From NCBI RefSeq assembly GCF_017308075.1, contig NZ_JAFKFX010000024.1, forward strand, positions 410,645 through 474,644: DNA of 64,000 nt, read 5' to 3'. The notes beneath the pieces were generated by a model. It was not told the origin of the DNA. It was given only the letters and a program-made list of their open reading frames with translations, and made no database searches. The position numbers were made by a program, and so were the translations under genes. Below are positions 1-64,000 of the stretch, piece by piece (positions within the stretch are counted from its first letter, which is position 1; each line of letters starts with the position of its first letter). The stretch is from Allobosea sp. GTDB lineage: Bacteria > Pseudomonadota > Alphaproteobacteria > Rhizobiales > Beijerinckiaceae.

Positions 1-1
1 G

Positions 2-1240
2 AACATCGCCGTGATGGCGCCGGTCGCACCGGGGCGCACCCAGGCCGAGACGCCCGGCCGCACCGACCCGGCGATTGCGGAATGGCTCAAGGCGATCCGC
101 ACGCCTGGGCTCGACATGGCTGCTGCGCTGACCCGCACCCGCGATGCGGTTGCCCGCGCCACGCGGCGCAAGCAGCAGGTCTGGATCTCGTCGCCGCCTG
201 CGGCCGGGCTGGTCGTGACGCCGAACGGCAAGCCGGCAGCCATCGCCCAGGCGACCCGCGGCGTCATCATGGCGCCGCCGCCGCCCGGCCCGCAATCCGA
301 CCAGCTCGGCCCCTATGAGCTCTCCTTCTGGGAAACCATCCGCAACAGCGAGAACCCGGCCGAGTACCGCGCCTATCTCGACGCCTACCCGAATGGCCGC
401 TTCGCCAGCCTGGCCCGGACGCGGGAGGAGTTCTACCGCACCCGCGGCCAGGCGCGGCCCACCAGCCCGGCTCCTGCCCAGACGGCGAGCGCCACGCAAG
501 CCCGGCCCGGCGCGACGCCGGCACCCGCCAGGCCCCTGCGCGATTGCGAGGATTGCCCGGAACTCAGCCTGATCCCGGCCGGCACCTTCGAAATGGGCTC
601 GAACGAGATGTTCGAGTTCGAGAAGCCGGTGCGCTCGGTCGCGATCGGCCGGCCCTTCTATATCGGCACCCGCGAAGTGACGTTCGCGGAATGGGATGCC
701 TGCGTCGCCGAGGGCGGCTGCAGCCACCGCCCGAGCGACCGTAATCTCGGGCGCGGCCGACGGCCGGTCACCGACATCCACTGGAACGATGCCGGCGCCT
801 ATGTCGTCTGGCTCTCGCTCAAGACCGGGCGGAAATATCGCCTGCCGACCGAGGCGGAATGGGAATACGCCGCCCGTGCCGGCACCACCACCAGCTACCC
901 CTGGGGCAACACGATCGACAAGGAAAAGGCCAATTGCGTCGGCTGCAACGCCCAGCCGCGACGCCAGGCGATCGAGGTCGGCCAGTTCCCGCCCAACGGC
1001 TTCGGCCTCTACGACATGGCCGGCAACGCCGCCGAATGGGTGGCCGATTGCTGGAGCGAGAGCTACCGCTCCTCGCCGCGCGACGGCAGCGCCTATTCGC
1101 CGCCGGGCTGCCGCGAACGCGTGCTGCGCGGCGGCTCCTTCAACAATGATCCGCGCTATCTGCGCTCGGCCGCGCGCTTCAAATACGAAAGCGATGTGCG
1201 CTTCTATACCAATGGCTTCCGCGTCGTCCGCGAGCCCTGA
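2..1240 (+). CDS. caspase-like / formylglycine-generating-enzyme-like fusion protein, 5' truncated
   Basis: The reading frame is open through the left edge (N-I-A before the first GTG/ATG), so the start lies outside the window. Residues ~1-65 (DPAIAEWLKAI, TPGLDM, RDAVARATRRKQQVW) look like the end of a peptidase C14 (caspase-like) domain, whose His/Cys dyad would be upstream. A Pro/Ala-rich linker follows. From ~residue 180 there is an FGE-sulfatase (SUMF1-like) domain: LIPAGTFEMGS, PVTDIHWNDA, RLPTEAEWEYAARAG, NGFGLYDMAGNAAEW, RGGSFNN, GFRVVRE. Bacterial fusions of this type are mostly uncharacterised, and the FGE fold here may bind rather than oxidise. The FGE domain is clear; the caspase assignment rests on a fragment. 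The gene converges on the suf operon. Confidence 0.8.
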   Translation, partial: NIAVMAPVAPGRTQAETPGRTDPAIAEWLKAIRTPGLDMAAALTRTRDAVARATRRKQQVWISSPPAAGLVVTPNGKPAAIAQATRGVIMAPPPPGPQSDQLGPYELSFWETIRNSENPAEYRAYLDAYPNGRFASLARTREEFYRTRGQARPTSPAPAQTASATQARPGATPAPARPLRDCEDCPELSLIPAGTFEMGSNEMFEFEKPVRSVAIGRPFYIGTREVTFAEWDACVAEGGCSHRPSDRNLGRGRRPVTDIHWNDAGAYVVWLSLKTGRKYRLPTEAEWEYAARAGTTTSYPWGNTIDKEKANCVGCNAQPRRQAIEVGQFPPNGFGLYDMAGNAAEWVADCWSESYRSSPRDGSAYSPPGCRERVLRGGSFNNDPRYLRSAARFKYESDVRFYTNGFRVVREP

Positions 1241-1264
1241 CACATCTGCGTCCCGGCCGGAAAC

Positions 1265-1298
1265 GAAGAAGACCGCCGCATCGGCAGCGGCCTTCTTC
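1265..1298. terminator. stem-loop between converging genes
   Basis: GAAGAAG (1265-1271) pairs with CTTCTTC (1292-1298), and CCGC (1273-1276) pairs with GCGG (1287-1290) after one mismatch. It lies between the stops of the caspase/FGE gene and sufT, so it could end transcription from both sides. A short T-rich run follows only on the minus strand. Confidence 0.5.
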
Positions 1299-1321
1299 CT
1301 GTCCCGAGCCGAAGCCTGGCT

Positions 1322-1702
1322 TCACCACATATCGAGCGCGACGCGTGCCTCGTCCGACATGCGCGACTGATCCCAGGGCGGATCGAAGGTCATGTTGACC
1401 GTGACCGAGGCGACGCCGGGCACGGCACCGACGGCGTTCTCGACCCAGCCCGGCATCTCGCCCGCGACCGGGCAACCCGGTGCCGTCAGCGTCATGTCGA
1501 TGGTGACCTGGCGATCATCGGCGATGTCGACGCGATAGATCAGCCCGAGTTCGTAGATGTCGGACGGGATTTCCGGATCGTAGACCGTCTTCAGGGCTGC
1601 GACGATATCGTCGGTCAGCCGGTCGATCTCCTCCGGCGGCAGGCCGGTGCTGGCACCCATCGTCGGCGCGTTCGGCTTGATTTGCTCGGCAGTGTCGCTC
1701 AT
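1322..1702 (-). CDS. sufT: SUF-associated Fe-S assembly protein, MIP18/DUF59 family (SufT-like)
   Basis: A 126-residue protein with one MIP18 (DUF59) domain: DDIVAALKTVYDPEIPSDIY, ELGLIYRV, MTLTAPGCPVAG and FDPPWDQSRMSDEAR. The DPEIP motif and the conserved Cys in APGCP are the family hallmarks. SufT-like proteins help mature Fe-S proteins, probably by carrying clusters or assisting transfer. It is the last gene of the minus-strand suf operon, 28 bp after the sufS stop, and ends before a bidirectional stem-loop. A short polar N-terminal extension precedes the domain. Family and context agree; the exact biochemical step is not established for this family. Confidence 0.9.
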   Translation of the reverse strand: MSDTAEQIKPNAPTMGASTGLPPEEIDRLTDDIVAALKTVYDPEIPSDIYELGLIYRVDIADDRQVTIDMTLTAPGCPVAGEMPGWVENAVGAVPGVASVTVNMTFDPPWDQSRMSDEARVALDMW

Positions 1703-1730
1703 GGCGCTTCCAATTCAGGCAATCGGCGGT

Positions 1731-2969
1731 TCAGGAGAACAGGTCTTCCGCCTTGCGCAGGGCCTCGACCAGCTTATCGACTTCTTCGAGCGTGTTGTAG
1801 AGGCCGAACGACGCACGGCAGGTCGATGTCACCCCATATCGGGCGAGCAGCGGCATCGCGCAATGGGTCCCCGCCCTGACGGCGACGCCGGCCCGGTCGA
1901 TCACCGTGGCGACGTCATGCGCATGGGCGCCCTTCATCTCGAAGGCGATGATCGCGCCCTTCTCCCGGGCCTTGCCGAAAATGCGGACCGAATTCATCTC
2001 TCCGAGCCGCTGCATGGCGTAGTCATGCAGCCTCGCCTCGTGCGCGGCGATGTTCTCGCGACCGAGCGCCATCATGTAGTCGAGCGCGGCACCGAGGCCG
2101 ACGGCTTCGACGATTGCGGGCGTGCCCGCCTCGAAGCGATGCGGCGGATCATTATAGGTGATCGCATCCTCGCTGACGGTGACGATCATCTCGCCGCCGC
2201 CCTCATAGGGCGGCAGCTTGGCGAGCCATTCCCGCTTGCCCCAGAGCACGCCCGAACCAGTCGGCCCATAGGTCTTGTGGCCGGTGAAGGCGTAGAAGTC
2301 GCAGCCCAGAGCCTGCACGTCGACCGGCATATGCACGGCGCTCTGGCTGCCGTCGACGACCAGCGGGATACGGTAGCTCTGGCAGATCTTGGCGATCTCG
2401 GCGATCGGCACGACGGTGCCGATCGCATTCGACATATGCGTCAGCGCCACCACCTTGGTGCGCGGCGAGATCAGCTTCTCGAACTCCTCGACGAGGAAAT
2501 TGCCATCCTCGTCGACTGGCGCCCATTTGATCACGGCGCCATGGCGCTCACGCCAGTAATGCCAGGGCACGATGTTGGAATGATGCTCCAGGATCGAGAG
2601 AATGATCTCGTCGCCTTCCTGAATCTTGAGATGCCGGCCGAGCGAGGACGCGATCGCGTTCAGTGCCCCGGTCGAGGAGCGCGTGAACACGATCTCCTCG
2701 AGATGGGCGGCGTTGAGGAAGCGCCGGGCGCTTTCACGCGCCGCCTCGAAGGCCTCGGTCGAGGCATTGGCAAGGTAATGCAGGCCGCGATGGACATTGG
2801 CATAGTCCTCGCGCATCAGCCTGGTCATCGCCTCGATCACCGCCTCGGGCTTCTGTGCCGAGGCGGCATTGTCGAGATAGACCAGCTTCTTGCCATAGAC
2901 CTCGCGCGAAAGGATCGCGAAATCCTTGCGGATCGCCTCGACGTCGTAGGGCTTCGCGATCGCGTTCAT
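1731..2969 (-). CDS. sufS: cysteine desulfurase SufS (class II)
   Basis: A 412-residue PLP enzyme that takes sulfur from L-cysteine for Fe-S assembly. The PLP lysine is K232 in FTGHKTYGPTG, and the persulfide cysteine is C370 in GTHCAMPLLARYG; the HCAMP context is typical of the SufS/CsdA class. The N-terminus (YDVEAIRKDFAIL) and length fit SufS. It starts 3 bp after the tautomerase-like gene stops, so the two are probably translationally coupled. The operon begins with a second desulfurase of the other class at 6968-8173. Confidence 0.96.
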   Translation of the reverse strand: MNAIAKPYDVEAIRKDFAILSREVYGKKLVYLDNAASAQKPEAVIEAMTRLMREDYANVHRGLHYLANASTEAFEAARESARRFLNAAHLEEIVFTRSSTGALNAIASSLGRHLKIQEGDEIILSILEHHSNIVPWHYWRERHGAVIKWAPVDEDGNFLVEEFEKLISPRTKVVALTHMSNAIGTVVPIAEIAKICQSYRIPLVVDGSQSAVHMPVDVQALGCDFYAFTGHKTYGPTGSGVLWGKREWLAKLPPYEGGGEMIVTVSEDAITYNDPPHRFEAGTPAIVEAVGLGAALDYMMALGRENIAAHEARLHDYAMQRLGEMNSVRIFGKAREKGAIIAFEMKGAHAHDVATVIDRAGVAVRAGTHCAMPLLARYGVTSTCRASFGLYNTLEEVDKLVEALRKAEDLFS

Positions 2970-2972
2970 GGC

Positions 2973-3179
2973 TCAGGCCTTTCCGGGCTCGGGCTGCCGA
3001 TCGGCCACCAGCATGCCGGCATGCCCCCAATCATCGCGCTCGATCTCCTGAATCACGATATGGGTGTTCTGCGGGTTCTTGCCGAGCACGCGCACCAGAG
3101 TCTGCGTGAACTCCTTGACGATCTCGGCCTTCTGCTCGCGGCTCGCGCCCTTGGTGATCTGCAGGTTGACGTAAGGCAT
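2973..3179 (-). CDS. 4-oxalocrotonate tautomerase family protein inside the suf operon
   Basis: A 68-residue protein starting Met-Pro-Tyr-Val. In this family the Met is removed and the exposed Pro1 is the catalytic base. The body (ASREQKAEIVKEFTQTL, GKNPQNTHIVIQEI, DDWGHAGML) matches the beta-alpha-beta tautomerase fold. Its ATG overlaps the sufD stop as TGATG (A at 3179), and sufS begins 3 bp after it, so it is translated as part of the suf message. A tautomerase has no known part in Fe-S assembly; its true substrate is unknown. Confidence 0.9.
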   Translation of the reverse strand: MPYVNLQITKGASREQKAEIVKEFTQTLVRVLGKNPQNTHIVIQEIERDDWGHAGMLVADRQPEPGKA

Positions 3180-4528
3180 CAGACCGTCTCCAGCTTCGGT
3201 GCCGCCTCGCGCTGCGAGAGCCAGCGGTCGATCTCGCGCATGAAGATCTCGCGCACCGTCTCGTCGCTGACGAACTCGGTGACCTCGCCGGCGAAGGCGG
3301 CGAGCACCAGCGCCTCGGCCTGCGGCCGCGGCAGGCCGCGCGCCATCAGGTAGAAGAGCTGCTCGCCGTCCATCTGCGCGACCGTCGCGCCATGGCCGCA
3401 GACCACGTCGTCGGCGAAGATCTCGAGCTCGGGCTTGTTGAACATCGTCGCGCCGTCATTGAGCAGCAGCGCATTGCTCTTCATGCCGCCATCGGTCTTC
3501 TGCGAATGCGGGCGGACGATGACCTTGCCCTGGAAGACGCCGGTGGCCTCGCCCTCGATGATGTTCTTGAACAGCTCGCGGCTTTCGCCATGGGCGGCCG
3601 CATGGTCCATCACCAGCGTGACGTCCGAGTGCTCCTGCTTGCGCAGCAGGTTGATGCCGCGCAGCGCCGCCCGGCTGTGCTCACCGGCATAGCGCACGAA
3701 GCTCTGCTGGCGCAGCACGCCGCAGCAGGTCGCGAGCGCGACCGAGGCGAAGCTGGCATGCGCGCCGACCTCCGCCAGCAGCGACTGCACCAACACCGTC
3801 TCCGGCCGCTGGCGCGTGACGAGGCGGACATGTTCGACCTCGGCCTTGTCGCCGACCACGAAGGACAGCGCGCTGTTGACCTGGTTCGGGGCCGGGCCGA
3901 CGCTCTCGCATTGCTCGACGACCGTGGCCTTCGCCCCGGCGCCGACTGTGACCAGCACGCGGGAGTACTGCGCGGTCTCCTTCGCACCGGAATTGATCCC
4001 GAGCAGCAGGATCGGCCGCGCGAGTTCCACGCCCGGCGCGATCTCGATGACCATGCCGTCCCGTGCGAAGGCGGCATTGAGCATCAGGGCGCTGTCGTCG
4101 CGCGCCACTTCCGGCAGCTCCAGCGCTGCGGCCATCGCCTCCGGCGCCTCCGTCAGCGCCTCGGCGAGGCTGCGGACGGTGACGCCCTCGGGCAGCGTGT
4201 CGAGGTCGGAATCGGCCGGGCTGAAGATGCCGTCGATGCTGACCAGACGCGGACCGGGAATGGTCTGGATCGCGAGCCGGTCAGCCACCGCCTGAGGACG
4301 CTCGGAGCGGCGCGCCAACGGCATCGCCTCGCGCACGAGCGAGCGCAGATCGGTGTAGCGCCAGGATTCGAGCCGGCGATGCGGCAGGCCCTTGGCCTCG
4401 AAGCCGGCGAAAGCCTCCTCGCGCAGCTTGCGCACGGGGCCGGCGCCCGGCAATTCCGCCTTCACATTGGCGAACTGCTCGGCGAGCTGTTGCTCGGCCG
4501 CGGTCTTGAGCGGGGTGATGATCGCCAT
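3179..4528 (-). CDS. sufD: Fe-S cluster assembly protein SufD
   Basis: A 449-residue protein of the SufB/SufD family. With SufB and SufC it forms the SufBC2D scaffold on which Fe-S clusters are built. Recognisable segments are KGLPHRRLESWRYTDLR near the N-terminus and, near the C-terminus, the beta-helix core with QKTDGGMKSNALLL, PELEIFADDVVCGHGATV, LFYLMARGLP and EIFMREIDRWL. The His in VCGHGATV corresponds to the conserved SufD histidine used in cluster formation. It shares base 4528 with the sufC stop and overlaps the next gene by one base, indicating tight coupling. Confidence 0.95.
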   Translation of the reverse strand: MAIITPLKTAAEQQLAEQFANVKAELPGAGPVRKLREEAFAGFEAKGLPHRRLESWRYTDLRSLVREAMPLARRSERPQAVADRLAIQTIPGPRLVSIDGIFSPADSDLDTLPEGVTVRSLAEALTEAPEAMAAALELPEVARDDSALMLNAAFARDGMVIEIAPGVELARPILLLGINSGAKETAQYSRVLVTVGAGAKATVVEQCESVGPAPNQVNSALSFVVGDKAEVEHVRLVTRQRPETVLVQSLLAEVGAHASFASVALATCCGVLRQQSFVRYAGEHSRAALRGINLLRKQEHSDVTLVMDHAAAHGESRELFKNIIEGEATGVFQGKVIVRPHSQKTDGGMKSNALLLNDGATMFNKPELEIFADDVVCGHGATVAQMDGEQLFYLMARGLPRPQAEALVLAAFAGEVTEFVSDETVREIFMREIDRWLSQREAAPKLETV

Positions 4529-5280
4529 TACGCGGCCTCACCATAGGACGCATAGCCACTCTTCTCGAGCTCGAGCGCCAGCTCCTTGCCGCCGGTCCGC
4601 ACGATCCTGCCATTCGACATCACATGCACCGTGTCGGGCACGATATGGTCGAGCAGGCGCTGATAGTGGGTGATGACCAGGAAGCCGCGATTCTTGGCGC
4701 GCAGCGCGTTGACGCCGTCGGCGACGATCCGCAGCGCGTCGATGTCGAGGCCGGAATCGGTCTCGTCGAGGATGCACATGGACGGCGCCAGCAGCGCCAT
4801 CTGCAGGATCTCCATCCGCTTCTTCTCGCCGCCGGAGAAACCGACATTGAGCGGCCGGCGCAGCATATCGCGAGCGATACCAAGGCCATCGGCCGCAGAG
4901 TTGACCTGCTTGATGAAGTCCGGGGTCAGCAGCTCGGCTTCGCCACGCGCCTTGCGCTGCGCGTTCATCGCCGCCTTCAGGAAGGTCATGGTGGCGACGC
5001 CTGGGATCTCCAGCGGGTACTGGAAGGCGAGGAAGATACCGGCGGCGGCGCGGGCATCGGCCTCCATCTCCAGCAGGTTCTCGCCATTGAGCAGGATCTC
5101 GCCGTCGAGGACCTCATAGTCCTCCTTGCCGGCGATGACATAGGACAGCGTCGACTTGCCGGAGCCGTTCGGCCCCATGATGGCGGCGACCTCGCCGGCG
5201 TTCACGGTGAGGTTGAGGCCGTTGAGGATCTGCTTGTCCTCGTCGGCGATCTTGACGACCAGATTGCGAATTTCGAGCAT
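4528..5280 (-). CDS. sufC: Fe-S cluster assembly ATPase SufC
   Basis: A 250-residue ABC-type ATPase that powers conformational change in SufBC2D. Walker A is GPNGSGKST, the signature is [13 protein letters not shown], Walker B is [15 protein letters not shown] and the switch His is in [10 protein letters not shown] chose the ATG at 5280 (MLEIRNLVV) over the upstream GTG-type starts because the family begins at this point. The upstream region holds a palindromic repeat that separates sufC from sufB. Confidence 0.96.
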
Positions 5281-5300
5281 TTGTTTCGTTCTTTCGTGAG

Positions 5301-5406
5301 CCCTCATCCTGAGGAGCGCGCGCAGCGCGCGTCTCGAAGGATGCGTTTCAAAAGCAAACCCAGCATCCTTCGAGACGCCGCCTTCGGCGGCTCCTCAGGA
5401 TGAGGG
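5301..5406. repeat. palindromic REPIN-like element between sufB and sufC
   Basis: Two 43-bp arms (5301-5343 and 5364-5406) are inverted copies of each other except in the central 13 bp. Each centre is its own small hairpin (GCGCGCAGCGCGC on the left, GCCGCCTTCGGCG on the right). The outer parts, CCCTCATCCTGAGGAGC and GTCTCGAAGGATG, are perfect inverted matches. The element fills almost the whole sufB-sufC gap and could form a large stem-loop in the transcript. Confidence 0.85.
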
Positions 5407-5416
5407 CTGGTGAAAA

Positions 5417-6889
<1,473 letters not shown>

Positions 6890-6967
6890 TTCTACTCTCC
6901 TGTCGCGGGTTCAAGGCCCGCCGGTTTAGTCTTCGTCTTGTTGGTCGTATGCGTCTTTCCGGAGGGC

Positions 6968-8173
6968 TCAGGCCGCCGCCTGCTCCCGCCGGTTCGGTAT
7001 TGCGGCCACCGCCCTCGCATAGGCCGCGAGCAATCGATCGATATCCGCCCGGGTGGTGGTCCATCCGAGCGAGGCGCGCAAGGCCCCGGCGCTCATGGCT
7101 GGGTCTACGCCCATGGCGGCCAGCACATGCGAGCGCTTGACCTTGCCCGAGGAGCAGGCAGAGCCCGACGACAGCGCAACGCCTGCGAGATCGAGCACGA
7201 TCAGCGCTGTTTCCGCCTTGAGCCCGGGCGTGGCGAAGGCGCTCGTCCCCGGAAGCCGGGCCACCTTGGCACCGAACACAACCGTCTCCGGCGCCAGTTC
7301 CGCCAGCCCTGCCTCGAGCGCATCGCGCAGCCCCGCGAGCCGCACGGCCTCGCTTGCCAGAGCGGCATCGGCCTCGGCCGCGGCAACGCCAAAGCCGACG
7401 ATGCCGGGCACGTTCTCGGTCCCGGCACGCCAGCCGCGTTCCTGCCCGCCGCCACGCAGCGGCTTGTCGGCAAGTTCGAGCGCCCCGGTGCGGAAGACGA
7501 TCGCACCGACACCCTGCGGACCACCGAGCTTGTGCGCCGACAGCGTCAGGATGTCGACGCCGAGGGCCTCGATGTCGATCGCGATCTTGCCGGCGGCCTG
7601 GACCGCGTCGCTGTGCATCAGCGCCCCATGGCGCCTGGCGATCGCGGCGGCCTCGGCGACCGGCTGGAGCACCCCGGTCTCGTTATTGGCGAATTGCAGC
7701 GAAACCAGCGCCCGCTCGCCCGGTCGCTCCGCGGCATGGCGCGCCAGCCGCGCCTCGAGCCAGGCGAGATCAGCCAGCCCGTCTGCATCGACCGGAATTG
7801 CCTCGGCGGCAGCGGCAGGGAAGCGGTGACCATCGCGCACGCAAGGATGCTCGGTCGCACCATGGAGCAGCAGCGTCACAGGCGCGCGCACGCAATCGCG
7901 CCCGCCGCTGCAATCGCTGAGCCCGGGCGCCAGCACCGTCGCATTCGCCTCGGTGCCGCCGCTGGTGAAAACGACATTGGCCGGCTTGGCCCGGCAGAGT
8001 GCAGCGACCTGTTCCCGCGCGGCCTCGACCGCAGCCCGGGCCATCCGTCCCTCGGCATGGATGGAGGACGGATTGCCGGTCATCTGCAGCGCCCGCAACA
8101 TCGCCTCCGCCACCGCCGGACGGACCGGCGTGGTGGCGTTGTGGTCGAGATAACTGCGGATAGTCGCGTTCAC
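6968..8173 (-). CDS. cysteine desulfurase, IscS/NifS class, first gene of the suf operon
   Basis: A 401-residue class I PLP cysteine desulfurase: YLDHNATTPVRPAVAEAML, FTSGGTEANATVL, the PLP lysine in LSAHKLGGPQGVGAI and the active-site loop SSGSACSSGKVKRSHVL. I chose the GTG at 8173 (VNATIRSYLDHN) because GGAG stands 11 bp upstream and homologues begin here; a longer frame upstream looks non-coding. It differs in class from the SufS at the other end of the operon. The family converts cysteine to alanine and a protein persulfide. An Irr-type palindrome lies about 160 bp upstream. Confidence 0.93.
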   Translation of the reverse strand: MNATIRSYLDHNATTPVRPAVAEAMLRALQMTGNPSSIHAEGRMARAAVEAAREQVAALCRAKPANVVFTSGGTEANATVLAPGLSDCSGGRDCVRAPVTLLLHGATEHPCVRDGHRFPAAAAEAIPVDADGLADLAWLEARLARHAAERPGERALVSLQFANNETGVLQPVAEAAAIARRHGALMHSDAVQAAGKIAIDIEALGVDILTLSAHKLGGPQGVGAIVFRTGALELADKPLRGGGQERGWRAGTENVPGIVGFGVAAAEADAALASEAVRLAGLRDALEAGLAELAPETVVFGAKVARLPGTSAFATPGLKAETALIVLDLAGVALSSGSACSSGKVKRSHVLAAMGVDPAMSAGALRASLGWTTTRADIDRLLAAYARAVAAIPNRREQAAA

Positions 8174-8226
8174 CGGCGAATTTTCTCCATGTTCTGCCGA
8201 GCGCCATGCAGCGCGGCACGAAATGC

Positions 8227-8256
8227 TTGAAATTACACCCCTGCGCCGTGCTATAG
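8227..8256 (+). promoter_or_regulatory. candidate sigma70-type promoter
   Basis: TTGAAA (8227-8232), an 18-bp spacer and CTATAG (8251-8256), reading toward the alpha/beta hydrolase gene at 8464. The resulting 5' UTR of about 200 bases would include the iron-box palindrome at 8332. Confidence 0.45.
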
Positions 8257-8331
8257 GCGCCTCGTCCGAGCCGCGCAGACTGGAGCGGCAAGCGCTCACC
8301 CGCCTGCGTGTTCCCGTCCTGTTCACGGCTG

Positions 8332-8346
8332 TTAGAACCATTCTAA
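8332..8346. promoter_or_regulatory. Irr-type iron control element (ICE box)
   Basis: TTAGAACCATTCTAA is a perfect palindrome (TTAGAA-CCA-TTCTAA) matching the iron control element bound by Irr in Rhizobiales. It lies in the divergent region between the suf operon and the alpha/beta hydrolase gene. In these bacteria Irr and RirA adjust suf expression to iron. The match is seen in the sequence; binding is inferred. Confidence 0.65.
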
Positions 8347-8463
8347 GCGCCTGATGTAGGGCGCGAGCAGCGGGGCCGTCAAGGGCGAGCGCGCGCATCG
8401 GTGGCATTCCTGCCGCTTTTGCGCGCTCGCTCGCGCGCCCTGCCCAGCAAGAGGCGAAACACG

Positions 8464-9135
8464 ATGCCCGAGGTTATTTTCAACGGACCGGCTGGTCGGA
8501 TCGAAGGCCGCTATCAGCCCGCCAAGAAGCGCGGCGCGCCGCTGGCCATCATCCTGCATCCGCACCCGCAATTCGGCGGGACGATGAACAACCAGATCGT
8601 CTACAACCTGTTCTACACCTTCGTGAATCGCGGCTTTTCCGCCCTGCGCTTCAATTTCCGGGGCGTCGGGCGCAGCCAGGGCAGCTTCGATCACGGCGCC
8701 GGCGAGCTGTCGGACGCCGCAGCGGCGCTCGACTGGATGCAGGCGCTGAACCCCGAAGCGAAGAGCTGCTGGATCACCGGCGTCTCCTTCGGTGCCTGGA
8801 TCGGCATGCAGCTGCTGATGCGCCGCCCCGAGATCGAGGGCTTCCTGTCGATTGCTGCGATGGCGAACCGCTACGACTTCTCCTTCCTCGCCCCCTGCCC
8901 GTCCTCGGGCCTGTTCGTGCACGGCTCGGAAGACCGCGTCGCGCCGGTCAAGGAGGTGATGGCCGTGATCGAGAAGGTGAAGACCCAGAAGGGCATCCAG
9001 ATCGAGCACGCCGTGGTCGAGGGCGCGAACCACTTCTTCGACGGCCGCGTCGATCAGCTGATGGAGCAGGTCGGCGCCTATCTCGACCGCAAGGTCGGGC
9101 CCGAGATCCTCAAGACCGAGCAGGAACAGGCCTGA
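8464..9135 (+). CDS. alpha/beta hydrolase
   Basis: A 223-residue alpha/beta hydrolase related to the short YP_-type esterase/dienelactone hydrolase group. It has IILHPHPQFGGTMNN at the oxyanion side, FNFRGVGRSQG, the nucleophile elbow GVSFGAWIG, the acid in VHGSEDRVAP and the His in EGANHFFDG, so the Ser-Asp-His triad is complete. I chose the ATG at 8464, with AGAGG upstream, over a GTG at 8401. It stands divergent to the suf operon across the Irr-type box; a functional link to iron metabolism is not established. The substrate is unknown. Confidence 0.9.
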   Translation: MPEVIFNGPAGRIEGRYQPAKKRGAPLAIILHPHPQFGGTMNNQIVYNLFYTFVNRGFSALRFNFRGVGRSQGSFDHGAGELSDAAAALDWMQALNPEAKSCWITGVSFGAWIGMQLLMRRPEIEGFLSIAAMANRYDFSFLAPCPSSGLFVHGSEDRVAPVKEVMAVIEKVKTQKGIQIEHAVVEGANHFFDGRVDQLMEQVGAYLDRKVGPEILKTEQEQA

Positions 9136-9158
9136 GTCTGTCGCCGAACGACTCCGAA

Positions 9159-9258
9159 CCGTCATGCTCGCCCTTGCGGCGAGCATCCACGTCTTGAACA
9201 CGGCGCTCGATCAGTGACGTAAAGACGTGGATGGCCGGGACAAGCCCGACCATGACGG
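9159..9258. repeat. imperfect inverted repeat, REP-like
   Basis: Two 37-bp arms (9159-9195, CCGTCATGCTCG...CATCCACGTCTT; 9222-9258, AAGACGTGGATG...CCATGACGG) pair with a few mismatches around a 26-bp loop. It lies between the hydrolase gene and tyrS. The composition is like dispersed intergenic repeats of this order, and differs from the element at 5301. Confidence 0.7.
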
Positions 9259-9285
9259 GAAAACCGTCAAACCATCGAGTCCGCC

Positions 9286-10527
9286 ATGACCACCTTCAAG
9301 TCCGACTTCCTGCGCACGCTCGACGAACGCGGCTTCATCCACCAGATCTCCGACCCGGAAGGGCTCGACCAGGCGGCGCTGAAGGGGCCGATCTCGGCCT
9401 ATATCGGCTATGACGCGACGGCGACCTCGCTGCATGTCGGCCACCTCATGCAGATCATGATGCTGCACTGGATGCAGGAGACCGGCCACAAGCCGATCGC
9501 GCTGATGGGCGGCGGCACCACCATGGTCGGCGACCCCTCCTTCAAGGACGAGGCGCGCAAGCTCCTGACCCAGGAGACGATCGAGCAGAACCTTGCAGGC
9601 ATCCGATCGGTGTTCTCGAACTATCTCGACTTCTCCGGTCCGGCGACGATGATGAACAACGCCGACTGGCTGCTCGGGCTGAACTATCTCGAATTCCTGC
9701 GCGATGTCGGCCGGCATTTCTCGGTCAACCGGATGCTGTCCTTCGATAGCGTCAAGACGAGGCTGGACCGCGAGCAGTCGCTGTCCTTCCTCGAATTCAA
9801 CTACATGATCCTGCAGGCTTACGACTTCGTCGAGCTGAACAAGCGCACCGGCTGCATCCTGCAGATGGGCGGCTCCGACCAGTGGGGCAACATCGTCAAC
9901 GGCATCGATCTCGGCCATCGCATGTCCGATGTGCAGCTCTACGCCCTGACCTCGCCGCTGCTGACCACCGCCTCGGGCAACAAGATGGGCAAGACCGCCT
10001 CCGGCGCCGTCTGGCTCGATGCCAAGCTGCTGCCGGTCTTCGAGTTCTGGCAGTACTGGCGCAACACCGAGGACGCCGATGTCGGCCGCTTCCTGATGCT
10101 CTTCACCAAGCTGCCCCTGGCCGAGATCGCCCGGCTTGCCGCGCTCGGCGGCGCCGAGATCAACGAGGCCAAGAAGGTGCTGGCGACCGAGGTCACCGCC
10201 CTGCTTCACGGCCGCGCCGCGGCCGAGGCCGCAGCGGAGACGGCGCGCAAGACCTTCGAGGAAGGCGAGACCGCGCAGGACCTGCCGAGCGTCGATCTGC
10301 CGAAAGCGCAGTTCGAGGCCGGGCTCGGCGTGCTCAGCGCCTTCGTCAGTGCTGGCCTCGTGCCCTCGACCGGCGAAGCCCGTCGCCAGATCAAGGCCGG
10401 CGGCCTGCGCGTCAACGACCAGATCGTCACCGACGAGCGTGCCAGCCTCGGGCTCTCCGACCTGACGGACGGCGCCGCCAAGCTCTCCTTCGGCAAGAAG
10501 AAGCACATCCTGCTGCGGGCCGTCTGA
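9286..10527 (+). CDS. tyrS: tyrosine--tRNA ligase
   Basis: A 413-residue class I aminoacyl-tRNA synthetase that charges tRNA-Tyr in the cytoplasm. The HIGH-type motif is HVGH (residues 50-53) and the KMSKS-type motif is KMGKT (233-237). Tyrosine-binding elements [28 protein letters not shown] and [15 protein letters not shown] are present. A C-terminal S4 RNA-binding domain follows ([19 protein letters not shown]). It stands alone between two repeat-rich gaps. Confidence 0.97.
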
Positions 10528-10824
10528 CGGCATAGTAAGCCCGGCCGCAGCTGCGGCCGGGAAGGAATCGAAATTCGACGGCCAGCGCCAACCGCTTGCC
10601 GCCATTTCGCTTTCGGCGGCGGCGGAACACCATGCATCAGGCTGAATCGAAAGCCGTCTTCCCGGACAAGCCGCGTCACCGGCACCGATCCGGGATCCGT
10701 GCCTGAGCTTTAGCCGATAAAGGTTCCGGCATGGGCCCCGGGCCTTCCTGCGGTCGCCCGGGATGACCCGCGATCAATCCGAAGGCGGTGTGAGCTGACA
10801 GCCGAGAGCGCCGCCGCCGCCTGC
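10528..10824. other. gap after tyrS with two palindromes
   Basis: A perfect 22-bp palindrome (10540-10561, CCCGGCCGCAG/CTGCGGCCGGG) just after tyrS may end transcription but has no U-tract. A second hairpin, CCCGGGC (10737-10743) with GCCCGGG (10756-10762), lies in sequence that looks like a decayed REP element. No coding potential is seen. Confidence 0.5.
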
Positions 10825-13800
10825 TCAGCGCTCCGCCGTATCGGGGACCTTGCCTTGCGGCCGCTGCTCGAGCGGGCCGCCGCCGAGCGGATCGATGAAG
10901 CGGCGCAGGATGCCGGGCGCGATCGCCGAGAGCGGGTTGACCGTCATGGTCGGCGCAGTCGCCGATCCCGAGACGCGGAAATTCACCGCGAACAGCCCGC
11001 CATATTGCCCGCCACCGAGGATCATGCCGACGACCGGCACCTGCGCGAAGGCATTGTTGAGCGCATAGCCCGGAACGAAAGTGCCGCCGATATCGACGCG
11101 ATCGCGGCCGTAGTCGACGTTGCCTTGCAAAGTGAAGCCGACCTGCTGGCCCCAGATCACGGCTTCGCTGATGTCAATGCGGCTGGCGCTGCGGATGAAC
11201 TCGGCCCGCATCTTGGTGAAGGCGACCTCGCTGACATCGATGCGCTGCGGGAGCGGCCCGCCGTTGCGGTCGAGCGCGCCCGGCGCCGTCGCGCTCTGCG
11301 CACCGACGACACGGCGCAAGGCAGGCTCGTCCCGGACGGTGAAGTTCCGCATCAGAACCTCGCCATCCTGCCGGACATCGCCCGTCCCGAGCCGCAGGAC
11401 GAGATCCCCGCCATGGGCGCGGCGATAGAGGTCGAAGAAGCGCAGCGTCGCACCGCCATTCTCGGACTGCAGCACCAGGGGCCCAGCCCCCTGCCCCTGC
11501 GGCGCCTGCTTGATCGAGAGATCGGCGCGCCCGATCCTGCCGGCATAGCTGATCGAGCGGACCGCGCCGCCACGCCGCGACAGCTTGAGCTGCGAGTTGC
11601 CGAGCGCCTCGTTGTTGAAGCCGGTCAGGATCGGCACTTCGAGATCGAGATCATAGTCCGGACCGGTCGCGGCGGCACGGCCGCCACGCACGGGAGCTGC
11701 TGGCGCGTTCAGGAGATCGCGAATGAAGGGCCGGGCATCGAGCACGGCGCCGCGCACGGAGAGCCTGGTCACGCCGCCGTCACGGCTGATCTCGACCTTG
11801 TTGAGATTGTCCCCCGGCGAGAGCTTGAGCTGCGACAGGCTGGCGCTCTCGAACGCATTCTGCTTGTTCAGCGAGATTCGGCCCTTCACCAGGATCGGGG
11901 CGCTGTCGATCGTCAGGTCCTCGAAATCCGGCCCGTCGGCATCGGCGACATAGGTGAAGACGGCCCGGCCGGCACGCCCCGCCGGCTTGCTCAGGCCAGG
12001 GATCGGCGTATCGATCGCGGCGCGCGTCATGTCGATCTCGACGCGCGGCGGCGCCTCCGGCGTTTTGCCGAGCGGTTTGATCACCTTGAGCTGGAGCGGA
12101 CCGTTGATCCCCGCCTCGGCGCCGATGCCGCGGCGCTGCCGGGCGGCGTTGTCGAGCGTCAGCGAGACCGTCGCTTCGCCCTGGCCCTTTGCGTTCTGTC
12201 GCAGCTCGATCGGCCCGCGATCGCCGCCGATGCGACCCTCGCCCTTGATCAGCAACTGGCCGCGATCATAGCTCAGCGTCAGATTGGCGCCGTCCAGCTT
12301 CTCGTTCCCCAGCAGCGTATCCGACGCGACGCCGGTCAGCGTGCCGTTGCTCTGGATGTTCACATCGGCAAAGCTCAGATCGTTCACCAGTGGCAGCGAG
12401 ATCTGGTTCTTCAGCTCGCTCGTCCCGCGCAGCGACGCTGGGTCGATCTGCAGTGGCGAGAATTCCTTGAGCGCTGGAAAGGCGAACAAGGAGAGCAGCG
12501 CCTCGGTCGAGCCCGTCGAGCGAAAGCCGATCTGCGCGATCGGCCGGTCGCCCCAACTCTCGGCCATGGCGAAGCTGCCCTCGTCCAGCATCAGCTTGCG
12601 GCCATTGCCGAGATCGGCCGTCGCCTGCGGGACGCTGAGCTGCACCGTACGGCCGGTGATCGTGCCGGCGACGCGGGCATTGGACAGGACCGGCAGGCCG
12701 GGACTGGGCAGGAAGCTGACCTGCGAGCCCTTGAGCACCACGGTCACCGCGTCATTATCCATGCCCTGGCCGGCATGCAGCCGGGCATTCGCCTCTGCCG
12801 AGACCGAGAGATCGACTGTGATCTCTTCGACGCGGCCGCCGAGGATCTGGCGGCTCAAGGTCGCGTGCAGATCGGGCGAGGTCACCGCCGGCCAGACGGC
12901 GAGCGCCGCCCTCATGTCGGAATCGACCGCCTTGATCTTGAACTCGTGCGAATTGCGCTCGGCGACCCGCCTTGCCGCGCCGGCTCCTTCGGCATCGATC
13001 AGCGGCCCCTTGACGACGAGCTGCTGGATTCTCACCTCGCCCGCCGTCGGCTCGACCTCGAAGACGGAGCGCAGCTTGTCGACCACGACCGGCGGATCCT
13101 GATCGACGCCGGCGACCTGTCCGGTGCCCTCGAAGCCGACCTTCCAGACCCCGCCCTCCTCTCGCGCCTGACCACGCCCGAGCAGCTTGGTCGCCCCGGC
13201 CTGGATCTCGGCAGTAGCGATGCGCACCGTCTTGAGCCCGTCATCGCTGTCGAAATCCAGGCGTGCGCCCTGGATTTCCAGGGGCTCGAGCGCTGCGCTG
13301 CGCAGATTGACGACGCCGGGCGCGACATTGAGCCCGGCAGCGATCTTGCGGGCCCCGTCCGGCGTCTGGGTCAGCGAGATCTTGCCGCTTAGCGCCAGCC
13401 CGTCGAGGGCGACGGTGGCATTGCCGAAGGCGAGCGCCACCGCCTCGGAAGGTTCGAAGCGCCGGATATCGATGCTGGCGCGGCGCGTGCCGTCGGGGCT
13501 GCTCGACAGGTCGATCGACAGCTCCTTCCAGCGCGAGCCGGTGCGCCCGCGTGCCGCCAGCCGCGTCAGCCCGCCGCCCAGCCGCTCGAGCCGGACCTCG
13601 ACATCTTCCAGCCCGGCCTTCTGGCGGCCCGTCGGATCGATCAGGGTGACGCGCGCGCCGCCCATGCCCGCCTGCTCCAGCGCGCCGAGCAGCCCGTCGC
13701 CCTCGGCGAGCGCGCCGATCGCGTTCATCACGCCAGTGAAGGCGTTCCAGTCGGCGGGATCACCGGCCACCGGGACATGGGGCAAGTTCACGGGCTGGGA

Positions 13801-14358
13801 GCCCTGCTCCAGAAGAAGAGCGCCATCCTGGGTGACGCCGAGCCGGATATTGACCCCGCGCAGCTCCAGCGAGACCAACTTGATTTCCCCGCGCAGCAGC
13901 GCGAACGGGTCATAGCCCAGAACCGCTTCCGGCGCCCGGAACGAGGCGCCGCCCGAGTGCCGGAACGAGACCTGCTGCACGCGAAGGCGCGAGCGCCCGT
14001 CGACGCGGTCGAGCCCGGCATGCTCCGCCTCGACTTTCCAGTTGGGTCCGAGCCTCTCCTCGATCGCCGTGGCGATCCGCCCCTCCAGCCCGGAGAGCGG
14101 TATGAAGCCGCTGACCAGCAGCGCGCCGGCAGCGAAGCAGAGCGTCACGACCGCGACCAGGACGGCGACGCCGATCGTCACCACCCCTTTCCAGGCGCGC
14201 TTCGCCACCGCGGCCGTCTCGCAAGACTCCGCCTGTGCCGGAGCGGGCGCCGCTGGCAACGGCGCCGGACTGTTCCCCTTGTCTTCGGTCAAGACCGTGT
14301 CGCTCTTTGTCTTGCGGGTGAAGGACGCGGCATCCGCCCTGGCGCCCTGCCGGAACAT
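10825..14358 (-). CDS. large AsmA-like / YhdP-type envelope protein (DUF3971)
   Basis: A protein of about 1177 residues. After a polar N-terminus there is one membrane helix (GVVTIGVAVLVAVVTLCFAAGALLVSG), then a long periplasmic region with repeated beta-rich AsmA/TamB-like segments (KVEAEHAGLDRVDGRSRLRV, LVSLELRGVNIRLG) and an AsmA-like C-terminus (GFTLQGNVDYGRDRVDIGGT, PGYALNNAFAQVPVVG, GLFAVNFRVSGSATAPTMTV). Such proteins bridge inner and outer membranes and are linked to phospholipid transport. I prefer the ATG at 14358; a TTG at 14394 with GGAG upstream is the alternative. It is divergent to bcp. Exact substrate unknown. Confidence 0.88.
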   Translation of the reverse strand: MFRQGARADAASFTRKTKSDTVLTEDKGNSPAPLPAAPAPAQAESCETAAVAKRAWKGVVTIGVAVLVAVVTLCFAAGALLVSGFIPLSGLEGRIATAIEERLGPNWKVEAEHAGLDRVDGRSRLRVQQVSFRHSGGASFRAPEAVLGYDPFALLRGEIKLVSLELRGVNIRLGVTQDGALLLEQGSQPVNLPHVPVAGDPADWNAFTGVMNAIGALAEGDGLLGALEQAGMGGARVTLIDPTGRQKAGLEDVEVRLERLGGGLTRLAARGRTGSRWKELSIDLSSSPDGTRRASIDIRRFEPSEAVALAFGNATVALDGLALSGKISLTQTPDGARKIAAGLNVAPGVVNLRSAALEPLEIQGARLDFDSDDGLKTVRIATAEIQAGATKLLGRGQAREEGGVWKVGFEGTGQVAGVDQDPPVVVDKLRSVFEVEPTAGEVRIQQLVVKGPLIDAEGAGAARRVAERNSHEFKIKAVDSDMRAALAVWPAVTSPDLHATLSRQILGGRVEEITVDLSVSAEANARLHAGQGMDNDAVTVVLKGSQVSFLPSPGLPVLSNARVAGTITGRTVQLSVPQATADLGNGRKLMLDEGSFAMAESWGDRPIAQIGFRSTGSTEALLSLFAFPALKEFSPLQIDPASLRGTSELKNQISLPLVNDLSFADVNIQSNGTLTGVASDTLLGNEKLDGANLTLSYDRGQLLIKGEGRIGGDRGPIELRQNAKGQGEATVSLTLDNAARQRRGIGAEAGINGPLQLKVIKPLGKTPEAPPRVEIDMTRAAIDTPIPGLSKPAGRAGRAVFTYVADADGPDFEDLTIDSAPILVKGRISLNKQNAFESASLSQLKLSPGDNLNKVEISRDGGVTRLSVRGAVLDARPFIRDLLNAPAAPVRGGRAAATGPDYDLDLEVPILTGFNNEALGNSQLKLSRRGGAVRSISYAGRIGRADLSIKQAPQGQGAGPLVLQSENGGATLRFFDLYRRAHGGDLVLRLGTGDVRQDGEVLMRNFTVRDEPALRRVVGAQSATAPGALDRNGGPLPQRIDVSEVAFTKMRAEFIRSASRIDISEAVIWGQQVGFTLQGNVDYGRDRVDIGGTFVPGYALNNAFAQVPVVGMILGGGQYGGLFAVNFRVSGSATAPTMTVNPLSAIAPGILRRFIDPLGGGPLEQRPQGKVPDTAER

Positions 14359-14501
14359 TGCGCCGAGCCGACCACCGGGTACAGCCTGCGGCAAAGTAAC
14401 CGATTCTCCGGGCGCATGTTCCTGCTCTCTGGCCTAAGCCGGCTCACCGCCCTATGGCTCGCCAGCCCATGCGGCGCGATATCGACCAAAGGAAGGCAGA
14501 C

Positions 14502-14966
14502 ATGGCCCTGAACGAAGGCAGCTTCGCCCCGGACTTTACCTTGCCGAAGGATGGTGGCGGCACCTTGACGCTCTCGGCCCTCAAGGGCGGGAAGGTCGTG
14601 CTCTACGCCTATCCCAAGGACGACACACAGGGCTGCACGCTCGAGGCGACCGCCTTCAACGGCCTGCGCAAAGCTTTTGCCGCCGCCGGCGCGCGCATCA
14701 TCGGCGTTTCGCCCGACTCGGTCGCCAGGCACGACCGCTTCAAGCAGAAATACGATCTGGAGATCGACCTGCTCGCGGATGAGGAGCGCAGGATGATCGA
14801 GGCCTATGGGCTCTGGGTCGAGAAGAGCATGTATGGCCGCACCTATATGGGCGTCGACCGCACCACCTTCCTGATCGATGCCGAGGGCAGGATCGCGCGG
14901 ATCTGGCGCAAGGTTAAGGTGAAAGGCCACGCCGAAGAGGTGCTTTTGGCGGCTGAAACGTTGTAA
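14502..14966 (+). CDS. bcp: thioredoxin-dependent peroxiredoxin, Bcp type
   Basis: A 154-residue AhpC/TSA-family peroxidase. The peroxidatic Cys45 is in YPKDDTQGCTLEATAF. No second Cys five residues on, so it behaves as a 1-Cys or atypical type. The ISPDS-like segment (GVSPDSVARHDRF) and the GVDRTTFLIDAEGRI strand are typical. I chose the ATG at 14502, which follows AAGGAAGG, over an upstream in-frame start at 14454. It reduces hydroperoxides using thioredoxin in the cytoplasm. Confidence 0.93.
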   Translation: MALNEGSFAPDFTLPKDGGGTLTLSALKGGKVVLYAYPKDDTQGCTLEATAFNGLRKAFAAAGARIIGVSPDSVARHDRFKQKYDLEIDLLADEERRMIEAYGLWVEKSMYGRTYMGVDRTTFLIDAEGRIARIWRKVKVKGHAEEVLLAAETL

Positions 14967-15009
14967 ATCGCCGTTCAGGCGAGGTTTCTGCCGGCAGCTT
15001 TGCGATTGA

Positions 15010-15015
15010 TTAACC
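15010..15015 (+). promoter_or_regulatory. possible CtrA half-site
   Basis: TTAACC, a half-site of the cell-cycle regulator CtrA, lies about 50 bp upstream of the M23 peptidase gene. A six-base match is weak evidence; it is noted because a similar TTAACCAT occurs upstream of the amidase gene (23211-23218). Confidence 0.2.
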
Positions 15016-15064
15016 CTAACGGGCTCTAATCGGAACCATCGCAGCGTCACAGTCGGTATTGCGT

Positions 15065-16393
15065 ATGACACTCCCCGATCACACGGATCACCCCCGTGCG
15101 CCGGCACTTGCGGTGACCGGCATCCTCGCCCGCCGCAGCTTCGCCATTCGCCGCTCGACGGCCCTGCTCGGCCTGACATTGCTCGGCCTGACCACGGCCT
15201 GGAGCGGGGCGACCACATGGTACATCCTGCGCAAGGATGATCTCGCCGCCCGGCTGATCAGCCGGGAGACCTCGCGTCAATATGCCTATGAGGACCGCAT
15301 CGCCGCCCTGCGCGCCGACATCGACCGGCTCGCCAGCCGTGCCCTGCTCGATCAGGACGGCGTCGAGGCCCGTGTCGACGAAATTGCCATGCGCCAGGCC
15401 GAGCTCGAATCGAAGCAGGCGCTGGTCAACGCCGTCACCGAAACCCTGAAGGCCAACGGCATCGGCGTCAGCCAGGCCGTCAAATCAGCCTCTGGCCCGC
15501 GTCTGATCCGGCCGGAGGCATCGGTTCGGGCCTCCGGCGTCAGCAGCTATGCGCCCCTCGGGCCTGCCAAGCCGACACCGGCACCCGACATGCCGGCGTT
15601 GCGCGGCGCGGAAGAGCGCAATGGCGACGGCTGGCAATCCGGCGAGCTCGCCGAACCGGTCTCGCCGGCCAAGCGCGTCGCCGAGGCCCTGGCGCAGCTT
15701 GACCAGGCCATGGACAAGAGCGGATCGGCCCAGCTCGGCCTGCTTCGCCATATCGACCGCAGCCTCGGCGAAACCCAGAAGACGCTGCGCTCGGCCCTGT
15801 CCGAAACCGGCCTCGACACCGACCGCCTGGCCACCGGCTCGAGCATCGCCAAGGGCGTCGGCGGCCCCTTTGTTCCGATCAAGATCGACCCCGCCGCCGG
15901 CCCGTTCGAAGCGACGCTGCACAGCCTGCAACCGCGCATCGCCGCCGTCTCGCGCCTGCGCGAACTGGCGAGCCAGTTGCCGTTGCGCCGCCCGATCCAG
16001 GGCGATTTCGACATGAGCTCGAATTTCGGTTACCGCGTCGATCCGTTCACCCGCGGCCCGGCCATGCATACCGGGATCGATTTCCGCGCCGAAACTGGTT
16101 CGCCGATCCGGGCCACGGCACCCGGCAAGGTCGTCACCGCCGAATATTCCGGCGGCTATGGCAATATGGTCGAGGTCGAGCATGCCGGCGGCATCAGCAC
16201 GCGCTATGCTCATATGTCGGCCATACTCGTCTCCGTCGGCCAGAGCGTCGTACCGGGCACCGTGGTCGGCCGCGTCGGCTCGACCGGCCGCTCGACCGGA
16301 CCGCATCTCCATTACGAGACCCGCATCGAAGGCGACGCAATCGATCCCATCCGCTTCCTCAAGGCCGGCGACAAACTCGCCGGGCAGCTCTGA
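15065..16393 (+). CDS. M23 family metallopeptidase, membrane-anchored
   Basis: A 442-residue protein with one N-terminal membrane helix (STALLGLTLLGLTTAWSGATTWYIL), a coiled-coil region (residues ~60-130, EDRIAALRADIDRLASRA) and a C-terminal LytM/M23 domain. The zinc ligands are in HTGIDFRAETGSPI and GRSTGPHLHYE, both intact, so it is probably an active peptidoglycan endopeptidase rather than an activator. The predicted layout puts the catalytic domain in the periplasm. I chose the ATG at 15065 over an in-frame TTG two codons upstream. Confidence 0.92.
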   Translation: MTLPDHTDHPRAPALAVTGILARRSFAIRRSTALLGLTLLGLTTAWSGATTWYILRKDDLAARLISRETSRQYAYEDRIAALRADIDRLASRALLDQDGVEARVDEIAMRQAELESKQALVNAVTETLKANGIGVSQAVKSASGPRLIRPEASVRASGVSSYAPLGPAKPTPAPDMPALRGAEERNGDGWQSGELAEPVSPAKRVAEALAQLDQAMDKSGSAQLGLLRHIDRSLGETQKTLRSALSETGLDTDRLATGSSIAKGVGGPFVPIKIDPAAGPFEATLHSLQPRIAAVSRLRELASQLPLRRPIQGDFDMSSNFGYRVDPFTRGPAMHTGIDFRAETGSPIRATAPGKVVTAEYSGGYGNMVEVEHAGGISTRYAHMSAILVSVGQSVVPGTVVGRVGSTGRSTGPHLHYETRIEGDAIDPIRFLKAGDKLAGQL

Positions 16394-16464
16394 GAGCCGC
16401 GCGATCAGGCGCGCAGCCGTCCACTGCCTACAGGCCGGCAGCAATCAGAAGCCAAGATCTTCCC

Positions 16465-16495
16465 AGCCTCCTGAAGGAACCCCTTTCAGGAGGCT
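16465..16495 (+). terminator. rho-independent-like terminator after the M23 gene
   Basis: AGCCTCCTGAAGG (16465-16477) pairs with CCTTTCAGGAGGCT (16482-16495) with one bulged base, followed by GATTTGCTT. The U-run is short. Confidence 0.55.
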
Positions 16496-16548
16496 GATTT
16501 GCTTCGAGAAAGCCGCAGCCACCCCGGCGGATGATGCAGGCCGCGCTA

Positions 16549-16652
16549 TAGCCTCTGACCGAAAAATGGAATCCATTTTTCGGAAAATTACGATTCGATA
16601 ACAATGAGATAGACCACAGTGACCGCAACCGAACGGATGCGCGGCGATCTAG
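16549..16652. repeat. ~105-bp dispersed palindromic repeat, copy 1
   Basis: Contains ACCGAAAAATGGAATCCATT, an internal palindrome, then CGATAACAATGAGATAGACC, and ends GCGGCGATCTAG. Copies 2 (45558-45663) and 3 (62885-62991) share the same order of blocks. Its terminal CTAG supplies the TAG stop of the SGNH hydrolase gene on the minus strand. Confidence 0.85.
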
Positions 16653-17779
16653 CGCAGCGCTTCGGCGATGGCGGCCGCGGCGACGGCGTGGCCGTACGGG
16701 TTCCAGTGGGCATCCGAAATGTACTCGAAGCGCCTCTGGTTCTTCGCCCAATCCGCCGCGAAGACCGGATGCAGGTCGAGGAAGGGGATGCCGTGCCGGC
16801 CAGCCATCTCGGCGGCGATGCGGTTCAGCCGCAGCGCCTGACTGTCGTGCCCGGCATAGATCGCCTGGCGCTCGCCATCCATGACGAGCTGCAGCCGGGC
16901 ACCGATCGCCTCGGCCCGGGCCTTGATCCGCCCGAACAGGTAATCGGTGGCGACGCGGATATCGTTCTCCCGCGCCAGAACCCCGGCGAGATCGATATTG
17001 GCGGCATAGCCGCCCTCGCCTGCCGCCGTGCCTTGCGGCGCGCTCTGAGCCCGGGCTGGCCCGAGGATCGCGTCGACCAGGGTCTGCGGGCGCACCTGCC
17101 AGCGATAGAGAAGGAAACCGGCCGTCGCCGTCTGTCGCAGCTGCTCGAAGGCCCCGGGCCGCCAGGGCTCGGGCGGCACTTCACCGGTGACGCGGCCATT
17201 CTCGATACGCAGTTTCAGGAAGCTCGAGGTGTAGCGCCCCGGCTTGAAGACGAAGCTCTCGTCGAAATCATTATGGACCAGCATCACCACGATCTGGTCC
17301 GGCCGACGCTGTTCGACCTCGCGCTCGATCATCTGCAGATACTGGCTGAGCGGCGCCCCCGCGACGCCGAATCGATAGGCTTCGACCGTGCCCGCAGGCC
17401 CGAGCGCCGCCACCGTCTTTTCAGCGAAGCTGGCGTCGAAGGGGACCTGCAGGGCCTCGACGAAGCTGTCCCCGACGAAGGCGATGCGGGAGGTGCCGGG
17501 CCGGCGCGCGACCGGATAATCCGCCAGCGGCGAATTCCAGCCTTGCGCATTGATCGAGAATGGCGCGGCGATCTCGTCGCGCACGCGCCAGGTACCGGTC
17601 TGGCCCGGCTGATAGCGCACCACGCTATTGACGAACGCGTTGCGCGGCACGTCGCTGCCGGGCAGCACGAAGCGGAACAGCACCAGCTCGCAGAACAGCG
17701 CGAAGACCAGGATGCTGCCGGCCGAAACCGCGAGATTGATCAGGATCTCGCGGGCTCGGGAACGCTTCTTCGCGCTCAA
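16649..17779 (-). CDS. SGNH/GDSL hydrolase family protein, membrane-anchored
   Basis: A 376-residue protein with one N-terminal membrane helix ([24 protein letters not shown]) and an SGNH-fold domain. Block I is [12 protein letters not shown] with the nucleophile Ser, block III is [11 protein letters not shown], and block V is DAHWNPYGH with the catalytic Asp and His. Such proteins often add or remove acyl groups on envelope glycans. The start is a TTG overlapping the prfB stop (TTGA at 17779-17776) with GAGG seven bases upstream, so it is likely coupled to prfB. Its TAG stop comes from the end of a dispersed repeat. Substrate unknown. Confidence 0.82.
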
Positions 17780-18904
17780 TCGATGTCCTCGACTTCGACC
17801 TCGGTGCCGTAGACGCGCTGCGCCAGCGAGGCCTCCATGAACGGGTCGAGTTCGCCGTCGAGCACGTCGGACGGGGCCGTCGACGAGACGCCGGTGCGCA
17901 GGTCCTTCACCAGCTGGTAGGGCTGCAGCACATAGGAGCGGATCTGGTGGCCCCAGCCGATATCGGTCTTGGAGGCCTGCTCGGAATTCGCTTTCTCCTC
18001 GCGCTTCTTCAGCTCCAGCTCGTAGAGACGGGCACGCAGCATGTCCCAGGCCTTGGCCCGGTTCTTGTGCTGCGAACGCTCCTGCTGGCAGGCCACCGCG
18101 ATCCCGGTCGGGATATGGGTGATGCGCACCGCCGAGTCGGTCGTGTTGACGTGCTGGCCGCCGGCGCCGGAGGAGCGATAGGTGTCGATCCGGCAGTCGG
18201 ACTCCTTGATGTCGATCTGGATGCGGTCGTCGACCACCGGATAGACCCAGACCGAAGCGAACGAGGTCTGCCTGCGGGCGTTGGAGTCAAACGGCGAGAT
18301 GCGTACCAGCCGGTGCACGCCGGACTCGGTCTTCAGCCAGCCATAGGCGTTGTGCCCCTTGAACTGGAGCGTCGCCGACTTGATGCCCGCCTGCTCGCCG
18401 TCCTGATAGTCGAGAACATCGACCTTGAACTTCCGCCGCTCGCCCCAGCGCCGATACATGCGCAGCAGCATCTCGGCCCAGTCCTGGCTCTCGGTGCCGC
18501 CGGCGCCCGGATGGATTTCGACATAGGTGTCGAGCATGTCGGCCTCGCCCGACAGCAGGGTTTCGACCTGCCGGCGCGCCGCCTCAACCTCGACGGCCTT
18601 GATCGCCGCCTCGCCCTCGGAGACGGTGGCCTCGTCCTCTTCCATTTCGCCGAGCTCGATCAGCGTCAACGCGTCGTCGAGATCACGCTCGAGCTTGGTG
18701 ATTCCGTTGATCTGGTCCTCGAGCGAAGTCCGCTCGCGCATCAGCTTCTGCGCGGTTTCGGCATCGTTCCAGAAATCGGGGCCTTCGGAGAGAGCGTTCA
18801 GCTCTGCGAGACGTCTTTGCGCGACATCCCAGTCAAAGATGCCTCCTCAGCAGTCCGATCGACTGCTTGGCGTTATCAAGTTGCGTCTGGATTTCTGGGC
18901 GCAT
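17776..18904 (-). CDS. prfB: peptide chain release factor 2, with programmed +1 frameshift
   Basis: RF2 releases completed proteins at UGA and UAA stops. The zero frame starts at ATG 18904 ([20 protein letters not shown]) and meets an in-frame TGA at 18835-18833 after 23 codons. The site reads AGGAGG CAT CTT TGA C: an internal Shine-Dalgarno (18847-18842) three bases from CTT, the classic arrangement. After a +1 shift the frame continues [18 protein letters not shown] into the long ORF. The GGQ motif is in [17 protein letters not shown], and the family segment [16 protein letters not shown] is present. Total about 376 residues. RF2 levels regulate their own synthesis through this shift. Confidence 0.96.
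18833..18847 (-). promoter_or_regulatory. programmed ribosomal frameshift site of prfB
   Basis: On the minus strand: AGGAGG, CAT, CTT, TGA, C. The stop is slow to be read when RF2 is scarce; the upstream AGGAGG pairs with 16S rRNA and pushes the ribosome +1 from CTT to TTT. Confidence 0.95.
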
Positions 18905-19009
18905 GATCGATGGTCGGCTTCCGTTGGGCTTCAGTCTTTGGCGTTGGCATAGGGGCGAAGGGCGGCGCTGTAAATGGCGAGGCGCGACTGGCCGGCTCTC
19001 CTGCTCGCC

Positions 19010-19243
19010 TCACTTGCCGAACTGGCAGGCGAGGCACTCGCGTCCGCAACGATATTCAGCCTTCCAATAGTGGGGATCGTCGAGAGCGCGATAGCTCACA
19101 CCCGGCGCGAGCACATAGTGCCGGGCGAAGGGGCGCGACAGGATCACCAGCAGGTCACAACCCGGTGGCCAGTCGCCAATCTCAGCGATCCGGTTGCCGC
19201 GGGTAAGCTCCGATTTCAGGATCGCCTGCAATGGCGGCGCCAT
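19010..19243 (-). CDS. small conserved-looking hypothetical protein
   Basis: A 77-residue protein I do not recognise. It reads sensibly (SELTRGNRIAEIGDWPPGCD, LLVILSRPFARHYVLAPGVS, YRALDDPHYWKAEYRCGREC) and ends CLACQFGK, with five Cys, four of them in the last third. There is no membrane segment or signal. It lies between the PBP gene and prfB on the same strand, starting 41 bp after the PBP stop. I chose the ATG at 19243; a TTG at 19279 would add 12 residues. The ribosome site is weak for either. Confidence 0.55.
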   Translation of the reverse strand: MAPPLQAILKSELTRGNRIAEIGDWPPGCDLLVILSRPFARHYVLAPGVSYRALDDPHYWKAEYRCGRECLACQFGK

Positions 19244-19283
19244 GGTCGGCGCCGTCAACCTGCCCAGCGTCTCCCGCAAGCCG

Positions 19284-21734
19284 CTAGTACAGCCCGCCGG
19301 TGCCGGAGCCGACCGAGCGGCCGCCGGCCGGCGCGACGCTCAGCGCCCCGCCCGAACCATCACCGGCCGCGCCGATCACCGAATAGCTGTCCGGCGGAGC
19401 CGTTCCCGGCTTGAAGGCCTCGAGGATGCCGCCCTCGCCGCCGGCGCGCATGCCGGTGCGCGGATCGACGCGGATCAGCTTGATGCCGGCCGGAACGCGG
19501 AACGGCGTCGCCGCCTTGTCCTTCAACGCCTGCATCATGAAGTCGCGGAAGATCGGTGCGGCGTACTGGCCGGCCGTCGCCGAGTTGCCCAGCGACTTCG
19601 GCTTGTCGAAGCCCATATAGACCCCGACGGCCAGATCCGGCGAGAACCCGACGAACCAGACGTCCTTGGCGTCGTTGGTGGTGCCGGTCTTGCCGGCGAG
19701 CGGCTTGCCGACGGCCTTGACCACGGTCGCGGTACCGGCGTTGACGACGCCTTCCAGCATCGAGACCATCTGATAGGCGGTCAGCGGATCGAGCACCTGG
19801 TCGCGATTGTCGACCAGCCGCGGCTCGCGCTGATTGCTCCATTTCTCGGCGTTGCAGCCCTCGCAGACACGCTGGTCGTGCCGGTAGATCGTGGCGCCGA
19901 AACGGTCCTGGATGCGGTCGATCAGGGTCGGCCGGATGCGCTTGCCGCCATTGGCGAGCATCGAATAGGCCGCGGTCATCCGCATCACCGTGGTCTCGCC
20001 GGCGCCGAGCGACATCGAGAGCACCGGCAGCATGTCGTCATAGATGCCGAAGCGCCGCGCATATTCGGCGATCAGCGGCATGCCGACATCCTTGGCGAGA
20101 CGCACCGTCATCAGGTTCTTCGAGAATTGGATGCCGTAGCGCAGCGTGCGCGGACCGGTGAACTTGCCGTCATAGTTGCTCGGCGCCCAGACGCCGAGCC
20201 CGCCGCCCTGATCGACCTCGATCGGCGCGTCGAGCACGATGCTCGACGGGGTGTAGCCATTGTCGAGCGCGGTCGCATAGACGAAGGGCTTGAAGGACGA
20301 ACCGGGCTGGCGCAGCGCCTGCGTGGCGCGGTTGAACTCCGACTGGTCGTGCGAGAAGCCGCCGACCATGGCGAGGACGCGGCCGGAGAACGGGTCCATC
20401 ACGGTGATCGCGCCATTCACCTCCGGCATCTGGCGCAGGCGCACCTGACCCGGCTTGCCATCGATCGGCTCGACATAGACGACATCGCCGACCGAGACCG
20501 CCTGCGAAACGCGCGTGCGCCTCGTCCAGCGGATGCCTTCGGAACCCAGGGTCGCGGTCTCGCGCTCCGGCCGGAGATGGCCGGAAGCCTCGCGGATCGG
20601 CTGCAAGCCGACACGAGCGCCGTCGCCGGCGACATCGAGCACGACGGCCAGGCGCCATGGCTTGACGTCACCCAGCACCGGCAATTCGCCGATTGCGACA
20701 CCCCATTCGCGGCCCGCCAGATCGAGCTTCTGCATCGCGCCGCGCCAGCCGCGCGCCTCGTCGAAGCGCACGAGACCGTCGACCAGGGCCTTGCGCGCCA
20801 TCAGCTGCATCTTCGGATCGACGGTGGCACGCACCGAAAGCCCGCCCTCGAGCAGCTTCTTCTCGCCATAGCGGTCCTGGAGCTCGCGGCGAATCTCCTC
20901 CGCGAAGAAGCCGGCAGCGATATTGTTCGGCGAAACCGTGCGCGGATTGACGCCGAGCGGCTGGTTCTTGGCAGCGTCGGCTTCGGCCCGCTTGATCACG
21001 CCGTTCTCGGCCATGCGGTCGAGCACATAGTTGCGGCGCTCGATCGCGCGCTCGCGGTTCCGGAAGGGGTGCAGGTCGGTCGGCGCCTTCGGCAGCGCCG
21101 CCAGATAGGCCGCCTCCTGCACGTTCAGCTCGTGCACGGACTTGCCGAAATAGTTCAGCGCCGCGGCGGCGACGCCATAGCTGCCCTGCCCTGGCGCGGG
21201 AGCCCCGAGATAGATCTCGTTGAGGTAGAGCTCGAGGATCTTGTCCTTCGAATAGGTCGATTCGATTCGCAGCGCGATCAGCGCCTCGCGAATCTTGCGC
21301 TCGAGGCTCTGCTCGGAACCGACGAGGAAGTTCTTCGCGACCTGCTGGGTAATCGTCGAGGCGCCCTGCGGACGCCGCCCCGAGCCGCGATTGCGGAAGT
21401 TCGAGATCGCAGCGCGCGCCAGACCTTCGGGATCGACGCCGAAATGCTTGTAGAAATTCTTGTCCTCGGCCGCGAGGAAAGCATCGATGATCAGCTTCGG
21501 CACCGCCTGGATCGGCAGATAGAGCCGGCGCTCCCGGGCGAATTCCGCGATCAGGCTGCCGTCACCGGCATGGACGCGGCTCATCACCGGCGGCTCGTAA
21601 TTCCGCAGCTGAGCAGAATCGGGCAGGTCCTTCGAGTAATGCCAGACCAGCGCGGCCGCCCCCGCCACGCCGATGACGAAAAGGATCGTGCCGGCGGCGA
21701 ACGCCCACCCGAAAAGGCGCAGAATGAACCGCAT
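19284..21734 (-). CDS. mrcA: class A penicillin-binding protein 1A
   Basis: An 816-residue bifunctional enzyme that polymerises and cross-links peptidoglycan. One N-terminal membrane helix (AFAAGTILFVIGVAGAAALVW) precedes a GT51 transglycosylase domain with the catalytic Glu in AAEDKNFYKHFGVD, then RRPQGASTITQQVAKN and ERKIREALIALRIE. An OB-like insertion (~residues 330-430) precedes the transpeptidase domain with SxxK in QPGSSFKPF (~480), SKN in FSKNLMTVR and KTG in LAGKTGTTNDAKD (~680). The C-terminus is a Gly/Ser/Ala-rich tail. All catalytic motifs are intact. Confidence 0.96.
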   Translation of the reverse strand: MRFILRLFGWAFAAGTILFVIGVAGAAALVWHYSKDLPDSAQLRNYEPPVMSRVHAGDGSLIAEFARERRLYLPIQAVPKLIIDAFLAAEDKNFYKHFGVDPEGLARAAISNFRNRGSGRRPQGASTITQQVAKNFLVGSEQSLERKIREALIALRIESTYSKDKILELYLNEIYLGAPAPGQGSYGVAAAALNYFGKSVHELNVQEAAYLAALPKAPTDLHPFRNRERAIERRNYVLDRMAENGVIKRAEADAAKNQPLGVNPRTVSPNNIAAGFFAEEIRRELQDRYGEKKLLEGGLSVRATVDPKMQLMARKALVDGLVRFDEARGWRGAMQKLDLAGREWGVAIGELPVLGDVKPWRLAVVLDVAGDGARVGLQPIREASGHLRPERETATLGSEGIRWTRRTRVSQAVSVGDVVYVEPIDGKPGQVRLRQMPEVNGAITVMDPFSGRVLAMVGGFSHDQSEFNRATQALRQPGSSFKPFVYATALDNGYTPSSIVLDAPIEVDQGGGLGVWAPSNYDGKFTGPRTLRYGIQFSKNLMTVRLAKDVGMPLIAEYARRFGIYDDMLPVLSMSLGAGETTVMRMTAAYSMLANGGKRIRPTLIDRIQDRFGATIYRHDQRVCEGCNAEKWSNQREPRLVDNRDQVLDPLTAYQMVSMLEGVVNAGTATVVKAVGKPLAGKTGTTNDAKDVWFVGFSPDLAVGVYMGFDKPKSLGNSATAGQYAAPIFRDFMMQALKDKAATPFRVPAGIKLIRVDPRTGMRAGGEGGILEAFKPGTAPPDSYSVIGAAGDGSGGALSVAPAGGRSVGSGTGGLY

Positions 21735-21888
21735 CGAGAACTTTGACCTCGTCTGAAGGCAGCGGCGTCGCTCGAATCGACAGCATGCCCTGCCCGGGTG
21801 ATCGATCTTTCAACTTCACTCTATAACATGGCGGAAATGGCGGAACCGTGGCTGTAAGACCACAAGGTCTCATCTTCGGCCCGCTACG

Positions 21889-23130
21889 TCACCGCCGGCT
21901 CTCTGCTGCCTTGCCGGGCGCCTGGGTGCGCTCGAAATACTGATCGACCGCCGCCTGCACCGCCGTCACCGCCTGGGCCCGCCAGCTCTCGGAATTCAAG
22001 AGCTCGGCATCCTTCGGGCTCGACATGTAGCCGAGCTCGATCAGCACCGACGGCACATCGGGTGCAGTCAGCACCCTGAAGCCGGCCGAACGCAGCGGAA
22101 CCTTGTGCATCTTGACCGAGCCGCCGAGCTTCTCGACGAGATTGCGCGCGAACATCGCCGAGAAGCCGCGCGTCTCGCGCTTGGCGAGATCCATCAGGAT
22201 TCCCGCCACGTCCTGCACGTCCTCGCTGGCGTCGAGCCCGGCGACGGCGTCGGCCTGGTTTTCCTTGGCGGCGAGCCGCGCGGCTTCAGCGTCGCTGGCC
22301 CGCTCGGAGCCGGTATAGATCGTCGCGCCGCGGACCTCCTGCGCCTGCGTCAGCGAATCCGCATGGATCGAGATGAACAGATGAGCATCGACGCTGCGGG
22401 CGATGCGGACGCGGTCGCCCAGCGGCACGAAACTGTCGTCGGCGCGCGTCATGATCACACGATAGCGCCCCTGGGCCTCGAGCTGCTCCTTGAGCTTCTG
22501 CCCGAAGGCCAGGACCACTGACTTCTCGGCGATCGAGGCGACGACGGCCCCGGGATCGATGCCGCCATGGCCGGGATCGATCACCACGATCCGGCGCTGA
22601 TCGCCCTCGGCCTTCGGCTCGACCGGGACATGCGGCAGCCGCGCCTCGGCGGCGGCGGCGCGCGCCAACGCCGCGAATTCCTCGCGCCCCGTCCGTTTCA
22701 GCTCGATGACGAGCTCGCCGAAACCGCCGCGGAGCGGCTTGACCGATACGCCCGCGACCGCGGCCGGTTGGGCCAGATCGAGGATCAGCCGGGCCCGGTC
22801 CGGCGTGAACAGGCCGAAACGGAAGCCGGAGACGAAGCCCGCCGACTTGCGAGCACTCGCGGCTGGAATCTGGAAATTCACTGACGGCAAGTCGACGATG
22901 ACGCGATCCGGCCCGGCCATCACGAAGGCGTTCGCGGCAACCGGACGCGACAGGGTGAGTGTCAGGCGGACCGCCTCGCCATGGCTTTCGAGGCGTGCTT
23001 CGCTCGCTACCGGAAAATCGCTGGTCGGCTTTCCCTGCGGATTTGCCGAAGCATCGCCCGCCGCGAGACAGAGCATCGACAGCAGCAGCGCCGGGCACGC
23101 GAATCGCCGCGCCGCGCCGGCAAGGCGCAC
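21889..23130 (-). CDS. N-acetylmuramoyl-L-alanine amidase with AMIN domain (AmiC-like)
   Basis: A protein of about 413 residues: signal peptide (FACPALLLSMLCLAAGDASA), an AMIN domain that binds septal peptidoglycan (RLTLTLSRPVAANAF, DRVIVDLPSVNFQI), and an Amidase_3 domain. The zinc ligands are His in VIDPGHGGIDPGA, Glu in IAEKSVVLAFG and His in LFISIHADSL; the catalytic Glu is in VLIELGYMSSP. It splits daughter-cell walls during division. I placed the start at GTG 23130 because the signal peptide begins just after; the frame stays open to 23343 and the true start is uncertain. Confidence 0.9.
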   Translation of the reverse strand: MRLAGAARRFACPALLLSMLCLAAGDASANPQGKPTSDFPVASEARLESHGEAVRLTLTLSRPVAANAFVMAGPDRVIVDLPSVNFQIPAASARKSAGFVSGFRFGLFTPDRARLILDLAQPAAVAGVSVKPLRGGFGELVIELKRTGREEFAALARAAAAEARLPHVPVEPKAEGDQRRIVVIDPGHGGIDPGAVVASIAEKSVVLAFGQKLKEQLEAQGRYRVIMTRADDSFVPLGDRVRIARSVDAHLFISIHADSLTQAQEVRGATIYTGSERASDAEAARLAAKENQADAVAGLDASEDVQDVAGILMDLAKRETRGFSAMFARNLVEKLGGSVKMHKVPLRSAGFRVLTAPDVPSVLIELGYMSSPKDAELLNSESWRAQAVTAVQAAVDQYFERTQAPGKAAESRR

Positions 23131-23200
23131 AGCGACCGAGGCTGCGCAGAGATGAAGGCCCTGAGACAGGGGGCGGCTCCTAAATTCCCGGCGACGATAC

Positions 23201-23218
23201 TTAAGGATTCTTAACCAT
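23201..23218. promoter_or_regulatory. possible CtrA binding site
   Basis: TTAAGGATTCTTAACCAT holds the CtrA motif TTAACCAT (23211-23218) and a second TTAA six bases upstream. It lies about 70 bp before the amidase start, which fits cell-cycle control of a septal amidase. Seen as a motif only. Confidence 0.35.
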
Positions 23219-23300
23219 AGCGCCGCGATCCGTTGACAATCGGTTACCACGGCGAGCCTGCACCGGAAACCGGCCGATTTCTTGTCCCGGCGCGTTCTCC

Positions 23301-23329
23301 CTTGCCAAATATGGCAAGCTGTCTGTAAT
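23301..23329 (+). promoter_or_regulatory. candidate rne promoter with overlapping inverted repeat
   Basis: CTTGCC (23301) and TGTAAT (23324-23329) are spaced 17 bp apart. The -35 side lies in a perfect inverted repeat, CTTGCCA-AATA-TGGCAAG (23301-23318), which could be an operator or simply a hairpin-forming element. Confidence 0.4.
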
Positions 23330-23812
23330 GGAGTCGGTCGCATCGTGATGGCTTCCGCCGCGCGCAGCAGGGTCGCAATAACCCGTTGACGCCCGACGAA
23401 AAAGCCAACCGGCCCGATCGCTTGAAGCGATCAGGATCGGCGCGAAGGCGGCCAGCAACAGATCGTCCGCGGACGGGCCGGCGTCAGGCAGAAATCGACG
23501 CCGGGTTCGGCATTCCGCGAGCGTGTCAACGCGGTGCGCTTCGCCTTGCGGCGGGAGCGCCGCAGGTCAAAGGTAAGATGTCGGGGCATACGACGCCGCT
23601 TCCCATTTCGGTGTTTCGTCGAGACCTTTCCGGTTGCGACGGGCTTTCTGCCCGTTCCGCCGCTCGCCTCCGCTATCCCTCCTTGGCTGATTTTTCTTCC
23701 CTGCAACATGCCGGCGCGAGCCGGCCGACGCGCGGCGCCCCTGCCCGCGGCAGCGGATTCAGTTCCGCAGCCCGGCGGGTACCAAAGGCTGCCGCGCAGA
23801 TGGACCTGTCCT

Positions 23813-26680
23813 ATGGCCAACAAGATGCTGATCGACGCCACCCACCCGGAAGAGACCCGGGTCGTGGTGTCCCGCGGTTCCCGCATTGAGGAATTCGATT
23901 TCGAATCCGCCAGCCGAAAGCCGCTGCGCGGCAATATCTATCTGGCGAAGGTGACGCGGGTCGAACCGTCGCTCCAGGCTGCCTTCGTCGAATATGGCGG
24001 CAACCGCCACGGCTTCCTCGCCTTCTCCGAAATCCATCCCGACTACTACCAGATCCCGGTCGCCGACCGGCAGGCGCTGCTCGCCGAGGAAGAGCGCGCC
24101 GAGCGCGAGGAGGAACGCGACGAGGAGCGGCGCGAGAAGCGCGGCCGTCGCGACCGCGGCCGCCGTGGCGACCGTGACGGGCGCGCCAAGCGCGCCAGCA
24201 ATGGCGACGAGACCGTCAGTGCCGAGGTCCAGGCCGAGAACGGCCAGGGCGAAGCCGAGCATATCGAGACCGACGGCAAGGAAGCCGCGATGGTCAACGA
24301 AGGCGCTCCGGCCTTCGGTGAGTATTTTGCGCCCGCCGTCGCCGAATCCGACAGCGAGAGCGTCGTCGAGAACGCCGCGCCGCTGACCTTCGAGACCACC
24401 GGCGAGCCTGAGGCCCAGGAAGCGCGCGCCCCGTCCGAGAGCGGCGACGAGTCCGGCCAGGACGAGAGCCGCCAGGACGAATCCGCTCAGGACGAGAACG
24501 GCGGAGACGACAGCAGCAATGACGACAATGGTGGCGACGACCACCAGGACGAACCCGAGCAGCTCGGCGGCGGCGACGCGCTGGACGACATGCCGGAGCG
24601 CCCGCGCCATTCGCGCCGCCAGTACAAGATCCAGGAGGTGATCAAGCGCCGCCAGATCATCCTGGTCCAGGTCGTCAAGGAGGAGCGCGGCAACAAGGGC
24701 GCCGCCCTCACCACCTATCTCTCGCTCGCAGGCCGCTATTCCGTGCTGATGCCGAACACCGGCAAGGGCGGCGGCATCTCGCGCAAGATCACCAATGCCG
24801 AAGACCGCAAGCGCCTGAAGGAGATCGCCCAGGAGCTCGAGGTTCCCGAGGGGATGGGCATCATCCTGCGCACGGCCGGCGCCTCGCGCACCAAGGTCGA
24901 GATCAAGCGCGACTACGAATATCTGATGCGGATGTGGGAGAGCGTGCGCGAACTGACGCTCGGCTCCGTCGCGCCCGCGCTGGTCTATGAGGAGGGCAAC
25001 CTCGTCAAGCGCTCGATCCGCGATCTCTACAACAAGGACATCGACGAGGTTCACGTCGCCGGCGAAGCGGCCTATCGCGAGGCCAAGGATTTCATGCGCA
25101 TGCTCATGCCGAGCCATGCCAAGAGCGTGAAGGCCTATCGCGAGCAGACCCCGCTCTTCGCCGCCTTTGGCGTCGAGAGCCAGCTCGACGCGATGTTCTC
25201 GAACACCGTGACGCTGAAGTCGGGCGGCTACATCGTCATCAACCAGACCGAGGCGCTGGTCGCGATCGACATCAACTCCGGGCGCTCGACCCGTGAGCAC
25301 AATATCGAGGACACCGCCCTCAAGACCAATCTCGAAGCGGCGGAGGAGATCTCCCGCCAGCTGCGCCTGCGCGACCTTGCCGGCCTCATCGTGATCGATT
25401 TCATCGACATGGAGGAGAACCGCAACAACCGCGCCGTCGAGAAGAAGCTCAAGGACTGCCTGAAGAACGACCGCGCCCGCATCCAGGTCGGCCGGATCTC
25501 GGCCTTCGGCCTCCTGGAGATGTCGCGCCAGCGCATCCGCACCGGCGTGCTCGAGAGCTCCTCCGTGCCCTGCCCGCACTGCGCCGGCGCCGGCCTCGTC
25601 CGCTCGACGCCTTCGATCGCGCTGCAGATCCTGCGCGCCCTCGAAGAAGCCCTGATCAAGAGCGCTTCGCATAATCTCGAGGTCCGCACCCGGCCCGAGG
25701 TCGCGCTCTATGTGCTCAACCAGAAGCGCGCCCATCTGCGCGATCTGGAGGAGCGCTTCAACATCGCGATCATCGTCTCGGCCGATGCCGCCCTGCTCGG
25801 CACGCGCTATTTCGAGGTCGAGCGCGGCGAATTCGTCGGCAACGAGAATCGCGTGATCCCGGTCAGCAGCATGCGCGCCGAGGCGATCGTCGAGGAGCCC
25901 GAGGAGGACGAGGTCCTCGATCTCGAGGCGGAAAGCGAGGAAAGCGGCGAGGCCGAGGCCGGCCCGCGTTCGGCCAATGGCGAAGGCGAGGATGGCCGTG
26001 GCGAGGGTGGCCGCAAGCGCCGCCGCCGCCGCCGCCGCCGCCGTGGCGGCGAGCGTGACGGCGAGGGCCAGCACCTCGAGGGCGGTGACGACGAGGCCGG
26101 CGATAGTCAGGGCGATGACGACGAGGCCAGCGAAGAAGCCGAAGGCTCCTCCGAGCCTGCCGTCGAAATCGTCGAGACCATCGAAACCATCGCGGAGCCC
26201 CCGGCGCCCATCGTCGAAGCCGTGGCCGAAGAACCGGTCGAGGCCGAAGCCAAGCCGCGTCGCGGCCGTCGCGGCGGACGCAGCAAGAAGGCCGAGACCG
26301 AGACTGTCGCAGCCGAGGCTCCCGTGACCGAGACGGCGGAAGCCGCCGAGGCCATCAAGGCCGAGAGCGCCCCCGAGGCTGCGGCCGAGCCGGTGGCCGA
26401 GAAGCCCAAGCGCAGCCGCGCCCGCAAGAAGGTGGTTCCGATCACCGAGGACGGCGCCGCCCCGGAAGCAGCCGCTGCGCCAGAAGCACCTGCAGCCCCG
26501 GCTGCGGAGCCCGAAGCCCCGGTCCCGGCCGCAGCCGAACCGGTTGTCGAAGCCGTGGCCGAGGAGCCCGCGCCAGAACCGCGCGTCGCAGAGGAGCCGG
26601 TCGCGGTGGTCCTGACCCCGCCCGATCCGGATCGCCCGAAGCGCGGTGGCTGGTGGAACCGCCTCGCCGGCCGCAAGTGA
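23813..26680 (+). CDS. rne: ribonuclease E
   Basis: A 955-residue endoribonuclease that starts most mRNA decay and processes rRNA/tRNA, and scaffolds the degradosome. The N-terminal S1 domain (NIYLAKVTRVEPSLQAAFVE, HGFLAFSEIHPDYY) is split by a highly charged insertion (~85-265, rich in E, D, R). The catalytic core has ALVAIDINSGRSTR and LIVIDFIDMEENRNNR with the metal-binding Asp pair, and the Zn-link CPHCAGAG (~587-592). The C-terminal ~270 residues are disordered: an Arg-rich block (~738-746) and Ala/Glu/Pro repeats, ending KRGGWWNRLAGRK. I chose the ATG at 23813 (MANKMLIDATH) as in homologues, not upstream starts. Confidence 0.96.
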   Translation: MANKMLIDATHPEETRVVVSRGSRIEEFDFESASRKPLRGNIYLAKVTRVEPSLQAAFVEYGGNRHGFLAFSEIHPDYYQIPVADRQALLAEEERAEREEERDEERREKRGRRDRGRRGDRDGRAKRASNGDETVSAEVQAENGQGEAEHIETDGKEAAMVNEGAPAFGEYFAPAVAESDSESVVENAAPLTFETTGEPEAQEARAPSESGDESGQDESRQDESAQDENGGDDSSNDDNGGDDHQDEPEQLGGGDALDDMPERPRHSRRQYKIQEVIKRRQIILVQVVKEERGNKGAALTTYLSLAGRYSVLMPNTGKGGGISRKITNAEDRKRLKEIAQELEVPEGMGIILRTAGASRTKVEIKRDYEYLMRMWESVRELTLGSVAPALVYEEGNLVKRSIRDLYNKDIDEVHVAGEAAYREAKDFMRMLMPSHAKSVKAYREQTPLFAAFGVESQLDAMFSNTVTLKSGGYIVINQTEALVAIDINSGRSTREHNIEDTALKTNLEAAEEISRQLRLRDLAGLIVIDFIDMEENRNNRAVEKKLKDCLKNDRARIQVGRISAFGLLEMSRQRIRTGVLESSSVPCPHCAGAGLVRSTPSIALQILRALEEALIKSASHNLEVRTRPEVALYVLNQKRAHLRDLEERFNIAIIVSADAALLGTRYFEVERGEFVGNENRVIPVSSMRAEAIVEEPEEDEVLDLEAESEESGEAEAGPRSANGEGEDGRGEGGRKRRRRRRRRRGGERDGEGQHLEGGDDEAGDSQGDDDEASEEAEGSSEPAVEIVETIETIAEPPAPIVEAVAEEPVEAEAKPRRGRRGGRSKKAETETVAAEAPVTETAEAAEAIKAESAPEAAAEPVAEKPKRSRARKKVVPITEDGAAPEAAAAPEAPAAPAAEPEAPVPAAAEPVVEAVAEEPAPEPRVAEEPVAVVLTPPDPDRPKRGGWWNRLAGRK

Positions 26681-26685
26681 CCAGG

Positions 26686-26714
26686 AGCCCGCTGCAACCG
26701 CAGCGGGCTTTTTT
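26686..26714 (+). terminator. rho-independent terminator of rne
   Basis: AGCCCGCTGC (26686-26695), loop AACC, GCAGCGGGCT (26700-26709), then T6. A textbook terminator starting six bases after the rne stop. Confidence 0.95.
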
Positions 26715-27334
26715 CATGACCGTCGGGAGAGCAGGCCCGACACACCCGAAACCGGGCCGCCATCGGAGGGCGCCGATGGGACAATTCGCCGCCGGGATAA
26801 GCGTTAATAATCTGCAACGGCCACAAAGTCGCCGAACTCGATCCCCATAGCGAGGGTAGATCATCATGAAAAATGAGACGAAGAAGGAAAAGTAGTATTG
26901 ACGTAAAGTAACGATCAAAGAAGCCGCTACAAGGAATTTCGGGTTTACATTTGACTACTCTGGATTGCGCACCGCTAGCGCAGCCGCTTCTCTGACGACC
27001 TGCTTTCCGCTTATCGCGAGAGAGATGGTCGCCCCCGCCTACGTCACCGTACTGCTTGCGAGTGACGACGCGCGAGAGCGCACTGCCTACCCCGGTCCAG
27101 CCGCGATGAACCATCTGCGACCCATCGCAGATCCGCGGCGCTCCTGAGTGTCAGTCGGCAAGAACGCAGAACGGCCGCGCGGCAAGGCGCGTGGTCGCTC
27201 GTCTCATCGCGGTCGGTGAAGCGCCAGACGCCCCGGCCCAAGCCTCGAACAGACCAGGTCAAGAGAGCCGCTGATCCTGCCGCCGTCCTTGGGCGCGGCA
27301 AAGGCTCGGCCTGTCCCCGATCCCGGAGTTCCCC
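26715..27334. other. 620-bp gap with an AT-richer tract
   Basis: The stretch 26815-26960 is clearly less GC-rich than its surroundings. I see no convincing gene; the only ORF with a start in the tract encodes nine residues (MKNETKKEK, from 26866). The rest up to the SleB-like gene has no recognised motif beyond a CCGGAG ribosome site just before 27335. Confidence 0.4.
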
Positions 27335-28273
27335 ATGAAGCGCCTCGCCCCGGCGGCGTCGCTCGCGCTCGCGGCTTTTGTCGCGCTGCCCGCGAAGACC
27401 GCCACGGCCACGCTGCCTGCCGTCCCCGCAATGCCGCTCGGCATCGACCGCGACCTGCTTCCCTTTCCCGGTAGGCCGATTCATCTGATCGGTGTCGATG
27501 CCGGCGAGACCGGTCTGTTCGGCAAGCCCGATCTAACGACTGCGCTGACCACCGCGAGCCTATCCTTCGACGCGCTCAAGGGCGAAGAGCATCGGAGCCC
27601 GTTGCACGACATTCTCCCGCAGCCACGAGGCGAGCAAAGAACCGAATCCGATCCGCCGGCCCCCTTGCCGCCCCCGACGATAGCGCCACCGACCGGCGAC
27701 GGAGCGACTCCGATGGTGGCTCAAGCCGCGGCGCAAGGCTCGGCGACGCCGATGGACGAGCGCACCGCCCATGCTGCCGCGTCGTCGACCCCGACGGGCG
27801 GAAAGGAGCAGGAACCGCGACGGCTCTATGCCGGGCTGATCAACGCCGAGGATATGGCGCGCGAGCAGCGCTGCCTCGCCGAAGCGGTCTATTTCGAGGC
27901 GCGCTCGGAACCGGAAGAGGGTCGCGCCGCCGTCGCCCAGGTCGTGCTCAACCGTGTCAAGAGCGGGATCTATCCGACCTCAGTCTGCGGCGTCGTCTAC
28001 CAGAACCGCCACCGCAAGCTCGCCTGCCAGTTCACTTTCGCCTGCGAGGGCAAGTCGCTGAGGATCACGGAGCCCGCATCCTGGCAGGCGGCCGAGCGCA
28101 TCGCACGCGACGTCTACGAAGGCCGGGTCTATCTCACGGACGTCGCCGCGGCGACGCATTACCATGCCGATTATGTGTCGCCCCGCTGGGCGGCGAAAAT
28201 GAAGAAAATGGACAGGATCGGCCGGCACATCTTCTACAGCGAGCAGCGGAGCAAGGTTGCACGGGCGTCATGA
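27335..28273 (+). CDS. cell wall hydrolase, SleB (Hydrolase_2) family
   Basis: A 312-residue secreted protein: signal peptide ([20 protein letters not shown]), a long Pro/Ala-rich low-complexity region, and a C-terminal SleB-type domain (~190-300) with [49 protein letters not shown] and [13 protein letters not shown]. The Glu in YFEAR is the presumed catalytic residue, and the conserved cysteines are present. Family members cleave peptidoglycan glycan strands; in non-spore-formers they are thought to remodel the wall. Confidence 0.9.
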
Positions 28274-28359
28274 CGCGACGGCCCCGACGGCACCGATCTT
28301 GACCTGATGGCGCCGGAATGCGGAACTGGCCGCGGACTCCCTCAGCATGCGGAGCCGCT

Positions 28360-28725
28360 ATGCCGCCCCCACGCAGTCCCGAACGCCTGATCCTCTCGGC
28401 TCTGTGCCTCGCCGGCCTTGTCGGGCTCGCATGGCTCGCCTTGCAGGCGATCGGCTGGTTCGGCGTCGGCCTGCTCGGCCTCTTCGTGCTGTTCGTCGCG
28501 GTGCGCTTCGAGCTAGAAGGCAATCTGCCGATCGGCCCGCAGATGACGCCGGATCTCTATGCCAGCCAGTTCCGCAAGCACGGTCCCGAGCACGCCAGCG
28601 AGCGGGCCGAGCAGCGCACGCTCCTCAGCCGCCAGCTTTCGGCAGCACGGCTGGCTGCCGGCTTCGGCGTACTGCTGACGGTGATCGGCTTCGGTTTCTT
28701 CTTCCTGCTCGAGATCGGCCGCTGA
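28360..28725 (+). CDS. small two-helix membrane protein
   Basis: A 121-residue protein with an N-terminal hydrophobic stretch (LILSALCLAGLVGLAWLALQ and on to FVLFVAV), a polar middle (QMTPDLYASQFRKHGPEHAS) and a C-terminal helix (GVLLTVIGFGFFFLLEI). Start ATG 28360 has GGAG five bases upstream. Function unknown. It converges on the mechanosensitive channel gene with a 12-bp gap. Confidence 0.75.
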   Translation: MPPPRSPERLILSALCLAGLVGLAWLALQAIGWFGVGLLGLFVLFVAVRFELEGNLPIGPQMTPDLYASQFRKHGPEHASERAEQRTLLSRQLSAARLAAGFGVLLTVIGFGFFFLLEIGR

Positions 28726-28737
28726 TCCGGCCGAGCT

Positions 28738-31002
28738 CTATTCCGCCGCCGGCGCGAGGGGGGATGGCGGCGGCACCGCCGTGATCGCAGCCGCCCCAGC
28801 GGCCCCCTTGCCGCCGCCCTCGCGTACCGTCACCGCGGTCGAGGCGAAGGGCACCTCCGCCTCGAGCAGGCCGCGATAGACCCGCTTCAGGGCCTCGCGC
28901 TGCAGCATCGAAGCCTGGGTCGGCTTGGAGGTGAACTTCAGCCGGATCACGATCGCCGCATCCGTGATGTCGGCGACGCCCTGCATCTTGAGCTGGGCGA
29001 TGAAATGCGGCCCGAATTCCGGGTCCTCCAGCAGAGCGAGACCGACCTTCTTGATCGTCTTGCGCGCCTTCTCGATATCGGCGGAGTGATCGAGCCGGAC
29101 ATTGAACTTCACCGTCGCCCAGTCGCGGCTGGCATTGGTCAGCGACTGCACCTGCCCGAACGGAACGGTGTGGATCTGCCCGCTCTGATGGCGCAACTGC
29201 ATCGAGCGCAGTGAAATCTTCTCGACCGTGCCCTTGAGGCGCCCGGTATCGACATATTCGCCGACGCGGAAGGCATCCTCCAGCATGAAGAAGAAGCCGG
29301 AGACGATGTCGCGCACCAGCGCCTGCGAGCCGAAGGAAATGGCGAGACCGAGAATGCCGAAACCGGCCAGCAGCGGCCCGATATCGACACCGAGGCGCGA
29401 CAGGAGCACCAGGATGGTCAGGCCGATCACCGCCGTCAGCACGACGCCGCGCAGCACCGGCATCACCGTCGCCAGCCGCGACGGCGTATTGTCCTCCGGC
29501 ATCACGTCCTCGTCGACGGGACCGGTGGAGCGCGGACGCGGCGCATAGGCGTCGAAGAAGCCGCGCAGGAAGACCATCACGACCCAGCCGACGAACGCCA
29601 GCACGGCGATGCTGGCGAACTGGCGGGAGACCTGGCCGAACTGGCCGGAGCTCATGCCGAAAAGCAGGCCAACCCAGATGCGTGCCACCAGATAGAAGCC
29701 GCCAGCCCACATCACGCCGCCGGCGGCCGCGCGCACGGCATGGCCGAGGGCCTGTGCCAGCGGCGTCGGCTTGGCGATGGCGGCGCGGCGCGCCTGCCGG
29801 CAGGTCAAGAGGCTGTTGACCCCGACCGAGAGGATCGGCGCCAGCACGACGATGATCTGCGTCAGCTCGGCCGCCTCGGTCCAACGGCCGCCATTCGGCA
29901 TCATCGCCGCCGCGCGGCCGATCATCCAGAGCACGACCGCGATCGCGACATAGATCCAGGGCATCGCCTGCGCCAACAGCCTGCGACCGTGACTGGGCTC
30001 CGCGCTGCCGCTGAGGACGAGCGCGGTCAGGTCGTACCGCGCGTCGACGAACCACCAGACCTTGTAGGCGGCGAGCACGAAGCCGCTGAGCGTCACCAGC
30101 CCGGCGACCGGCTCAGGCCCACCGGAAACCCGCTGCGCCAGCAGCGCGGCGACGATGAAGATCGGCACGATCACGGCATAGACGCAGAGCAGGCGGAAAT
30201 GCCGCTCCGCCCGTGGCAACGGCATCAGCCGGCGCTCGGGCTCGCCCGGAGCGAGCAGGAATCGGCCGGTGGCGATATAGGCTGCCCCGACAGCCGTACC
30301 ATTGGTGATCCCGCGCAGGGCATGGGCTGCAAGATCGTCCGAAGGCAGCCAGTAGCTGCCGGCGAGCCGCGCCACCACCAGACCGAGCGCGATCGTCAGC
30401 AGATCCTGCAGCAGGCCGAAGCCGGAAGCGATCAGCCTGGCCGTGAAATACTCTGCCCGGGGCCGCATGCGGGCTGCGAACCATCTTGCCGTGGCAAAGC
30501 GGAACAGCAGGGCGATGCCAAGCGCCAGGGCGAGCGAAACGAAGAGACGCGTCGTCGGCGAAGCATTGCGGTTCAGCGACCAGCTCCGCAGCCAGTCCCC
30601 CGGCAGGAAGCGGACGCTCGGAATCGCGGCGCGGCCATAGTCGAGACCCGAGACGAAATAGTCGACCAGGGCCTCGGCCTGGGTGTCCGTCGTCTCGGCA
30701 AGCGACGGTGCGGGAGGCGGCTTGGGCGCTTTGGCTGCCTTCCCCGCCGGTTCGGCGGGCACCGGCGCCTCGGCCGGCACCCCACCGACCCGGACCTCGA
30801 CCCGGCGTCCGCCAGCCGAAAGCGCATCGACGAGCTTGCGGACCGTCTCGGGGGCCTCGTCGCCGCGCAGCGTCAGGGTCAGCGGCTCCGCCGGCGCGTC
30901 CTTTGTCTGCGCCGCCGCCGGCCCGGCCAGCGCCAGGGCCGTCATCGCCAGCAGGAACCAGCGCATTGCGGCCAATCCCGGACCGATCCACTTCCGACGC
31001 AT
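28738..31002 (-). CDS. MscS-family mechanosensitive ion channel, large type
   Basis: A 754-residue protein with a signal peptide (GLAAMRWFLLAMTALALAGP), a periplasmic region, about ten membrane helices, and a C-terminal MscS core. The pore helix and beta domain (~559-623) read ILGLAISFGSQALVRDIVSG, FFFMLEDAFRVGEYV and HQSGQIHTVPFGQV. The layout is like YbiO/MscK-type channels that open under membrane tension to relieve osmotic shock. I chose ATG 31002 (MRRKWIGPG), which follows GGGGGA, rather than the longer frame. Confidence 0.92.
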   Translation of the reverse strand: MRRKWIGPGLAAMRWFLLAMTALALAGPAAAQTKDAPAEPLTLTLRGDEAPETVRKLVDALSAGGRRVEVRVGGVPAEAPVPAEPAGKAAKAPKPPPAPSLAETTDTQAEALVDYFVSGLDYGRAAIPSVRFLPGDWLRSWSLNRNASPTTRLFVSLALALGIALLFRFATARWFAARMRPRAEYFTARLIASGFGLLQDLLTIALGLVVARLAGSYWLPSDDLAAHALRGITNGTAVGAAYIATGRFLLAPGEPERRLMPLPRAERHFRLLCVYAVIVPIFIVAALLAQRVSGGPEPVAGLVTLSGFVLAAYKVWWFVDARYDLTALVLSGSAEPSHGRRLLAQAMPWIYVAIAVVLWMIGRAAAMMPNGGRWTEAAELTQIIVVLAPILSVGVNSLLTCRQARRAAIAKPTPLAQALGHAVRAAAGGVMWAGGFYLVARIWVGLLFGMSSGQFGQVSRQFASIAVLAFVGWVVMVFLRGFFDAYAPRPRSTGPVDEDVMPEDNTPSRLATVMPVLRGVVLTAVIGLTILVLLSRLGVDIGPLLAGFGILGLAISFGSQALVRDIVSGFFFMLEDAFRVGEYVDTGRLKGTVEKISLRSMQLRHQSGQIHTVPFGQVQSLTNASRDWATVKFNVRLDHSADIEKARKTIKKVGLALLEDPEFGPHFIAQLKMQGVADITDAAIVIRLKFTSKPTQASMLQREALKRVYRGLLEAEVPFASTAVTVREGGGKGAAGAAAITAVPPPSPLAPAAE

Positions 31003-31074
31003 TCCGTCCCCCTGGCTCGCAAGCGCAGATTGCTGCCGCTCGCCCCGCATTGGCAAGCATCTAGGCGAGCGCGA

Positions 31075-32265
31075 TCAGCGTGTCTTCAGCCACCGCCCGA
31101 GCCGGGCCACCGCATCCTCGCACTCCGCCAGCGATCCCGCGAAGGACAGCCGCACCGTGCGCGCGCCGCGCCCTTCGTCGAAATCGAGTCCCGGCGTAAT
31201 CGCGACCCCGGCCTGTTCGAGAGCATCGCGACAGAAACTCATGGAATCGTTCGAGTATTTTCCGATGTCGAGATAGATGTAGAAGGCGCCGTCGACCGGC
31301 AGGAAGTCGCCGAGCCCGATTTCCGGCAGCGCCTTGAGCAGATAGGCGCGGTTGGCGGCATAGCCTTCCTTGATCGCCTCGCATTCGGCGGTCGCGTCGA
31401 AGGCCGCCTCGCCCGCGACCTGGCTCAACATCGGCACCGAGATCGAGAGATTCTGCTGCAATCGCTCGATCGTCCGCACCAGCCGCTCCGGCACCACCAG
31501 CCAGCCGACGCGCCAGCCGGTCATGCAGTAGTACTTGGAGAAGGAGTTGACGACGATCGCATCCTGATCGGCGGCAAGCGCCGTCGTCGCCGGCTGGTCA
31601 TAGGTCAGACCGTGATAGATCTCGTCGGAGATGTACCAGAGCCCGAGCCGCCGGCATTCGGCCGCGACCGCAGCGATCGCCTCCGGCGTCATCACCACGC
31701 CGGTCGGATTGGCCGGGCTCATGGTCAGCACGCCGGCGAGCGGCGCCTCGGCATGAGCCTTGGCGATCAGCTCGGGCGTCAGCGCATAGCGCGTCTCCGG
31801 CCCGACCGGAATCGCGACCGGCTCCAGCCCGAGCGCAATCAGAATGTTGCGATAGGCCGGATAGCCCGGCGCCGTGATCGCGATACGCGCGCCCGGCTCG
31901 AAACAGGCGAGGAAGGAAAGGATGAAGCCGCCGGACGACCCCGTGGTGACGATCACGCGCTCGGCCGGGACCTCGACGTCATAGGCCTCGCGATAATGCC
32001 GGGCGATGCGGGCGCGCAGCGAGCCGATGCCGAGCGCCTGCGTATAGCCGATGCGCCCGTCGTCGAGCGCCCGCGCCGCGGCCGCCCTGATGCTCGCCGG
32101 CGTCGGCGCCGAAGGCTGGCCGACTTCCATGTGCACCACCGAGCCGCCCCGCCGCTCGATCGCCTCGGCGGCATTCATCACGTCCATGACGATGAAGGGG
32201 GCGACGGCTTCCGCCCGCGCGGCGGGCTTCGGCGCCGGCGGCGCGCCGGATGCGACAATGGTCAT
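31075..32265 (-). CDS. PLP-dependent aminotransferase, class I/II
   Basis: A 396-residue fold-type I aminotransferase. The PLP lysine is in NSFSKYYCMTGWRVGW, the cofactor Asp in WYISDEIYHGLTYD, and the substrate-carboxylate Arg in ARTVRLSFAGSL. LTMSPANPTGVVM is the conserved Asn-Pro loop. Closest in feel to aspartate/alanine-type aminotransferases of the AspC/YdcR range; the amino acid cannot be told from sequence. It is followed 66 bp upstream on the same strand by the ImmA-like gene. Confidence 0.9.
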   Translation of the reverse strand: MTIVASGAPPAPKPAARAEAVAPFIVMDVMNAAEAIERRGGSVVHMEVGQPSAPTPASIRAAAARALDDGRIGYTQALGIGSLRARIARHYREAYDVEVPAERVIVTTGSSGGFILSFLACFEPGARIAITAPGYPAYRNILIALGLEPVAIPVGPETRYALTPELIAKAHAEAPLAGVLTMSPANPTGVVMTPEAIAAVAAECRRLGLWYISDEIYHGLTYDQPATTALAADQDAIVVNSFSKYYCMTGWRVGWLVVPERLVRTIERLQQNLSISVPMLSQVAGEAAFDATAECEAIKEGYAANRAYLLKALPEIGLGDFLPVDGAFYIYLDIGKYSNDSMSFCRDALEQAGVAITPGLDFDEGRGARTVRLSFAGSLAECEDAVARLGRWLKTR

Positions 32266-32331
32266 GCGTGGCCTCGAAGAGATTGGCGTTGCGCCGAGCC
32301 ATGCCCCGCCAGCGCGCGGATCGCAAGCGGC

Positions 32332-32898
32332 TCAGCCTGCCGCCCCGCCCGGCCGCGAAGACGAAACAGTGGCACTCTCGCCCGAGCGCAACTCGCTGTG
32401 CCGGACGATCGCGGCGCTCATGCTGACATGGTAGCGCCGGCTCAGCCCCGTCGCGTCGAGGGTCCGCACAGCCGGCGTATCGGGGATCAGGAAGGCGGCG
32501 GCGTAGCGCCGGGCCTGATATTCCATCGACCGCAGCTTCGGCGAGAAGCGCTCCGCTGGGCTGCCGGAGGGGCCGCGATTGAAAGTGCCTTCATGGCCGA
32601 GCAGAGCGTGTCCGACGGCGTGCGCCACCGCCATCAGCGCCCTGCCCTCGCCGCGATCCGCGCCCTCGAACACGGTGTCCGCTATCAGCAGGCGCTTGGC
32701 CTGCGAATCCCATTGCGCCTCGGCCTCGCCGAGGCTGTCATCGCCAACGCGCTCATAGGTGAAATTCGGATAGCGCGCCTTCAGCCGCGCCATCAGCTTG
32801 GCGAAGTCGATGGCCCTGTCGTCGCGAAAGCCGAGCCCGCGTCGATGCGCCAGGGCGCGCGCGTCGATCTGCTCGTCGGTCAGGAAGGCATGGCGCAT
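32332..32898 (-). CDS. ImmA/IrrE-like protein with degenerate zinc motif
   Basis: A 188-residue protein laid out like ImmA/IrrE metallopeptidases, which cleave repressors paired with them. The zinc helix reads AVAHAVGHALLGHEGTF. Family members have HExxH; here it is H-A-V-G-H, so the catalytic Glu is Ala. The downstream part (SMEYQARRYAAAFLIPDTPA) matches the E-x-x-A-N-x-F-A helix with changes. Either the protease activity is lost and the protein only binds, or the family assignment is looser than it looks. No adjacent XRE repressor is visible. Confidence 0.6.
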   Translation of the reverse strand: MRHAFLTDEQIDARALAHRRGLGFRDDRAIDFAKLMARLKARYPNFTYERVGDDSLGEAEAQWDSQAKRLLIADTVFEGADRGEGRALMAVAHAVGHALLGHEGTFNRGPSGSPAERFSPKLRSMEYQARRYAAAFLIPDTPAVRTLDATGLSRRYHVSMSAAIVRHSELRSGESATVSSSRPGGAAG

Positions 32899-32969
32899 GG
32901 ACGAGCCTCCGGATGCCGGCCCATCATAGCGCTCGTGCCGCGACGGCTCAACGAACCCTGCGGAACGCC

Positions 32970-33938
32970 TCAGCTCGCCAGAATAGCCTCGACGATCTCC
33001 TGTACGTCGAGTGCCTCCCGAAGGGTCGCGAGCTGGTGCGGTTCGCCGCGGGTCAGCCGGGCGACGCCTTCGAGCTGGCGCTTCAGCGCGACCGGCCTCG
33101 CCTCGAGCTGCGACAGCGCGTCGGGGGCGCGCTGCCAGGAGCCGTCCGGCAGGCGCCGCTCGGCCAGCGACCAGTCGCAGAGCCGTACCGCCCCCTTGTC
33201 GCCTTCCAGTAGCCAGATATTGTGGTCGTCCTTGGCCGTCGTGCCGACGCCGCCCGTCAGCGTCAGCGGCAGGTCGCCCGCTAGCATCGTCGCCGCGATG
33301 GCGCGCTCCGAGCGGCCGGCTTCCGGGAAACTCGCGCTCGCTTTCAGCCCGTGCAGCGGACCGAGCAGACGTCGGCTCAGGAACAGGAAATGCGAGACGA
33401 CCTCGCGGGTGAAGCCGCCCTGCTCGCGCCGATCGAGCCAGCCGGCGGCATCGGCCTGCCAGGGGCGCGGCCAGCGCGCGAAGGCGACCTCGATCGAGAC
33501 TTTGCGGAGCGTGCCGAGTTCGCTCTTCGCGATCCAGTCCGCCAGGGTCGCTACGGCCGGCGAAGAGGCGAAGGGGAAGTTCACCGCACCGCGCCCGCCA
33601 GCCTCGGCGACGAAGGCGCGGGCATCGTCAAGGTCGACGGCGAGCGGCTTCTCGCAGAACACGCTGCGCCCGGCATCGAGCGCCGCGCGGGCATGGCCGA
33701 GATGGGAGGAAGGCGGCGAGGCGATATAGACGCAGTCGCTGGCGGCGATCACCGAATCAGCGCCGTCCAGCATCGCCACCTGCGGCAGCTCCTTGCCAAT
33801 TCGCCCCATCGCCTCGGCCGCCGGGTCCCAGATGCCGGCGGCGCGGACGAGATCGGGCGACTGGTCGAGCACGGCGCGCAGCATGCGCTCGCCCATGATG
33901 CCGGCGCCGATGATGCCGATGGAAACAGGAGCTGACAT
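32970..33938 (-). CDS. Gfo/Idh/MocA family oxidoreductase
   Basis: A 322-residue NAD(P)-dependent oxidoreductase. The Rossmann motif is SIGIIGAGIMGERML and the family signature is VFCEKPLAVDLDDARAF with the substrate-binding Lys in EKP. The C-terminal half (SIEVAFARWPRPW, EVVSHFLFLSRRLLGPL) is the substrate domain; EVVSHFLF places a His where the family catalytic His is expected. Substrates are usually sugars, inositols or related polyols, not predictable here. I chose ATG 33938 (MSAPVSIGI). Confidence 0.88.
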   Translation of the reverse strand: MSAPVSIGIIGAGIMGERMLRAVLDQSPDLVRAAGIWDPAAEAMGRIGKELPQVAMLDGADSVIAASDCVYIASPPSSHLGHARAALDAGRSVFCEKPLAVDLDDARAFVAEAGGRGAVNFPFASSPAVATLADWIAKSELGTLRKVSIEVAFARWPRPWQADAAGWLDRREQGGFTREVVSHFLFLSRRLLGPLHGLKASASFPEAGRSERAIAATMLAGDLPLTLTGGVGTTAKDDHNIWLLEGDKGAVRLCDWSLAERRLPDGSWQRAPDALSQLEARPVALKRQLEGVARLTRGEPHQLATLREALDVQEIVEAILAS

Positions 33939-34029
33939 GGAAGGCCTCATTGATCGCGGGCGCTCCGCATAGCAGCCTCAGGCGCTGCGAGACAGGCGCA
34001 TCCGCGCAAGACCGGCGCAAGACGGGCCC

Positions 34030-35289
34030 TCAGGCCCTGCGACGCCGCTCCGCGACCAGCGCTTCCGCCCCATCGGCGGGAATGTACTCGCCGCGATTGC
34101 GCCCGAGCGCCTTGGCGGCATAGAGCGCCGCATCGGCGCGTCGGTACAGGTCGGACGAGCTTTCGCGCCCATCGAACAGGGTTGCGCCGAGGCTCACCGT
34201 GACATGGTCGGCGGTCGGCGACGCCGCATGCTCGATCCCGAGTTGCGCGATCGCCGCGACGAGTTCCTGGAGACGCGGAACGCTCTCTTCCGGCACGGCG
34301 TCATAGAGCAGCAGGCCGAACTCCTCGCCGCCGAGTCGCCCGGCTATGTCCAGCGGCCGCCAACCGGCCTCGGCGATGGTGCGCGCGATCAGCCGGAGCG
34401 TCTCGTCGCCGGCATGATGGCCATAATGGTCGTTGTAGCGCTTGAAATGGTCGACATCCAGGATGGCGAACATCACCGCGACCTGGTCGAGCCGTGCCTG
34501 CTCCAGTGCCATGGCGGCCTGCTGCTCGAAGCCGCGGCGATTGGCGATACCGGTGAGCGGGTCCGACATGGCATGGTCCTGCAGCAGGCGCCGCAGCAGG
34601 AACTGGTCGCGCTGGGCGCGCTCGCGCAGCCAGGCACCGACACCCCCGACGAAGACGGCGAAGAACAAGAGGATCGAAAGCCGGAAATGCTCGCTCAGAT
34701 GAGCCGGCACGCTCAGCATCACGAAGCCGAGCGCCGTGGTGAACAGGGCGATGAAGAGCGCGACACCGGAGCTCTGGAGGAAGGTCAGACCGACCGGCAG
34801 GAAGACCGCCGCGATGATGACGAGCTGCGCGATGTCCGCCTGGGGCAGCCCGCGCAGCTTGAACATGTTGGCGATGAAGGTGCTGGTCGCCCCGATCAGA
34901 GCGAGGGCCAGCATCGAAAGCCGGTGATAGGCGCGCGGCAGGCGCTGCGTCGCCAGCATGCTGATCTGGATCAGCAGCACCCCGAGCGTCGCCAACCGCA
35001 GCAGGATGGCGAGCGCGACCTCGTGGTCGCCCTCGGCCAGCGCGGCCCAGCCGTCGAGCCGCGAGAGATCGAGGCCGATGAAGATCAGCCAGATACCCAG
35101 CGCCGTGATCAGGCAGACCAGCGTGCTGGTACGCTGATCGGCGCGCATATGCAGCCGGTATTCGCGCTCCAGCCTGGGCTCGAAATGCAGGCCGTCGATG
35201 CGCCGCCCCTGGGCGGGCCGCTCCGCCGTCGCCCCCTCCGCAGCCGGGGGGCCTGCCTCAAAATCGGGATTTTTTCGCAAGCTGGACAC
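34030..35289 (-). CDS. diguanylate cyclase with multi-helix membrane sensor
   Basis: A 419-residue protein: about six membrane helices (~55-215) then a GGDEF domain with DPLTGIANRRGFEQQ, ILDVDHFKRYNDHYGHHAGD and the active site GGEEF. An RxxD product-inhibition site (RPLD) lies five residues before GGEEF, so feedback by c-di-GMP is likely. It makes c-di-GMP, which governs attachment and motility. The start is a GTG at 35289. The MASE-like sensor segment has no recognised ligand. Confidence 0.92.
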   Translation of the reverse strand: MSSLRKNPDFEAGPPAAEGATAERPAQGRRIDGLHFEPRLEREYRLHMRADQRTSTLVCLITALGIWLIFIGLDLSRLDGWAALAEGDHEVALAILLRLATLGVLLIQISMLATQRLPRAYHRLSMLALALIGATSTFIANMFKLRGLPQADIAQLVIIAAVFLPVGLTFLQSSGVALFIALFTTALGFVMLSVPAHLSEHFRLSILLFFAVFVGGVGAWLRERAQRDQFLLRRLLQDHAMSDPLTGIANRRGFEQQAAMALEQARLDQVAVMFAILDVDHFKRYNDHYGHHAGDETLRLIARTIAEAGWRPLDIAGRLGGEEFGLLLYDAVPEESVPRLQELVAAIAQLGIEHAASPTADHVTVSLGATLFDGRESSSDLYRRADAALYAAKALGRNRGEYIPADGAEALVAERRRRA

Positions 35290-35438
35290 CTGCGCGATCC
35301 TGGCGACGACAAGCTAAAGGGACCTTGACGACGGCCGGGCGAACGGGCTGCCCCCCGCGATTTCGGCTCGGAAGGTTTCGGAGCGCTTGCGCATTTGCCG
35401 CGCATTCGAACCATTGCACGGCGAGTGATGCGCAGCGC

Positions 35439-35469
35439 TTGACCCTCCATCAGATGGAGACGCTACGAC
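35439..35469 (+). promoter_or_regulatory. MerR-type promoter with 19-bp spacer and operator
   Basis: TTGACC (35439-35444) and TACGAC (35464-35469) are 19 bp apart, and the spacer holds the inverted repeat CTCCAT-CAG-ATGGAG (35445-35459). MerR activators act on just such over-long spacers. The expected transcription start is at the ATG itself (35476), and no ribosome site precedes it, pointing to a leaderless mRNA and autoregulation. Confidence 0.65.
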
Positions 35470-35475
35470 ATCGCC

Positions 35476-36390
35476 ATGACTGACGAACGCTACACGATCG
35501 GCGAACTCTCCCGGCTCAGCGGCGTGCCGGTGCGACGCATCCGCTTCTATTCCGACAAGGGGCTGCTGCCGCCGGCCAGCCGGACCATGGCGAACTACCG
35601 CGTTTATTCGGATGCCGATGCGGCGCGGCTCGAACTGATCCAGGCGCTGCGTGCCATGGGCGCCAGTCTCGCCGCGATCCGCGGCATGCTCGCGCGCAAG
35701 ACCTCGCTCGTCGAACTGCTGGCGCTGCGCCTGTCGGCCCTCGAAGCAGAAATCGCCGGCAAGCGGCGCATCGCTGCGACCCTGCGCGCCGCGCTGCGCC
35801 ACCCCGAGCCCTCCCCGGACGACATCAGGAGATTATGGACCATGACCTTGCTGTCCAATGCCGATATGCGCGCCCTGACCGAGCGCTTCTTCGAGGAGGT
35901 CACCGGGGACAGGATCAGCCCCGAATGGAAGCGCGAAGCCCTGGCTGCCGGAACCCCGGAGCTGCCGGAAGACCCTTCGCCGGAGCAGATCGACGCCTTC
36001 GCCGAACTGCGGGCAATGTTGAGCGACCCGGCCCTCATCGCCAGCGCCAGAACGGATTCCGCCTCGATGTGGGCGGCGGATTTCGATCCGGCCGCCTATC
36101 ATGCCGCCGCCGGGCGGATCCTTGCCAGCATCCGCCTGGCGATGGCGAAGGACGAGGCTCCAAGCTCCGTGACCGGCCTGTGCATTGCGCGCGATTGGCT
36201 GGACGCCTCGGCCAAGGCGATGAAGCGCCAGCCGGACGAAGCCTTCCGCGCCTGGCATCTCGACCAGTACCGTCGCCACCATGACCGATCGCTGCGCTAC
36301 CAGCAGCTGCTCGCGATCCTGCGCGGCGAGGCGGCGCCCGGGCGCGAATGGTGGTGGATCAACGAGGCGCTGACCGCGCTCAGGCTGTAG
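35476..36390 (+). CDS. MerR-family transcriptional regulator
   Basis: A 304-residue regulator. The N-terminal winged helix is typical of MerR (YTIGELSRLSGVPVRRIRFY, DKGLLPPASRTMANYRVYSD) with the dimerisation helix following (~75-115). The C-terminal ~180 residues are mostly helical and acidic, with no cysteine metal-site pattern, so the effector is probably an organic compound. It may control itself through the operator just upstream and perhaps the TenA-like gene 95 bp downstream. Confidence 0.88.
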   Translation: MTDERYTIGELSRLSGVPVRRIRFYSDKGLLPPASRTMANYRVYSDADAARLELIQALRAMGASLAAIRGMLARKTSLVELLALRLSALEAEIAGKRRIAATLRAALRHPEPSPDDIRRLWTMTLLSNADMRALTERFFEEVTGDRISPEWKREALAAGTPELPEDPSPEQIDAFAELRAMLSDPALIASARTDSASMWAADFDPAAYHAAAGRILASIRLAMAKDEAPSSVTGLCIARDWLDASAKAMKRQPDEAFRAWHLDQYRRHHDRSLRYQQLLAILRGEAAPGREWWWINEALTALRL

Positions 36391-36485
36391 TCGCGCAAGG
36401 CGGCCCGTCCGGCGCAGCGCTTCCGTGGCGCCCGCGCGCTGGCTATGACTGCGCGCGATTCCGTCTCCGGAAACGAGGTGCCGAC

Positions 36486-37151
36486 ATGGATATTTTCGAC
36501 AGGCTGAAAGTTGCCGCCGCCGCAGACTGGGCAACTTATGTCGAGCATGATTTCGTGCGGCAGATGGGCGAAGGCTCGCTGCCGCAGGCGGCGTTCCGGA
36601 CCTATCTTACCCAGGACTATCTCTTCCTGATCCAGTTCGCGCGCGCCTATGCGCTCGCCACCTATAAGAGCCGGACGCTCGCCGACATGAGGGCGGCCAA
36701 GGCCGGCCTCTCGGCAATCCTCGACCTCGAAATGGAGCTGCATGTCCGGCTCTGCGGCCGCTGGGGCCTGTCGCCGGAGGAGCTCGAAGCGGCGCCGGAG
36801 CACCAGGCGACGGTCGCCTACACCCGCTATGTGCTCGATTGTGGCCAGTCCGGCGACCTGCTCGACCTGCATGTCGCGCTCGCCCCCTGTGTCATCGGCT
36901 ATGCCGAAATCGGCGCCCGGCTCGCCGCCGAGATCGGCCCGGCGCTCGAAAACCACCCCTATCGCGAATGGATCGGCGAATATGCCGGCGAGGCCTTCCA
37001 GAGCATCGCCCGCGATGCCCGCCGCCATCTCGACGAGCTCGCCGCCCGTGCCATGACCGAACGCCGCTTCGCCGACCTCGCGGCGCTGTTCGGCAAGGCC
37101 TCGCGGCTGGAAGCCGATTTCTGGCAGATGGGGCTGGACGGGGCGAGGTGA
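36486..37151 (+). CDS. TenA-like protein (aminopyrimidine aminohydrolase / thiaminase II family)
   Basis: A 221-residue all-helical protein. TenA hydrolyses aminomethyl-pyrimidine in thiamine salvage. Expected active-site positions are filled: Asp in YLTQDYLFLIQFARAYA, Cys and Tyr in LAPCVIGYAEIG, and Glu in LEADFWQMGL. Length is right. No thiamine genes or TPP riboswitch lie nearby; instead it sits between a MerR regulator and a peptide-export locus. It could be a stray salvage gene, or this TenA/PqqC-fold protein may serve the peptide locus; the first is the default. Start ATG 36486 with GAGG upstream. Confidence 0.88.
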   Translation: MDIFDRLKVAAAADWATYVEHDFVRQMGEGSLPQAAFRTYLTQDYLFLIQFARAYALATYKSRTLADMRAAKAGLSAILDLEMELHVRLCGRWGLSPEELEAAPEHQATVAYTRYVLDCGQSGDLLDLHVALAPCVIGYAEIGARLAAEIGPALENHPYREWIGEYAGEAFQSIARDARRHLDELAARAMTERRFADLAALFGKASRLEADFWQMGLDGAR

Positions 37152-37282
37152 CATTCTCGGCCGGGGGTCCCCTGCCCGGCCGCGCGTCACGCCAAGGGCG
37201 AGCCCCGGACCACCGCTGCGCTCGCTCTTCCGCAAACGCGTCCGACAAGGAAGATCGCACGCCCGCCGACACCGCCCGCGAG

Positions 37283-37316
37283 CTGTAAGGTGCCTGTAAG
37301 CGCAGGGCGGTCAAAT
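37283..37316 (+). promoter_or_regulatory. direct-repeat promoter of peptide gene 1
   Basis: CTGTAAG at 37283 and 37294 (11-bp period), then ten bases and a -10-like TCAAAT (37311-37316). The last repeat is 70 bp from the peptide ATG. Repeats with 11-bp period replacing the -35 are typical of OmpR/PhoB-class activators. The same arrangement precedes the second peptide gene at 44567-44599. Confidence 0.6.
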
Positions 37317-37370
37317 GCCTCATCAGGCCGGACGAAGCAGTCGCCGGCCGGAAGCGAGAGGAAACTGACC

Positions 37371-37601
37371 ATGACCGCCACCAATGCCTTCGACACCGCC
37401 CGCGACACCTCCATCGCCCTGACCGATGACGAGCTCGACACCGTGGCCGGCGCCGGCATCGGCCAGAAGATCCTGGGCATCGCCCTCACCACGGGCGGCG
37501 TCCTGACCACCGCGACGGGCGTCGTCACCCGCCAGTGGGGCCTCGCCAGCCGCGGCTGCAACATGCTGGTGGACGGCATCGGCCATCTCGAGGCCGCCTG
37601 A
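37371..37601 (+). CDS. double-glycine-type leader peptide 1 (bacteriocin-like precursor)
   Basis: A 76-residue precursor. The leader holds IALTDDELDTVAGAG (residues 15-29), matching the double-glycine leader pattern: Leu17 at -12, Glu21-Leu22 at -8/-7, Val25 at -4, Gly27-Ala28 at -2/-1. Predicted cleavage after Ala28 leaves a ~48-residue hydrophobic, Gly/Thr-rich core (IGQKILGIALTTGGVLTTAT) with one Cys (63). The leader strongly resembles that of the convergent peptide gene 2. A GAGAGGAA ribosome site precedes the ATG. The C39 exporter 1.5 kb downstream is the likely processing partner. Activity is unknown. Confidence 0.72.
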   Translation: MTATNAFDTARDTSIALTDDELDTVAGAGIGQKILGIALTTGGVLTTATGVVTRQWGLASRGCNMLVDGIGHLEAA

Positions 37602-37621
37602 CCTCCCCATAGAGCGAGCAC

Positions 37622-37641
37622 CGGCCCCTTCCGGGGCCGGC
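37622..37641 (+). terminator. hairpin after peptide gene 1, probable attenuator
   Basis: CCGGCCCC (37622-37629), loop TTCC, GGGGCCGG (37634-37641), no U-run. Placed between a small substrate gene and its large exporter genes, it could lower read-through or stabilise the peptide mRNA, so that more peptide than exporter is made. Confidence 0.5.
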
Positions 37642-37759
37642 GCTGCCGGAACGAGAGCAAATCCGCGGCCGCGCGGCAGAAATACTGCCGGCATTTGCGA
37701 ATACTCAACGTTTGGCCAGCTTATCTGGCCGGGATACGGAGAGTTCAGGATCGCTGCGG

Positions 37760-39046
37760 ATGTCAGAGGTTCATTCAGCCCCGACGCCGCAGCGAGCCGG
37801 CGGAACCCTGTTCCGGCAGCAATCCCTGCAACAGCTCGACCGGCCGGAGGATTTCCACGCACCATTGCGCGTGGTCGGCCGCGTCGAATGGGTCGCCGGC
37901 CTGCTCTGCCTGGCGCTCTGCATCGGCATCGTCGTCTGGGCCTGCTTCGCGCGCTATCGCGAGACGGTCGAGGGGCCGGGCATCTTCGTGCGCGGCGGCG
38001 GCGTCTTCATCGGCCTCAACGCCCCGAAATCGGGCTGGGTCGACGGGCTCGTTCCGACCGGCCAGAAGGTCGCCGCGGGCCAGATCGTGGCTTCGCTGAC
38101 CACCCCTGAAGAGGATGCGCGCATCGCTGATCTGGAGCGACGCATCGGCCAGGCCGAAGACCATCGCACCGCCATCACCCAGCGCTACGAGGTTCGCGTC
38201 ACCGCCGAAACCGTCGCGCAGCAGCGCCGCCGCGCGGAACTCGACGAGGCCGTCGACCTCTCCCGCCGCCGGATCGCCGAGGCGGAGGAAACGCTCGCCA
38301 ATCGCGAAATGCTGTTCTCGCGCGGCGCCGGCACCACCGACCGCGTGCAGGAGGCTCGCGAGCGGCTGTTCGGCGCGCGCTCCAGCCTGTCACGCACCCA
38401 GTCGGAACTGGCCGCACTGAACGGTGCCATCCTCGCTTTGGGCGGCGCGCGCGATCAGGAGCTGGAGGCCAGCCAGCGCCAGATCCTCGACCTCAGGGGA
38501 CAGCTCGAACAGGCGAGATTGAGCCGCAGGCTCGCCGACGAGATCCGTGCCCCGCGCGACGGCACCGTAGCTCTGGTGCCGGTGACGATGAACGCCCTGG
38601 TCACCGCCGGTCAAAGGATCATGACGCTGGAGACCGGCGGCGAGCAGCTGGAGGCCCTGTTCTTCGTGCCGGGCGACATGGGCAAGCGCCTCGCGCCGGG
38701 CATGGAGGTGCGGATCTCGCCCTCGATCGCGCCGCGCGAGGAATACGGCATGGCCGTCGGCAAGGTCGTGTCGATCTCGCCGCAGCCGGAGGGCCAGGCC
38801 GAGATCGCCGAGAGGCTCGGCAATCCGGATCTCGCACGGCAGATGGCGCGCAACGGCGCCCCGTTCGAGGTGCGGGCGACGCTCGAAACCGTGCCCGGCG
38901 AGACAGGCGGCTATGCCTGGACCTCGCAGCGCGGCCAGGAAATCCCGCTCAGCAGCGGCCTGCTCCTCACGGCGAACGTCACGGTGCGGCGCGCGCCGCC
39001 GATCACCCTGATCATTCCGGCATTGCGCCGCTGGACCGGGCTGTGA
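37760..39046 (+). CDS. NHLM-type bacteriocin secretion HlyD-family adaptor
   Basis: A 428-residue periplasmic adaptor (membrane fusion protein). After a short cytoplasmic N-terminus with LFRQQSLQQLDRPEDFHAPL, typical of the NHLM HlyD subfamily, there is one membrane helix (VAGLLCLALCIGIVVWACFA), a lipoyl-like half-domain (GIFVRGGGVFIGLNAPKSGW), a long coiled coil (~120-265), the second lipoyl half (IRAPRDGTVALVPVTMNALV) and a C-terminal beta domain. It would link the ABC exporters to the outside. I chose ATG 37760 over 37712 because the family begins there and AGGA lies upstream. First of three co-directional exporter genes. Confidence 0.9.
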   Translation: MSEVHSAPTPQRAGGTLFRQQSLQQLDRPEDFHAPLRVVGRVEWVAGLLCLALCIGIVVWACFARYRETVEGPGIFVRGGGVFIGLNAPKSGWVDGLVPTGQKVAAGQIVASLTTPEEDARIADLERRIGQAEDHRTAITQRYEVRVTAETVAQQRRRAELDEAVDLSRRRIAEAEETLANREMLFSRGAGTTDRVQEARERLFGARSSLSRTQSELAALNGAILALGGARDQELEASQRQILDLRGQLEQARLSRRLADEIRAPRDGTVALVPVTMNALVTAGQRIMTLETGGEQLEALFFVPGDMGKRLAPGMEVRISPSIAPREEYGMAVGKVVSISPQPEGQAEIAERLGNPDLARQMARNGAPFEVRATLETVPGETGGYAWTSQRGQEIPLSSGLLLTANVTVRRAPPITLIIPALRRWTGL

Positions 39047-39058
39047 GGGCACCCGGCC

Positions 39059-41260
39059 ATGACTGAGAGCGCGACCATCGCCGCGGCCGTGCCGCCCCTG
39101 CCGAATGCAGGCCGGCCCCGCCGCGTGCCGACCATGCTGCAGATGGAAGCGGTCGAGTGCGGCGCTGCTGCGCTCGGCATGGTGCTGGCCTATCACGGTC
39201 TCTGGCTGCCGCTGGAGCGACTGCGCGAGGCCTGCCAGGTGACGCGCGACGGTGCCACCGCGGCCTCGCTGCTGCGCGCCGCACGCAGCTTCGGCATGGA
39301 GGCCAAGGGCTGGCGCGTCGAGCCGGTGGCGCTGGCACAGCATCGTTTTCCGGCGATCGCCTTCTGGCAGATGAACCATTTCGTCGTGATCGAGGGCGTC
39401 TCGCGCGGGCGCGTCCAGATCAACGATCCCGCCCATGGTCGGCGCAGCGTCGATGCGGCCGAGTTCGACGGTGCCTTCACCGGCATCCTCTTGACCTTCG
39501 CGCCCACGCCCGCCTTCAAGCCGGCTGGCGAGCGGCCGCGCTTGCTGCGCGCGTTGTTGCCCAAGGGCGGCGAGACCCGCGCCGCGCTCGGCTTCCTCGG
39601 CATCATCGCGCTCTGCAACGTGCTGCCGCCGATCTTCGTACCCGCCGCCGGCAAGATCTTCGCCGACAACATCATGGTCCAGCACGCGACGAGCTGGCTG
39701 CGCCCGCTGCTGGTCGCGCTGATCGGCTCGGCTCTGCTCTCAATGCTGCTGTCCTGGCTGCACGGGCTGGTGCTGGCCCGGCTGCAGCGGCGGCTCGGCA
39801 CGCAATCGGCCATAGGCCTGATGGCGCATATGCTGCGGCTGCCGATCGGCTTCTTCGTGCAGCGCCATGTCGGCGACATCGCCTCGCGCATGGAGGCGGC
39901 GCGCCGCCTGTCGCACAGCGCCGTGGTCTCGATCTCCTCGGCGCTCTTCAGCATCATGGGCGCGCTGATCAGCGCCGCCATCATGATGGTCTACGACGTG
40001 CCGATGGCGCTCGCCTGCTTCGCCTTCGCGACGGCGGACATCGCGGCGATCGCCTTCATCACCCGCGTCCGGGTCGAGGGCGTCAGGCGCGTGGTGGTCC
40101 AGCGTTCGCGTCTGGCCAGCGTCGCGCTCGGCGGCATTCAGTCTATAGAGACGATCAAGGCGTCGGGCGCCGAGGACGCCTTCTTCGCCCGGCTGATGGG
40201 CGCGCAGGCACAATTGCTCAACATGATGCAGGCGCTGGAGCGTTCGACGCTCCTCCTCACTTTGGCGCCCTCGGTGATCAAGAGCCTGTCCTATGCCGCC
40301 CTGCTAGGCTGGGGCGCGCTGAAGGTGATGGATGGCGAGATGACGGTCGGCACGCTGATCGCCTTCCTCGCCGTGCTCCAGGCCTTCCACACCCCGGTCC
40401 AGTCGCTCGTCGGCGCCGTCGCTGGCCTGCAGGAGCTGCGCGGCGACCTCGAGCGCGTGCAGGACACGATGCGCCATGCGCCGGCCTCCCGCCTGCAAGG
40501 CGACGCAGCGGTCTCCGAAAACTGGCCGGCGCGGCAGGCCCGGCTCTCGGGCCGGATCGATATCCGCGGACTCGGTTTCGCCTATCCCGGCCAGGCCGGG
40601 CTGATCGAGGCGCTCGACCTTTCCATCGCGCCTGGCCAATGGGTCGCGGTGGTCGGCGGCTCCGGCAGCGGCAAGTCGACCCTGGCGCGGCTGGTCGCAG
40701 GGCTGTTGCAACCGGCCGCAGGCAGCATCAGCTTCGACGGCACGGCAGCCGGCGACGTGCCACGCCGCGTGCTCGCGGGCTCGCTCGGCTATGTCGAGCA
40801 GGACGTCGTGCTGTTCGAGGGCACGATCCGCGACAACATCGCGCTCTGGGACGGCTCGCTCGACGATGCCCGGATCATCGCGGCGGCGCGCGACGCCGGC
40901 GTCCACGAGGAGATCGTGCGCCGGCGCGGCCAATATGGCGCCGATGTCGCCGAGGGCGGGCTCAATTTCTCCGGCGGCCAGCGTCAGCGCCTGGAGCTCG
41001 CCCGGGCCCTCGCCACCGACCCGGCCATATTGGTCCTCGACGAGGCGACCTCGGCGCTCGACCCCGTCACCGAGGCGGAGGTCTTCGCCAATCTGCGCCG
41101 GCGCGGCGTCAGTGCGTTGGTGATATCGCATCGGCTGAGCACGGTACGCGATTGCGACGAGATCATCGTGCTCGACCACGGCCGGATCGTCGAACGCGGC
41201 ACGCATCGGGCGCTGATCGCGGCCGCGGGCCGCTATGCGGAGCTCGTCCGTGCAGAGTGA
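39059..41260 (+). CDS. NHLM-type ABC transporter, peptidase C39/permease/ATPase
   Basis: A 733-residue bacteriocin exporter that cleaves leaders and transports the product. The N-terminal C39 protease has all three catalytic residues: Cys34 in MEAVECGAAALGMVLAYHG, His107 in WQMNHFVVIEG and Asp123 in VQINDPAHGRRS. Six membrane helices follow (~165-440). The ATPase has Walker A GGSGSGKST (~532-540), signature FSGGQRQRLELARAL, Walker B ILVLDEATSALD and VISHRLSTV. It starts 12 bp after the HlyD gene. Double-glycine leaders like those of the two flanking peptides are the substrate class of C39. Confidence 0.93.
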   Translation: MTESATIAAAVPPLPNAGRPRRVPTMLQMEAVECGAAALGMVLAYHGLWLPLERLREACQVTRDGATAASLLRAARSFGMEAKGWRVEPVALAQHRFPAIAFWQMNHFVVIEGVSRGRVQINDPAHGRRSVDAAEFDGAFTGILLTFAPTPAFKPAGERPRLLRALLPKGGETRAALGFLGIIALCNVLPPIFVPAAGKIFADNIMVQHATSWLRPLLVALIGSALLSMLLSWLHGLVLARLQRRLGTQSAIGLMAHMLRLPIGFFVQRHVGDIASRMEAARRLSHSAVVSISSALFSIMGALISAAIMMVYDVPMALACFAFATADIAAIAFITRVRVEGVRRVVVQRSRLASVALGGIQSIETIKASGAEDAFFARLMGAQAQLLNMMQALERSTLLLTLAPSVIKSLSYAALLGWGALKVMDGEMTVGTLIAFLAVLQAFHTPVQSLVGAVAGLQELRGDLERVQDTMRHAPASRLQGDAAVSENWPARQARLSGRIDIRGLGFAYPGQAGLIEALDLSIAPGQWVAVVGGSGSGKSTLARLVAGLLQPAAGSISFDGTAAGDVPRRVLAGSLGYVEQDVVLFEGTIRDNIALWDGSLDDARIIAAARDAGVHEEIVRRRGQYGADVAEGGLNFSGGQRQRLELARALATDPAILVLDEATSALDPVTEAEVFANLRRRGVSALVISHRLSTVRDCDEIIVLDHGRIVERGTHRALIAAAGRYAELVRAE

Positions 41261-44114
41261 AGTGCTCGAAAGCGCCGCGGCAGCAAGTGAGCAGGCCGCA
41301 ACCCGTATCGCCTGCGAGGAGGGCTTCGCCTACCGGCTCGCCGGCGCGGGCGCCGACCTCTTCGTCGCACAGCAGGGCCAGGCCGGGAGCCTGCACCATG
41401 TCGCGACGCTCGGCGCCGGCGCTGCCGCCTTCGGCCTGGCGGCCCGGAGCGTGCACCTCGTCCTGATCCCTCAGGCCGGCACAGAGATCGAGACGATCGC
41501 CCTCTCACATCTGGCTGGAAGGGCTGACGTCTTCGCGCGCTCCGCCGAGTCCTGGATCGCCGTGATGGCCGAACACGCACGGCATCTGGCGGAGCTTCCG
41601 GCACATGCCGGTGCTGCCGACGGCTTGGCCCCGCACCGGCTGGAGCCTGGGCTTCACAGCCTTGCGGCGGGAGACACCGCCGTGCCCGGCGGCTCGCAGG
41701 CCCTGCTCTGGTACCGGACACGGACCGGCGCCTGCGCCAATGTCTGGGGACGAAGTGGCGATCCACGGGATCTCCCGGTCGCCGTGCTGCGCGGCGCGCC
41801 GCTCCAGGCCGAGCGGGCAAGCGAGATCCAGGTGTTCGACAGCGCCGCGCTGGCCCGTGAAGGCTCCCTCCTCGCCGCGCTCACTGGCTTCAACGATGCA
41901 CTCGGCCAGCTGCTGCAGGCCTGGTTCGACGGCAGGATGGCCGCCCTCGGCCAGCATGTCGCGACGGTCGCCGACGCGGATGCAGCGGCGCTATCGGCAG
42001 CGATGGCGAGGGTCGCGGGGCGAACCGCACCGCGTACGGCTCGGGAAGGCCCCGGAGCCGAACCGCCGCTCGCGGCGGCGGTTCGTGCGGTCGCCCGCGC
42101 GATGGGCGTCAGGCTGCCGGCCGATTTCGACCGCCTGCGCTCGATCGGCGAGAACGGCGACGCACTCGCGCTCTACACCGCCAAGGCCGGTCTGAGGTCG
42201 CGCGAACTCAAGCTGCAGGAGGGCTGGTGGCGCCAGGCCGGCGAGGCGATGATCGGGCAATTGCGCGACGGCACGCCGGTCGCACTCCTGCCGGCACGCA
42301 GCGGCTGGCGGATGGTGCACCCCGGCAGCGGCGAACGCATCAGGGTCGACAACGGCGTCGCGGCCTCGCTGACCCCGCATGCCCATGTGCTCTATCGCGG
42401 CTTCTCCGGCAGCGAACAGCGACCCGGCCGGGCACTCGCCGCCTTCGTCTTCGCAATCGTGCGCGGGGAAATGGCGCTGATCGCGCTGGCAAGCCTCGCC
42501 GCCGGCCTGCTCGCCATGGCGACGCCGTTCCTGTCCGGCATGCTGGTGCAATCGGTCATCCCGGACGGGGTGCGCAGCGAGATTCTGCAGCTCATCCTGG
42601 TGATGGTCGCGGTCGCGTTCGGGGTGATGGGTTTCGAGCTGGTGCGCGGCCTCGCCGTGCTGCGCGTCGAATCCGTGCTCGGCTCGGCCGTCGAAGGGGC
42701 TCTGTGGAGCCGGCTGCTGCGGCTCTCGCCCGGCTTCTTCCGCCGCTACGGCGCCGGCGACCTCGCCTTGCGCGCCGATGCGGTGAACCAGATCCGCCGG
42801 ACCGTCGGCGTCGCCAGCATCACGGCCCTGCTCGGCGTGCTGTTCTCCTCGGTCAATCTCGTCGTGCTGCTGAGCTACGGGCTGAAGCCAGCTCTGCTCG
42901 CGCTCGCGGTCTGCGCCGTCCAGCTCGTGATCCTCGTCGGCATGACCCTGTTCGAGCTGCGATTGCAGCGGCGCGCCCTCGCCAATGGCGGGGCGATGCA
43001 GACGCTGACCGTGCAGATCTTCCAGGGCATCTCGAAGCTGCGCGTCGCCGCCGCCGAGAACCGCTTCCTGGCGCGCTGGATGCATCTTTTCGCCGTGGAC
43101 CAGGCGGTGAACTTCCGGGCGAACGTGGTCGGCAGCGCGGTCGGCGCCTTCGGCGCGGGCTGGAACATCCTCGTCATGGCGGCGCTGATCGGCCTCGTCG
43201 GCCTGGGCGGCGTCAAAATGACGCTCGGCGACTACGTCACCTATTCCGGCGTCTCCGGCCAGTTCGTCTCGGCAATCCTCTCGCTCGCGGGACTGATCCC
43301 GGCGCTGGCGACGGTGCTGCCCCTGTGGGAGCGCGCCCGGCCAATCCTGGCCGAGCCGACCGAAGACGGCGCCGGCGGCATCCACCCCGGAACCCTGCAT
43401 GGCGAGATCGAGGCGTCTCGCATCAGCTTCAGCTACCCCGGCGGGCAGAGCGCGCTCTCGGACGTCTCGCTGCGCATCCCGGCCGGCGCCTTCGTCGCCC
43501 TGGTCGGCCCGTCCGGCTCCGGCAAATCCTCGCTGCTGCGGCTGCTCCTCGGCTTCGAGCAACCCGATAGCGGTTCAGTGCTGCTCGACGGCCATGATCT
43601 GCGCGATCTCGACCGGGGCGCCGTCCGGCGCCAGCTCGGCGTCGTGCTGCAGCACAGCCGCATCGAGGCCGGCAGCCTCTATCACAACATCGCCGGGACG
43701 GCGCCGCTGAGCCTGGAGACCGCCTTCGAGGCGGCGAGCCTGGCCGGGCTCGGTCCCGACATCGCGGCGATGCCGATGGGACTGCACACCTATGTCGACG
43801 ACGCCGGCGCCACCCTGTCCGGCGGTCAGCGCCAGCGGCTTCTGCTCGCCCGCGCCATAGCGAGGCGGCCGCGGATCATGCTGCTCGACGAGGCGACGAG
43901 CGCGCTCGACAATGCGACCCAGGCCCATGTCATGGCAACGCTGGCGCAGATGAACGTAACCCGTGTGGTGATCGCCCATCGCTTGAGCACGGTGCGCGAT
44001 GCCGACCTGATCTATGTGCTGTCGGAGGGGCGCATCGTCGAGCAGGGCGACTACGAGACGCTGGCCGCGGCCGGTGGCGTGTTCGCCGGGCTGATCCGCC
44101 GCCAGATGGCGTGA
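41250..44114 (+). CDS. NHLM-type ABC transporter, permease/ATPase subunit 2
   Basis: About 954 residues. The first ~390 residues form a long variable domain without a C39 protease, as in the second ABC subunit of NHLM systems. Six membrane helices follow (~400-690), then an ATPase with Walker A GPSGSGKSS, signature LSGGQRQRLLLARAI, Walker B IMLLDEATSALD and VIAHRLSTV. The GTG at 41250 has GGAG eight bases upstream and overlaps the previous gene; an ATG at 41235 without a ribosome site is the alternative. It probably forms a heterodimer or a second exporter with the C39 protein. Confidence 0.9.
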   Translation: MQSEVLESAAAASEQAATRIACEEGFAYRLAGAGADLFVAQQGQAGSLHHVATLGAGAAAFGLAARSVHLVLIPQAGTEIETIALSHLAGRADVFARSAESWIAVMAEHARHLAELPAHAGAADGLAPHRLEPGLHSLAAGDTAVPGGSQALLWYRTRTGACANVWGRSGDPRDLPVAVLRGAPLQAERASEIQVFDSAALAREGSLLAALTGFNDALGQLLQAWFDGRMAALGQHVATVADADAAALSAAMARVAGRTAPRTAREGPGAEPPLAAAVRAVARAMGVRLPADFDRLRSIGENGDALALYTAKAGLRSRELKLQEGWWRQAGEAMIGQLRDGTPVALLPARSGWRMVHPGSGERIRVDNGVAASLTPHAHVLYRGFSGSEQRPGRALAAFVFAIVRGEMALIALASLAAGLLAMATPFLSGMLVQSVIPDGVRSEILQLILVMVAVAFGVMGFELVRGLAVLRVESVLGSAVEGALWSRLLRLSPGFFRRYGAGDLALRADAVNQIRRTVGVASITALLGVLFSSVNLVVLLSYGLKPALLALAVCAVQLVILVGMTLFELRLQRRALANGGAMQTLTVQIFQGISKLRVAAAENRFLARWMHLFAVDQAVNFRANVVGSAVGAFGAGWNILVMAALIGLVGLGGVKMTLGDYVTYSGVSGQFVSAILSLAGLIPALATVLPLWERARPILAEPTEDGAGGIHPGTLHGEIEASRISFSYPGGQSALSDVSLRIPAGAFVALVGPSGSGKSSLLRLLLGFEQPDSGSVLLDGHDLRDLDRGAVRRQLGVVLQHSRIEAGSLYHNIAGTAPLSLETAFEAASLAGLGPDIAAMPMGLHTYVDDAGATLSGGQRQRLLLARAIARRPRIMLLDEATSALDNATQAHVMATLAQMNVTRVVIAHRLSTVRDADLIYVLSEGRIVEQGDYETLAAAGGVFAGLIRRQMA

Positions 44115-44191
44115 CCACCGGCGATCAAGGAGCGGCTGGCCGACCGGGTCCGCCAATGCAGCAGCGGCGACGCCGCTCCTTCTCGAAACAT

Positions 44192-44225
44192 GATCGCCCG
44201 GCTCCCTGGGGAGCCGGGCGATCAA
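44192..44225. terminator. bidirectional stem-loop between exporter and peptide gene 2
   Basis: TGATCGCCCGGCTCCC (44192-44207) pairs perfectly with GGGAGCCGGGCGATCA (44210-44225), a 16-bp stem. It lies between the converging ABC subunit 2 and peptide gene 2 and could end both transcripts, though U-runs are short. Confidence 0.75.
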
Positions 44226-44243
44226 AGGACAAACTCGACCGTA

Positions 44244-44507
44244 TCAGCGGATGGCGACGGTGACCTCCTTGGTGCCGTCGAACTTGATGAAGTGGCGCTT
44301 GCCGTCGATCACCTCGCTGCGCACGTTGCCGCCACCGCTGCCGGCCGTCGCATGGAAGTTGGCGGGATTGCCGGTGAAGGAGGAGTGGCTCTCCTTCCAG
44401 ACCCACCACTCGCCGCGGCTGGGGGCTACCCACTGGCCGGCGCCGCCGGCCGCGGCCTCGAGCTCCTCATCGGTCAGGGCGATGTTGTTCAGGTCCTGCT
44501 TGGTCAT
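44244..44507 (-). CDS. double-glycine-type leader peptide 2 (bacteriocin-like precursor)
   Basis: An 87-residue precursor on the opposite strand to the exporter. Its leader, IALTDEELEAAAGGAG (residues 9-24), nearly repeats that of peptide 1 and fits the double-glycine pattern: Leu11 at -12, Glu15-Leu16 at -8/-7, Gly21-Gly22 at -2/-1. Predicted cleavage leaves a ~65-residue core that starts AGQWVAPSRGEWWVWKESHS, rich in Trp at first, then Gly/Ser, then charged; it has no Cys and no likeness to core 1. Start ATG 44507 follows GAGAGGAA, as in peptide 1. Upstream is the same direct-repeat promoter. Activity unknown. Confidence 0.72.
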   Translation of the reverse strand: MTKQDLNNIALTDEELEAAAGGAGQWVAPSRGEWWVWKESHSSFTGNPANFHATAGSGGGNVRSEVIDGKRHFIKFDGTKEVTVAIR

Positions 44508-44566
44508 CGGCTTCTTCCTCTCTCCATCCATCCGACCGTCGCGGCCGGCTCGTTCAGTGAGAGGAC

Positions 44567-44599
44567 CTTATGCCGGCCTGCCTTACACCAACCTTACTG
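44567..44599 (-). promoter_or_regulatory. direct-repeat promoter of peptide gene 2
   Basis: On the minus strand AGTAAGG and TGTAAGG stand at an 11-bp period (plus-strand CCTTAC at 44592 and 44581), then nine bases and a -10-like CATAAG (44572-44567). The last repeat is 73 bp from the peptide ATG, against 70 bp for peptide 1. GCAGG after the repeats is also shared. Confidence 0.6.
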
Positions 44600-44689
44600 T
44601 TCGTCAGACCCCGCAACGCGGCTGCATTCCAGCCCGTGCCTGCGCCGGCGCCCCCCCAAACCCGACGCCAGCGCGGCTGAACCTCCCGA

Positions 44690-45511
44690 TCAGAAGCTCG
44701 ACGGCGTGTTGATCCAGATCACCACGGTTTCCTGCCCGCAGGCATTGCGCCAGGCATGAGGCCTGCGGCTTTCGAAATAGAAGCTGTCCCCGGCTTCGAG
44801 GACGAAGAATTTGTCCCCGTCGAGAACGATCTCCAGGCTGCCCGTGAGGACGTGCAGGAACTCCTCGCCCTCATGCTCATAGGTGCCTTCGCTCGAAGCG
44901 CCCGGGGCGAGCTGGAAGCGATGACATTCCATCAGCGTCTGGCCGCGCGCCAGTGCCTGCACGGTCACGCCGGGAGAGGTCGGCGGCCATGTCGCCCAGG
45001 CACCGGAGCGCACCAGGGATTCGCGCTGGTCGTAATCCTCCTGCCCGCTGATCGCCGCAACCGTCGTGCCGAAATGACGGGCGAGCTCGTGCAGGGCCTT
45101 GAAGGACAGGCCGAGCGAGGTCCGCTCGAAGGTCGAGAGCACCGAGACCGGAATCGCCGTCGCCTGGGCGACATCCTCCAGCGTCTCATGCGCCGCCTGG
45201 CGCAGCCGCCGCATCTTCAGCCCGACCGGAACCTCCGGCGCTGACGCCTCCGCAGCCGCCACCCCCGCCGGCGGCTCGGGGGCGTCCTCCCGGCGCAGGC
45301 GATCGGCGATCGCCGGCGGGTTTAGGCCCTTCTCGCGCCGCAGCCAGGCGATCTCCTGCAGCCGGTCGAGCTGCTCTCGGCTGTAGAGTCGCTGTCCCGA
45401 GGCGGTCCGGATCGGCTCGATCAGCCCTTGCGCCTCCCAGAGCCGCAAGGTCGAGGCCGAGACGCCCGCCATGCGGGCCGCCTCGGTAATGCGAAATCGA
45501 ACAGGCTCCAC
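44690..45511 (-). CDS. MerR/XRE/cupin triple-domain transcriptional regulator
   Basis: A 273-residue regulator with three parts. Residues ~5-75 are a MerR helix-turn-helix (FRITEAARMAGVSASTLRLW, EAQGLIEPIRTASGQRLYSR). Residues ~98-155 are an XRE/Cro helix-turn-helix (LKMRRLRQAAHETLEDVAQA, SVLSTFERTSLGLSFKALHE). Residues ~190-270 are a cupin (GTYEHEGEEFLHVLTGSLEI, DSFYFESRRPHAWRN). XRE-cupin proteins such as PuuR sense polyamines or related amines; a MerR domain in front is unusual. It is divergent to gabT-gabD with a perfect palindrome between, the likely operator. Confidence 0.9.
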   Translation of the reverse strand: MEPVRFRITEAARMAGVSASTLRLWEAQGLIEPIRTASGQRLYSREQLDRLQEIAWLRREKGLNPPAIADRLRREDAPEPPAGVAAAEASAPEVPVGLKMRRLRQAAHETLEDVAQATAIPVSVLSTFERTSLGLSFKALHELARHFGTTVAAISGQEDYDQRESLVRSGAWATWPPTSPGVTVQALARGQTLMECHRFQLAPGASSEGTYEHEGEEFLHVLTGSLEIVLDGDKFFVLEAGDSFYFESRRPHAWRNACGQETVVIWINTPSSF

Positions 45512-45557
45512 ATCCGGTCCCGGGCTGCGCCGATCGTCACGGCGATCGCGCGAAAAC

Positions 45558-45663
45558 CTAGAGCATCGGGCCGAAAAGTGGAATCCACTTTTCGGAAAAA
45601 TCCGATGCTAAAACAAAGAGCTAGATCGTCACTTCGCGTCCGATAGGACGCGCGAGGATCTAG
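45558..45663. repeat. ~105-bp dispersed palindromic repeat, copy 2
   Basis: CTAGAGCATCGGGCCGAAAA, palindromic AAAAGTGGAATCCACTTTT, TCCGATGC, then a divergent middle and ...GAGGATCTAG. It lies in the regulator-gabT gap. See copies at 16549 and 62885. Confidence 0.85.
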
Positions 45664-45690
45664 GCAGGAAAGCGTCTCGCGGCCATCTTG

Positions 45691-45717
45691 TTTTCTTGCA
45701 GAAAAACTGCAAGAAAA
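45691..45717. promoter_or_regulatory. perfect palindrome upstream of gabT, probable operator
   Basis: TTTTCTTGCAG (45691-45701), AAAAA, CTGCAAGAAAA (45707-45717): 11-bp arms, 5-bp spacer, 50 bp before the gabT ATG. It is the best candidate site for the divergent MerR/XRE/cupin regulator. Confidence 0.7.
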
Positions 45718-45766
45718 TATTCGAAGAGTTGCCGGCACAGGCACGGCCATCCGAGGGGAGCAAGCA

Positions 45767-47047
45767 ATGTCCAATTCCGCCATCGAAGCCCGCCGGGCTG
45801 CGGCCGTCTCGCGCGGCGTCGGCGTCGCCACGCAGATCTATGCCGACCGGGCGCAGAACGCCGAGCTCTGGGACGCCGAAGGCAAGCGCTATATCGACTT
45901 CGCTGCCGGCATCGCCGTGGTGAACACCGGCCACCGCCATCCAAGGGTGATCGCGGCGGTGCAGGCCCAGCTCGAGCGCTTCACCCACACCTGCCATCAG
46001 GTCGTGCCCTATGAGAATTATGTCGCCCTGGCCGAGCGGCTGAACGAGGCCGTGCCTGGCGACTTCGCCAAGAAGACCATCTTCGTCACCACCGGTGCCG
46101 AAGCGACCGAGAATGCGGTGAAGATCGCCCGCGCCGCCACCGGCCGCTCGGCCGTCATCGCCTTCGCTGGCGGCTTCCACGGCCGGACCTTCATGGGCAT
46201 GTCGATGACCGGCAAGGTGGCGCCCTACAAGGTCGGTTTCGGCCCGATGATGCCGGAGGTCTACCACATCCCCTTCCCGGTCGAGCTGCACGGCGTCACC
46301 GCTGAGGCTTCGCTGGCCGCGCTCGACCGGCTGTTCAAGGCCGATGTCGATCCGTCGCGCGTCGCGGCGTTCATCATCGAGCCGATCCAGGGCGAAGGCG
46401 GATTCTACGAGGCGCCGCGCGCCTTCATGGCGGCCCTGCGGGCGCTGGCCGACCAGCATGGCATCCTGCTGATCGCCGACGAGGTGCAGACCGGCTTCGC
46501 CCGGACCGGCCGGATGTTCGCGATGGAGCGCACCGGCGTGGTCGCCGACATCACCACCATGGCAAAGGGCCTCGGCGGTGGCTTCCCGATCGCAGCCGTG
46601 ACCGGACGCGCCGAAATCATGGACGCCCCCGGTGTCGGCGGCCTCGGCGGAACCTATGGCGGCAACCCGATCGGCATCGCTGCGGCCCATGCCGTGCTCG
46701 ACGTCATCGCCGAAGAAGGGCTCTGCGCCCGGGCCGAGCAGCTCGGCGCCCGCCTGAAGCAGCGCCTGCAGTCGCTGACGGCCGATGTGCCTGAGATCGC
46801 CGACATCCGCGGCCCCGGCTTCATGAACGCGGTCGAGTTCACCTTGCCGGGGACGAAGACCCCCGCCCCCGACTTCACCAATCGTGTCCGCGCCCGCGCG
46901 CTCGAAAAGGGCCTGATTCTGCTGAACTGCGGCGTCTACGGCAATGTCATCCGCTTCCTGTCGCCGCTGACGATCAGCGACGAGACCTTCTCCGAGGCGC
47001 TCGACATCCTCGAGGACAGCCTGCGCGAATGCGCTGCGGAGGCCTGA
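45767..47047 (+). CDS. gabT: 4-aminobutyrate--2-oxoglutarate transaminase
   Basis: A 426-residue class III PLP aminotransferase converting 4-aminobutyrate to succinate semialdehyde. Key parts are [52 protein letters not shown], the PLP Asp in [14 protein letters not shown] and the PLP Lys in [14 protein letters not shown]. Start ATG 45767 has GAGGGGAG upstream. It is 4 bp from gabD, so they form an operon. A close relative such as 5-aminovalerate aminotransferase is possible; the gabD partner favours GABA. Confidence 0.93.
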
Positions 47048-47051
47048 GACG

Positions 47052-48530
47052 ATGGCGCTCGCAGCTAGCCTCCTCGCGCGGCTCAAGGATACCTCGCTCG
47101 CCGTCGAATGCGGCTTTGTCGCCGGCCGGCCCGTCGACGCAGCGGCAACCGGTCGGACTTTCAACGTTACCAACCCCTCGACAGGCGAGGTCCTGGCGAC
47201 GCTGCCGGATCTGAACCGGGCCGAGGCGTCGGCCGCCATCGACGCGGCGCAGGAGGCACAGAAGGACTGGGCCGCTCGCACCGGCAAGGACCGGGCGGCG
47301 ATCCTGCGCCGGCTGTTCGACCTGATCGTCGCCAATGCCGACGATCTCGCGGCGATCCTCACCGCCGAGATGGGCAAGCCGCTGGCCGAAGCCAAAGGCG
47401 AGGTCCTCTACGGCGCCTCCTATGTCGAATGGTTCGGCGAGGAGGCCAAGCGGGTCTATGGCGACACCATCCCCGGGCACCAGCCCGACAAGCGGATCAT
47501 CGTCGTCAAGCAGCCCGTCGGCGTGGTGGCGGCGATCACGCCCTGGAACTTTCCGAACGCGATGCTGGCGCGCAAGCTGGCGCCGGCCCTCGCCGCCGGC
47601 TGCGCCATGGTGGCCAAACCCGCCTCGGAAACCCCGCTCTCGGCCCTCGCCCTCGCCGTCCTCGCCGAGCGCGCCGGTCTGCCCGCCGGGCTCTTCAGTG
47701 TGCTGCCCTCGACCGATTCGGTCGCCGTCGGCCGCGAGTTCTGCGAGAATCCGAAAATCCGCAAGCTGACCTTCACCGGCTCGACCAATGTCGGCAAGAT
47801 CCTGATGCGGCAGGGCGCCGACCAGGTGCTCAAGCTCGGGCTCGAGCTCGGCGGCAATGCCCCCTTCATAGTCTTCGACGATGCCGATCTCGACGCTGCC
47901 GTCGAAGGCGCGATCGTCTCGAAATACCGCAATAACGGCCAGACCTGCGTCTGTGCCAACCGCCTCTATGTCCAGGCTGGAGTTTACGACGCCTTCGCCG
48001 AGAAACTCGCCGCGCGCGTCAGGCAGATCAAGGTCGGCGACGGTTTCGAGGCGGGCGCGCTCGCCGGCCCGCTCATCTCGGACAAGGCGCTGGCCAAGGT
48101 GGAGGAGCACATCGCCGACGCGACCGCGCAAGGCGCGCAGGTGCTGACCGGCGGCCGGCGCGACCAGCGCGGCGGCCTCTATTTCGAGCCGACCGTGCTG
48201 ACCGGCGCCACCGCCGCGATGAAGGTCGCGCGCGATGAGACCTTCGGTCCGGTCGCCCCCCTGTTCCGCTTCGAGACCGTCGCGGAGGTGGTGGCGATGG
48301 CCAACAACACCGAGTTCGGCCTCGCCTCCTATCTCTATTCGCGCGACGTTTCGAAGATCTTCCGCGTCGCCGAGGCGCTGGAATACGGCATGGTCGGCAT
48401 CAACACCGGGCTGATCTCGACCGAAGTCGCACCCTTCGGCGGCATCAAGCAATCGGGTCTCGGCCGCGAGGGCTCGAAATACGGCATCGAGGACTATCTC
48501 GAGATCAAATACCTCTGCCTCAGTGTCTAG
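47052..48530 (+). CDS. gabD: succinate-semialdehyde dehydrogenase (NADP+)
   Basis: A 492-residue aldehyde dehydrogenase. It has [20 protein letters not shown], the cofactor loop [10 protein letters not shown], the catalytic Glu in LELGGNAPF and Cys in [11 protein letters not shown], with a neighbouring Cys two residues on as in other GabD proteins. [15 protein letters not shown] and the ending [13 protein letters not shown] are typical of GabD. It completes GABA breakdown to succinate. The last 11 bases overlap the convergent TetR gene. Confidence 0.94.
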
Positions 48531-49188
48531 CTAGCACGCCCGGAGCGTCCGGGCGCGCCTGCCTGGGCACGACGCCGAGAAAGATGATCAGGACATGCTT
48601 CTCGATCTCGTGCTTGAGCGCGTCGAGCGTCATGGTCTCGTCCGAGATGAAGCGGCCGAAATGATAGGTGCCGATCGCGGTGATCAGTTCGGCCAGCGCC
48701 CTGATGTCGACATCGGCATCGAGCTGGTCGCGCTCCTTGAAGGTACGCAGCATGCGCCGATAGTGCCGTTCGATCAGCCAGCCGAAGATGATCCCGGCGC
48801 GGTGGAGACGGCTGCCGGGCTGGAGATAGGGCGCGGACAGAATGACCCGCCAGCATTCCCGGCCGAGCGTGCGCATCGCCTGATCGGCGAGCAGACGCTC
48901 GAAGCCCTGCACGGCCTCCATGGGATCGCCCGGCGGATTCTGCACGAAGGCGCTACGCTCGGCCCAGGAGCTGTAGGCATGCCGCGCGGCCAGCGCGGTC
49001 AGGATGTTCGCCTTGTTTGTGAAGTAGTTATAGACCGTGGCCGGCGCGACCTCGGCCGCCTCGGCGATCTCCTCGATCCGCGTGCTGTCATAGCCGCTCT
49101 GCGCGAACAGGCGAGAGGCCGCGCCCAGAATGAGCCCGATGCGGTGCTGCCGGTTGCGCTCTCTCAGTCCGATCACTTTGCTGGCCAA
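48520..49188 (-). CDS. TetR-family transcriptional regulator
   Basis: A 222-residue regulator. The N-terminal helix-turn-helix is typical ([47 protein letters not shown]), followed by a ligand-binding C-terminal domain. The start is TTG at 49188 with a perfect AGGAGG six bases upstream. It overlaps the gabD 3' end by 11 bases and stands divergent to the polyamine-type ABC operon, which it most likely represses. Confidence 0.9.
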
Positions 49189-49341
49189 AACGCCCTCCTG
49201 TTCCCCGCGAGCCTAGCTCAAAAAATTTTAGAGTGGGCTCTTTTTTTATAGTTGACTCTGATTTTGAGGCAGCTAAGCTCCATAATCGTTCGACCAGACA
49301 GCCAAGGTCGAAATAAATATAACAGAGGGGCTGCCTTGACA
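49189..49341. promoter_or_regulatory. AT-rich divergent promoter region, TetR / ABC operon
   Basis: The most AT-rich stretch of the catabolic region, with AAAAAATTTTAGAGTGGGCT and a T7 run. AGAG-TGGG-CTCT (49230-49241) is a small inverted repeat and AGAGT recurs inverted as ACTCT at 49255; these are candidate TetR half-sites. No convincing -35/-10 pair could be fixed. Confidence 0.4.
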
Positions 49342-50436
49342 ATGACGGCAACGATTCCAGGTCATGACCTGTCGATATCTCGTGTCTCGAAGACATTCGG
49401 AACATTCAAAGCTGTCAAAGACGTCTCTCTAGACATCAAGGGCGGTGAATTTCTTACGATGCTAGGTCCTTCCGGTTCCGGGAAGACCACCTTGTTGATG
49501 ATGATTGCGGGCTTTGTGCAGCCCGACCAAGGTAGCATCCACCTCGACAAGCAGCCGATCACGCATCTGCCGCCGGAGTCGCGCAATTTCGGCATGGTCT
49601 TTCAGGGCTATGCGCTGTTCCCGCATCTGTCGGTCTTCGACAACGTCGCCTTTCCGCTGAAAGTGCGCCGGCGCCCGCGCGCCGAGATCGAGGAAAAGGT
49701 CAAGGCGGCACTCGAGTTGGTCAAGCTGACGACCCAGAGCGAGCGCCTGCCGCGCCAGCTCTCGGGCGGGCAGCAGCAGCGCGTCGCCCTCGCTCGTGCG
49801 CTCGTCTTCACCCCTCACCTTCTCCTGCTCGACGAGCCTTTGAGCGCGCTCGACAAGAAGCTGCGCGCCGAACTCCAGGAGGAGCTGAAGCGCCTGCACC
49901 GCAAGGTCGGCCTGAGCTTCATCTATGTCACCCATGACCAGGACGAGGCGCTGTCCATGTCCGACCGCATCGTCGTGATGAGCGACGGGCGACTGGTCGA
50001 GCAGGGCACACCGAGCGAGCTCTATGATCGGCCCCGCACGGCCTTCGTCGCCGACTTCCTCGGCAAGAGCAATTTCGTGCGCGGCAAGGTCGAGTCCCAT
50101 GTCGGGGACGGTTTCGTATTCTCCGGGGACGGCGTGCGCTTCGTGCAGAAGGCCCGCGACGCCAAGCCGGGCATCGGCTCGAAGGTCACGGTCGCGCTGC
50201 GGCCGGAAAAGCTCTCCATCGTCGCCCCCGGCACCGAAAGCGACAACCGGCTGAGCGGCGTCGTCAGGGAGTGGAACTATTTCGGTTCGGAGTTCCGCGT
50301 CCTCGTCGACACCGCGGGCTGCGGCCCGATCAGCGTCTCCTTGCCGGCCTGGACTGCCGGCAATGCTCCGGAAGTCGGGCAATCCCTCGAACTGGGCTGG
50401 AGTGCGCGGGCGGGGATGGAAGTCCAGGAGGCTTAG
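49342..50436 (+). CDS. ABC transporter ATP-binding protein, polyamine type (PotA-like)
   Basis: A 364-residue import ATPase. Walker A GPSGSGKTT, Q-loop MVFQGYALFPHLSVFDNVAF, signature LSGGQQQRVALARAL, Walker B LLLLDEPLSALDKKLR, switch YVTHDQDEALSMSDR. A C-terminal TOBE domain (~285-355) is present. First gene of the operon. ATG 49342 was chosen; a TTG at 49336 is closer to the GAGGGG ribosome site and may be used instead. Substrate should be an amine given the solute-binding protein and neighbours. Confidence 0.93.
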   Translation: MTATIPGHDLSISRVSKTFGTFKAVKDVSLDIKGGEFLTMLGPSGSGKTTLLMMIAGFVQPDQGSIHLDKQPITHLPPESRNFGMVFQGYALFPHLSVFDNVAFPLKVRRRPRAEIEEKVKAALELVKLTTQSERLPRQLSGGQQQRVALARALVFTPHLLLLDEPLSALDKKLRAELQEELKRLHRKVGLSFIYVTHDQDEALSMSDRIVVMSDGRLVEQGTPSELYDRPRTAFVADFLGKSNFVRGKVESHVGDGFVFSGDGVRFVQKARDAKPGIGSKVTVALRPEKLSIVAPGTESDNRLSGVVREWNYFGSEFRVLVDTAGCGPISVSLPAWTAGNAPEVGQSLELGWSARAGMEVQEA

Positions 50437-50493
50437 CGGCCGGACCTAACGACCGGAAAGCCTCATCTTCATCATCAACGAAAACAGGGGATC

Positions 50494-51600
50494 ATGATGG
50501 AAAAGCAGAGCTTCGCGGAAGATTGCAGGGCCCTTGCGGCCGAACTCGGCAGCGGCCAGACGCGCCGCGACCTGATCCGCAGCGCGCTCGCGCTCGGCGT
50601 CGCGCCGGCAGCGCTGGCACTTGGCGGCGGCGCCGCACGGGCCCAGAGCGGCAAGGAAGTCGTGCTGGTCAATTTCGGCGGCGTCGCGATGAAGGCCTTC
50701 GACGAGGCCTTCGTGAAGCCCTTCGCCGCCCAGGGTGGCAAGATCGTGCTCGACGGCAGCGGCGCGCTGAACGGCAAGATCCTCACCATGGTCCAGTCGC
50801 GCCATGTCACCTGGGACATTTGCGACGCCGGCATCACGACCCTCGCCGAGCTCGGCCCGCACGGCGCGCTGGAGAAGATCGACTACTCGATCGTCGACAA
50901 GAAGAAGCTGGACCCCACCTTTGCCTATGACGAAGGCGTGGTGAACTACATGTTCAGCTCGGTCCTGGCCTGGGACAAGAGCAAGGTCTCGGGCGAGCCG
51001 ACGCTTGCGGACTTCTTCGACACTAAGAAATATCCGGGCCGGCGCATGATGCGCAAGGACTCGCAGGCGATGCTCGAGCTCGCCCTGATGGCCGACGGCG
51101 TGCCGAAGGACAAGCTCTACCCGCTCGACGTCAAGCGCGCCTTCGCCAAGATCGCGACGATCAAGAAGGATCTGCTGTTCTGGAACAGCGGCTCGGAAAG
51201 CCAGAGCCTGATGCGCGACGGCGAATGCGTGATGGGCCTGCTCTGGCACACCCGCGCCAACGTGCTCGCTGACGAGACGCAGGGCCGCGTCACCTACACT
51301 TTCAAGGACGGCCTGCTCCAGCCCGGCCTCTGGGTCGTGCCCAAGGGCAACCCTGCTGGCAAGGAAGCGATGCGCGCCATCGCCTCGATGCAGCAGCCTG
51401 AAGGACAGGTGAAGCTCCTGGCGGCGATGGGCAACGGCCCCGCGAACCCTGCGGCCGATGCGCTCGTGCCGGCGGAACTCAAGAAGAAGAACCCCTCCGA
51501 CGCTGCCAACGCCGCGATCCAGGCCAAGATCAACGCCGAATGGTACAAGGCCAACCATTCGAAGACGTTCCAGAGCTTCCTGGACCTGATCTCCTCGTAA
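50494..51600 (+). CDS. extracellular solute-binding protein, polyamine type (PotD-like)
   Basis: A 368-residue periplasmic binding protein. The N-terminus carries a twin-arginine-like signal, TRRDLIRSALALGVAPAALA, ending GGAARA|QSG. The mature part fits the spermidine/putrescine-binding family: VVLVNFGGVAMKAFDEAFVK, HVTWDICDAGITTLAEL, GVVNYMFSSVLAWDKSK, GLWVVPKGNPAGKEAM. It captures the substrate for the two permeases downstream. A 10-bp stem-loop follows the gene, probably raising its share of the mRNA. Confidence 0.92.
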   Translation: MMEKQSFAEDCRALAAELGSGQTRRDLIRSALALGVAPAALALGGGAARAQSGKEVVLVNFGGVAMKAFDEAFVKPFAAQGGKIVLDGSGALNGKILTMVQSRHVTWDICDAGITTLAELGPHGALEKIDYSIVDKKKLDPTFAYDEGVVNYMFSSVLAWDKSKVSGEPTLADFFDTKKYPGRRMMRKDSQAMLELALMADGVPKDKLYPLDVKRAFAKIATIKKDLLFWNSGSESQSLMRDGECVMGLLWHTRANVLADETQGRVTYTFKDGLLQPGLWVVPKGNPAGKEAMRAIASMQQPEGQVKLLAAMGNGPANPAADALVPAELKKKNPSDAANAAIQAKINAEWYKANHSKTFQSFLDLISS

Positions 51601-51627
51601 CGGCTGCGCGTCACCCGACGCGCGACA

Positions 51628-51657
51628 GGTCATGCCCTCCGCAAGGTGGGCATGACC
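51628..51657 (+). terminator. intra-operon stem-loop after the binding-protein gene
   Basis: GGTCATGCCC (51628-51637) pairs perfectly with GGGCATGACC (51648-51657) around a 10-base loop, with no U-run. Such hairpins after binding-protein genes often protect the upstream mRNA or reduce read-through. Confidence 0.55.
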
Positions 51658-51694
51658 GCGCCCGAGGGCGCTTTCCCACCCGATCGGACATGTG

Positions 51695-52576
51695 ATGACT
51701 GCTCCTGCCGACTCAGCGCGCAGCCGGGCCGGTCTCGGCCTCTTCGCGTCGCCCCAGACGCGCTACTGGCTGCTGATCGCGCCGGCTCTCCTCCTGATGG
51801 GGGTCTTCTACATCTACCCGATCGGCCGCGTGCTCTGGATGAGCGTCACGGTGCCGGCTCCGGGCCTCGACAATTACGAGTTGCTCGCCAGCAGTGCCTC
51901 GATCCAGCGCATGCTCTGGACCACGGCCCGCATCAGCGTGCTGACGACGATTTTCACGCTTCTGCTGGCCTATGTCGTCGCCTATGCGCTCGTGCACTCC
52001 TCCCCGAGAGTCCAGCGCTGGATGTTCCTCGGCGTGCTCGTGCCGCTGTGGATTTCCGTGCTGGTGCGCGCCTTCGCCTGGTTCGTGCTGCTGCGCCGCG
52101 AAGGGCTGATCAATTCCGCGCTGATGGCGACGGGGGTCACCGACTCGCCGCTGAGCCTGATCTGGAACGAGACCGGCGTCATGATCGGCATGGTGCACTA
52201 CATGCTTCCGCTCGGCATCCTGCCGATCTTCTCGAACATGCGCGACATCGACCAGCGCTGCATCGCCGCCGCGCGCGGCCTCGGCGCCTCGAGGTTCGAA
52301 GCCTTCTGGCGGGTGTTCCTGCCGCTTTCCCTGCCCGGCGTCGTCGGCGCCAGCATCCTGGTCTTCATCTTCTCGCTCGGCTTCTTCGTCACCCCGGCCC
52401 TGCTCGGCGGCGGCAAGACGCTGATGATCGCCGAATACATCAAGGTCCAGATCCTCGAGGTCGTGCGCTGGGGCGTCGCCAGCATGCTCGCCGCCGTGCT
52501 GCTGATCGTCATCGGCGTGCTGCTCGCAGCGCTGAGCCGGCTGGTCAATCTGCGTAAACTCTTCGGAGCGGGCTAA
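51695..52576 (+). CDS. ABC transporter permease, PotB-like
   Basis: A 293-residue inner-membrane permease with six helices: YWLLIAPALLLMGVFYIYPI, ISVLTTIFTLLLAYVVAYAL, GVLVPLWISVLVRAFAWFVL and others. The EAA loop that docks on the ATPase is AARGLGASRFEAFWRVFLPL. Start ATG 51695, with a GTG one codon earlier. It ends 4 bp before the second permease. Confidence 0.92.
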   Translation: MTAPADSARSRAGLGLFASPQTRYWLLIAPALLLMGVFYIYPIGRVLWMSVTVPAPGLDNYELLASSASIQRMLWTTARISVLTTIFTLLLAYVVAYALVHSSPRVQRWMFLGVLVPLWISVLVRAFAWFVLLRREGLINSALMATGVTDSPLSLIWNETGVMIGMVHYMLPLGILPIFSNMRDIDQRCIAAARGLGASRFEAFWRVFLPLSLPGVVGASILVFIFSLGFFVTPALLGGGKTLMIAEYIKVQILEVVRWGVASMLAAVLLIVIGVLLAALSRLVNLRKLFGAG

Positions 52577-52580
52577 GCTC

Positions 52581-53375
52581 ATGACCGGCAACGGCTTCGG
52601 CAACATCTCGATCATGACGCGTTCGTTCGCGTGGCTGATCATCTGCTTCCTCGTCCTCCCGATCACCGTGGTCTTCGCGGTTTCGGTGACCGACCGGCAC
52701 TATCTCTCGCTGCCGGAATCGGAGGTCTCCTTCCAGTATTACCGAAACCTGTTCAGCAGCGGCCCCTGGCTCGTCAGCATCCTGCAGAGCTTCATCATCG
52801 CCTGCGTCTCGACGGCGGTGGCCGTCGTCGCCGGCACGCTCTGCGCCATCGGCTGCTGGCGCCTCGGCAACCGGGCCAGCGATTTCGTCCGCATGCTGAT
52901 GCTGGTGCCGATCATGGTGCCGACCATCGTCTACGCGCTCGGCATCTACCAGTTCTGGATCGATCTGCGCCTGCTTGACACCTATACCGGCCTGATCATC
53001 GCCCATGCCGTCACCGGCGTCCCCTATGTGGTGATCACGGTCTCGACCGCGCTCGCCGGTTTCGACCCGCGCCTCGAGCAGGCCTCGCTCAGCCTCGGCG
53101 CCAGCATGGGCCAGACGCTGCGCCTGGTGATCATCCCGAACATCATGCCCGGCGTCGTCTCCGGTCTGATCTTCGCCTTCATCCATAGCTGGGACGAGCT
53201 CGTCCTCGCCCTCTTCATCGCCGGTCGCGCCGTCTTCACCCTGCCGCGCCGCATGTGGGACGGCATCAACGAGGCGCTCGATCCGACCATGGCCGCCGTC
53301 GCGGCGGTCCTCATCGCCGTCACCGTCAGCCTTCTGTGCGCGGACGCCTATGTGCGCTCGCGGCGCGCGAACTGA
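52581..53375 (+). CDS. ABC transporter permease, PotC-like
   Basis: A 264-residue permease, partner of the previous gene. Six helices, beginning LIICFLVLPITVVFAVSVTD. The EAA loop is ASLSLGASMGQTLRLVIIPN. FAFIHSWDELVLALFIAG is typical of PotC proteins. Together with the PotA-, PotD- and PotB-like genes it makes a full importer. Confidence 0.92.
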   Translation: MTGNGFGNISIMTRSFAWLIICFLVLPITVVFAVSVTDRHYLSLPESEVSFQYYRNLFSSGPWLVSILQSFIIACVSTAVAVVAGTLCAIGCWRLGNRASDFVRMLMLVPIMVPTIVYALGIYQFWIDLRLLDTYTGLIIAHAVTGVPYVVITVSTALAGFDPRLEQASLSLGASMGQTLRLVIIPNIMPGVVSGLIFAFIHSWDELVLALFIAGRAVFTLPRRMWDGINEALDPTMAAVAAVLIAVTVSLLCADAYVRSRRAN

Positions 53376-53396
53376 ACCATCCGAAAAGGCAGAACC

Positions 53397-54995
53397 ATGT
53401 CTGACATCAGCGATTTTGGCGCCGACAAGCAGAGCGCGCTCGCCTGGCTGGAAGAGAACGCAGAGCGTCTCTCGGCCGACCATATGACGATCTGGGACCT
53501 GCACGAGCCGTCCTGGCGCGAGTACCGCTCCGCCGCCTGGTATGTCGAGCGGCTGCGCGCCGAGGGCTTCACCGTCGAGGAAGGTTCGGGCGGCATGCCG
53601 ACGGCGTTCTGCGCCGAGTGGTCGAATGGCGAGGGCCCGACCATCGGTGGCTATGCCGAATACGACGCCGTGCCCGGCACCTCGCAGGAGGCCGTGCCCT
53701 TCCGCAAGCCGCGCGAGGGCGTCAGCCGCCACGCCGCCGGCCATACCGACCCGCATTCGGCGCTCGGGATCGGCGCGTTCGCCGGCTTCCTCGCCGCCAA
53801 GCACGCCATGGAGAAGCACGGCATCAAGGGCCGCATCAAGTTCTTCGGCGAGCCGGCCGAGAAGATGTGCGGCTCCAAGCCGGTGCACGCGGCGAAGGGC
53901 TACTACAACGATCTCGACGCCGCGATCAGCTTCCACCCGCACTCGTTCCCGGCGCTGGCCAACAGCTGCTTCTGGGACACCCACAGCGCCCCCTATTGGA
54001 GCCGCGTCTACACCTTCGAATGCCCGAACCCGGAGACCTGGCAGCAGACCGGCGCCTTTGCCGGCGTGACTCATAGCCACTCGACCGCGCGCGCACCCGG
54101 CGCGATCGACGCGGTCTGCCTGATGTACACCTCGTCCAAGTACATGAAGGAGTCGATGCTGCCGCATCACGGCAGCTGGACGCTCAACGAGCACATCATC
54201 CAGGCGGGCTATGCCGCCGCCGACAATCTCGCCCCCGGCCTCGCCCAGATCCAGTATTCGCTGCGCGCCCCGACGCTCGACATGTGCGAGCGTGTCTTCG
54301 CGGTGCTCGACCGCAATGCCGAGCATTGCGCCGCGATGAGCCACTGCACGGTCACACCGGCCTGGATCACCCGTACCCGCGCCGGCCTGCCGAACCATGC
54401 GATGGCGCAGGCGGCCTGGCGCAATTTTTCCGCGATCGGCGCGCCGCAATGGGGCGAGGAAGCACGCAACTTCGGCCGCGAGATCCAGCGCAACCTTGGC
54501 CTGGAGCCGATGGACGACCCGTTCATGCCGGAGATCCAGCGCCTGACGGCGCCCTGGGAGGGCGAGGAGGCGTTCCGCGCGCAATTGCCGTCCTGGCAGA
54601 AGAACCTCGCTGCCGACGACTATGTCGACTACACATGGCATGCACCGACGGTGCGGCTCTATGTCGGCCGCCCGACCCTCAAGGCCCCGCCCGGCTACCG
54701 CTATCCGGAATGGACCCGCTACGCCATGGGCGGCATGCCGGCCTGCATCGACCCGATGTGGAGCACCGCGGCCAAGGTCATCGCCACCACCATCGTCGAC
54801 CTCCTGACCGACGGCACCAGCCTCGCCGCGGCGCAGGCGGAGTTCAAGGAGCGCACCGGCGGCGGCATCGGCGGCGAGAAGTGGGTCGCGCCGCTGCTGC
54901 CGGCCGATTTCGAGGCGCCCGTCAATTATCGCTGGCCGGAATACGTCACCACCGCCCGTGGCGACGAATGGACCATTCCGACCGCTGCCGGCTGA
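53397..54995 (+). CDS. M20-family amidohydrolase (AbgB-like)
   Basis: A 532-residue metallo-amidohydrolase. The N-terminal HMTIWDLHEPSWREYRSAAW and GPTIGGYAEYDAVPGTSQEA hold family metal-site elements, with RHAAGHTDPHSALGIGAFAG, RIKFFGEPAEKMCGSKPVHA and ISFHPHSF further on. It resembles the aminobenzoyl-glutamate utilisation B subgroup of M20, which splits amide bonds. In this operon the likely substrate is an N-acyl or amide form of the imported amine. It is longer than usual M20 peptidases (~400), with extra C-terminal sequence. Confidence 0.87.
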   Translation: MSDISDFGADKQSALAWLEENAERLSADHMTIWDLHEPSWREYRSAAWYVERLRAEGFTVEEGSGGMPTAFCAEWSNGEGPTIGGYAEYDAVPGTSQEAVPFRKPREGVSRHAAGHTDPHSALGIGAFAGFLAAKHAMEKHGIKGRIKFFGEPAEKMCGSKPVHAAKGYYNDLDAAISFHPHSFPALANSCFWDTHSAPYWSRVYTFECPNPETWQQTGAFAGVTHSHSTARAPGAIDAVCLMYTSSKYMKESMLPHHGSWTLNEHIIQAGYAAADNLAPGLAQIQYSLRAPTLDMCERVFAVLDRNAEHCAAMSHCTVTPAWITRTRAGLPNHAMAQAAWRNFSAIGAPQWGEEARNFGREIQRNLGLEPMDDPFMPEIQRLTAPWEGEEAFRAQLPSWQKNLAADDYVDYTWHAPTVRLYVGRPTLKAPPGYRYPEWTRYAMGGMPACIDPMWSTAAKVIATTIVDLLTDGTSLAAAQAEFKERTGGGIGGEKWVAPLLPADFEAPVNYRWPEYVTTARGDEWTIPTAAG

Positions 54996-55042
54996 CCCCC
55001 AACTGCGAGAGATCAGTTCAGCGCCGGATTCAGGAGAAGACC

Positions 55043-56050
55043 ATGTCGATCATTTCGGAACACGAATACCGCTACAACATGCTCATCAAGACCTTCGCCT
55101 CACGGGCCGAGCCGGCCTTCGAGGCCGAGTCCGAGCAGGTCGAGGTCTGGGGGCGGCGCTGGGGCTGCAACAACGATGTCGGCCAGATCCGCAAGGTGCT
55201 GATGCACCGGCCCGGCCCGGAGCTGAACATCGTCGACCCCGCCAAGCGCATCGCCGACATCGGCGCCTTCGGCGATCCTGAGCAGGGCTGGTACTGGCGC
55301 GGCGACACGATCCCGGATCTTCCGGCCCAGCAGGCCCAGCATGACAACCTCGTCGCCGCGCTGCGCGAGGAAGGGGCCGAGGTCGTCTTCCTCGACGAAT
55401 GCGCGCCGGGCAAGATGAAGTCCGTCTACACCCGCGACAGCGTCATCGCCATCGATGGCGGCGCCATCGTCACCCGTCTCGGCCCGCCGATCCGCCGCGG
55501 CGAGGAGCTGCCGGTCACGCGTACCCTCGCCAAGCTCGGCATGCCGATCCTGCGGACCATCGGCGGCACCGGCCTGATGGAAGGCGGCAGCTTCGCCTTC
55601 ATCACGCCGAAGGTCGCGGTCATCGGCCTGTCGAGCCGCGTCAACGAGGAAGGTGCGCGCCAGCTCGAGGAAGTGCTGCGTGTCCACGGGGTCGAATTGC
55701 TGCGGGTCGAGCTCACCGGCTATCGCCTGCATATCGACGGCATGTTCGTGATGATCGACGCCGAGACGGCGTTTGTGAATCCGACGCTGCTGCCCTTCTG
55801 GTTCCTCGAGCGGCTGAAGCAGCTCGGCATCCGCCAGATCGAGGTCTGCCCGGATGACGGCAACTGGGTCATCAACTGCCTCGCCGTGCGCCCGGGCCGG
55901 GTGATCATGGCCGGCGGCCTCTCCGAGCGCACGCAGGCGAAGTTCGACAAGGCGGGCATCTCCGTGCGCGTCGTCGAATACGACAAGGTCGCGCTCGGCG
56001 GCGGCGGCATCCACTGCTCGACCTCGCCGCTGATTCGCGATCCGCTCTGA
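55043..56050 (+). CDS. guanidino-group hydrolase of the arginine deiminase / DDAH / amidinotransferase superfamily
   Basis: A 335-residue pentein-fold enzyme. Catalytic parts are intact: Asp in SVYTRDSVIAID, GLMEGGSFAFI, the His/Asp pair in YRLHIDGMFVMID and the nucleophile Cys in GGGGIHCSTSPLIRDPL. These enzymes act on guanidino groups of arginine, methylarginines or similar. I chose ATG 55043, which follows AGGAGA; a much longer upstream frame is non-coding. With two M20 enzymes in the same operon it points to a guanidino or ureido substrate. It could be a deiminase, a dimethylaminohydrolase or an amidinotransferase. Confidence 0.88.
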   Translation: MSIISEHEYRYNMLIKTFASRAEPAFEAESEQVEVWGRRWGCNNDVGQIRKVLMHRPGPELNIVDPAKRIADIGAFGDPEQGWYWRGDTIPDLPAQQAQHDNLVAALREEGAEVVFLDECAPGKMKSVYTRDSVIAIDGGAIVTRLGPPIRRGEELPVTRTLAKLGMPILRTIGGTGLMEGGSFAFITPKVAVIGLSSRVNEEGARQLEEVLRVHGVELLRVELTGYRLHIDGMFVMIDAETAFVNPTLLPFWFLERLKQLGIRQIEVCPDDGNWVINCLAVRPGRVIMAGGLSERTQAKFDKAGISVRVVEYDKVALGGGGIHCSTSPLIRDPL

Positions 56051-56056
56051 TCACTC

Positions 56057-56080
56057 GGGGCCGGGCTTTCGCCCGGCCCC
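56057..56080 (+). terminator. intra-operon stem-loop before the ThDP enzyme gene
   Basis: GGGGCCGGGC (56057-56066), loop TTTC, GCCCGGCCCC (56071-56080), perfect 10-bp stem without U-run. It may attenuate the downstream half of the operon. Confidence 0.55.
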
Positions 56081-56117
56081 TCCATTCCTCCGGCAGGACA
56101 AGGCGGGACTACAGGAT

Positions 56118-57659
56118 ATGAACGGCGCGGAAAGCCTGGTCAGGACGCTGATCGCCAGCGGGATCGATACGTGTTTCGCCAATCCGGGCACGTCTGAAAT
56201 GCATTTCGTCGCGGCGCTCGATCGTGTCCCCGGCATGCGCTGCGTGCTCGGGCTGTTCGAGGGCGTCGTCTCGGGCGCTGCCGACGGCTATGCCCGCATG
56301 GCCGACAAGCCGGCCGCGACCCTGCTGCATCTCGGCCCCGGCCTCGGCAACGCGCTCGCCAATCTCCACAACGCCCGCAAGGCCAATACGCCGATCGTCA
56401 ACATCGTCGGCGACCATGCCACGCACCACGCCGTCTACGACGCGCCCCTGAGCTCCGATGTCGAGGGCGTCGCCCGGCCGATGTCGGACTGGGTCCGGAC
56501 CTCGAAGGATGCCCGCGCGGTCGCCCGCGACGGCGCAGAGGCGGTTGCAGCGGCGCTCTCCGGCGCCGGCGGGGTCGCGACCCTGATCCTGCCCGCCGAC
56601 ACCGCCTGGAACGAGTCCGACGGCCCGGCGCCCCGCCTGGCCCTGCCGACGCGCCCGAAAGTCTCGGACGAGGCGCTGAAGGAGGCCGCTACCGCCCTGC
56701 GCTCCGGCGAGCCGACGCTGCTGCTGGTCGGCGGCCGCGCCCTGCGTGCCCGGCCGCTGGAGCTGGCGAGCCGGATTGCGCAGACACATGGCGCGCGCCT
56801 GATGGCGCCGACCTCCAACGCCCGCATCGCGCGCGGCGCCGGGCGCGTCGCGCTCGAACGCGTCTTCTACCCGGTCACCGACGCGCTCGCGCAGCTCGGC
56901 GAGGTGCGCCGCGTCGTCCTGGTCGGTGCCCAGGAGCCGGTCGCCTTCTTCGCCTATCCCGGCAAGCCGAGCCTCGTCCTGCCGCCGGACTGCCCCGTCC
57001 ATCGTCTCGCGGCGCCGCAGGACGATATCGAGGATGCGCTCGAGCGGCTCGCCGATCTGATCGGCGCCGGCGCGCCGCCGGTCCTGCAGGCGCCGGCCCG
57101 CCCGGCGCTGCCGACCGGCGCGCTGAGCGCCGAGGCCGCCGCCGCCGTCGTCGGCGCCCTGCTGCCGGAGGATGCGATCCTCATCGACGAGAGCATCAAT
57201 GCGGCGGGCTTCTGCTACCGGCACACGGCCGGCGCTCCCGCGCATGATTGGCTGCAGCTCACCGGCGGCTCGATCGGCATCGGCCTGCCGCTGGCGACCG
57301 GCGCCGCCGTCGCCTGCCCGGAGCGGCGCACGGTCGCGCTGCAAGCCGATGGCAGCGGCATGTACACCTTGCAGGCCCTTTGGACGCAAGCGCGCGAGAA
57401 TCTCAACGTCACCAACATCATCTTCGCCAACCGGGCCTATCAGAGCCTCGAGACCGAGCTGTTCAATGTCGGCGCGCTGAACCCGGGCCGGACGGCGCTC
57501 GACATGCTCGACCTGCGCCGCCCCGATCTCGACTGGGTCAAGCTCGCCGGCGGCATGGGCGTGGAAGCGGCCCGCGCCGACAGCGTGGAGCGCCTGATCG
57601 AGCTGGTCGGGACGAGCTTTAGCCAGCCCGGCCCGTTCCTGATCGAAGTCCCCTGCTGA
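56118..57659 (+). CDS. thiamine-diphosphate-dependent enzyme (acetolactate synthase / benzoylformate decarboxylase-like)
   Basis: A 513-residue three-domain ThDP enzyme. N-terminal domain: the catalytic Glu is in VLGLFEGVVSGAADGYARM; HLGPGLGNALANLHNARKAN is typical. Middle domain without FAD motifs. C-terminal ThDP/Mg motif: ADGSGMYTLQALWTQARENL...TNIIFAN. The size and lack of a small subunit gene fit a 2-oxo acid decarboxylase-like member rather than valine-pathway AHAS. Paired with an aldehyde dehydrogenase three genes downstream, it may turn a 2-oxo acid to an aldehyde. Confidence 0.87.
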   Translation: MNGAESLVRTLIASGIDTCFANPGTSEMHFVAALDRVPGMRCVLGLFEGVVSGAADGYARMADKPAATLLHLGPGLGNALANLHNARKANTPIVNIVGDHATHHAVYDAPLSSDVEGVARPMSDWVRTSKDARAVARDGAEAVAAALSGAGGVATLILPADTAWNESDGPAPRLALPTRPKVSDEALKEAATALRSGEPTLLLVGGRALRARPLELASRIAQTHGARLMAPTSNARIARGAGRVALERVFYPVTDALAQLGEVRRVVLVGAQEPVAFFAYPGKPSLVLPPDCPVHRLAAPQDDIEDALERLADLIGAGAPPVLQAPARPALPTGALSAEAAAAVVGALLPEDAILIDESINAAGFCYRHTAGAPAHDWLQLTGGSIGIGLPLATGAAVACPERRTVALQADGSGMYTLQALWTQARENLNVTNIIFANRAYQSLETELFNVGALNPGRTALDMLDLRRPDLDWVKLAGGMGVEAARADSVERLIELVGTSFSQPGPFLIEVPC

Positions 57660-57667
57660 GAGACGTG

Positions 57668-58939
57668 ATGACCACGCGCGCGAACAATCTGAGCATCGAT
57701 GCGAAGCGGCTCTGGAGCGATCTCATGGAGACCGCCCGGATCGGCGGCACGGCCAAGGGCGGCATTCGGCGCCTGACGCTGGGCGAGGAGGATCGCCGCG
57801 TCCGTGACTGGTTCCGGGCCGAATGCGAGAGCCTCGGCTGCAGCGTGCATGTCGACGAGGTCGGCAACATGTTCGCGATCAGGCCCGGCCGGAACAACGC
57901 GCTGCCGCCGATCGCGATGGGCAGCCATCTCGACACCCAGCCGACCGGCGGCAAGTTCGACGGCGTGCTCGGGGTCCTCGCCGGGCTAGAATGCCTGCGC
58001 ACCATGCATGCGGCCGATTACGAGACCCATGCGCCCGTCATGCTGGTCAACTGGACCAATGAGGAGGGCTCGCGCTTCGCCCCCGCCATGCTCGGCTCCG
58101 GCGTCCATGCCGGCGTGTTCGACCGGACCTATGCCGATACGCGCAAGGACGGCGACGGGGTGAGTTTCGCCGAGGCGATCGAGGCGATCTCCTATCGCGG
58201 CGAGGTTGCGATCGGGGCGACGCCTATCGGCGCCATGTTCGAGCTCCATATCGAGCAGGGACCGATCCTCGAGGCCGAGGGCGACACGATCGGCGTCGTC
58301 ACCGGCGTCCAGGGCATGCGCTGGTACGATGTCGAGATCACCGGCCGCGAGTCGCATGCCGGCTCGACTCCGATGCGGTTGCGCCAGGACGCCCTCCCCG
58401 CCGCGGCCGCGCTGGTGCTGGCCGTGCAGGCTGCGGCACGCGCCTGCCCCGGCGCCGTCGCCACCGTCGGAACGATCGCGGTCCATCCCGGCTCCCGCAA
58501 CGTCATTCCGGGCGCAGCCTCCCTCTCGATCGACCTGCGCCATCCCGATTCCGGCGCGCTCGAACGGACCGAGAAAGCAATCGAACAGGCCCTGGCGGCA
58601 ATCTGTGCCGAACACGGCGTCACCGGCACCCTGACGCGGATCTGGGATTCGCCGCCGGTGCCCTTCGATCCCCGTTGCATCGCCTCGGTGCGCCAGGCTG
58701 CCGGCAATCTCGGCTACCGCATGCGCGACATCGTCTCGGGCGCCGGCCACGACGCCGCCTACATCGCCCGCATCGCGCCGACGGCGATGATCTTCGTGCC
58801 CTGCGCCGGAGGCCTCAGCCATAACGAGGCGGAGGACGCCTCCTTCGACGATTGCGGCGCCGGCGCGCAGGTTCTGCTCCAGGCCGTGCTCGACTACGAC
58901 CGCCGGCTCGCCGAGGCGCCACAAGGAGAGGCCCCGTGA
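57668..58939 (+). CDS. Zn-dependent hydrolase, M20 carbamoylase / allantoate amidohydrolase type
   Basis: A 423-residue M20 metalloenzyme of the hydantoinase/carbamoylase group. Metal and substrate motifs are intact: IAMGSHLDTQPTGGKFDGVL, NWTNEEGSRFAPAMLGSGV, ELHIEQGPILE, ESHAGSTPMRLRQDALPAA, VSGAGHDAAYIA and PCAGGLSHNEAED. Members remove a carbamoyl or ureido group, as in N-carbamoyl amino acids, beta-ureidopropionate or allantoate. The ATG at 57668 follows a GTG one codon earlier. Its stop overlaps the next gene as GTGA. Confidence 0.9.
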   Translation: MTTRANNLSIDAKRLWSDLMETARIGGTAKGGIRRLTLGEEDRRVRDWFRAECESLGCSVHVDEVGNMFAIRPGRNNALPPIAMGSHLDTQPTGGKFDGVLGVLAGLECLRTMHAADYETHAPVMLVNWTNEEGSRFAPAMLGSGVHAGVFDRTYADTRKDGDGVSFAEAIEAISYRGEVAIGATPIGAMFELHIEQGPILEAEGDTIGVVTGVQGMRWYDVEITGRESHAGSTPMRLRQDALPAAAALVLAVQAAARACPGAVATVGTIAVHPGSRNVIPGAASLSIDLRHPDSGALERTEKAIEQALAAICAEHGVTGTLTRIWDSPPVPFDPRCIASVRQAAGNLGYRMRDIVSGAGHDAAYIARIAPTAMIFVPCAGGLSHNEAEDASFDDCGAGAQVLLQAVLDYDRRLAEAPQGEAP

Positions 58940-60378
58940 AATCCCATCGCGAGTTCTATATCGGCGGCCGCTGGGTTGCCGCGTCCGGCGCCACCATGCT
59001 GCCGGTCATCGATCCTGCGACCGAAACGCCCTTCGCCGAGATCACGCTGGCCGGCAGCGCCGATGTCGATGCCGCCGTCGCCGCGGCGCGGGGAGCCTTC
59101 GACGGCTATGCGCGCACCAGCCGCCGGGAACGCATCGAGCTGCTCGAAGCGCTGATCGAGGAATACCGCAAGCGCCATGACGAGATGGCCGAGGCGATCT
59201 CGCAGGAAATGGGCGCGCCGATCGAACTGGCGCGCCGGGCCCAGGCCGCGGCCGGGCTCGATCATCTGCAGCAGGCCCTGGCGGTGCTGCGCGACTACCG
59301 CTTCGACCACTTCATCAACGATGCCCTGATCACGCGCGAGCCGGTCGGCGTCTGCGGCTTCATCACGCCCTGGAACTGGCCGATGAACCAGATCGCCTGC
59401 AAGGTCGGCCCGGCGCTGGCGACCGGCTGCACCATGGTGCTGAAGCCGAGCGAGGTCGCGCCGATCTCGGCGCTGCTCTTCAGCGAGATGGTCCATGCCG
59501 CCGGCATCCCGGCCGGCGTCTACAACATGATCAATGGCGACGGGCCTGGCGCCGGCGAGGCGCTGGCGCGGCATCCCGACATCGACATGGTCTCCTTCAC
59601 CGGTTCGACCCGGGCGGGCGTCCTCGTCGCCAAGGCGGCGGCGGATACCGTCAAGCGCGTCCATCAGGAACTCGGCGGCAAGTCGCCGAACATTCTGCTC
59701 GACGATGCCGATTTCGACAGCGCGGTCCCGCGCAGCGTCCGCAGCTGCTTCGGCAATAGCGGCCAGTCCTGCAATGCGCCGACGCGCCTGCTCGTGCCGC
59801 GCGCCCGCCATGACGAGGTGGTCGCGCTCGCCCGCAAGGCGGCCGAGGCGGTGCATGTCGGCCCACCCCGCGCCGCCGGCACGACCATGGGGCCCGTGGT
59901 CAGCGCCGTCCAGTTCGAGCGCATCCAGAAGCTGATCGGCATCGCGATCGCGGAAGGCGCGACGCTCGTCACCGGCGGCCCCGGCCGGCCGGACGGGCTG
60001 GAGCGCGGCTACTATGTCCGCCCGACCATCTTCGCCGACGTGAACAATGAGATGACGATCGCCCGCGAGGAGGTCTTCGGTCCCGTCCTGGCGATCATCC
60101 CCTACGATTCCGAGGAGGAGGCGATCGCCATCGCCAACGACACGCCCTACGGGCTGTCGAGCTACATCACCTCCGGCAACCGCGAGCGCGCCCGCCGCAT
60201 CGCCCGCCGGATGCGGGCCGGCATGGTCCATCTCAACGGCGCGCCGCTCGACAGCGCCGTGCCCTTCGGCGGCTACAAACAGTCCGGCAACGGGCGCGAA
60301 TGCGGCGTCTTCGGCTTCGAGGACTTCCTCGAGGTCAAGGCGGTCTTCGGCCATGGCCGCGAGGGCGTCGCGGCGTGA
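58936..60378 (+). CDS. NAD(P)-dependent aldehyde dehydrogenase
   Basis: A 480-residue aldehyde dehydrogenase. [19 protein letters not shown] and FTGSTRAGV bind the cofactor; the catalytic Glu is in [10 protein letters not shown] and Cys in [28 protein letters not shown] is typical of ALDHs acting on small aldehydes. The GTG at 58936 overlaps the previous TGA (GTGA) behind AAGGAGAGG, so the genes are translationally coupled. It would oxidise an aldehyde made earlier in the pathway. Confidence 0.93.
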
Positions 60379-61760
60379 GCCTGCCCCCGGATGCGCTGGC
60401 GGCCCTCACCGCCGCCCTCGGCGCGGAGCAAATCCGCCTCGGCGACGCCGTACCCGCACGCAACCGCGCCGACAGCGCCGGAATGCCGCCTTGCGCGCCG
60501 GCGGCGCTGCTGCTGCCGCGCAATACGGGCGAGGTCTCGGCTGCACTCGCCATCTGCCACCGCCTCTCCCTCCCGGTCGTGGTCCAGGGCGGCCTGACCG
60601 GGCTCGCCGGCGGCGCGCATCCGGTCGAAGGCGAGATCGCGCTCTCCCTCGAACGCATGACCGGCATCGAGGAGCTCGACCCGGTCGGCCGGACGATGAC
60701 CGCCCTCGCCGGCACGCCGCTCGAGGCGATCCAGCAACGGGCGGCCGAGGCAGGCCTGCTCTATGGCGTCGATCTCGGCGCGCGCGGCAGCTGCACCATC
60801 GGCGGCAATGTCGCGACCAATGCCGGCGGCGTGCAGGTCCTGCGCTACGGCATGACCCGCCGCAACGTGCTCGGGCTCGAGGCGGTGCTGCCGGATGGGC
60901 GGATCGTCAGCTCGCTCGTCAAGGTGATCAAGAACAATGCCGGCTACGACTGGACCCAGCTCCTGATCGGCAGTGAAGGCACGCTCGGCATCGTCACGCG
61001 CGTCCTGCTGGCGCTGCATCCGGCCGTGCCGAGCCATCACACCGCGCTGTGCTCTGTCGCGGGCGTCGCTGAGGCCCTGCAGGTCCTCGACCGGCTCGAG
61101 GCGAAGCTGCCGGGCGGCCTCCTCGCCTTCGAGGCGATGTGGCGCGACTATCTTGCCGCCGCGAAAACCCATGCGGCGCTGCCGCCGCCCTTCACATCAG
61201 GCCCAGCGCTCACTTTGCTGGTCGAGGCGGCACTTCCCGCCGGCGAAGCCTATGCGGATCTCTTCCTGGAGGCTCTCGGCGCGCTCGCCGAGGAAGGGCT
61301 TCTCGACGATGTGCTCGTCGCGCAATCGAGTCGTGAGCGGGCACGCTTCTGGAGCTATCGCGAGGCGAGCTCGGAATTCTACCGGCATCTGTCGACGGGT
61401 CTGCATTTCGACATCAGTGTGCCGCTCGCGGCGATGGCGCAGGGCGTCGATCTCCTGCATGCCCGGATCGCGCAAAGCAGGCCCGATGCGACCCTGATCC
61501 TGTTCGGCCACCTCGCCGACAGTAATCTGCATCTCTCGATCCATCCGCCCGAAGGAGCAGGCTTCGAGGGACTGGCCGAACTGGTGTACGGCACGGTTCG
61601 GGACGTCGAGGGCAGCATATCGGCCGAACACGGCGTCGGCGTGCTCAAGCGCCCCTATCTCGGCTATAGCCGCTCCGATTCCGAGCTCGCTTTGATGCGA
61701 ACGCTGAAATGCGCGCTCGACCCGGCGGGGATCCTGAACCGCGGCCGCATCCTGGCCTGA
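60375..61760 (+). CDS. FAD-binding oxidoreductase, GlcD / D-2-hydroxy acid dehydrogenase type
   Basis: A 461-residue flavoenzyme with an N-terminal PCMH FAD domain (GLTGLAGGAHPVEGEIALSL, GARGSCTIGGNVATNAGGVQ, QLLIGSEGTLGIVTRVLLA) and an FAD-oxidase C-terminal domain (ILFGHLADSNLHLSIHPPEG, VEGSISAEHGVGVLKRP). Relatives oxidise D-lactate, glycolate or D-2-hydroxyglutarate. It starts at GTG 60375, overlapping the previous stop. It may make the 2-oxo acid used by the ThDP enzyme. Last gene of the operon. Confidence 0.91.
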   Translation: MSLPPDALAALTAALGAEQIRLGDAVPARNRADSAGMPPCAPAALLLPRNTGEVSAALAICHRLSLPVVVQGGLTGLAGGAHPVEGEIALSLERMTGIEELDPVGRTMTALAGTPLEAIQQRAAEAGLLYGVDLGARGSCTIGGNVATNAGGVQVLRYGMTRRNVLGLEAVLPDGRIVSSLVKVIKNNAGYDWTQLLIGSEGTLGIVTRVLLALHPAVPSHHTALCSVAGVAEALQVLDRLEAKLPGGLLAFEAMWRDYLAAAKTHAALPPPFTSGPALTLLVEAALPAGEAYADLFLEALGALAEEGLLDDVLVAQSSRERARFWSYREASSEFYRHLSTGLHFDISVPLAAMAQGVDLLHARIAQSRPDATLILFGHLADSNLHLSIHPPEGAGFEGLAELVYGTVRDVEGSISAEHGVGVLKRPYLGYSRSDSELALMRTLKCALDPAGILNRGRILA

Positions 61761-61783
61761 CCTCGCGGCCGCCGCTCCCGATC

Positions 61784-62683
61784 TCAGGAGAGTTCCCTGT
61801 CCTGCAGGGGCTCGGGCCAGAACGGGACCTGATCGCGCCGCGGCTGCCAGATTCCCTGTTCGGCGAGGCCGCGGACATGGGCGGCGATCTCGGCAAGGGT
61901 AGCGAACCAGACGCCGCCCTTCTCCTCCATGTATTCGATCAACCCGGCGAAGGCGTCGGCACGCGACGGCCGGCCCGAGACGAAGGGATGCCAGACGGCG
62001 TTCCACAGGCCACCATGGCGCCAGGCGGCGTCGAACTCGGCCCGGAAGACCTCCATTGCCCGCTCCGGCGAGGCGATCGGCAGCATGTAGCCGAACTCCT
62101 TGATGCAGACATATTGCGTCCAGTCGTCGAGCGACATGTCGGTGGGCAGCTCGACGAGGTCGCCGCGGCCATTGCCGATCAGATAGGGCTGGTCGTCGCC
62201 CATGAGCGAGCTGTCATAGCGGAAACCGCTTTCCTGCAGCAGCTCCAGCGTGTGCCGGGAAAAGGCGTAGGCCGGCGCGCGATAGCCGGCAGGTCTTTGC
62301 CCGCTCAACCGCTTCAGGGCCTCGATCCCGCGCCCGAGGCTGTCCGCCTCCTCGTCCCGGCTCTGCGCATTCGGCCGCTTGTGGAGATAGCCGTGATGGC
62401 CGAGCTCGTGCCCGGCCGCGAGGATCTGCTCGACACATCCCGGATAGGCCTCGACGCACCAGCCCGGGATGAAGAAGGTCTGCCTCAGATCGAAACGGCG
62501 GAATATCTCCAGAAGCCGCGGCACGGCGACCTGCGGCTCGTAGCGCAGCATCGAGGCCAGCGCGACCCGCTCCGGCGCCTGCTCACGGAAATTGACGTGG
62601 AGCAGGGCCTCCGCATCCATGTCGAAGGTGAAGGCGACCGCGCAGCGGGCCTTGTTCGGCCAGGGGATCGGGTTGCTGATCAT
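61784..62683 (-). CDS. polysaccharide deacetylase family protein (PuuE / HpPgdA-like)
   Basis: A 299-residue NodB-homology protein. Motif 1 is CAVAFTFDMDAEALLHV (FDxDAE form), motif 2 is GHELGHHGYLHKRP with the zinc His pair, motif 3 is GYRAPAYAFSRHTLELL. The FDxDAE form is seen in the allantoinase PuuE and peptidoglycan-deacetylase HpPgdA branch and not in chitin deacetylases, which matches a purine/ureide type of chemistry in this region. It has no signal peptide, so it is probably cytoplasmic. It converges on the catabolic operon with a 23-bp gap. Confidence 0.88.
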   Translation of the reverse strand: MISNPIPWPNKARCAVAFTFDMDAEALLHVNFREQAPERVALASMLRYEPQVAVPRLLEIFRRFDLRQTFFIPGWCVEAYPGCVEQILAAGHELGHHGYLHKRPNAQSRDEEADSLGRGIEALKRLSGQRPAGYRAPAYAFSRHTLELLQESGFRYDSSLMGDDQPYLIGNGRGDLVELPTDMSLDDWTQYVCIKEFGYMLPIASPERAMEVFRAEFDAAWRHGGLWNAVWHPFVSGRPSRADAFAGLIEYMEEKGGVWFATLAEIAAHVRGLAEQGIWQPRRDQVPFWPEPLQDRELS

Positions 62684-62987
62684 CGGAGAGGGGGCCCTGA
62701 CTGCAATTCAGTCTTCCGCGCTCGGGATTCTGCTGCGATTGCGACGGCCGGAGAACTCCTGATCGGAGCGCTCAACGCCGTTCCGGAAGCACCGGGTCAG
62801 GCGCCGTGCGACGCTCCCCCGCTAAGCCCGGCTCATTGATGATGCGTAATGGCATGCACGGCATCTCCTGGCGACCCGGGCAGGCTAGAGCATCGGACCG
62901 AAAAGTGGAATCCACTGTTCAGAAAACTCCGATGCGATAACAATGAGATAGATCACCATGACCGCGTCCGATGGAAGGCTCGGCGAT
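62684..62987. other. intergenic stretch carrying repeat copy 3
   Basis: No gene is seen between the deacetylase start and the 62988 ORF. The right half is the dispersed repeat (62885-62991). Confidence 0.5.
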
Positions 62988-62991
62988 CTAG
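62885..62991. repeat. ~105-bp dispersed palindromic repeat, copy 3
   Basis: CTAGAGCATCGGACCGAAAA, GTGGAATCCACTGTTC, TCCGATGC, GATAACAATGAGATAGATCA, CCATGACCGCGTCCGATGG and ...GGCGATCTAG. It is the fullest of the three copies and matches copy 1 closely in its second half. Its end gives the TAG stop of the minus-strand ORF 62988-63269. Confidence 0.88.
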
Positions 62992-63269
62992 ACTTCCGGG
63001 ATCATGCCCGCCCCCGGAATGAAGCGTTGGTCGTTTGAATGCACAGGCTTGTCAAGCGTCGCAGGCTCACGCGGCGGAAGATCCCGCAGCATCGCGAACC
63101 GGACTGGCCATGAGAGTTCCTCGCAATGCGACGGCAGCAAGCGGCCGATGGCGGCCGGGCAAGAACCAAACCACGCGACCGCCGAGCCGAAGCTCAGCTT
63201 CTTGAAGCCGATCGACAGGATCAATCTCGGAGCAAGGGTCGCGGCGCGAAGGCCAGAGACGCCGGTCAC
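62988..63269 (-). CDS. hypothetical protein, doubtful
   Basis: A 93-residue frame with a GTG start and no ribosome site. The protein reads fairly naturally (LSFGSAVAWFGSCPAAIGRL, ELSWPVRFAMLRDLPPREPA, SNDQRFIPGAGMIPEV) and its stop lies in the end of repeat copy 3, just as for the SGNH gene at copy 1. No family recognised. It could be the tail of a decayed gene. Confidence 0.3.
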   Translation of the reverse strand: MTGVSGLRAATLAPRLILSIGFKKLSFGSAVAWFGSCPAAIGRLLPSHCEELSWPVRFAMLRDLPPREPATLDKPVHSNDQRFIPGAGMIPEV

Positions 63270-63307
63270 ATCGCCGGGAGCCAGCCTGCGTCAGGCTGGA
63301 CGATCAA

Positions 63308-63332
63308 AGCCAGGCCGAAGCCGGGCTTTTTT
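63308..63332 (+). terminator. rho-independent-like terminator
   Basis: AGCC-A-GGC, loop CGAA, GCC-G-GGCT, then T6. The T-run is clear and the stem is short with one mismatch. No convincing plus-strand gene precedes it, so an unrecognised small RNA or a lost gene may have ended here. Confidence 0.5.
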
Positions 63333-63343
63333 CATATGCGAGC

Positions 63344-63430
63344 CTAGCGTGCTCCGCCGAAGAGCACGCTGCACTTCACAACGCCGCTCGGACCAATCAG
63401 CTGCAGCCCGTCGTCGAGCCGCAATTCCAC
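63344..63430 (-). CDS. tiny ORF, 28 residues, doubtful
   Basis: Starts at GTG 63430 with AAGGGG about eight bases upstream. It reads VELRLDDGLQLIGPSGVV then KCSVLFGGAR. The composition is protein-like. No family is recognised and the length makes chance possible. Confidence 0.3.
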   Translation of the reverse strand: MELRLDDGLQLIGPSGVVKCSVLFGGAR

Positions 63431-63441
63431 GACAGAACCCC

Positions 63442-63518
63442 TTATTCCACCTTAACTATCAAGGACTTGATACGCGGAATAATGCCTGTTCGTTATTCCG
63501 AATGGTGTGCCGGAATAA
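63442..63518. repeat. cluster of TTATTCC / GGAATAA half-sites
   Basis: TTATTCCA (63442), CGGAATAA (63475), TTATTCCG (63493) and CGGAATAA (63511). The middle two form an inverted repeat with a 10-bp spacer (63475-63500); the fourth repeats at an 18-bp step. It suggests a multi-site operator or a recombination region just before the small ORF at 63566. Confidence 0.55.
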
Positions 63519-63565
63519 CATGAATCAGGCCGGGCGCCCGAAGCCGCCAGAGCGCAGGGGGAGTA

Positions 63566-63724
63566 ATGCGCTACGGTCCCTCAGACGCTAGGATGGCGGT
63601 TGTCCTGGCTCTGCTGGCTGCGGCTGCGGTGTATGGATGGTGGGTGGGGGGCTTGGCGATGAAGAGATGGCGACCATTTCCGCACCATCTGCAACAGTCA
63701 GAGTTGCAGGAGGCTGACCACTAA
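63566..63724 (+). CDS. small single-helix membrane protein, 52 residues
   Basis: ATG 63566 follows GGGGGAG closely. The protein has one membrane helix (MAVVLALLAAAAVYGWWVGG) and a charged tail (KRWRPFPHHLQQSELQEADH). The good ribosome site, the helix and the balanced tail favour a real gene. Function unknown; small membrane proteins of phages and toxin systems look similar, but nothing here proves that. Half-site cluster 63442-63518 lies just upstream. Confidence 0.5.
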   Translation: MRYGPSDARMAVVLALLAAAAVYGWWVGGLAMKRWRPFPHHLQQSELQEADH

Positions 63725-63743
63725 CCCGGATTTCGGTGGTCAG
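63714..63743 (+). terminator. stem-loop over the stop of the small ORF
   Basis: CTGACCAC (63714-63721) pairs with GTGGTCAG (63736-63743), perfect 8-bp stem and 14-base loop. The TAA of the small ORF is in the loop. No U-run. Confidence 0.4.
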
Positions 63744-63814
63744 TTAACGGATCACCCAGAGCGGCTAAGACGCTGGGCGCGCCTACGACCGATCCTCCGC
63801 CATCTCGGAAAGCA

Positions 63815-63842
63815 CTATAGACGAACGAGAACGGATTGTGAA
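63815..63842 (-). promoter_or_regulatory. minus-strand promoter candidate
   Basis: On the minus strand TTCACA (63842-63837), 16-bp spacer, CTATAG (63820-63815). It would drive transcription leftward into 63800-63700, where no minus-strand gene is recognised; a small RNA is possible. Confidence 0.35.
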
Positions 63843-63913
63843 TCCTGCGGAGCGAGATCCCGGACGGGTTCGATGCCCAGATGCAGGCGCCGAGGGTGGT
63901 CTCGCGCTACCAC

Positions 63914-64000
63914 TCAGCTTCTGGGCAGCTTTTTGCAACGGGCCTCGAAAGCTGCGAATGCCTGCTCGCCACCCGAAATGTCGAAGACCGCGTCGCGTGG
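63914..64000 (-). CDS. C-terminal end of an unidentified protein, 5' part outside window
   Basis: The last 28 codons of a minus-strand gene run in from the right edge, ending with TGA at 63916-63914: PRDAVFDISGGEQAFAAFEA then RCKKLPRS. The frame is open to the edge and composition is natural. The tail with FDISG and a late Cys is seen in many small secreted alphaproteobacterial proteins, but this is not enough to name a family. Confidence 0.55.
   Translation of the reverse strand, partial: PRDAVFDISGGEQAFAAFEARCKKLPRS

Follow-up and report, generated by a model that had tools for sequence, protein, structure and literature searches.

Organization of the locus

A 64,000-nucleotide stretch of DNA (the window, whose positions are given throughout) from a Bosea bacterium with a 5.55-Mb genome carries a peptide exporter bracketed by two small genes with similar leaders. 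The question raised by this locus is whether the two products form a closed pair, as proposed in the earlier note, or belong to a larger set. The gene of peptide 1 (37371..37601, + strand, 76 aa) precedes three genes of the same strand, which encode an HlyD-type adaptor (37760..39046; ATG at 37760, alternative TTG start at 37712), a C39 peptidase/ABC exporter (C39-ABC, 39059..41260) and a second, peptidase-less ABC subunit (ABC2, 41250..44114). The GTG at 41250 is the ABC2 start used by the gene of Bosea sp. WAO; the alternative is an ATG at 41235. The gene of peptide 2 (44244..44507, − strand, 87 aa) converges on ABC2. Between the two lies an inverted repeat (44191..44224, z −4.59) that is likely a two-way terminator for both genes, and a hairpin (37618..37643, + strand; 61-nt stretch folded, z −2.95) separates peptide 1 from the exporter operon. 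Inspection of the two gaps in the island, about 160 nt and 130 nt long, showed no immunity gene, and no modifying enzyme was found among eight proteins in and beside the locus scanned against Pfam and NCBIfam.

In the NCBIfam scan the adaptor scored 209.4 bits against TIGR03794 (cut-off 156.2), C39-ABC 933.4 bits against TIGR03796 (cut-off 853.3) and ABC2, submitted as segment 41247-44111, 808.0 bits against TIGR03797 (cut-off 709.4). PF03412 covers residues 23-151 of C39-ABC, and the catalytic residues Cys34, His107 and Asp123 are present in the translation. By the curated cut-offs, which all three genes exceed, the exporter is of the NHLM type. The exporter trio with an intact triad, described earlier as lying between two small genes, is thus borne out.

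Leaders and cores of the two peptides

The peptide 1 leader carries L-12, E-8, L-7, V-4, G-2 and A-1, and the peptide 2 leader L-12, E-8, L-7, A-4, G-2 and G-1. Both conform to the double-glycine rule of C39 substrates (hydrophobic residues at −12, −7 and −4, then Gly-Gly or Gly-Ala), which predicts cleavage at A28/G29 in peptide 1 and G22/A23 in peptide 2, so that the cores would start at G29 and A23, the same positions as proposed earlier. The earlier fit of both leaders at −12, −8, −7, −2 and −1 holds for these two peptides; in the wider leader family, however, position −8 is Ala or Val, so Glu-8 is not conserved, and −4 is Val or Ala. Positions −12, −7 and −4 and the double-glycine site match the bound substrate of the AMS/PCAT protease LahT, which was tested, in the part of that study cited here, on Nif11-type and other RiPP leaders, whereas cleavage at our locus is a prediction (PMC6363468).

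At the DNA level, too, the two leader regions are related (55 bp, 85%). The cores, as the earlier note had it, are unlike each other, the best match between them spanning 8 residues at E 0.31. The peptide 1 core (48 aa) is hydrophobic, with Thr and Gly and a single Cys; that of peptide 2 (65 aa) is Trp-rich, basic and without Cys. Without modification, their average masses are calculated as 4778.5 and 7112.8 Da.

Searches for related peptides

Neither peptide exceeded the cut-off of any Pfam or NCBIfam model. The nitrile-hydratase-like leader (NHLP) model of NCBIfam was listed for neither at E ≤ 10. Against the Nif11 models (TIGR03798, PF07862) peptide 2 fell below cut-off (12.3 vs 32.3 bits for TIGR03798) and peptide 1 was unlisted. 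Bacteriocin models were likewise below cut-off, with PF04369 (12.9 vs 23.1) and NF038167 (14.9 vs 32) for peptide 2 and the lacticin 481 family NF040664 (11.6 vs 46) for peptide 1. The top NCBIfam match of peptide 1, the Chlamydia-type inclusion membrane protein model NF052432 (E 0.00045, residues 9-59), stayed far below its cut-off (19.7 vs 240 bits) and was taken as shared composition. Among solved structures, the best match of peptide 2 was a pollen allergen (E 0.0053, 20.3 bits), taken as chance, and that of peptide 1 had E 0.61. Neither peptide matched plasmid records (tblastn, E ≤ 1), and no relative of peptide 1, the sole query, was found in IMG/VR.

Family-wide peptide matches at E 0.001-0.01 were excluded as likely chance (peptide 1 in 3 of 248 genomes, peptide 2 in 5 of 248). 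Two other Bosea genomes (loci L032 and L034) carry, directly 3′ of ABC2, a gene whose motif order resembles peptide 2. Homology of the cores is not claimed, because the BLASTP match (E 0.009 over 34 residues) is mostly leader. A profile joining peptide 2 and this type of gene, run on 397 genomes of the order, matched one, the genome that contains the window. Leader-profile matches with E > 0.001 were kept out of all counts; the three best of these comprise one leader gene at an NHLM locus (G267) and two genomes, G297 and G294, with none by the leader pattern.

A promoter box shared by the peptide genes

The two peptide genes also share a promoter, a feature absent from the earlier note. A tandem direct-repeat box, TGTAAGGTGCCTGTAAG (37284..37300, + strand), lies 70 nt before the ATG of peptide 1, and a second, AGTAAGGTTGGTGTAAG (44582..44598, − strand), 74 nt before that of peptide 2; their consensus is TGTAAGG-N4-TGTAAG, 70-74 nt upstream of the ATG. 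The exporter operon in the window has no box of its own. Throughout the 5.55-Mb genome GTAAGG-N5-GTAAG occurs five times, in every case before a peptide gene; these are the five peptide copies. The box was drawn from those genes, so this result shows that it is absent elsewhere. What supports the box is its placement, the number of matches being not above that of a reversed-pattern control (exact, 5 vs 4 in the own genome; at ≤2 mismatches, 17 vs 24 and 17 vs 31). A short leader ORF lies 40-100 nt downstream at 0.13% of positions (15 loci, many chosen for such genes), and the nine rows listed from that scan (eight ORFs) are peptides at an exporter locus or copies of peptide 1.

A second element, CATCAG (37321..37326, + strand), starts 20 nt past the peptide 1 box. 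CATC(A/G), picked post hoc from the promoter alignment, follows the box at 20-22 nt in nine of the 14 leader promoters, which represent five of the seven core families; the background is 3.1%. Of the 16 box matches that precede no leader gene, one has the element, at 19 nt. The leader promoters that lack it are the three of peptide 2 type, that of one peptide 1 copy and that of the Nif11 gene of WAO. Of seven further Bosea genomes that encode an NHLM-like adaptor, WAO alone has the exact box; five whose adaptor is over cut-off lack it.

Dispersed copies and core exchange

Peptide 1 is encoded by three genomic copies with identical protein, two of them on other contigs with unrelated flanks. 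The extra copies lay outside the view of the earlier note. The three genes differ at six sites, all synonymous (expected 30% per site, probability about 8e-4). These synonymous differences, together with the unrelated flanks, rule out assembly duplicates. That the ends of the repeated unit are decayed flanks is unlikely, given 96-97% identity, and inspection of the alignment by eye revealed no target-site duplications or transposon ends.

The exporter of WAO is 88.9% identical in DNA to that of the window and retains peptide 2. Beside this same exporter the peptide 1 slot holds a different, inverted glycine-zipper peptide. Scanning WAO with ≤1 mismatch to the box gave six matches, all six before a double-glycine-leader gene, five of them previously unknown. 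In total the box led to seven previously unknown leader genes in WAO: five orphan peptides with the same short leader and promoter, an 842-aa leader protein encoded ahead of a second NHLM operon, and a Nif11-leader gene after a two-mismatch box (TIGR03798, 47.2 bits, cut-off 32.3). In core comparisons without composition correction, the WAO slot peptide matched FN_C39 (E 2.5e-5), as did GL_C3 (E 0.003). These three cores might share a distant ancestor or just a glycine-rich composition; they are counted, doubtfully, as separate families.

A candidate regulator

The second NHLM operon of WAO, which carries a box, adjoins the gene of an OmpR-family response regulator (locus L036, 465-1139). Its orthologue in our genome lies on contig C47; it has receiver and Trans_reg_C (PF00486) domains and a kinase gene next to it, as in OmpR-family two-component systems. 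Of 67 Bosea genomes searched, two have the orthologue (E ≤ 1e-65), and these two also match the leader profile (E ≤ 1e-5). By the one 2.8-kb probe used, the two genomes that combine regulator, box and peptides are also the most closely related pair (94%), so the co-occurrence may reflect shared descent. Moreover, most members of the leader profile had been found through the box, and the survey therefore does not test the box independently. The second NHLM operon itself is missing from our genome, where half of a box and a C39 remnant (E 2.6e-4) are left, yet the regulator is kept at 93%.

A proposed regulon of exchangeable peptides and its alternatives

In the reading we favour, with a probability of about 0.65, the locus would be the centre of a dispersed regulon, defined by promoter and leader, whose exchangeable secreted peptides are probably antagonistic. 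One NHLM exporter would recognize the short double-glycine leader, its C39 domain would remove it, and the core would be exported. The substrates would be small genes, some beside the exporter and others elsewhere, each joining the same promoter and leader to one of several cores. This promoter, a tandem 11-bp direct repeat mostly followed by CATC(A/G) some 21 nt on, is probably bound by the response regulator which, with its kinase, would switch the whole set on together. The cores are exchangeable: the exporter-side slot is filled by peptide 1 here and by the glycine-zipper peptide in WAO. The sequence itself shows the family of the exporter, the leader rule, the common promoter, the dispersal of copies and the exchange of cores, while the identity of the regulator, cleavage, secretion and an antibacterial role are inferred. 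Because the dispersed genes share an export tag and a promoter switch, a single control circuit for a swappable set is suggested; its most likely role would be antagonism of neighbours.

Contact-dependent killing like that of Caulobacter Cdz, in which exported glycine-zipper peptides are held on the surface, would also account for small hydrophobic peptides, type I export and an alphaproteobacterial host. According to the portion of the Cdz report cited here, two glycine-zipper proteins are required, the secretion genes are cdzA and cdzB, and cdzI confers immunity (PMC5380434). GxxxG motifs, counted with overlaps, number 11 in the WAO slot peptide and 6 and 7 in two FN-family peptides. However, the peptide 1 core has none and the peptide 2 core one, so that neither shows the extended GxxxGxxxG zipper; the exporter has three genes, and no immunity gene was seen. 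We regard this mechanism as unlikely at the present locus.

The peptides could instead act as pheromones, detected by the regulator's partner kinase. The regulator adjoins the box of the WAO NHLM operon, its orthologue in our genome has the kinase alongside, and the blp layout, as far as it is given in the source cited, combines direct-repeat control of bacteriocin genes with a sensed exported peptide (PMC4739728). Against a signalling role, several different cores stand under one promoter type, and the six cores examined, at 48-69 aa, are long for pheromones. A set of signals rather than weapons thus seems improbable.

A two-peptide bacteriocin, the reading of the earlier note, would explain why both peptides flank one exporter under a common leader and promoter, one core hydrophobic and the other polar, and why WAO has kept peptide 2 alongside the exporter. 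In class IIb bacteriocins both peptides are required for activity, and their genes usually share a transcript with an immunity gene; none was seen here. A closed system is too narrow, because peptide 1 has three copies, the WAO slot has changed beside a retained peptide 2, and WAO has five more orphans with the leader and promoter. Peptides 1 and 2 seem to be individual members of a wider set and not halves of one bacteriocin, and we consider the pair quite improbable. Finally, it is very unlikely that the two products are precursors destined for modification of the lanthipeptide or azole type: NHLM exporters were defined together with NHLP precursors, with a link to work on Nif11 precursors, in the part of PMC2887384 cited here, and one two-mismatch box in WAO precedes a Nif11-leader gene, but the proteins scanned around the locus include no modifying enzyme and the cores offer one Cys (peptide 1) or none (peptide 2).

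Relation to known systems

The substrates of NHLM exporters extend beyond the NHLP and Nif11 families, and to our knowledge little is known of how such other substrates are controlled. A promoter box that marks exported peptides across a genome would make orphan substrates findable without a nearby exporter, and the system would offer a test case for how bacteria assemble exchangeable sets of secreted peptides. Our locus resembles the NHLM/NHLP export system (Haft 2010; TIGR03794, TIGR03796, TIGR03797) in all three models and in double-glycine substrates beside the exporter. It differs in short leaders that fail the NHLP and Nif11 models, in substrates dispersed under one promoter type and in the lack of a modifying enzyme among the proteins scanned. 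By analogy, the proposed regulon may work like pneumococcal blp or the scattered prochlorosins. In Streptococcus pneumoniae, the passages of PMC4739728 used here describe several tandem-direct-repeat promoters before bacteriocin genes and a blpK unit outside the cluster, likewise dispersed peptide genes under direct repeats. The organism and the exporter family differ, the regulator here is of the OmpR type (PF00486), and no inducer peptide was identified at our locus. The prochlorosins and synechococsins are also scattered, but they are Nif11-family peptides served by a common modifying enzyme, whereas a promoter box and short leaders are shared here.

Possible spread of the peptide genes as a cassette

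A more doubtful extension of the regulon proposal is that promoter, leader and core, from box to stop codon, travel as one portable cassette. Copies would enter unrelated sites, where the resident NHLM exporter would secrete the product through its leader and the resident two-component system control it through the box, and cores would swap under a fixed promoter and leader. A cell could then gain secreted peptides without a new export or control gene. The control pair here would also have outlived the NHLM operon that adjoins it in WAO.

The exporter and its flanking peptides

The window forms the end of a contig of 474,644 bases in a draft genome of 5.55 Mb (GCF_017308075.1). The three exporter genes (HlyD adaptor, C39-ABC protein and ABC2) all exceed the curated cut-offs of the NHLM models, and the catalytic triad of the C39 domain is found in the exporter sequence. 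The two small precursors flanking them, peptide 1 (37371-37601, forward strand) and peptide 2 (44244-44507, reverse strand), share a leader in which positions -12 and -7 are Leu, -4 is Val or Ala, -2 is Gly and -1 is Ala or Gly. Judged from sequence, this layout fits that expected for C39 cleavage. The groove of LahT is occupied by leader residues -4, -7 and -12 (PMC6363468), and the same positions are kept in the peptide 1 and 2 leaders. The core of peptide 1 has 48 residues, a GRAVY of 0.57 and one Cys; that of peptide 2 has 65 residues, a GRAVY of -0.55 and a pI of 9.5. The best match between the two cores covers 8 residues (E 0.31), and no Pfam or NCBIfam model scored over its cut-off for either peptide. 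An inverted repeat lies between ABC2 and peptide 2. Two MerR-type regulators, one of them a cupin-domain fusion, are found near the island (44693-45511 and 35476-36387).

A tandem repeat precedes dispersed peptide genes

A direct repeat, GTAAGGT-N4-GTAAG, is located upstream of both peptide genes. A search of the 64-kb window that tolerated one mismatch found two occurrences, both perfect, whereas 100 shuffles gave none. A slightly looser pattern, GTAAGG-N5-GTAAG, drawn from the peptide genes of this genome themselves, has five matches in the whole genome, all five upstream of the five peptide copies: three of peptide 1, one of peptide 2, and one of a paralogue of peptide 2 (contig C39, L007 1442-1702). 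The paralogue is 67% identical; its leader is interrupted by an in-frame TAG, but the box ahead of it is intact. The reversed pattern gave 4 matches in the same genome; therefore the proof lies in the placement of the matches and not in their number alone.

The three peptide 1 copies (contig C15, which holds the window, and contigs C59 and C24) encode identical proteins, and the only NHLM adaptor found in the genome, among the 22 of 40 candidates scored, is that of the window. Their DNA is 96-97% identical across 322-339 bp, in a block that starts 2-6 nt ahead of the box and ends at about the stop codon, extending 15 nt past it between the C24 and C59 copies. The flanking DNA is unrelated; a gene near the C59 copy was judged by eye to encode a Lon protease. 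All 6 variable sites are synonymous, an outcome with a chance of about 8e-4 if 30% of random changes are synonymous, which argues that selection or conversion between copies kept the protein unchanged. Among 248 genomes of the family, a strong match to peptide 1 was found only in this genome, three others matching at E 0.001-0.008.

This genome and that of Bosea sp. WAO were then scanned for TGTAAGG-N4-TGTAAG with up to two mismatches. Each gave 17 matches, against 24 and 31 for the reversed controls; 30 of the 34 matches were read, the other four having no locus. At 0-1 mismatch, a double-glycine-leader gene follows the box in 11 of 11 cases, five in this genome, one of them a broken gene, and six in WAO, where peptide 2 was already known. 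At two mismatches, such a gene follows three of the nine WAO matches read and none of the ten read in this genome. The box lies 51-74 nt before the start of the short-leader genes.

Besides peptide 2, the WAO boxes precede three orphan peptides with FN-type cores (contigs C1, C12 and C39), two with GL-type cores (contigs C3 and C12), and a glycine-zipper peptide first noticed from its position. Another precedes an 842-aa protein (L036 1590-4118) with a leader motif recognized by eye, the box being 223 nt before the ATG. No Pfam family matches this protein at E ≤ 0.01, and it sits ahead of a second NHLM gene set whose adaptor is over the cut-off. The least secure case is a Nif11-leader gene (TIGR03798, 47.2 bits, cut-off 32.3) with a two-mismatch box 89 nt before its start. 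An element CATC(A/G), picked after the promoter alignment had been inspected, starts 20-22 nt downstream of the box in 9 of 14 leader promoters and 5 of 7 core families; where no leader gene follows the box match, it is seen in 1 of 16 cases (background 3.1%). Since the zipper peptide matches the FN-type core from contig C39 (E 2.5e-5, without composition correction), the core families are probably not all strangers to one another.

Core exchange and movement at the island

The peptide 2 homologue of WAO is 89% identical (NZ_JXTJ01000004.1 504487-504747), and a 6,945-bp stretch of DNA spanning the exporter and peptide 2 (window 37667-44606) is 88.9% identical. The place of peptide 1 beside the exporter is taken in WAO by a different gene, encoding a glycine-zipper peptide, in the opposite orientation. 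On one side the matching stretch stops 8 nt beyond the peptide 2 box; on the other it stops 5 nt short of the box of the WAO replacement gene. The DNA to the right of the island (window 44672-51693) has its WAO counterpart, 93.0% identical, on a different contig. The island has therefore diverged further than the DNA on its right and, the surroundings being different in WAO, one or the other has moved. Near the WAO exporter (L038 13101-18124) are a TniQ gene and a weak, sub-cut-off Mu/rve-type match.

A candidate regulator and a probably lost second operon

At the second NHLM operon of WAO, an OmpR-family response regulator (PF00072, PF00486) adjoins the box, facing away from it. A kinase (HisKA, HATPase_c) adjoins its orthologue in the genome of the window. 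At E ≤ 1e-65 the regulator was found in two of 67 Bosea genomes, WAO and this one (93% identity, with up to 44 candidates per genome scored). Likewise, a leader profile built mostly from box-found genes reached E ≤ 1e-5 only in these two genomes (5 and 7 places), and an NHLM adaptor exceeded the cut-off in 7 of the 67 (up to 22 candidates scored per genome). By a single 2.8-kb probe, which few genomes match along its whole length, no genomes are closer to each other than these two (94%, with the next full-length match at 88%), so that shared descent could explain the pairing of regulator and peptides.

The second operon is absent from the genome of the window between flanks that match WAO. Beside the regulator-kinase pair lies an apparent scar (contig C47, L104 9103-9560) in which one half-site of a box is still intact and a fragment of a C39 domain, 23 residues long, persists (E 2.6e-4). 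This fragment favours loss of the operon in this genome over gain in WAO. The regulator and kinase remain despite the missing operon, as expected if they still serve the dispersed peptides, although this is not proof.

Proposed working and relation to known systems

We propose that the candidate regulator binds the tandem repeat and that the peptide genes would thereby be transcribed jointly. From the fit to the leader rule, the leaders are predicted to dock at the C39 domain and be cleaved; as in the exporter family, the cores would then leave via the ABC pair and HlyD. Antagonism is the likeliest use of the peptides, because the cores vary widely, most being hydrophobic or zipper-like, and have been amplified and exchanged, but no immunity gene was recognized.

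Earlier reports describe NHLM exporters with NHLP/Nif11 precursors (PMC2887384), direct-repeat control with one off-cluster member in blp (PMC4739728), scattered prochlorosin precursors (PMC10783134) and glycine-zipper pairs in Cdz (PMC5380434). Among the literature matches listed, covering titles and abstract beginnings with few subscription papers, neither a comparable Bosea system nor a promoter box for NHLM substrates was found. Thus the exporter and the kind of substrate are known, and the system represents a new variation on them in its control, dispersal and core exchange.

Other Bosea NHLM loci were also noted. One genome (G267, L034 9566-18560) has at least 7 genes with double-glycine-like leaders by eye. 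Two of its leader genes, of about 160 aa, have Nif11-like starts by eye and no Pfam match at E ≤ 0.01. Large proteins of 410 aa (L033 16024-17256), 842 aa (L036 1590-4118) and 777 aa (L037 1722-4055) at such loci each carry a double-glycine leader motif by eye.
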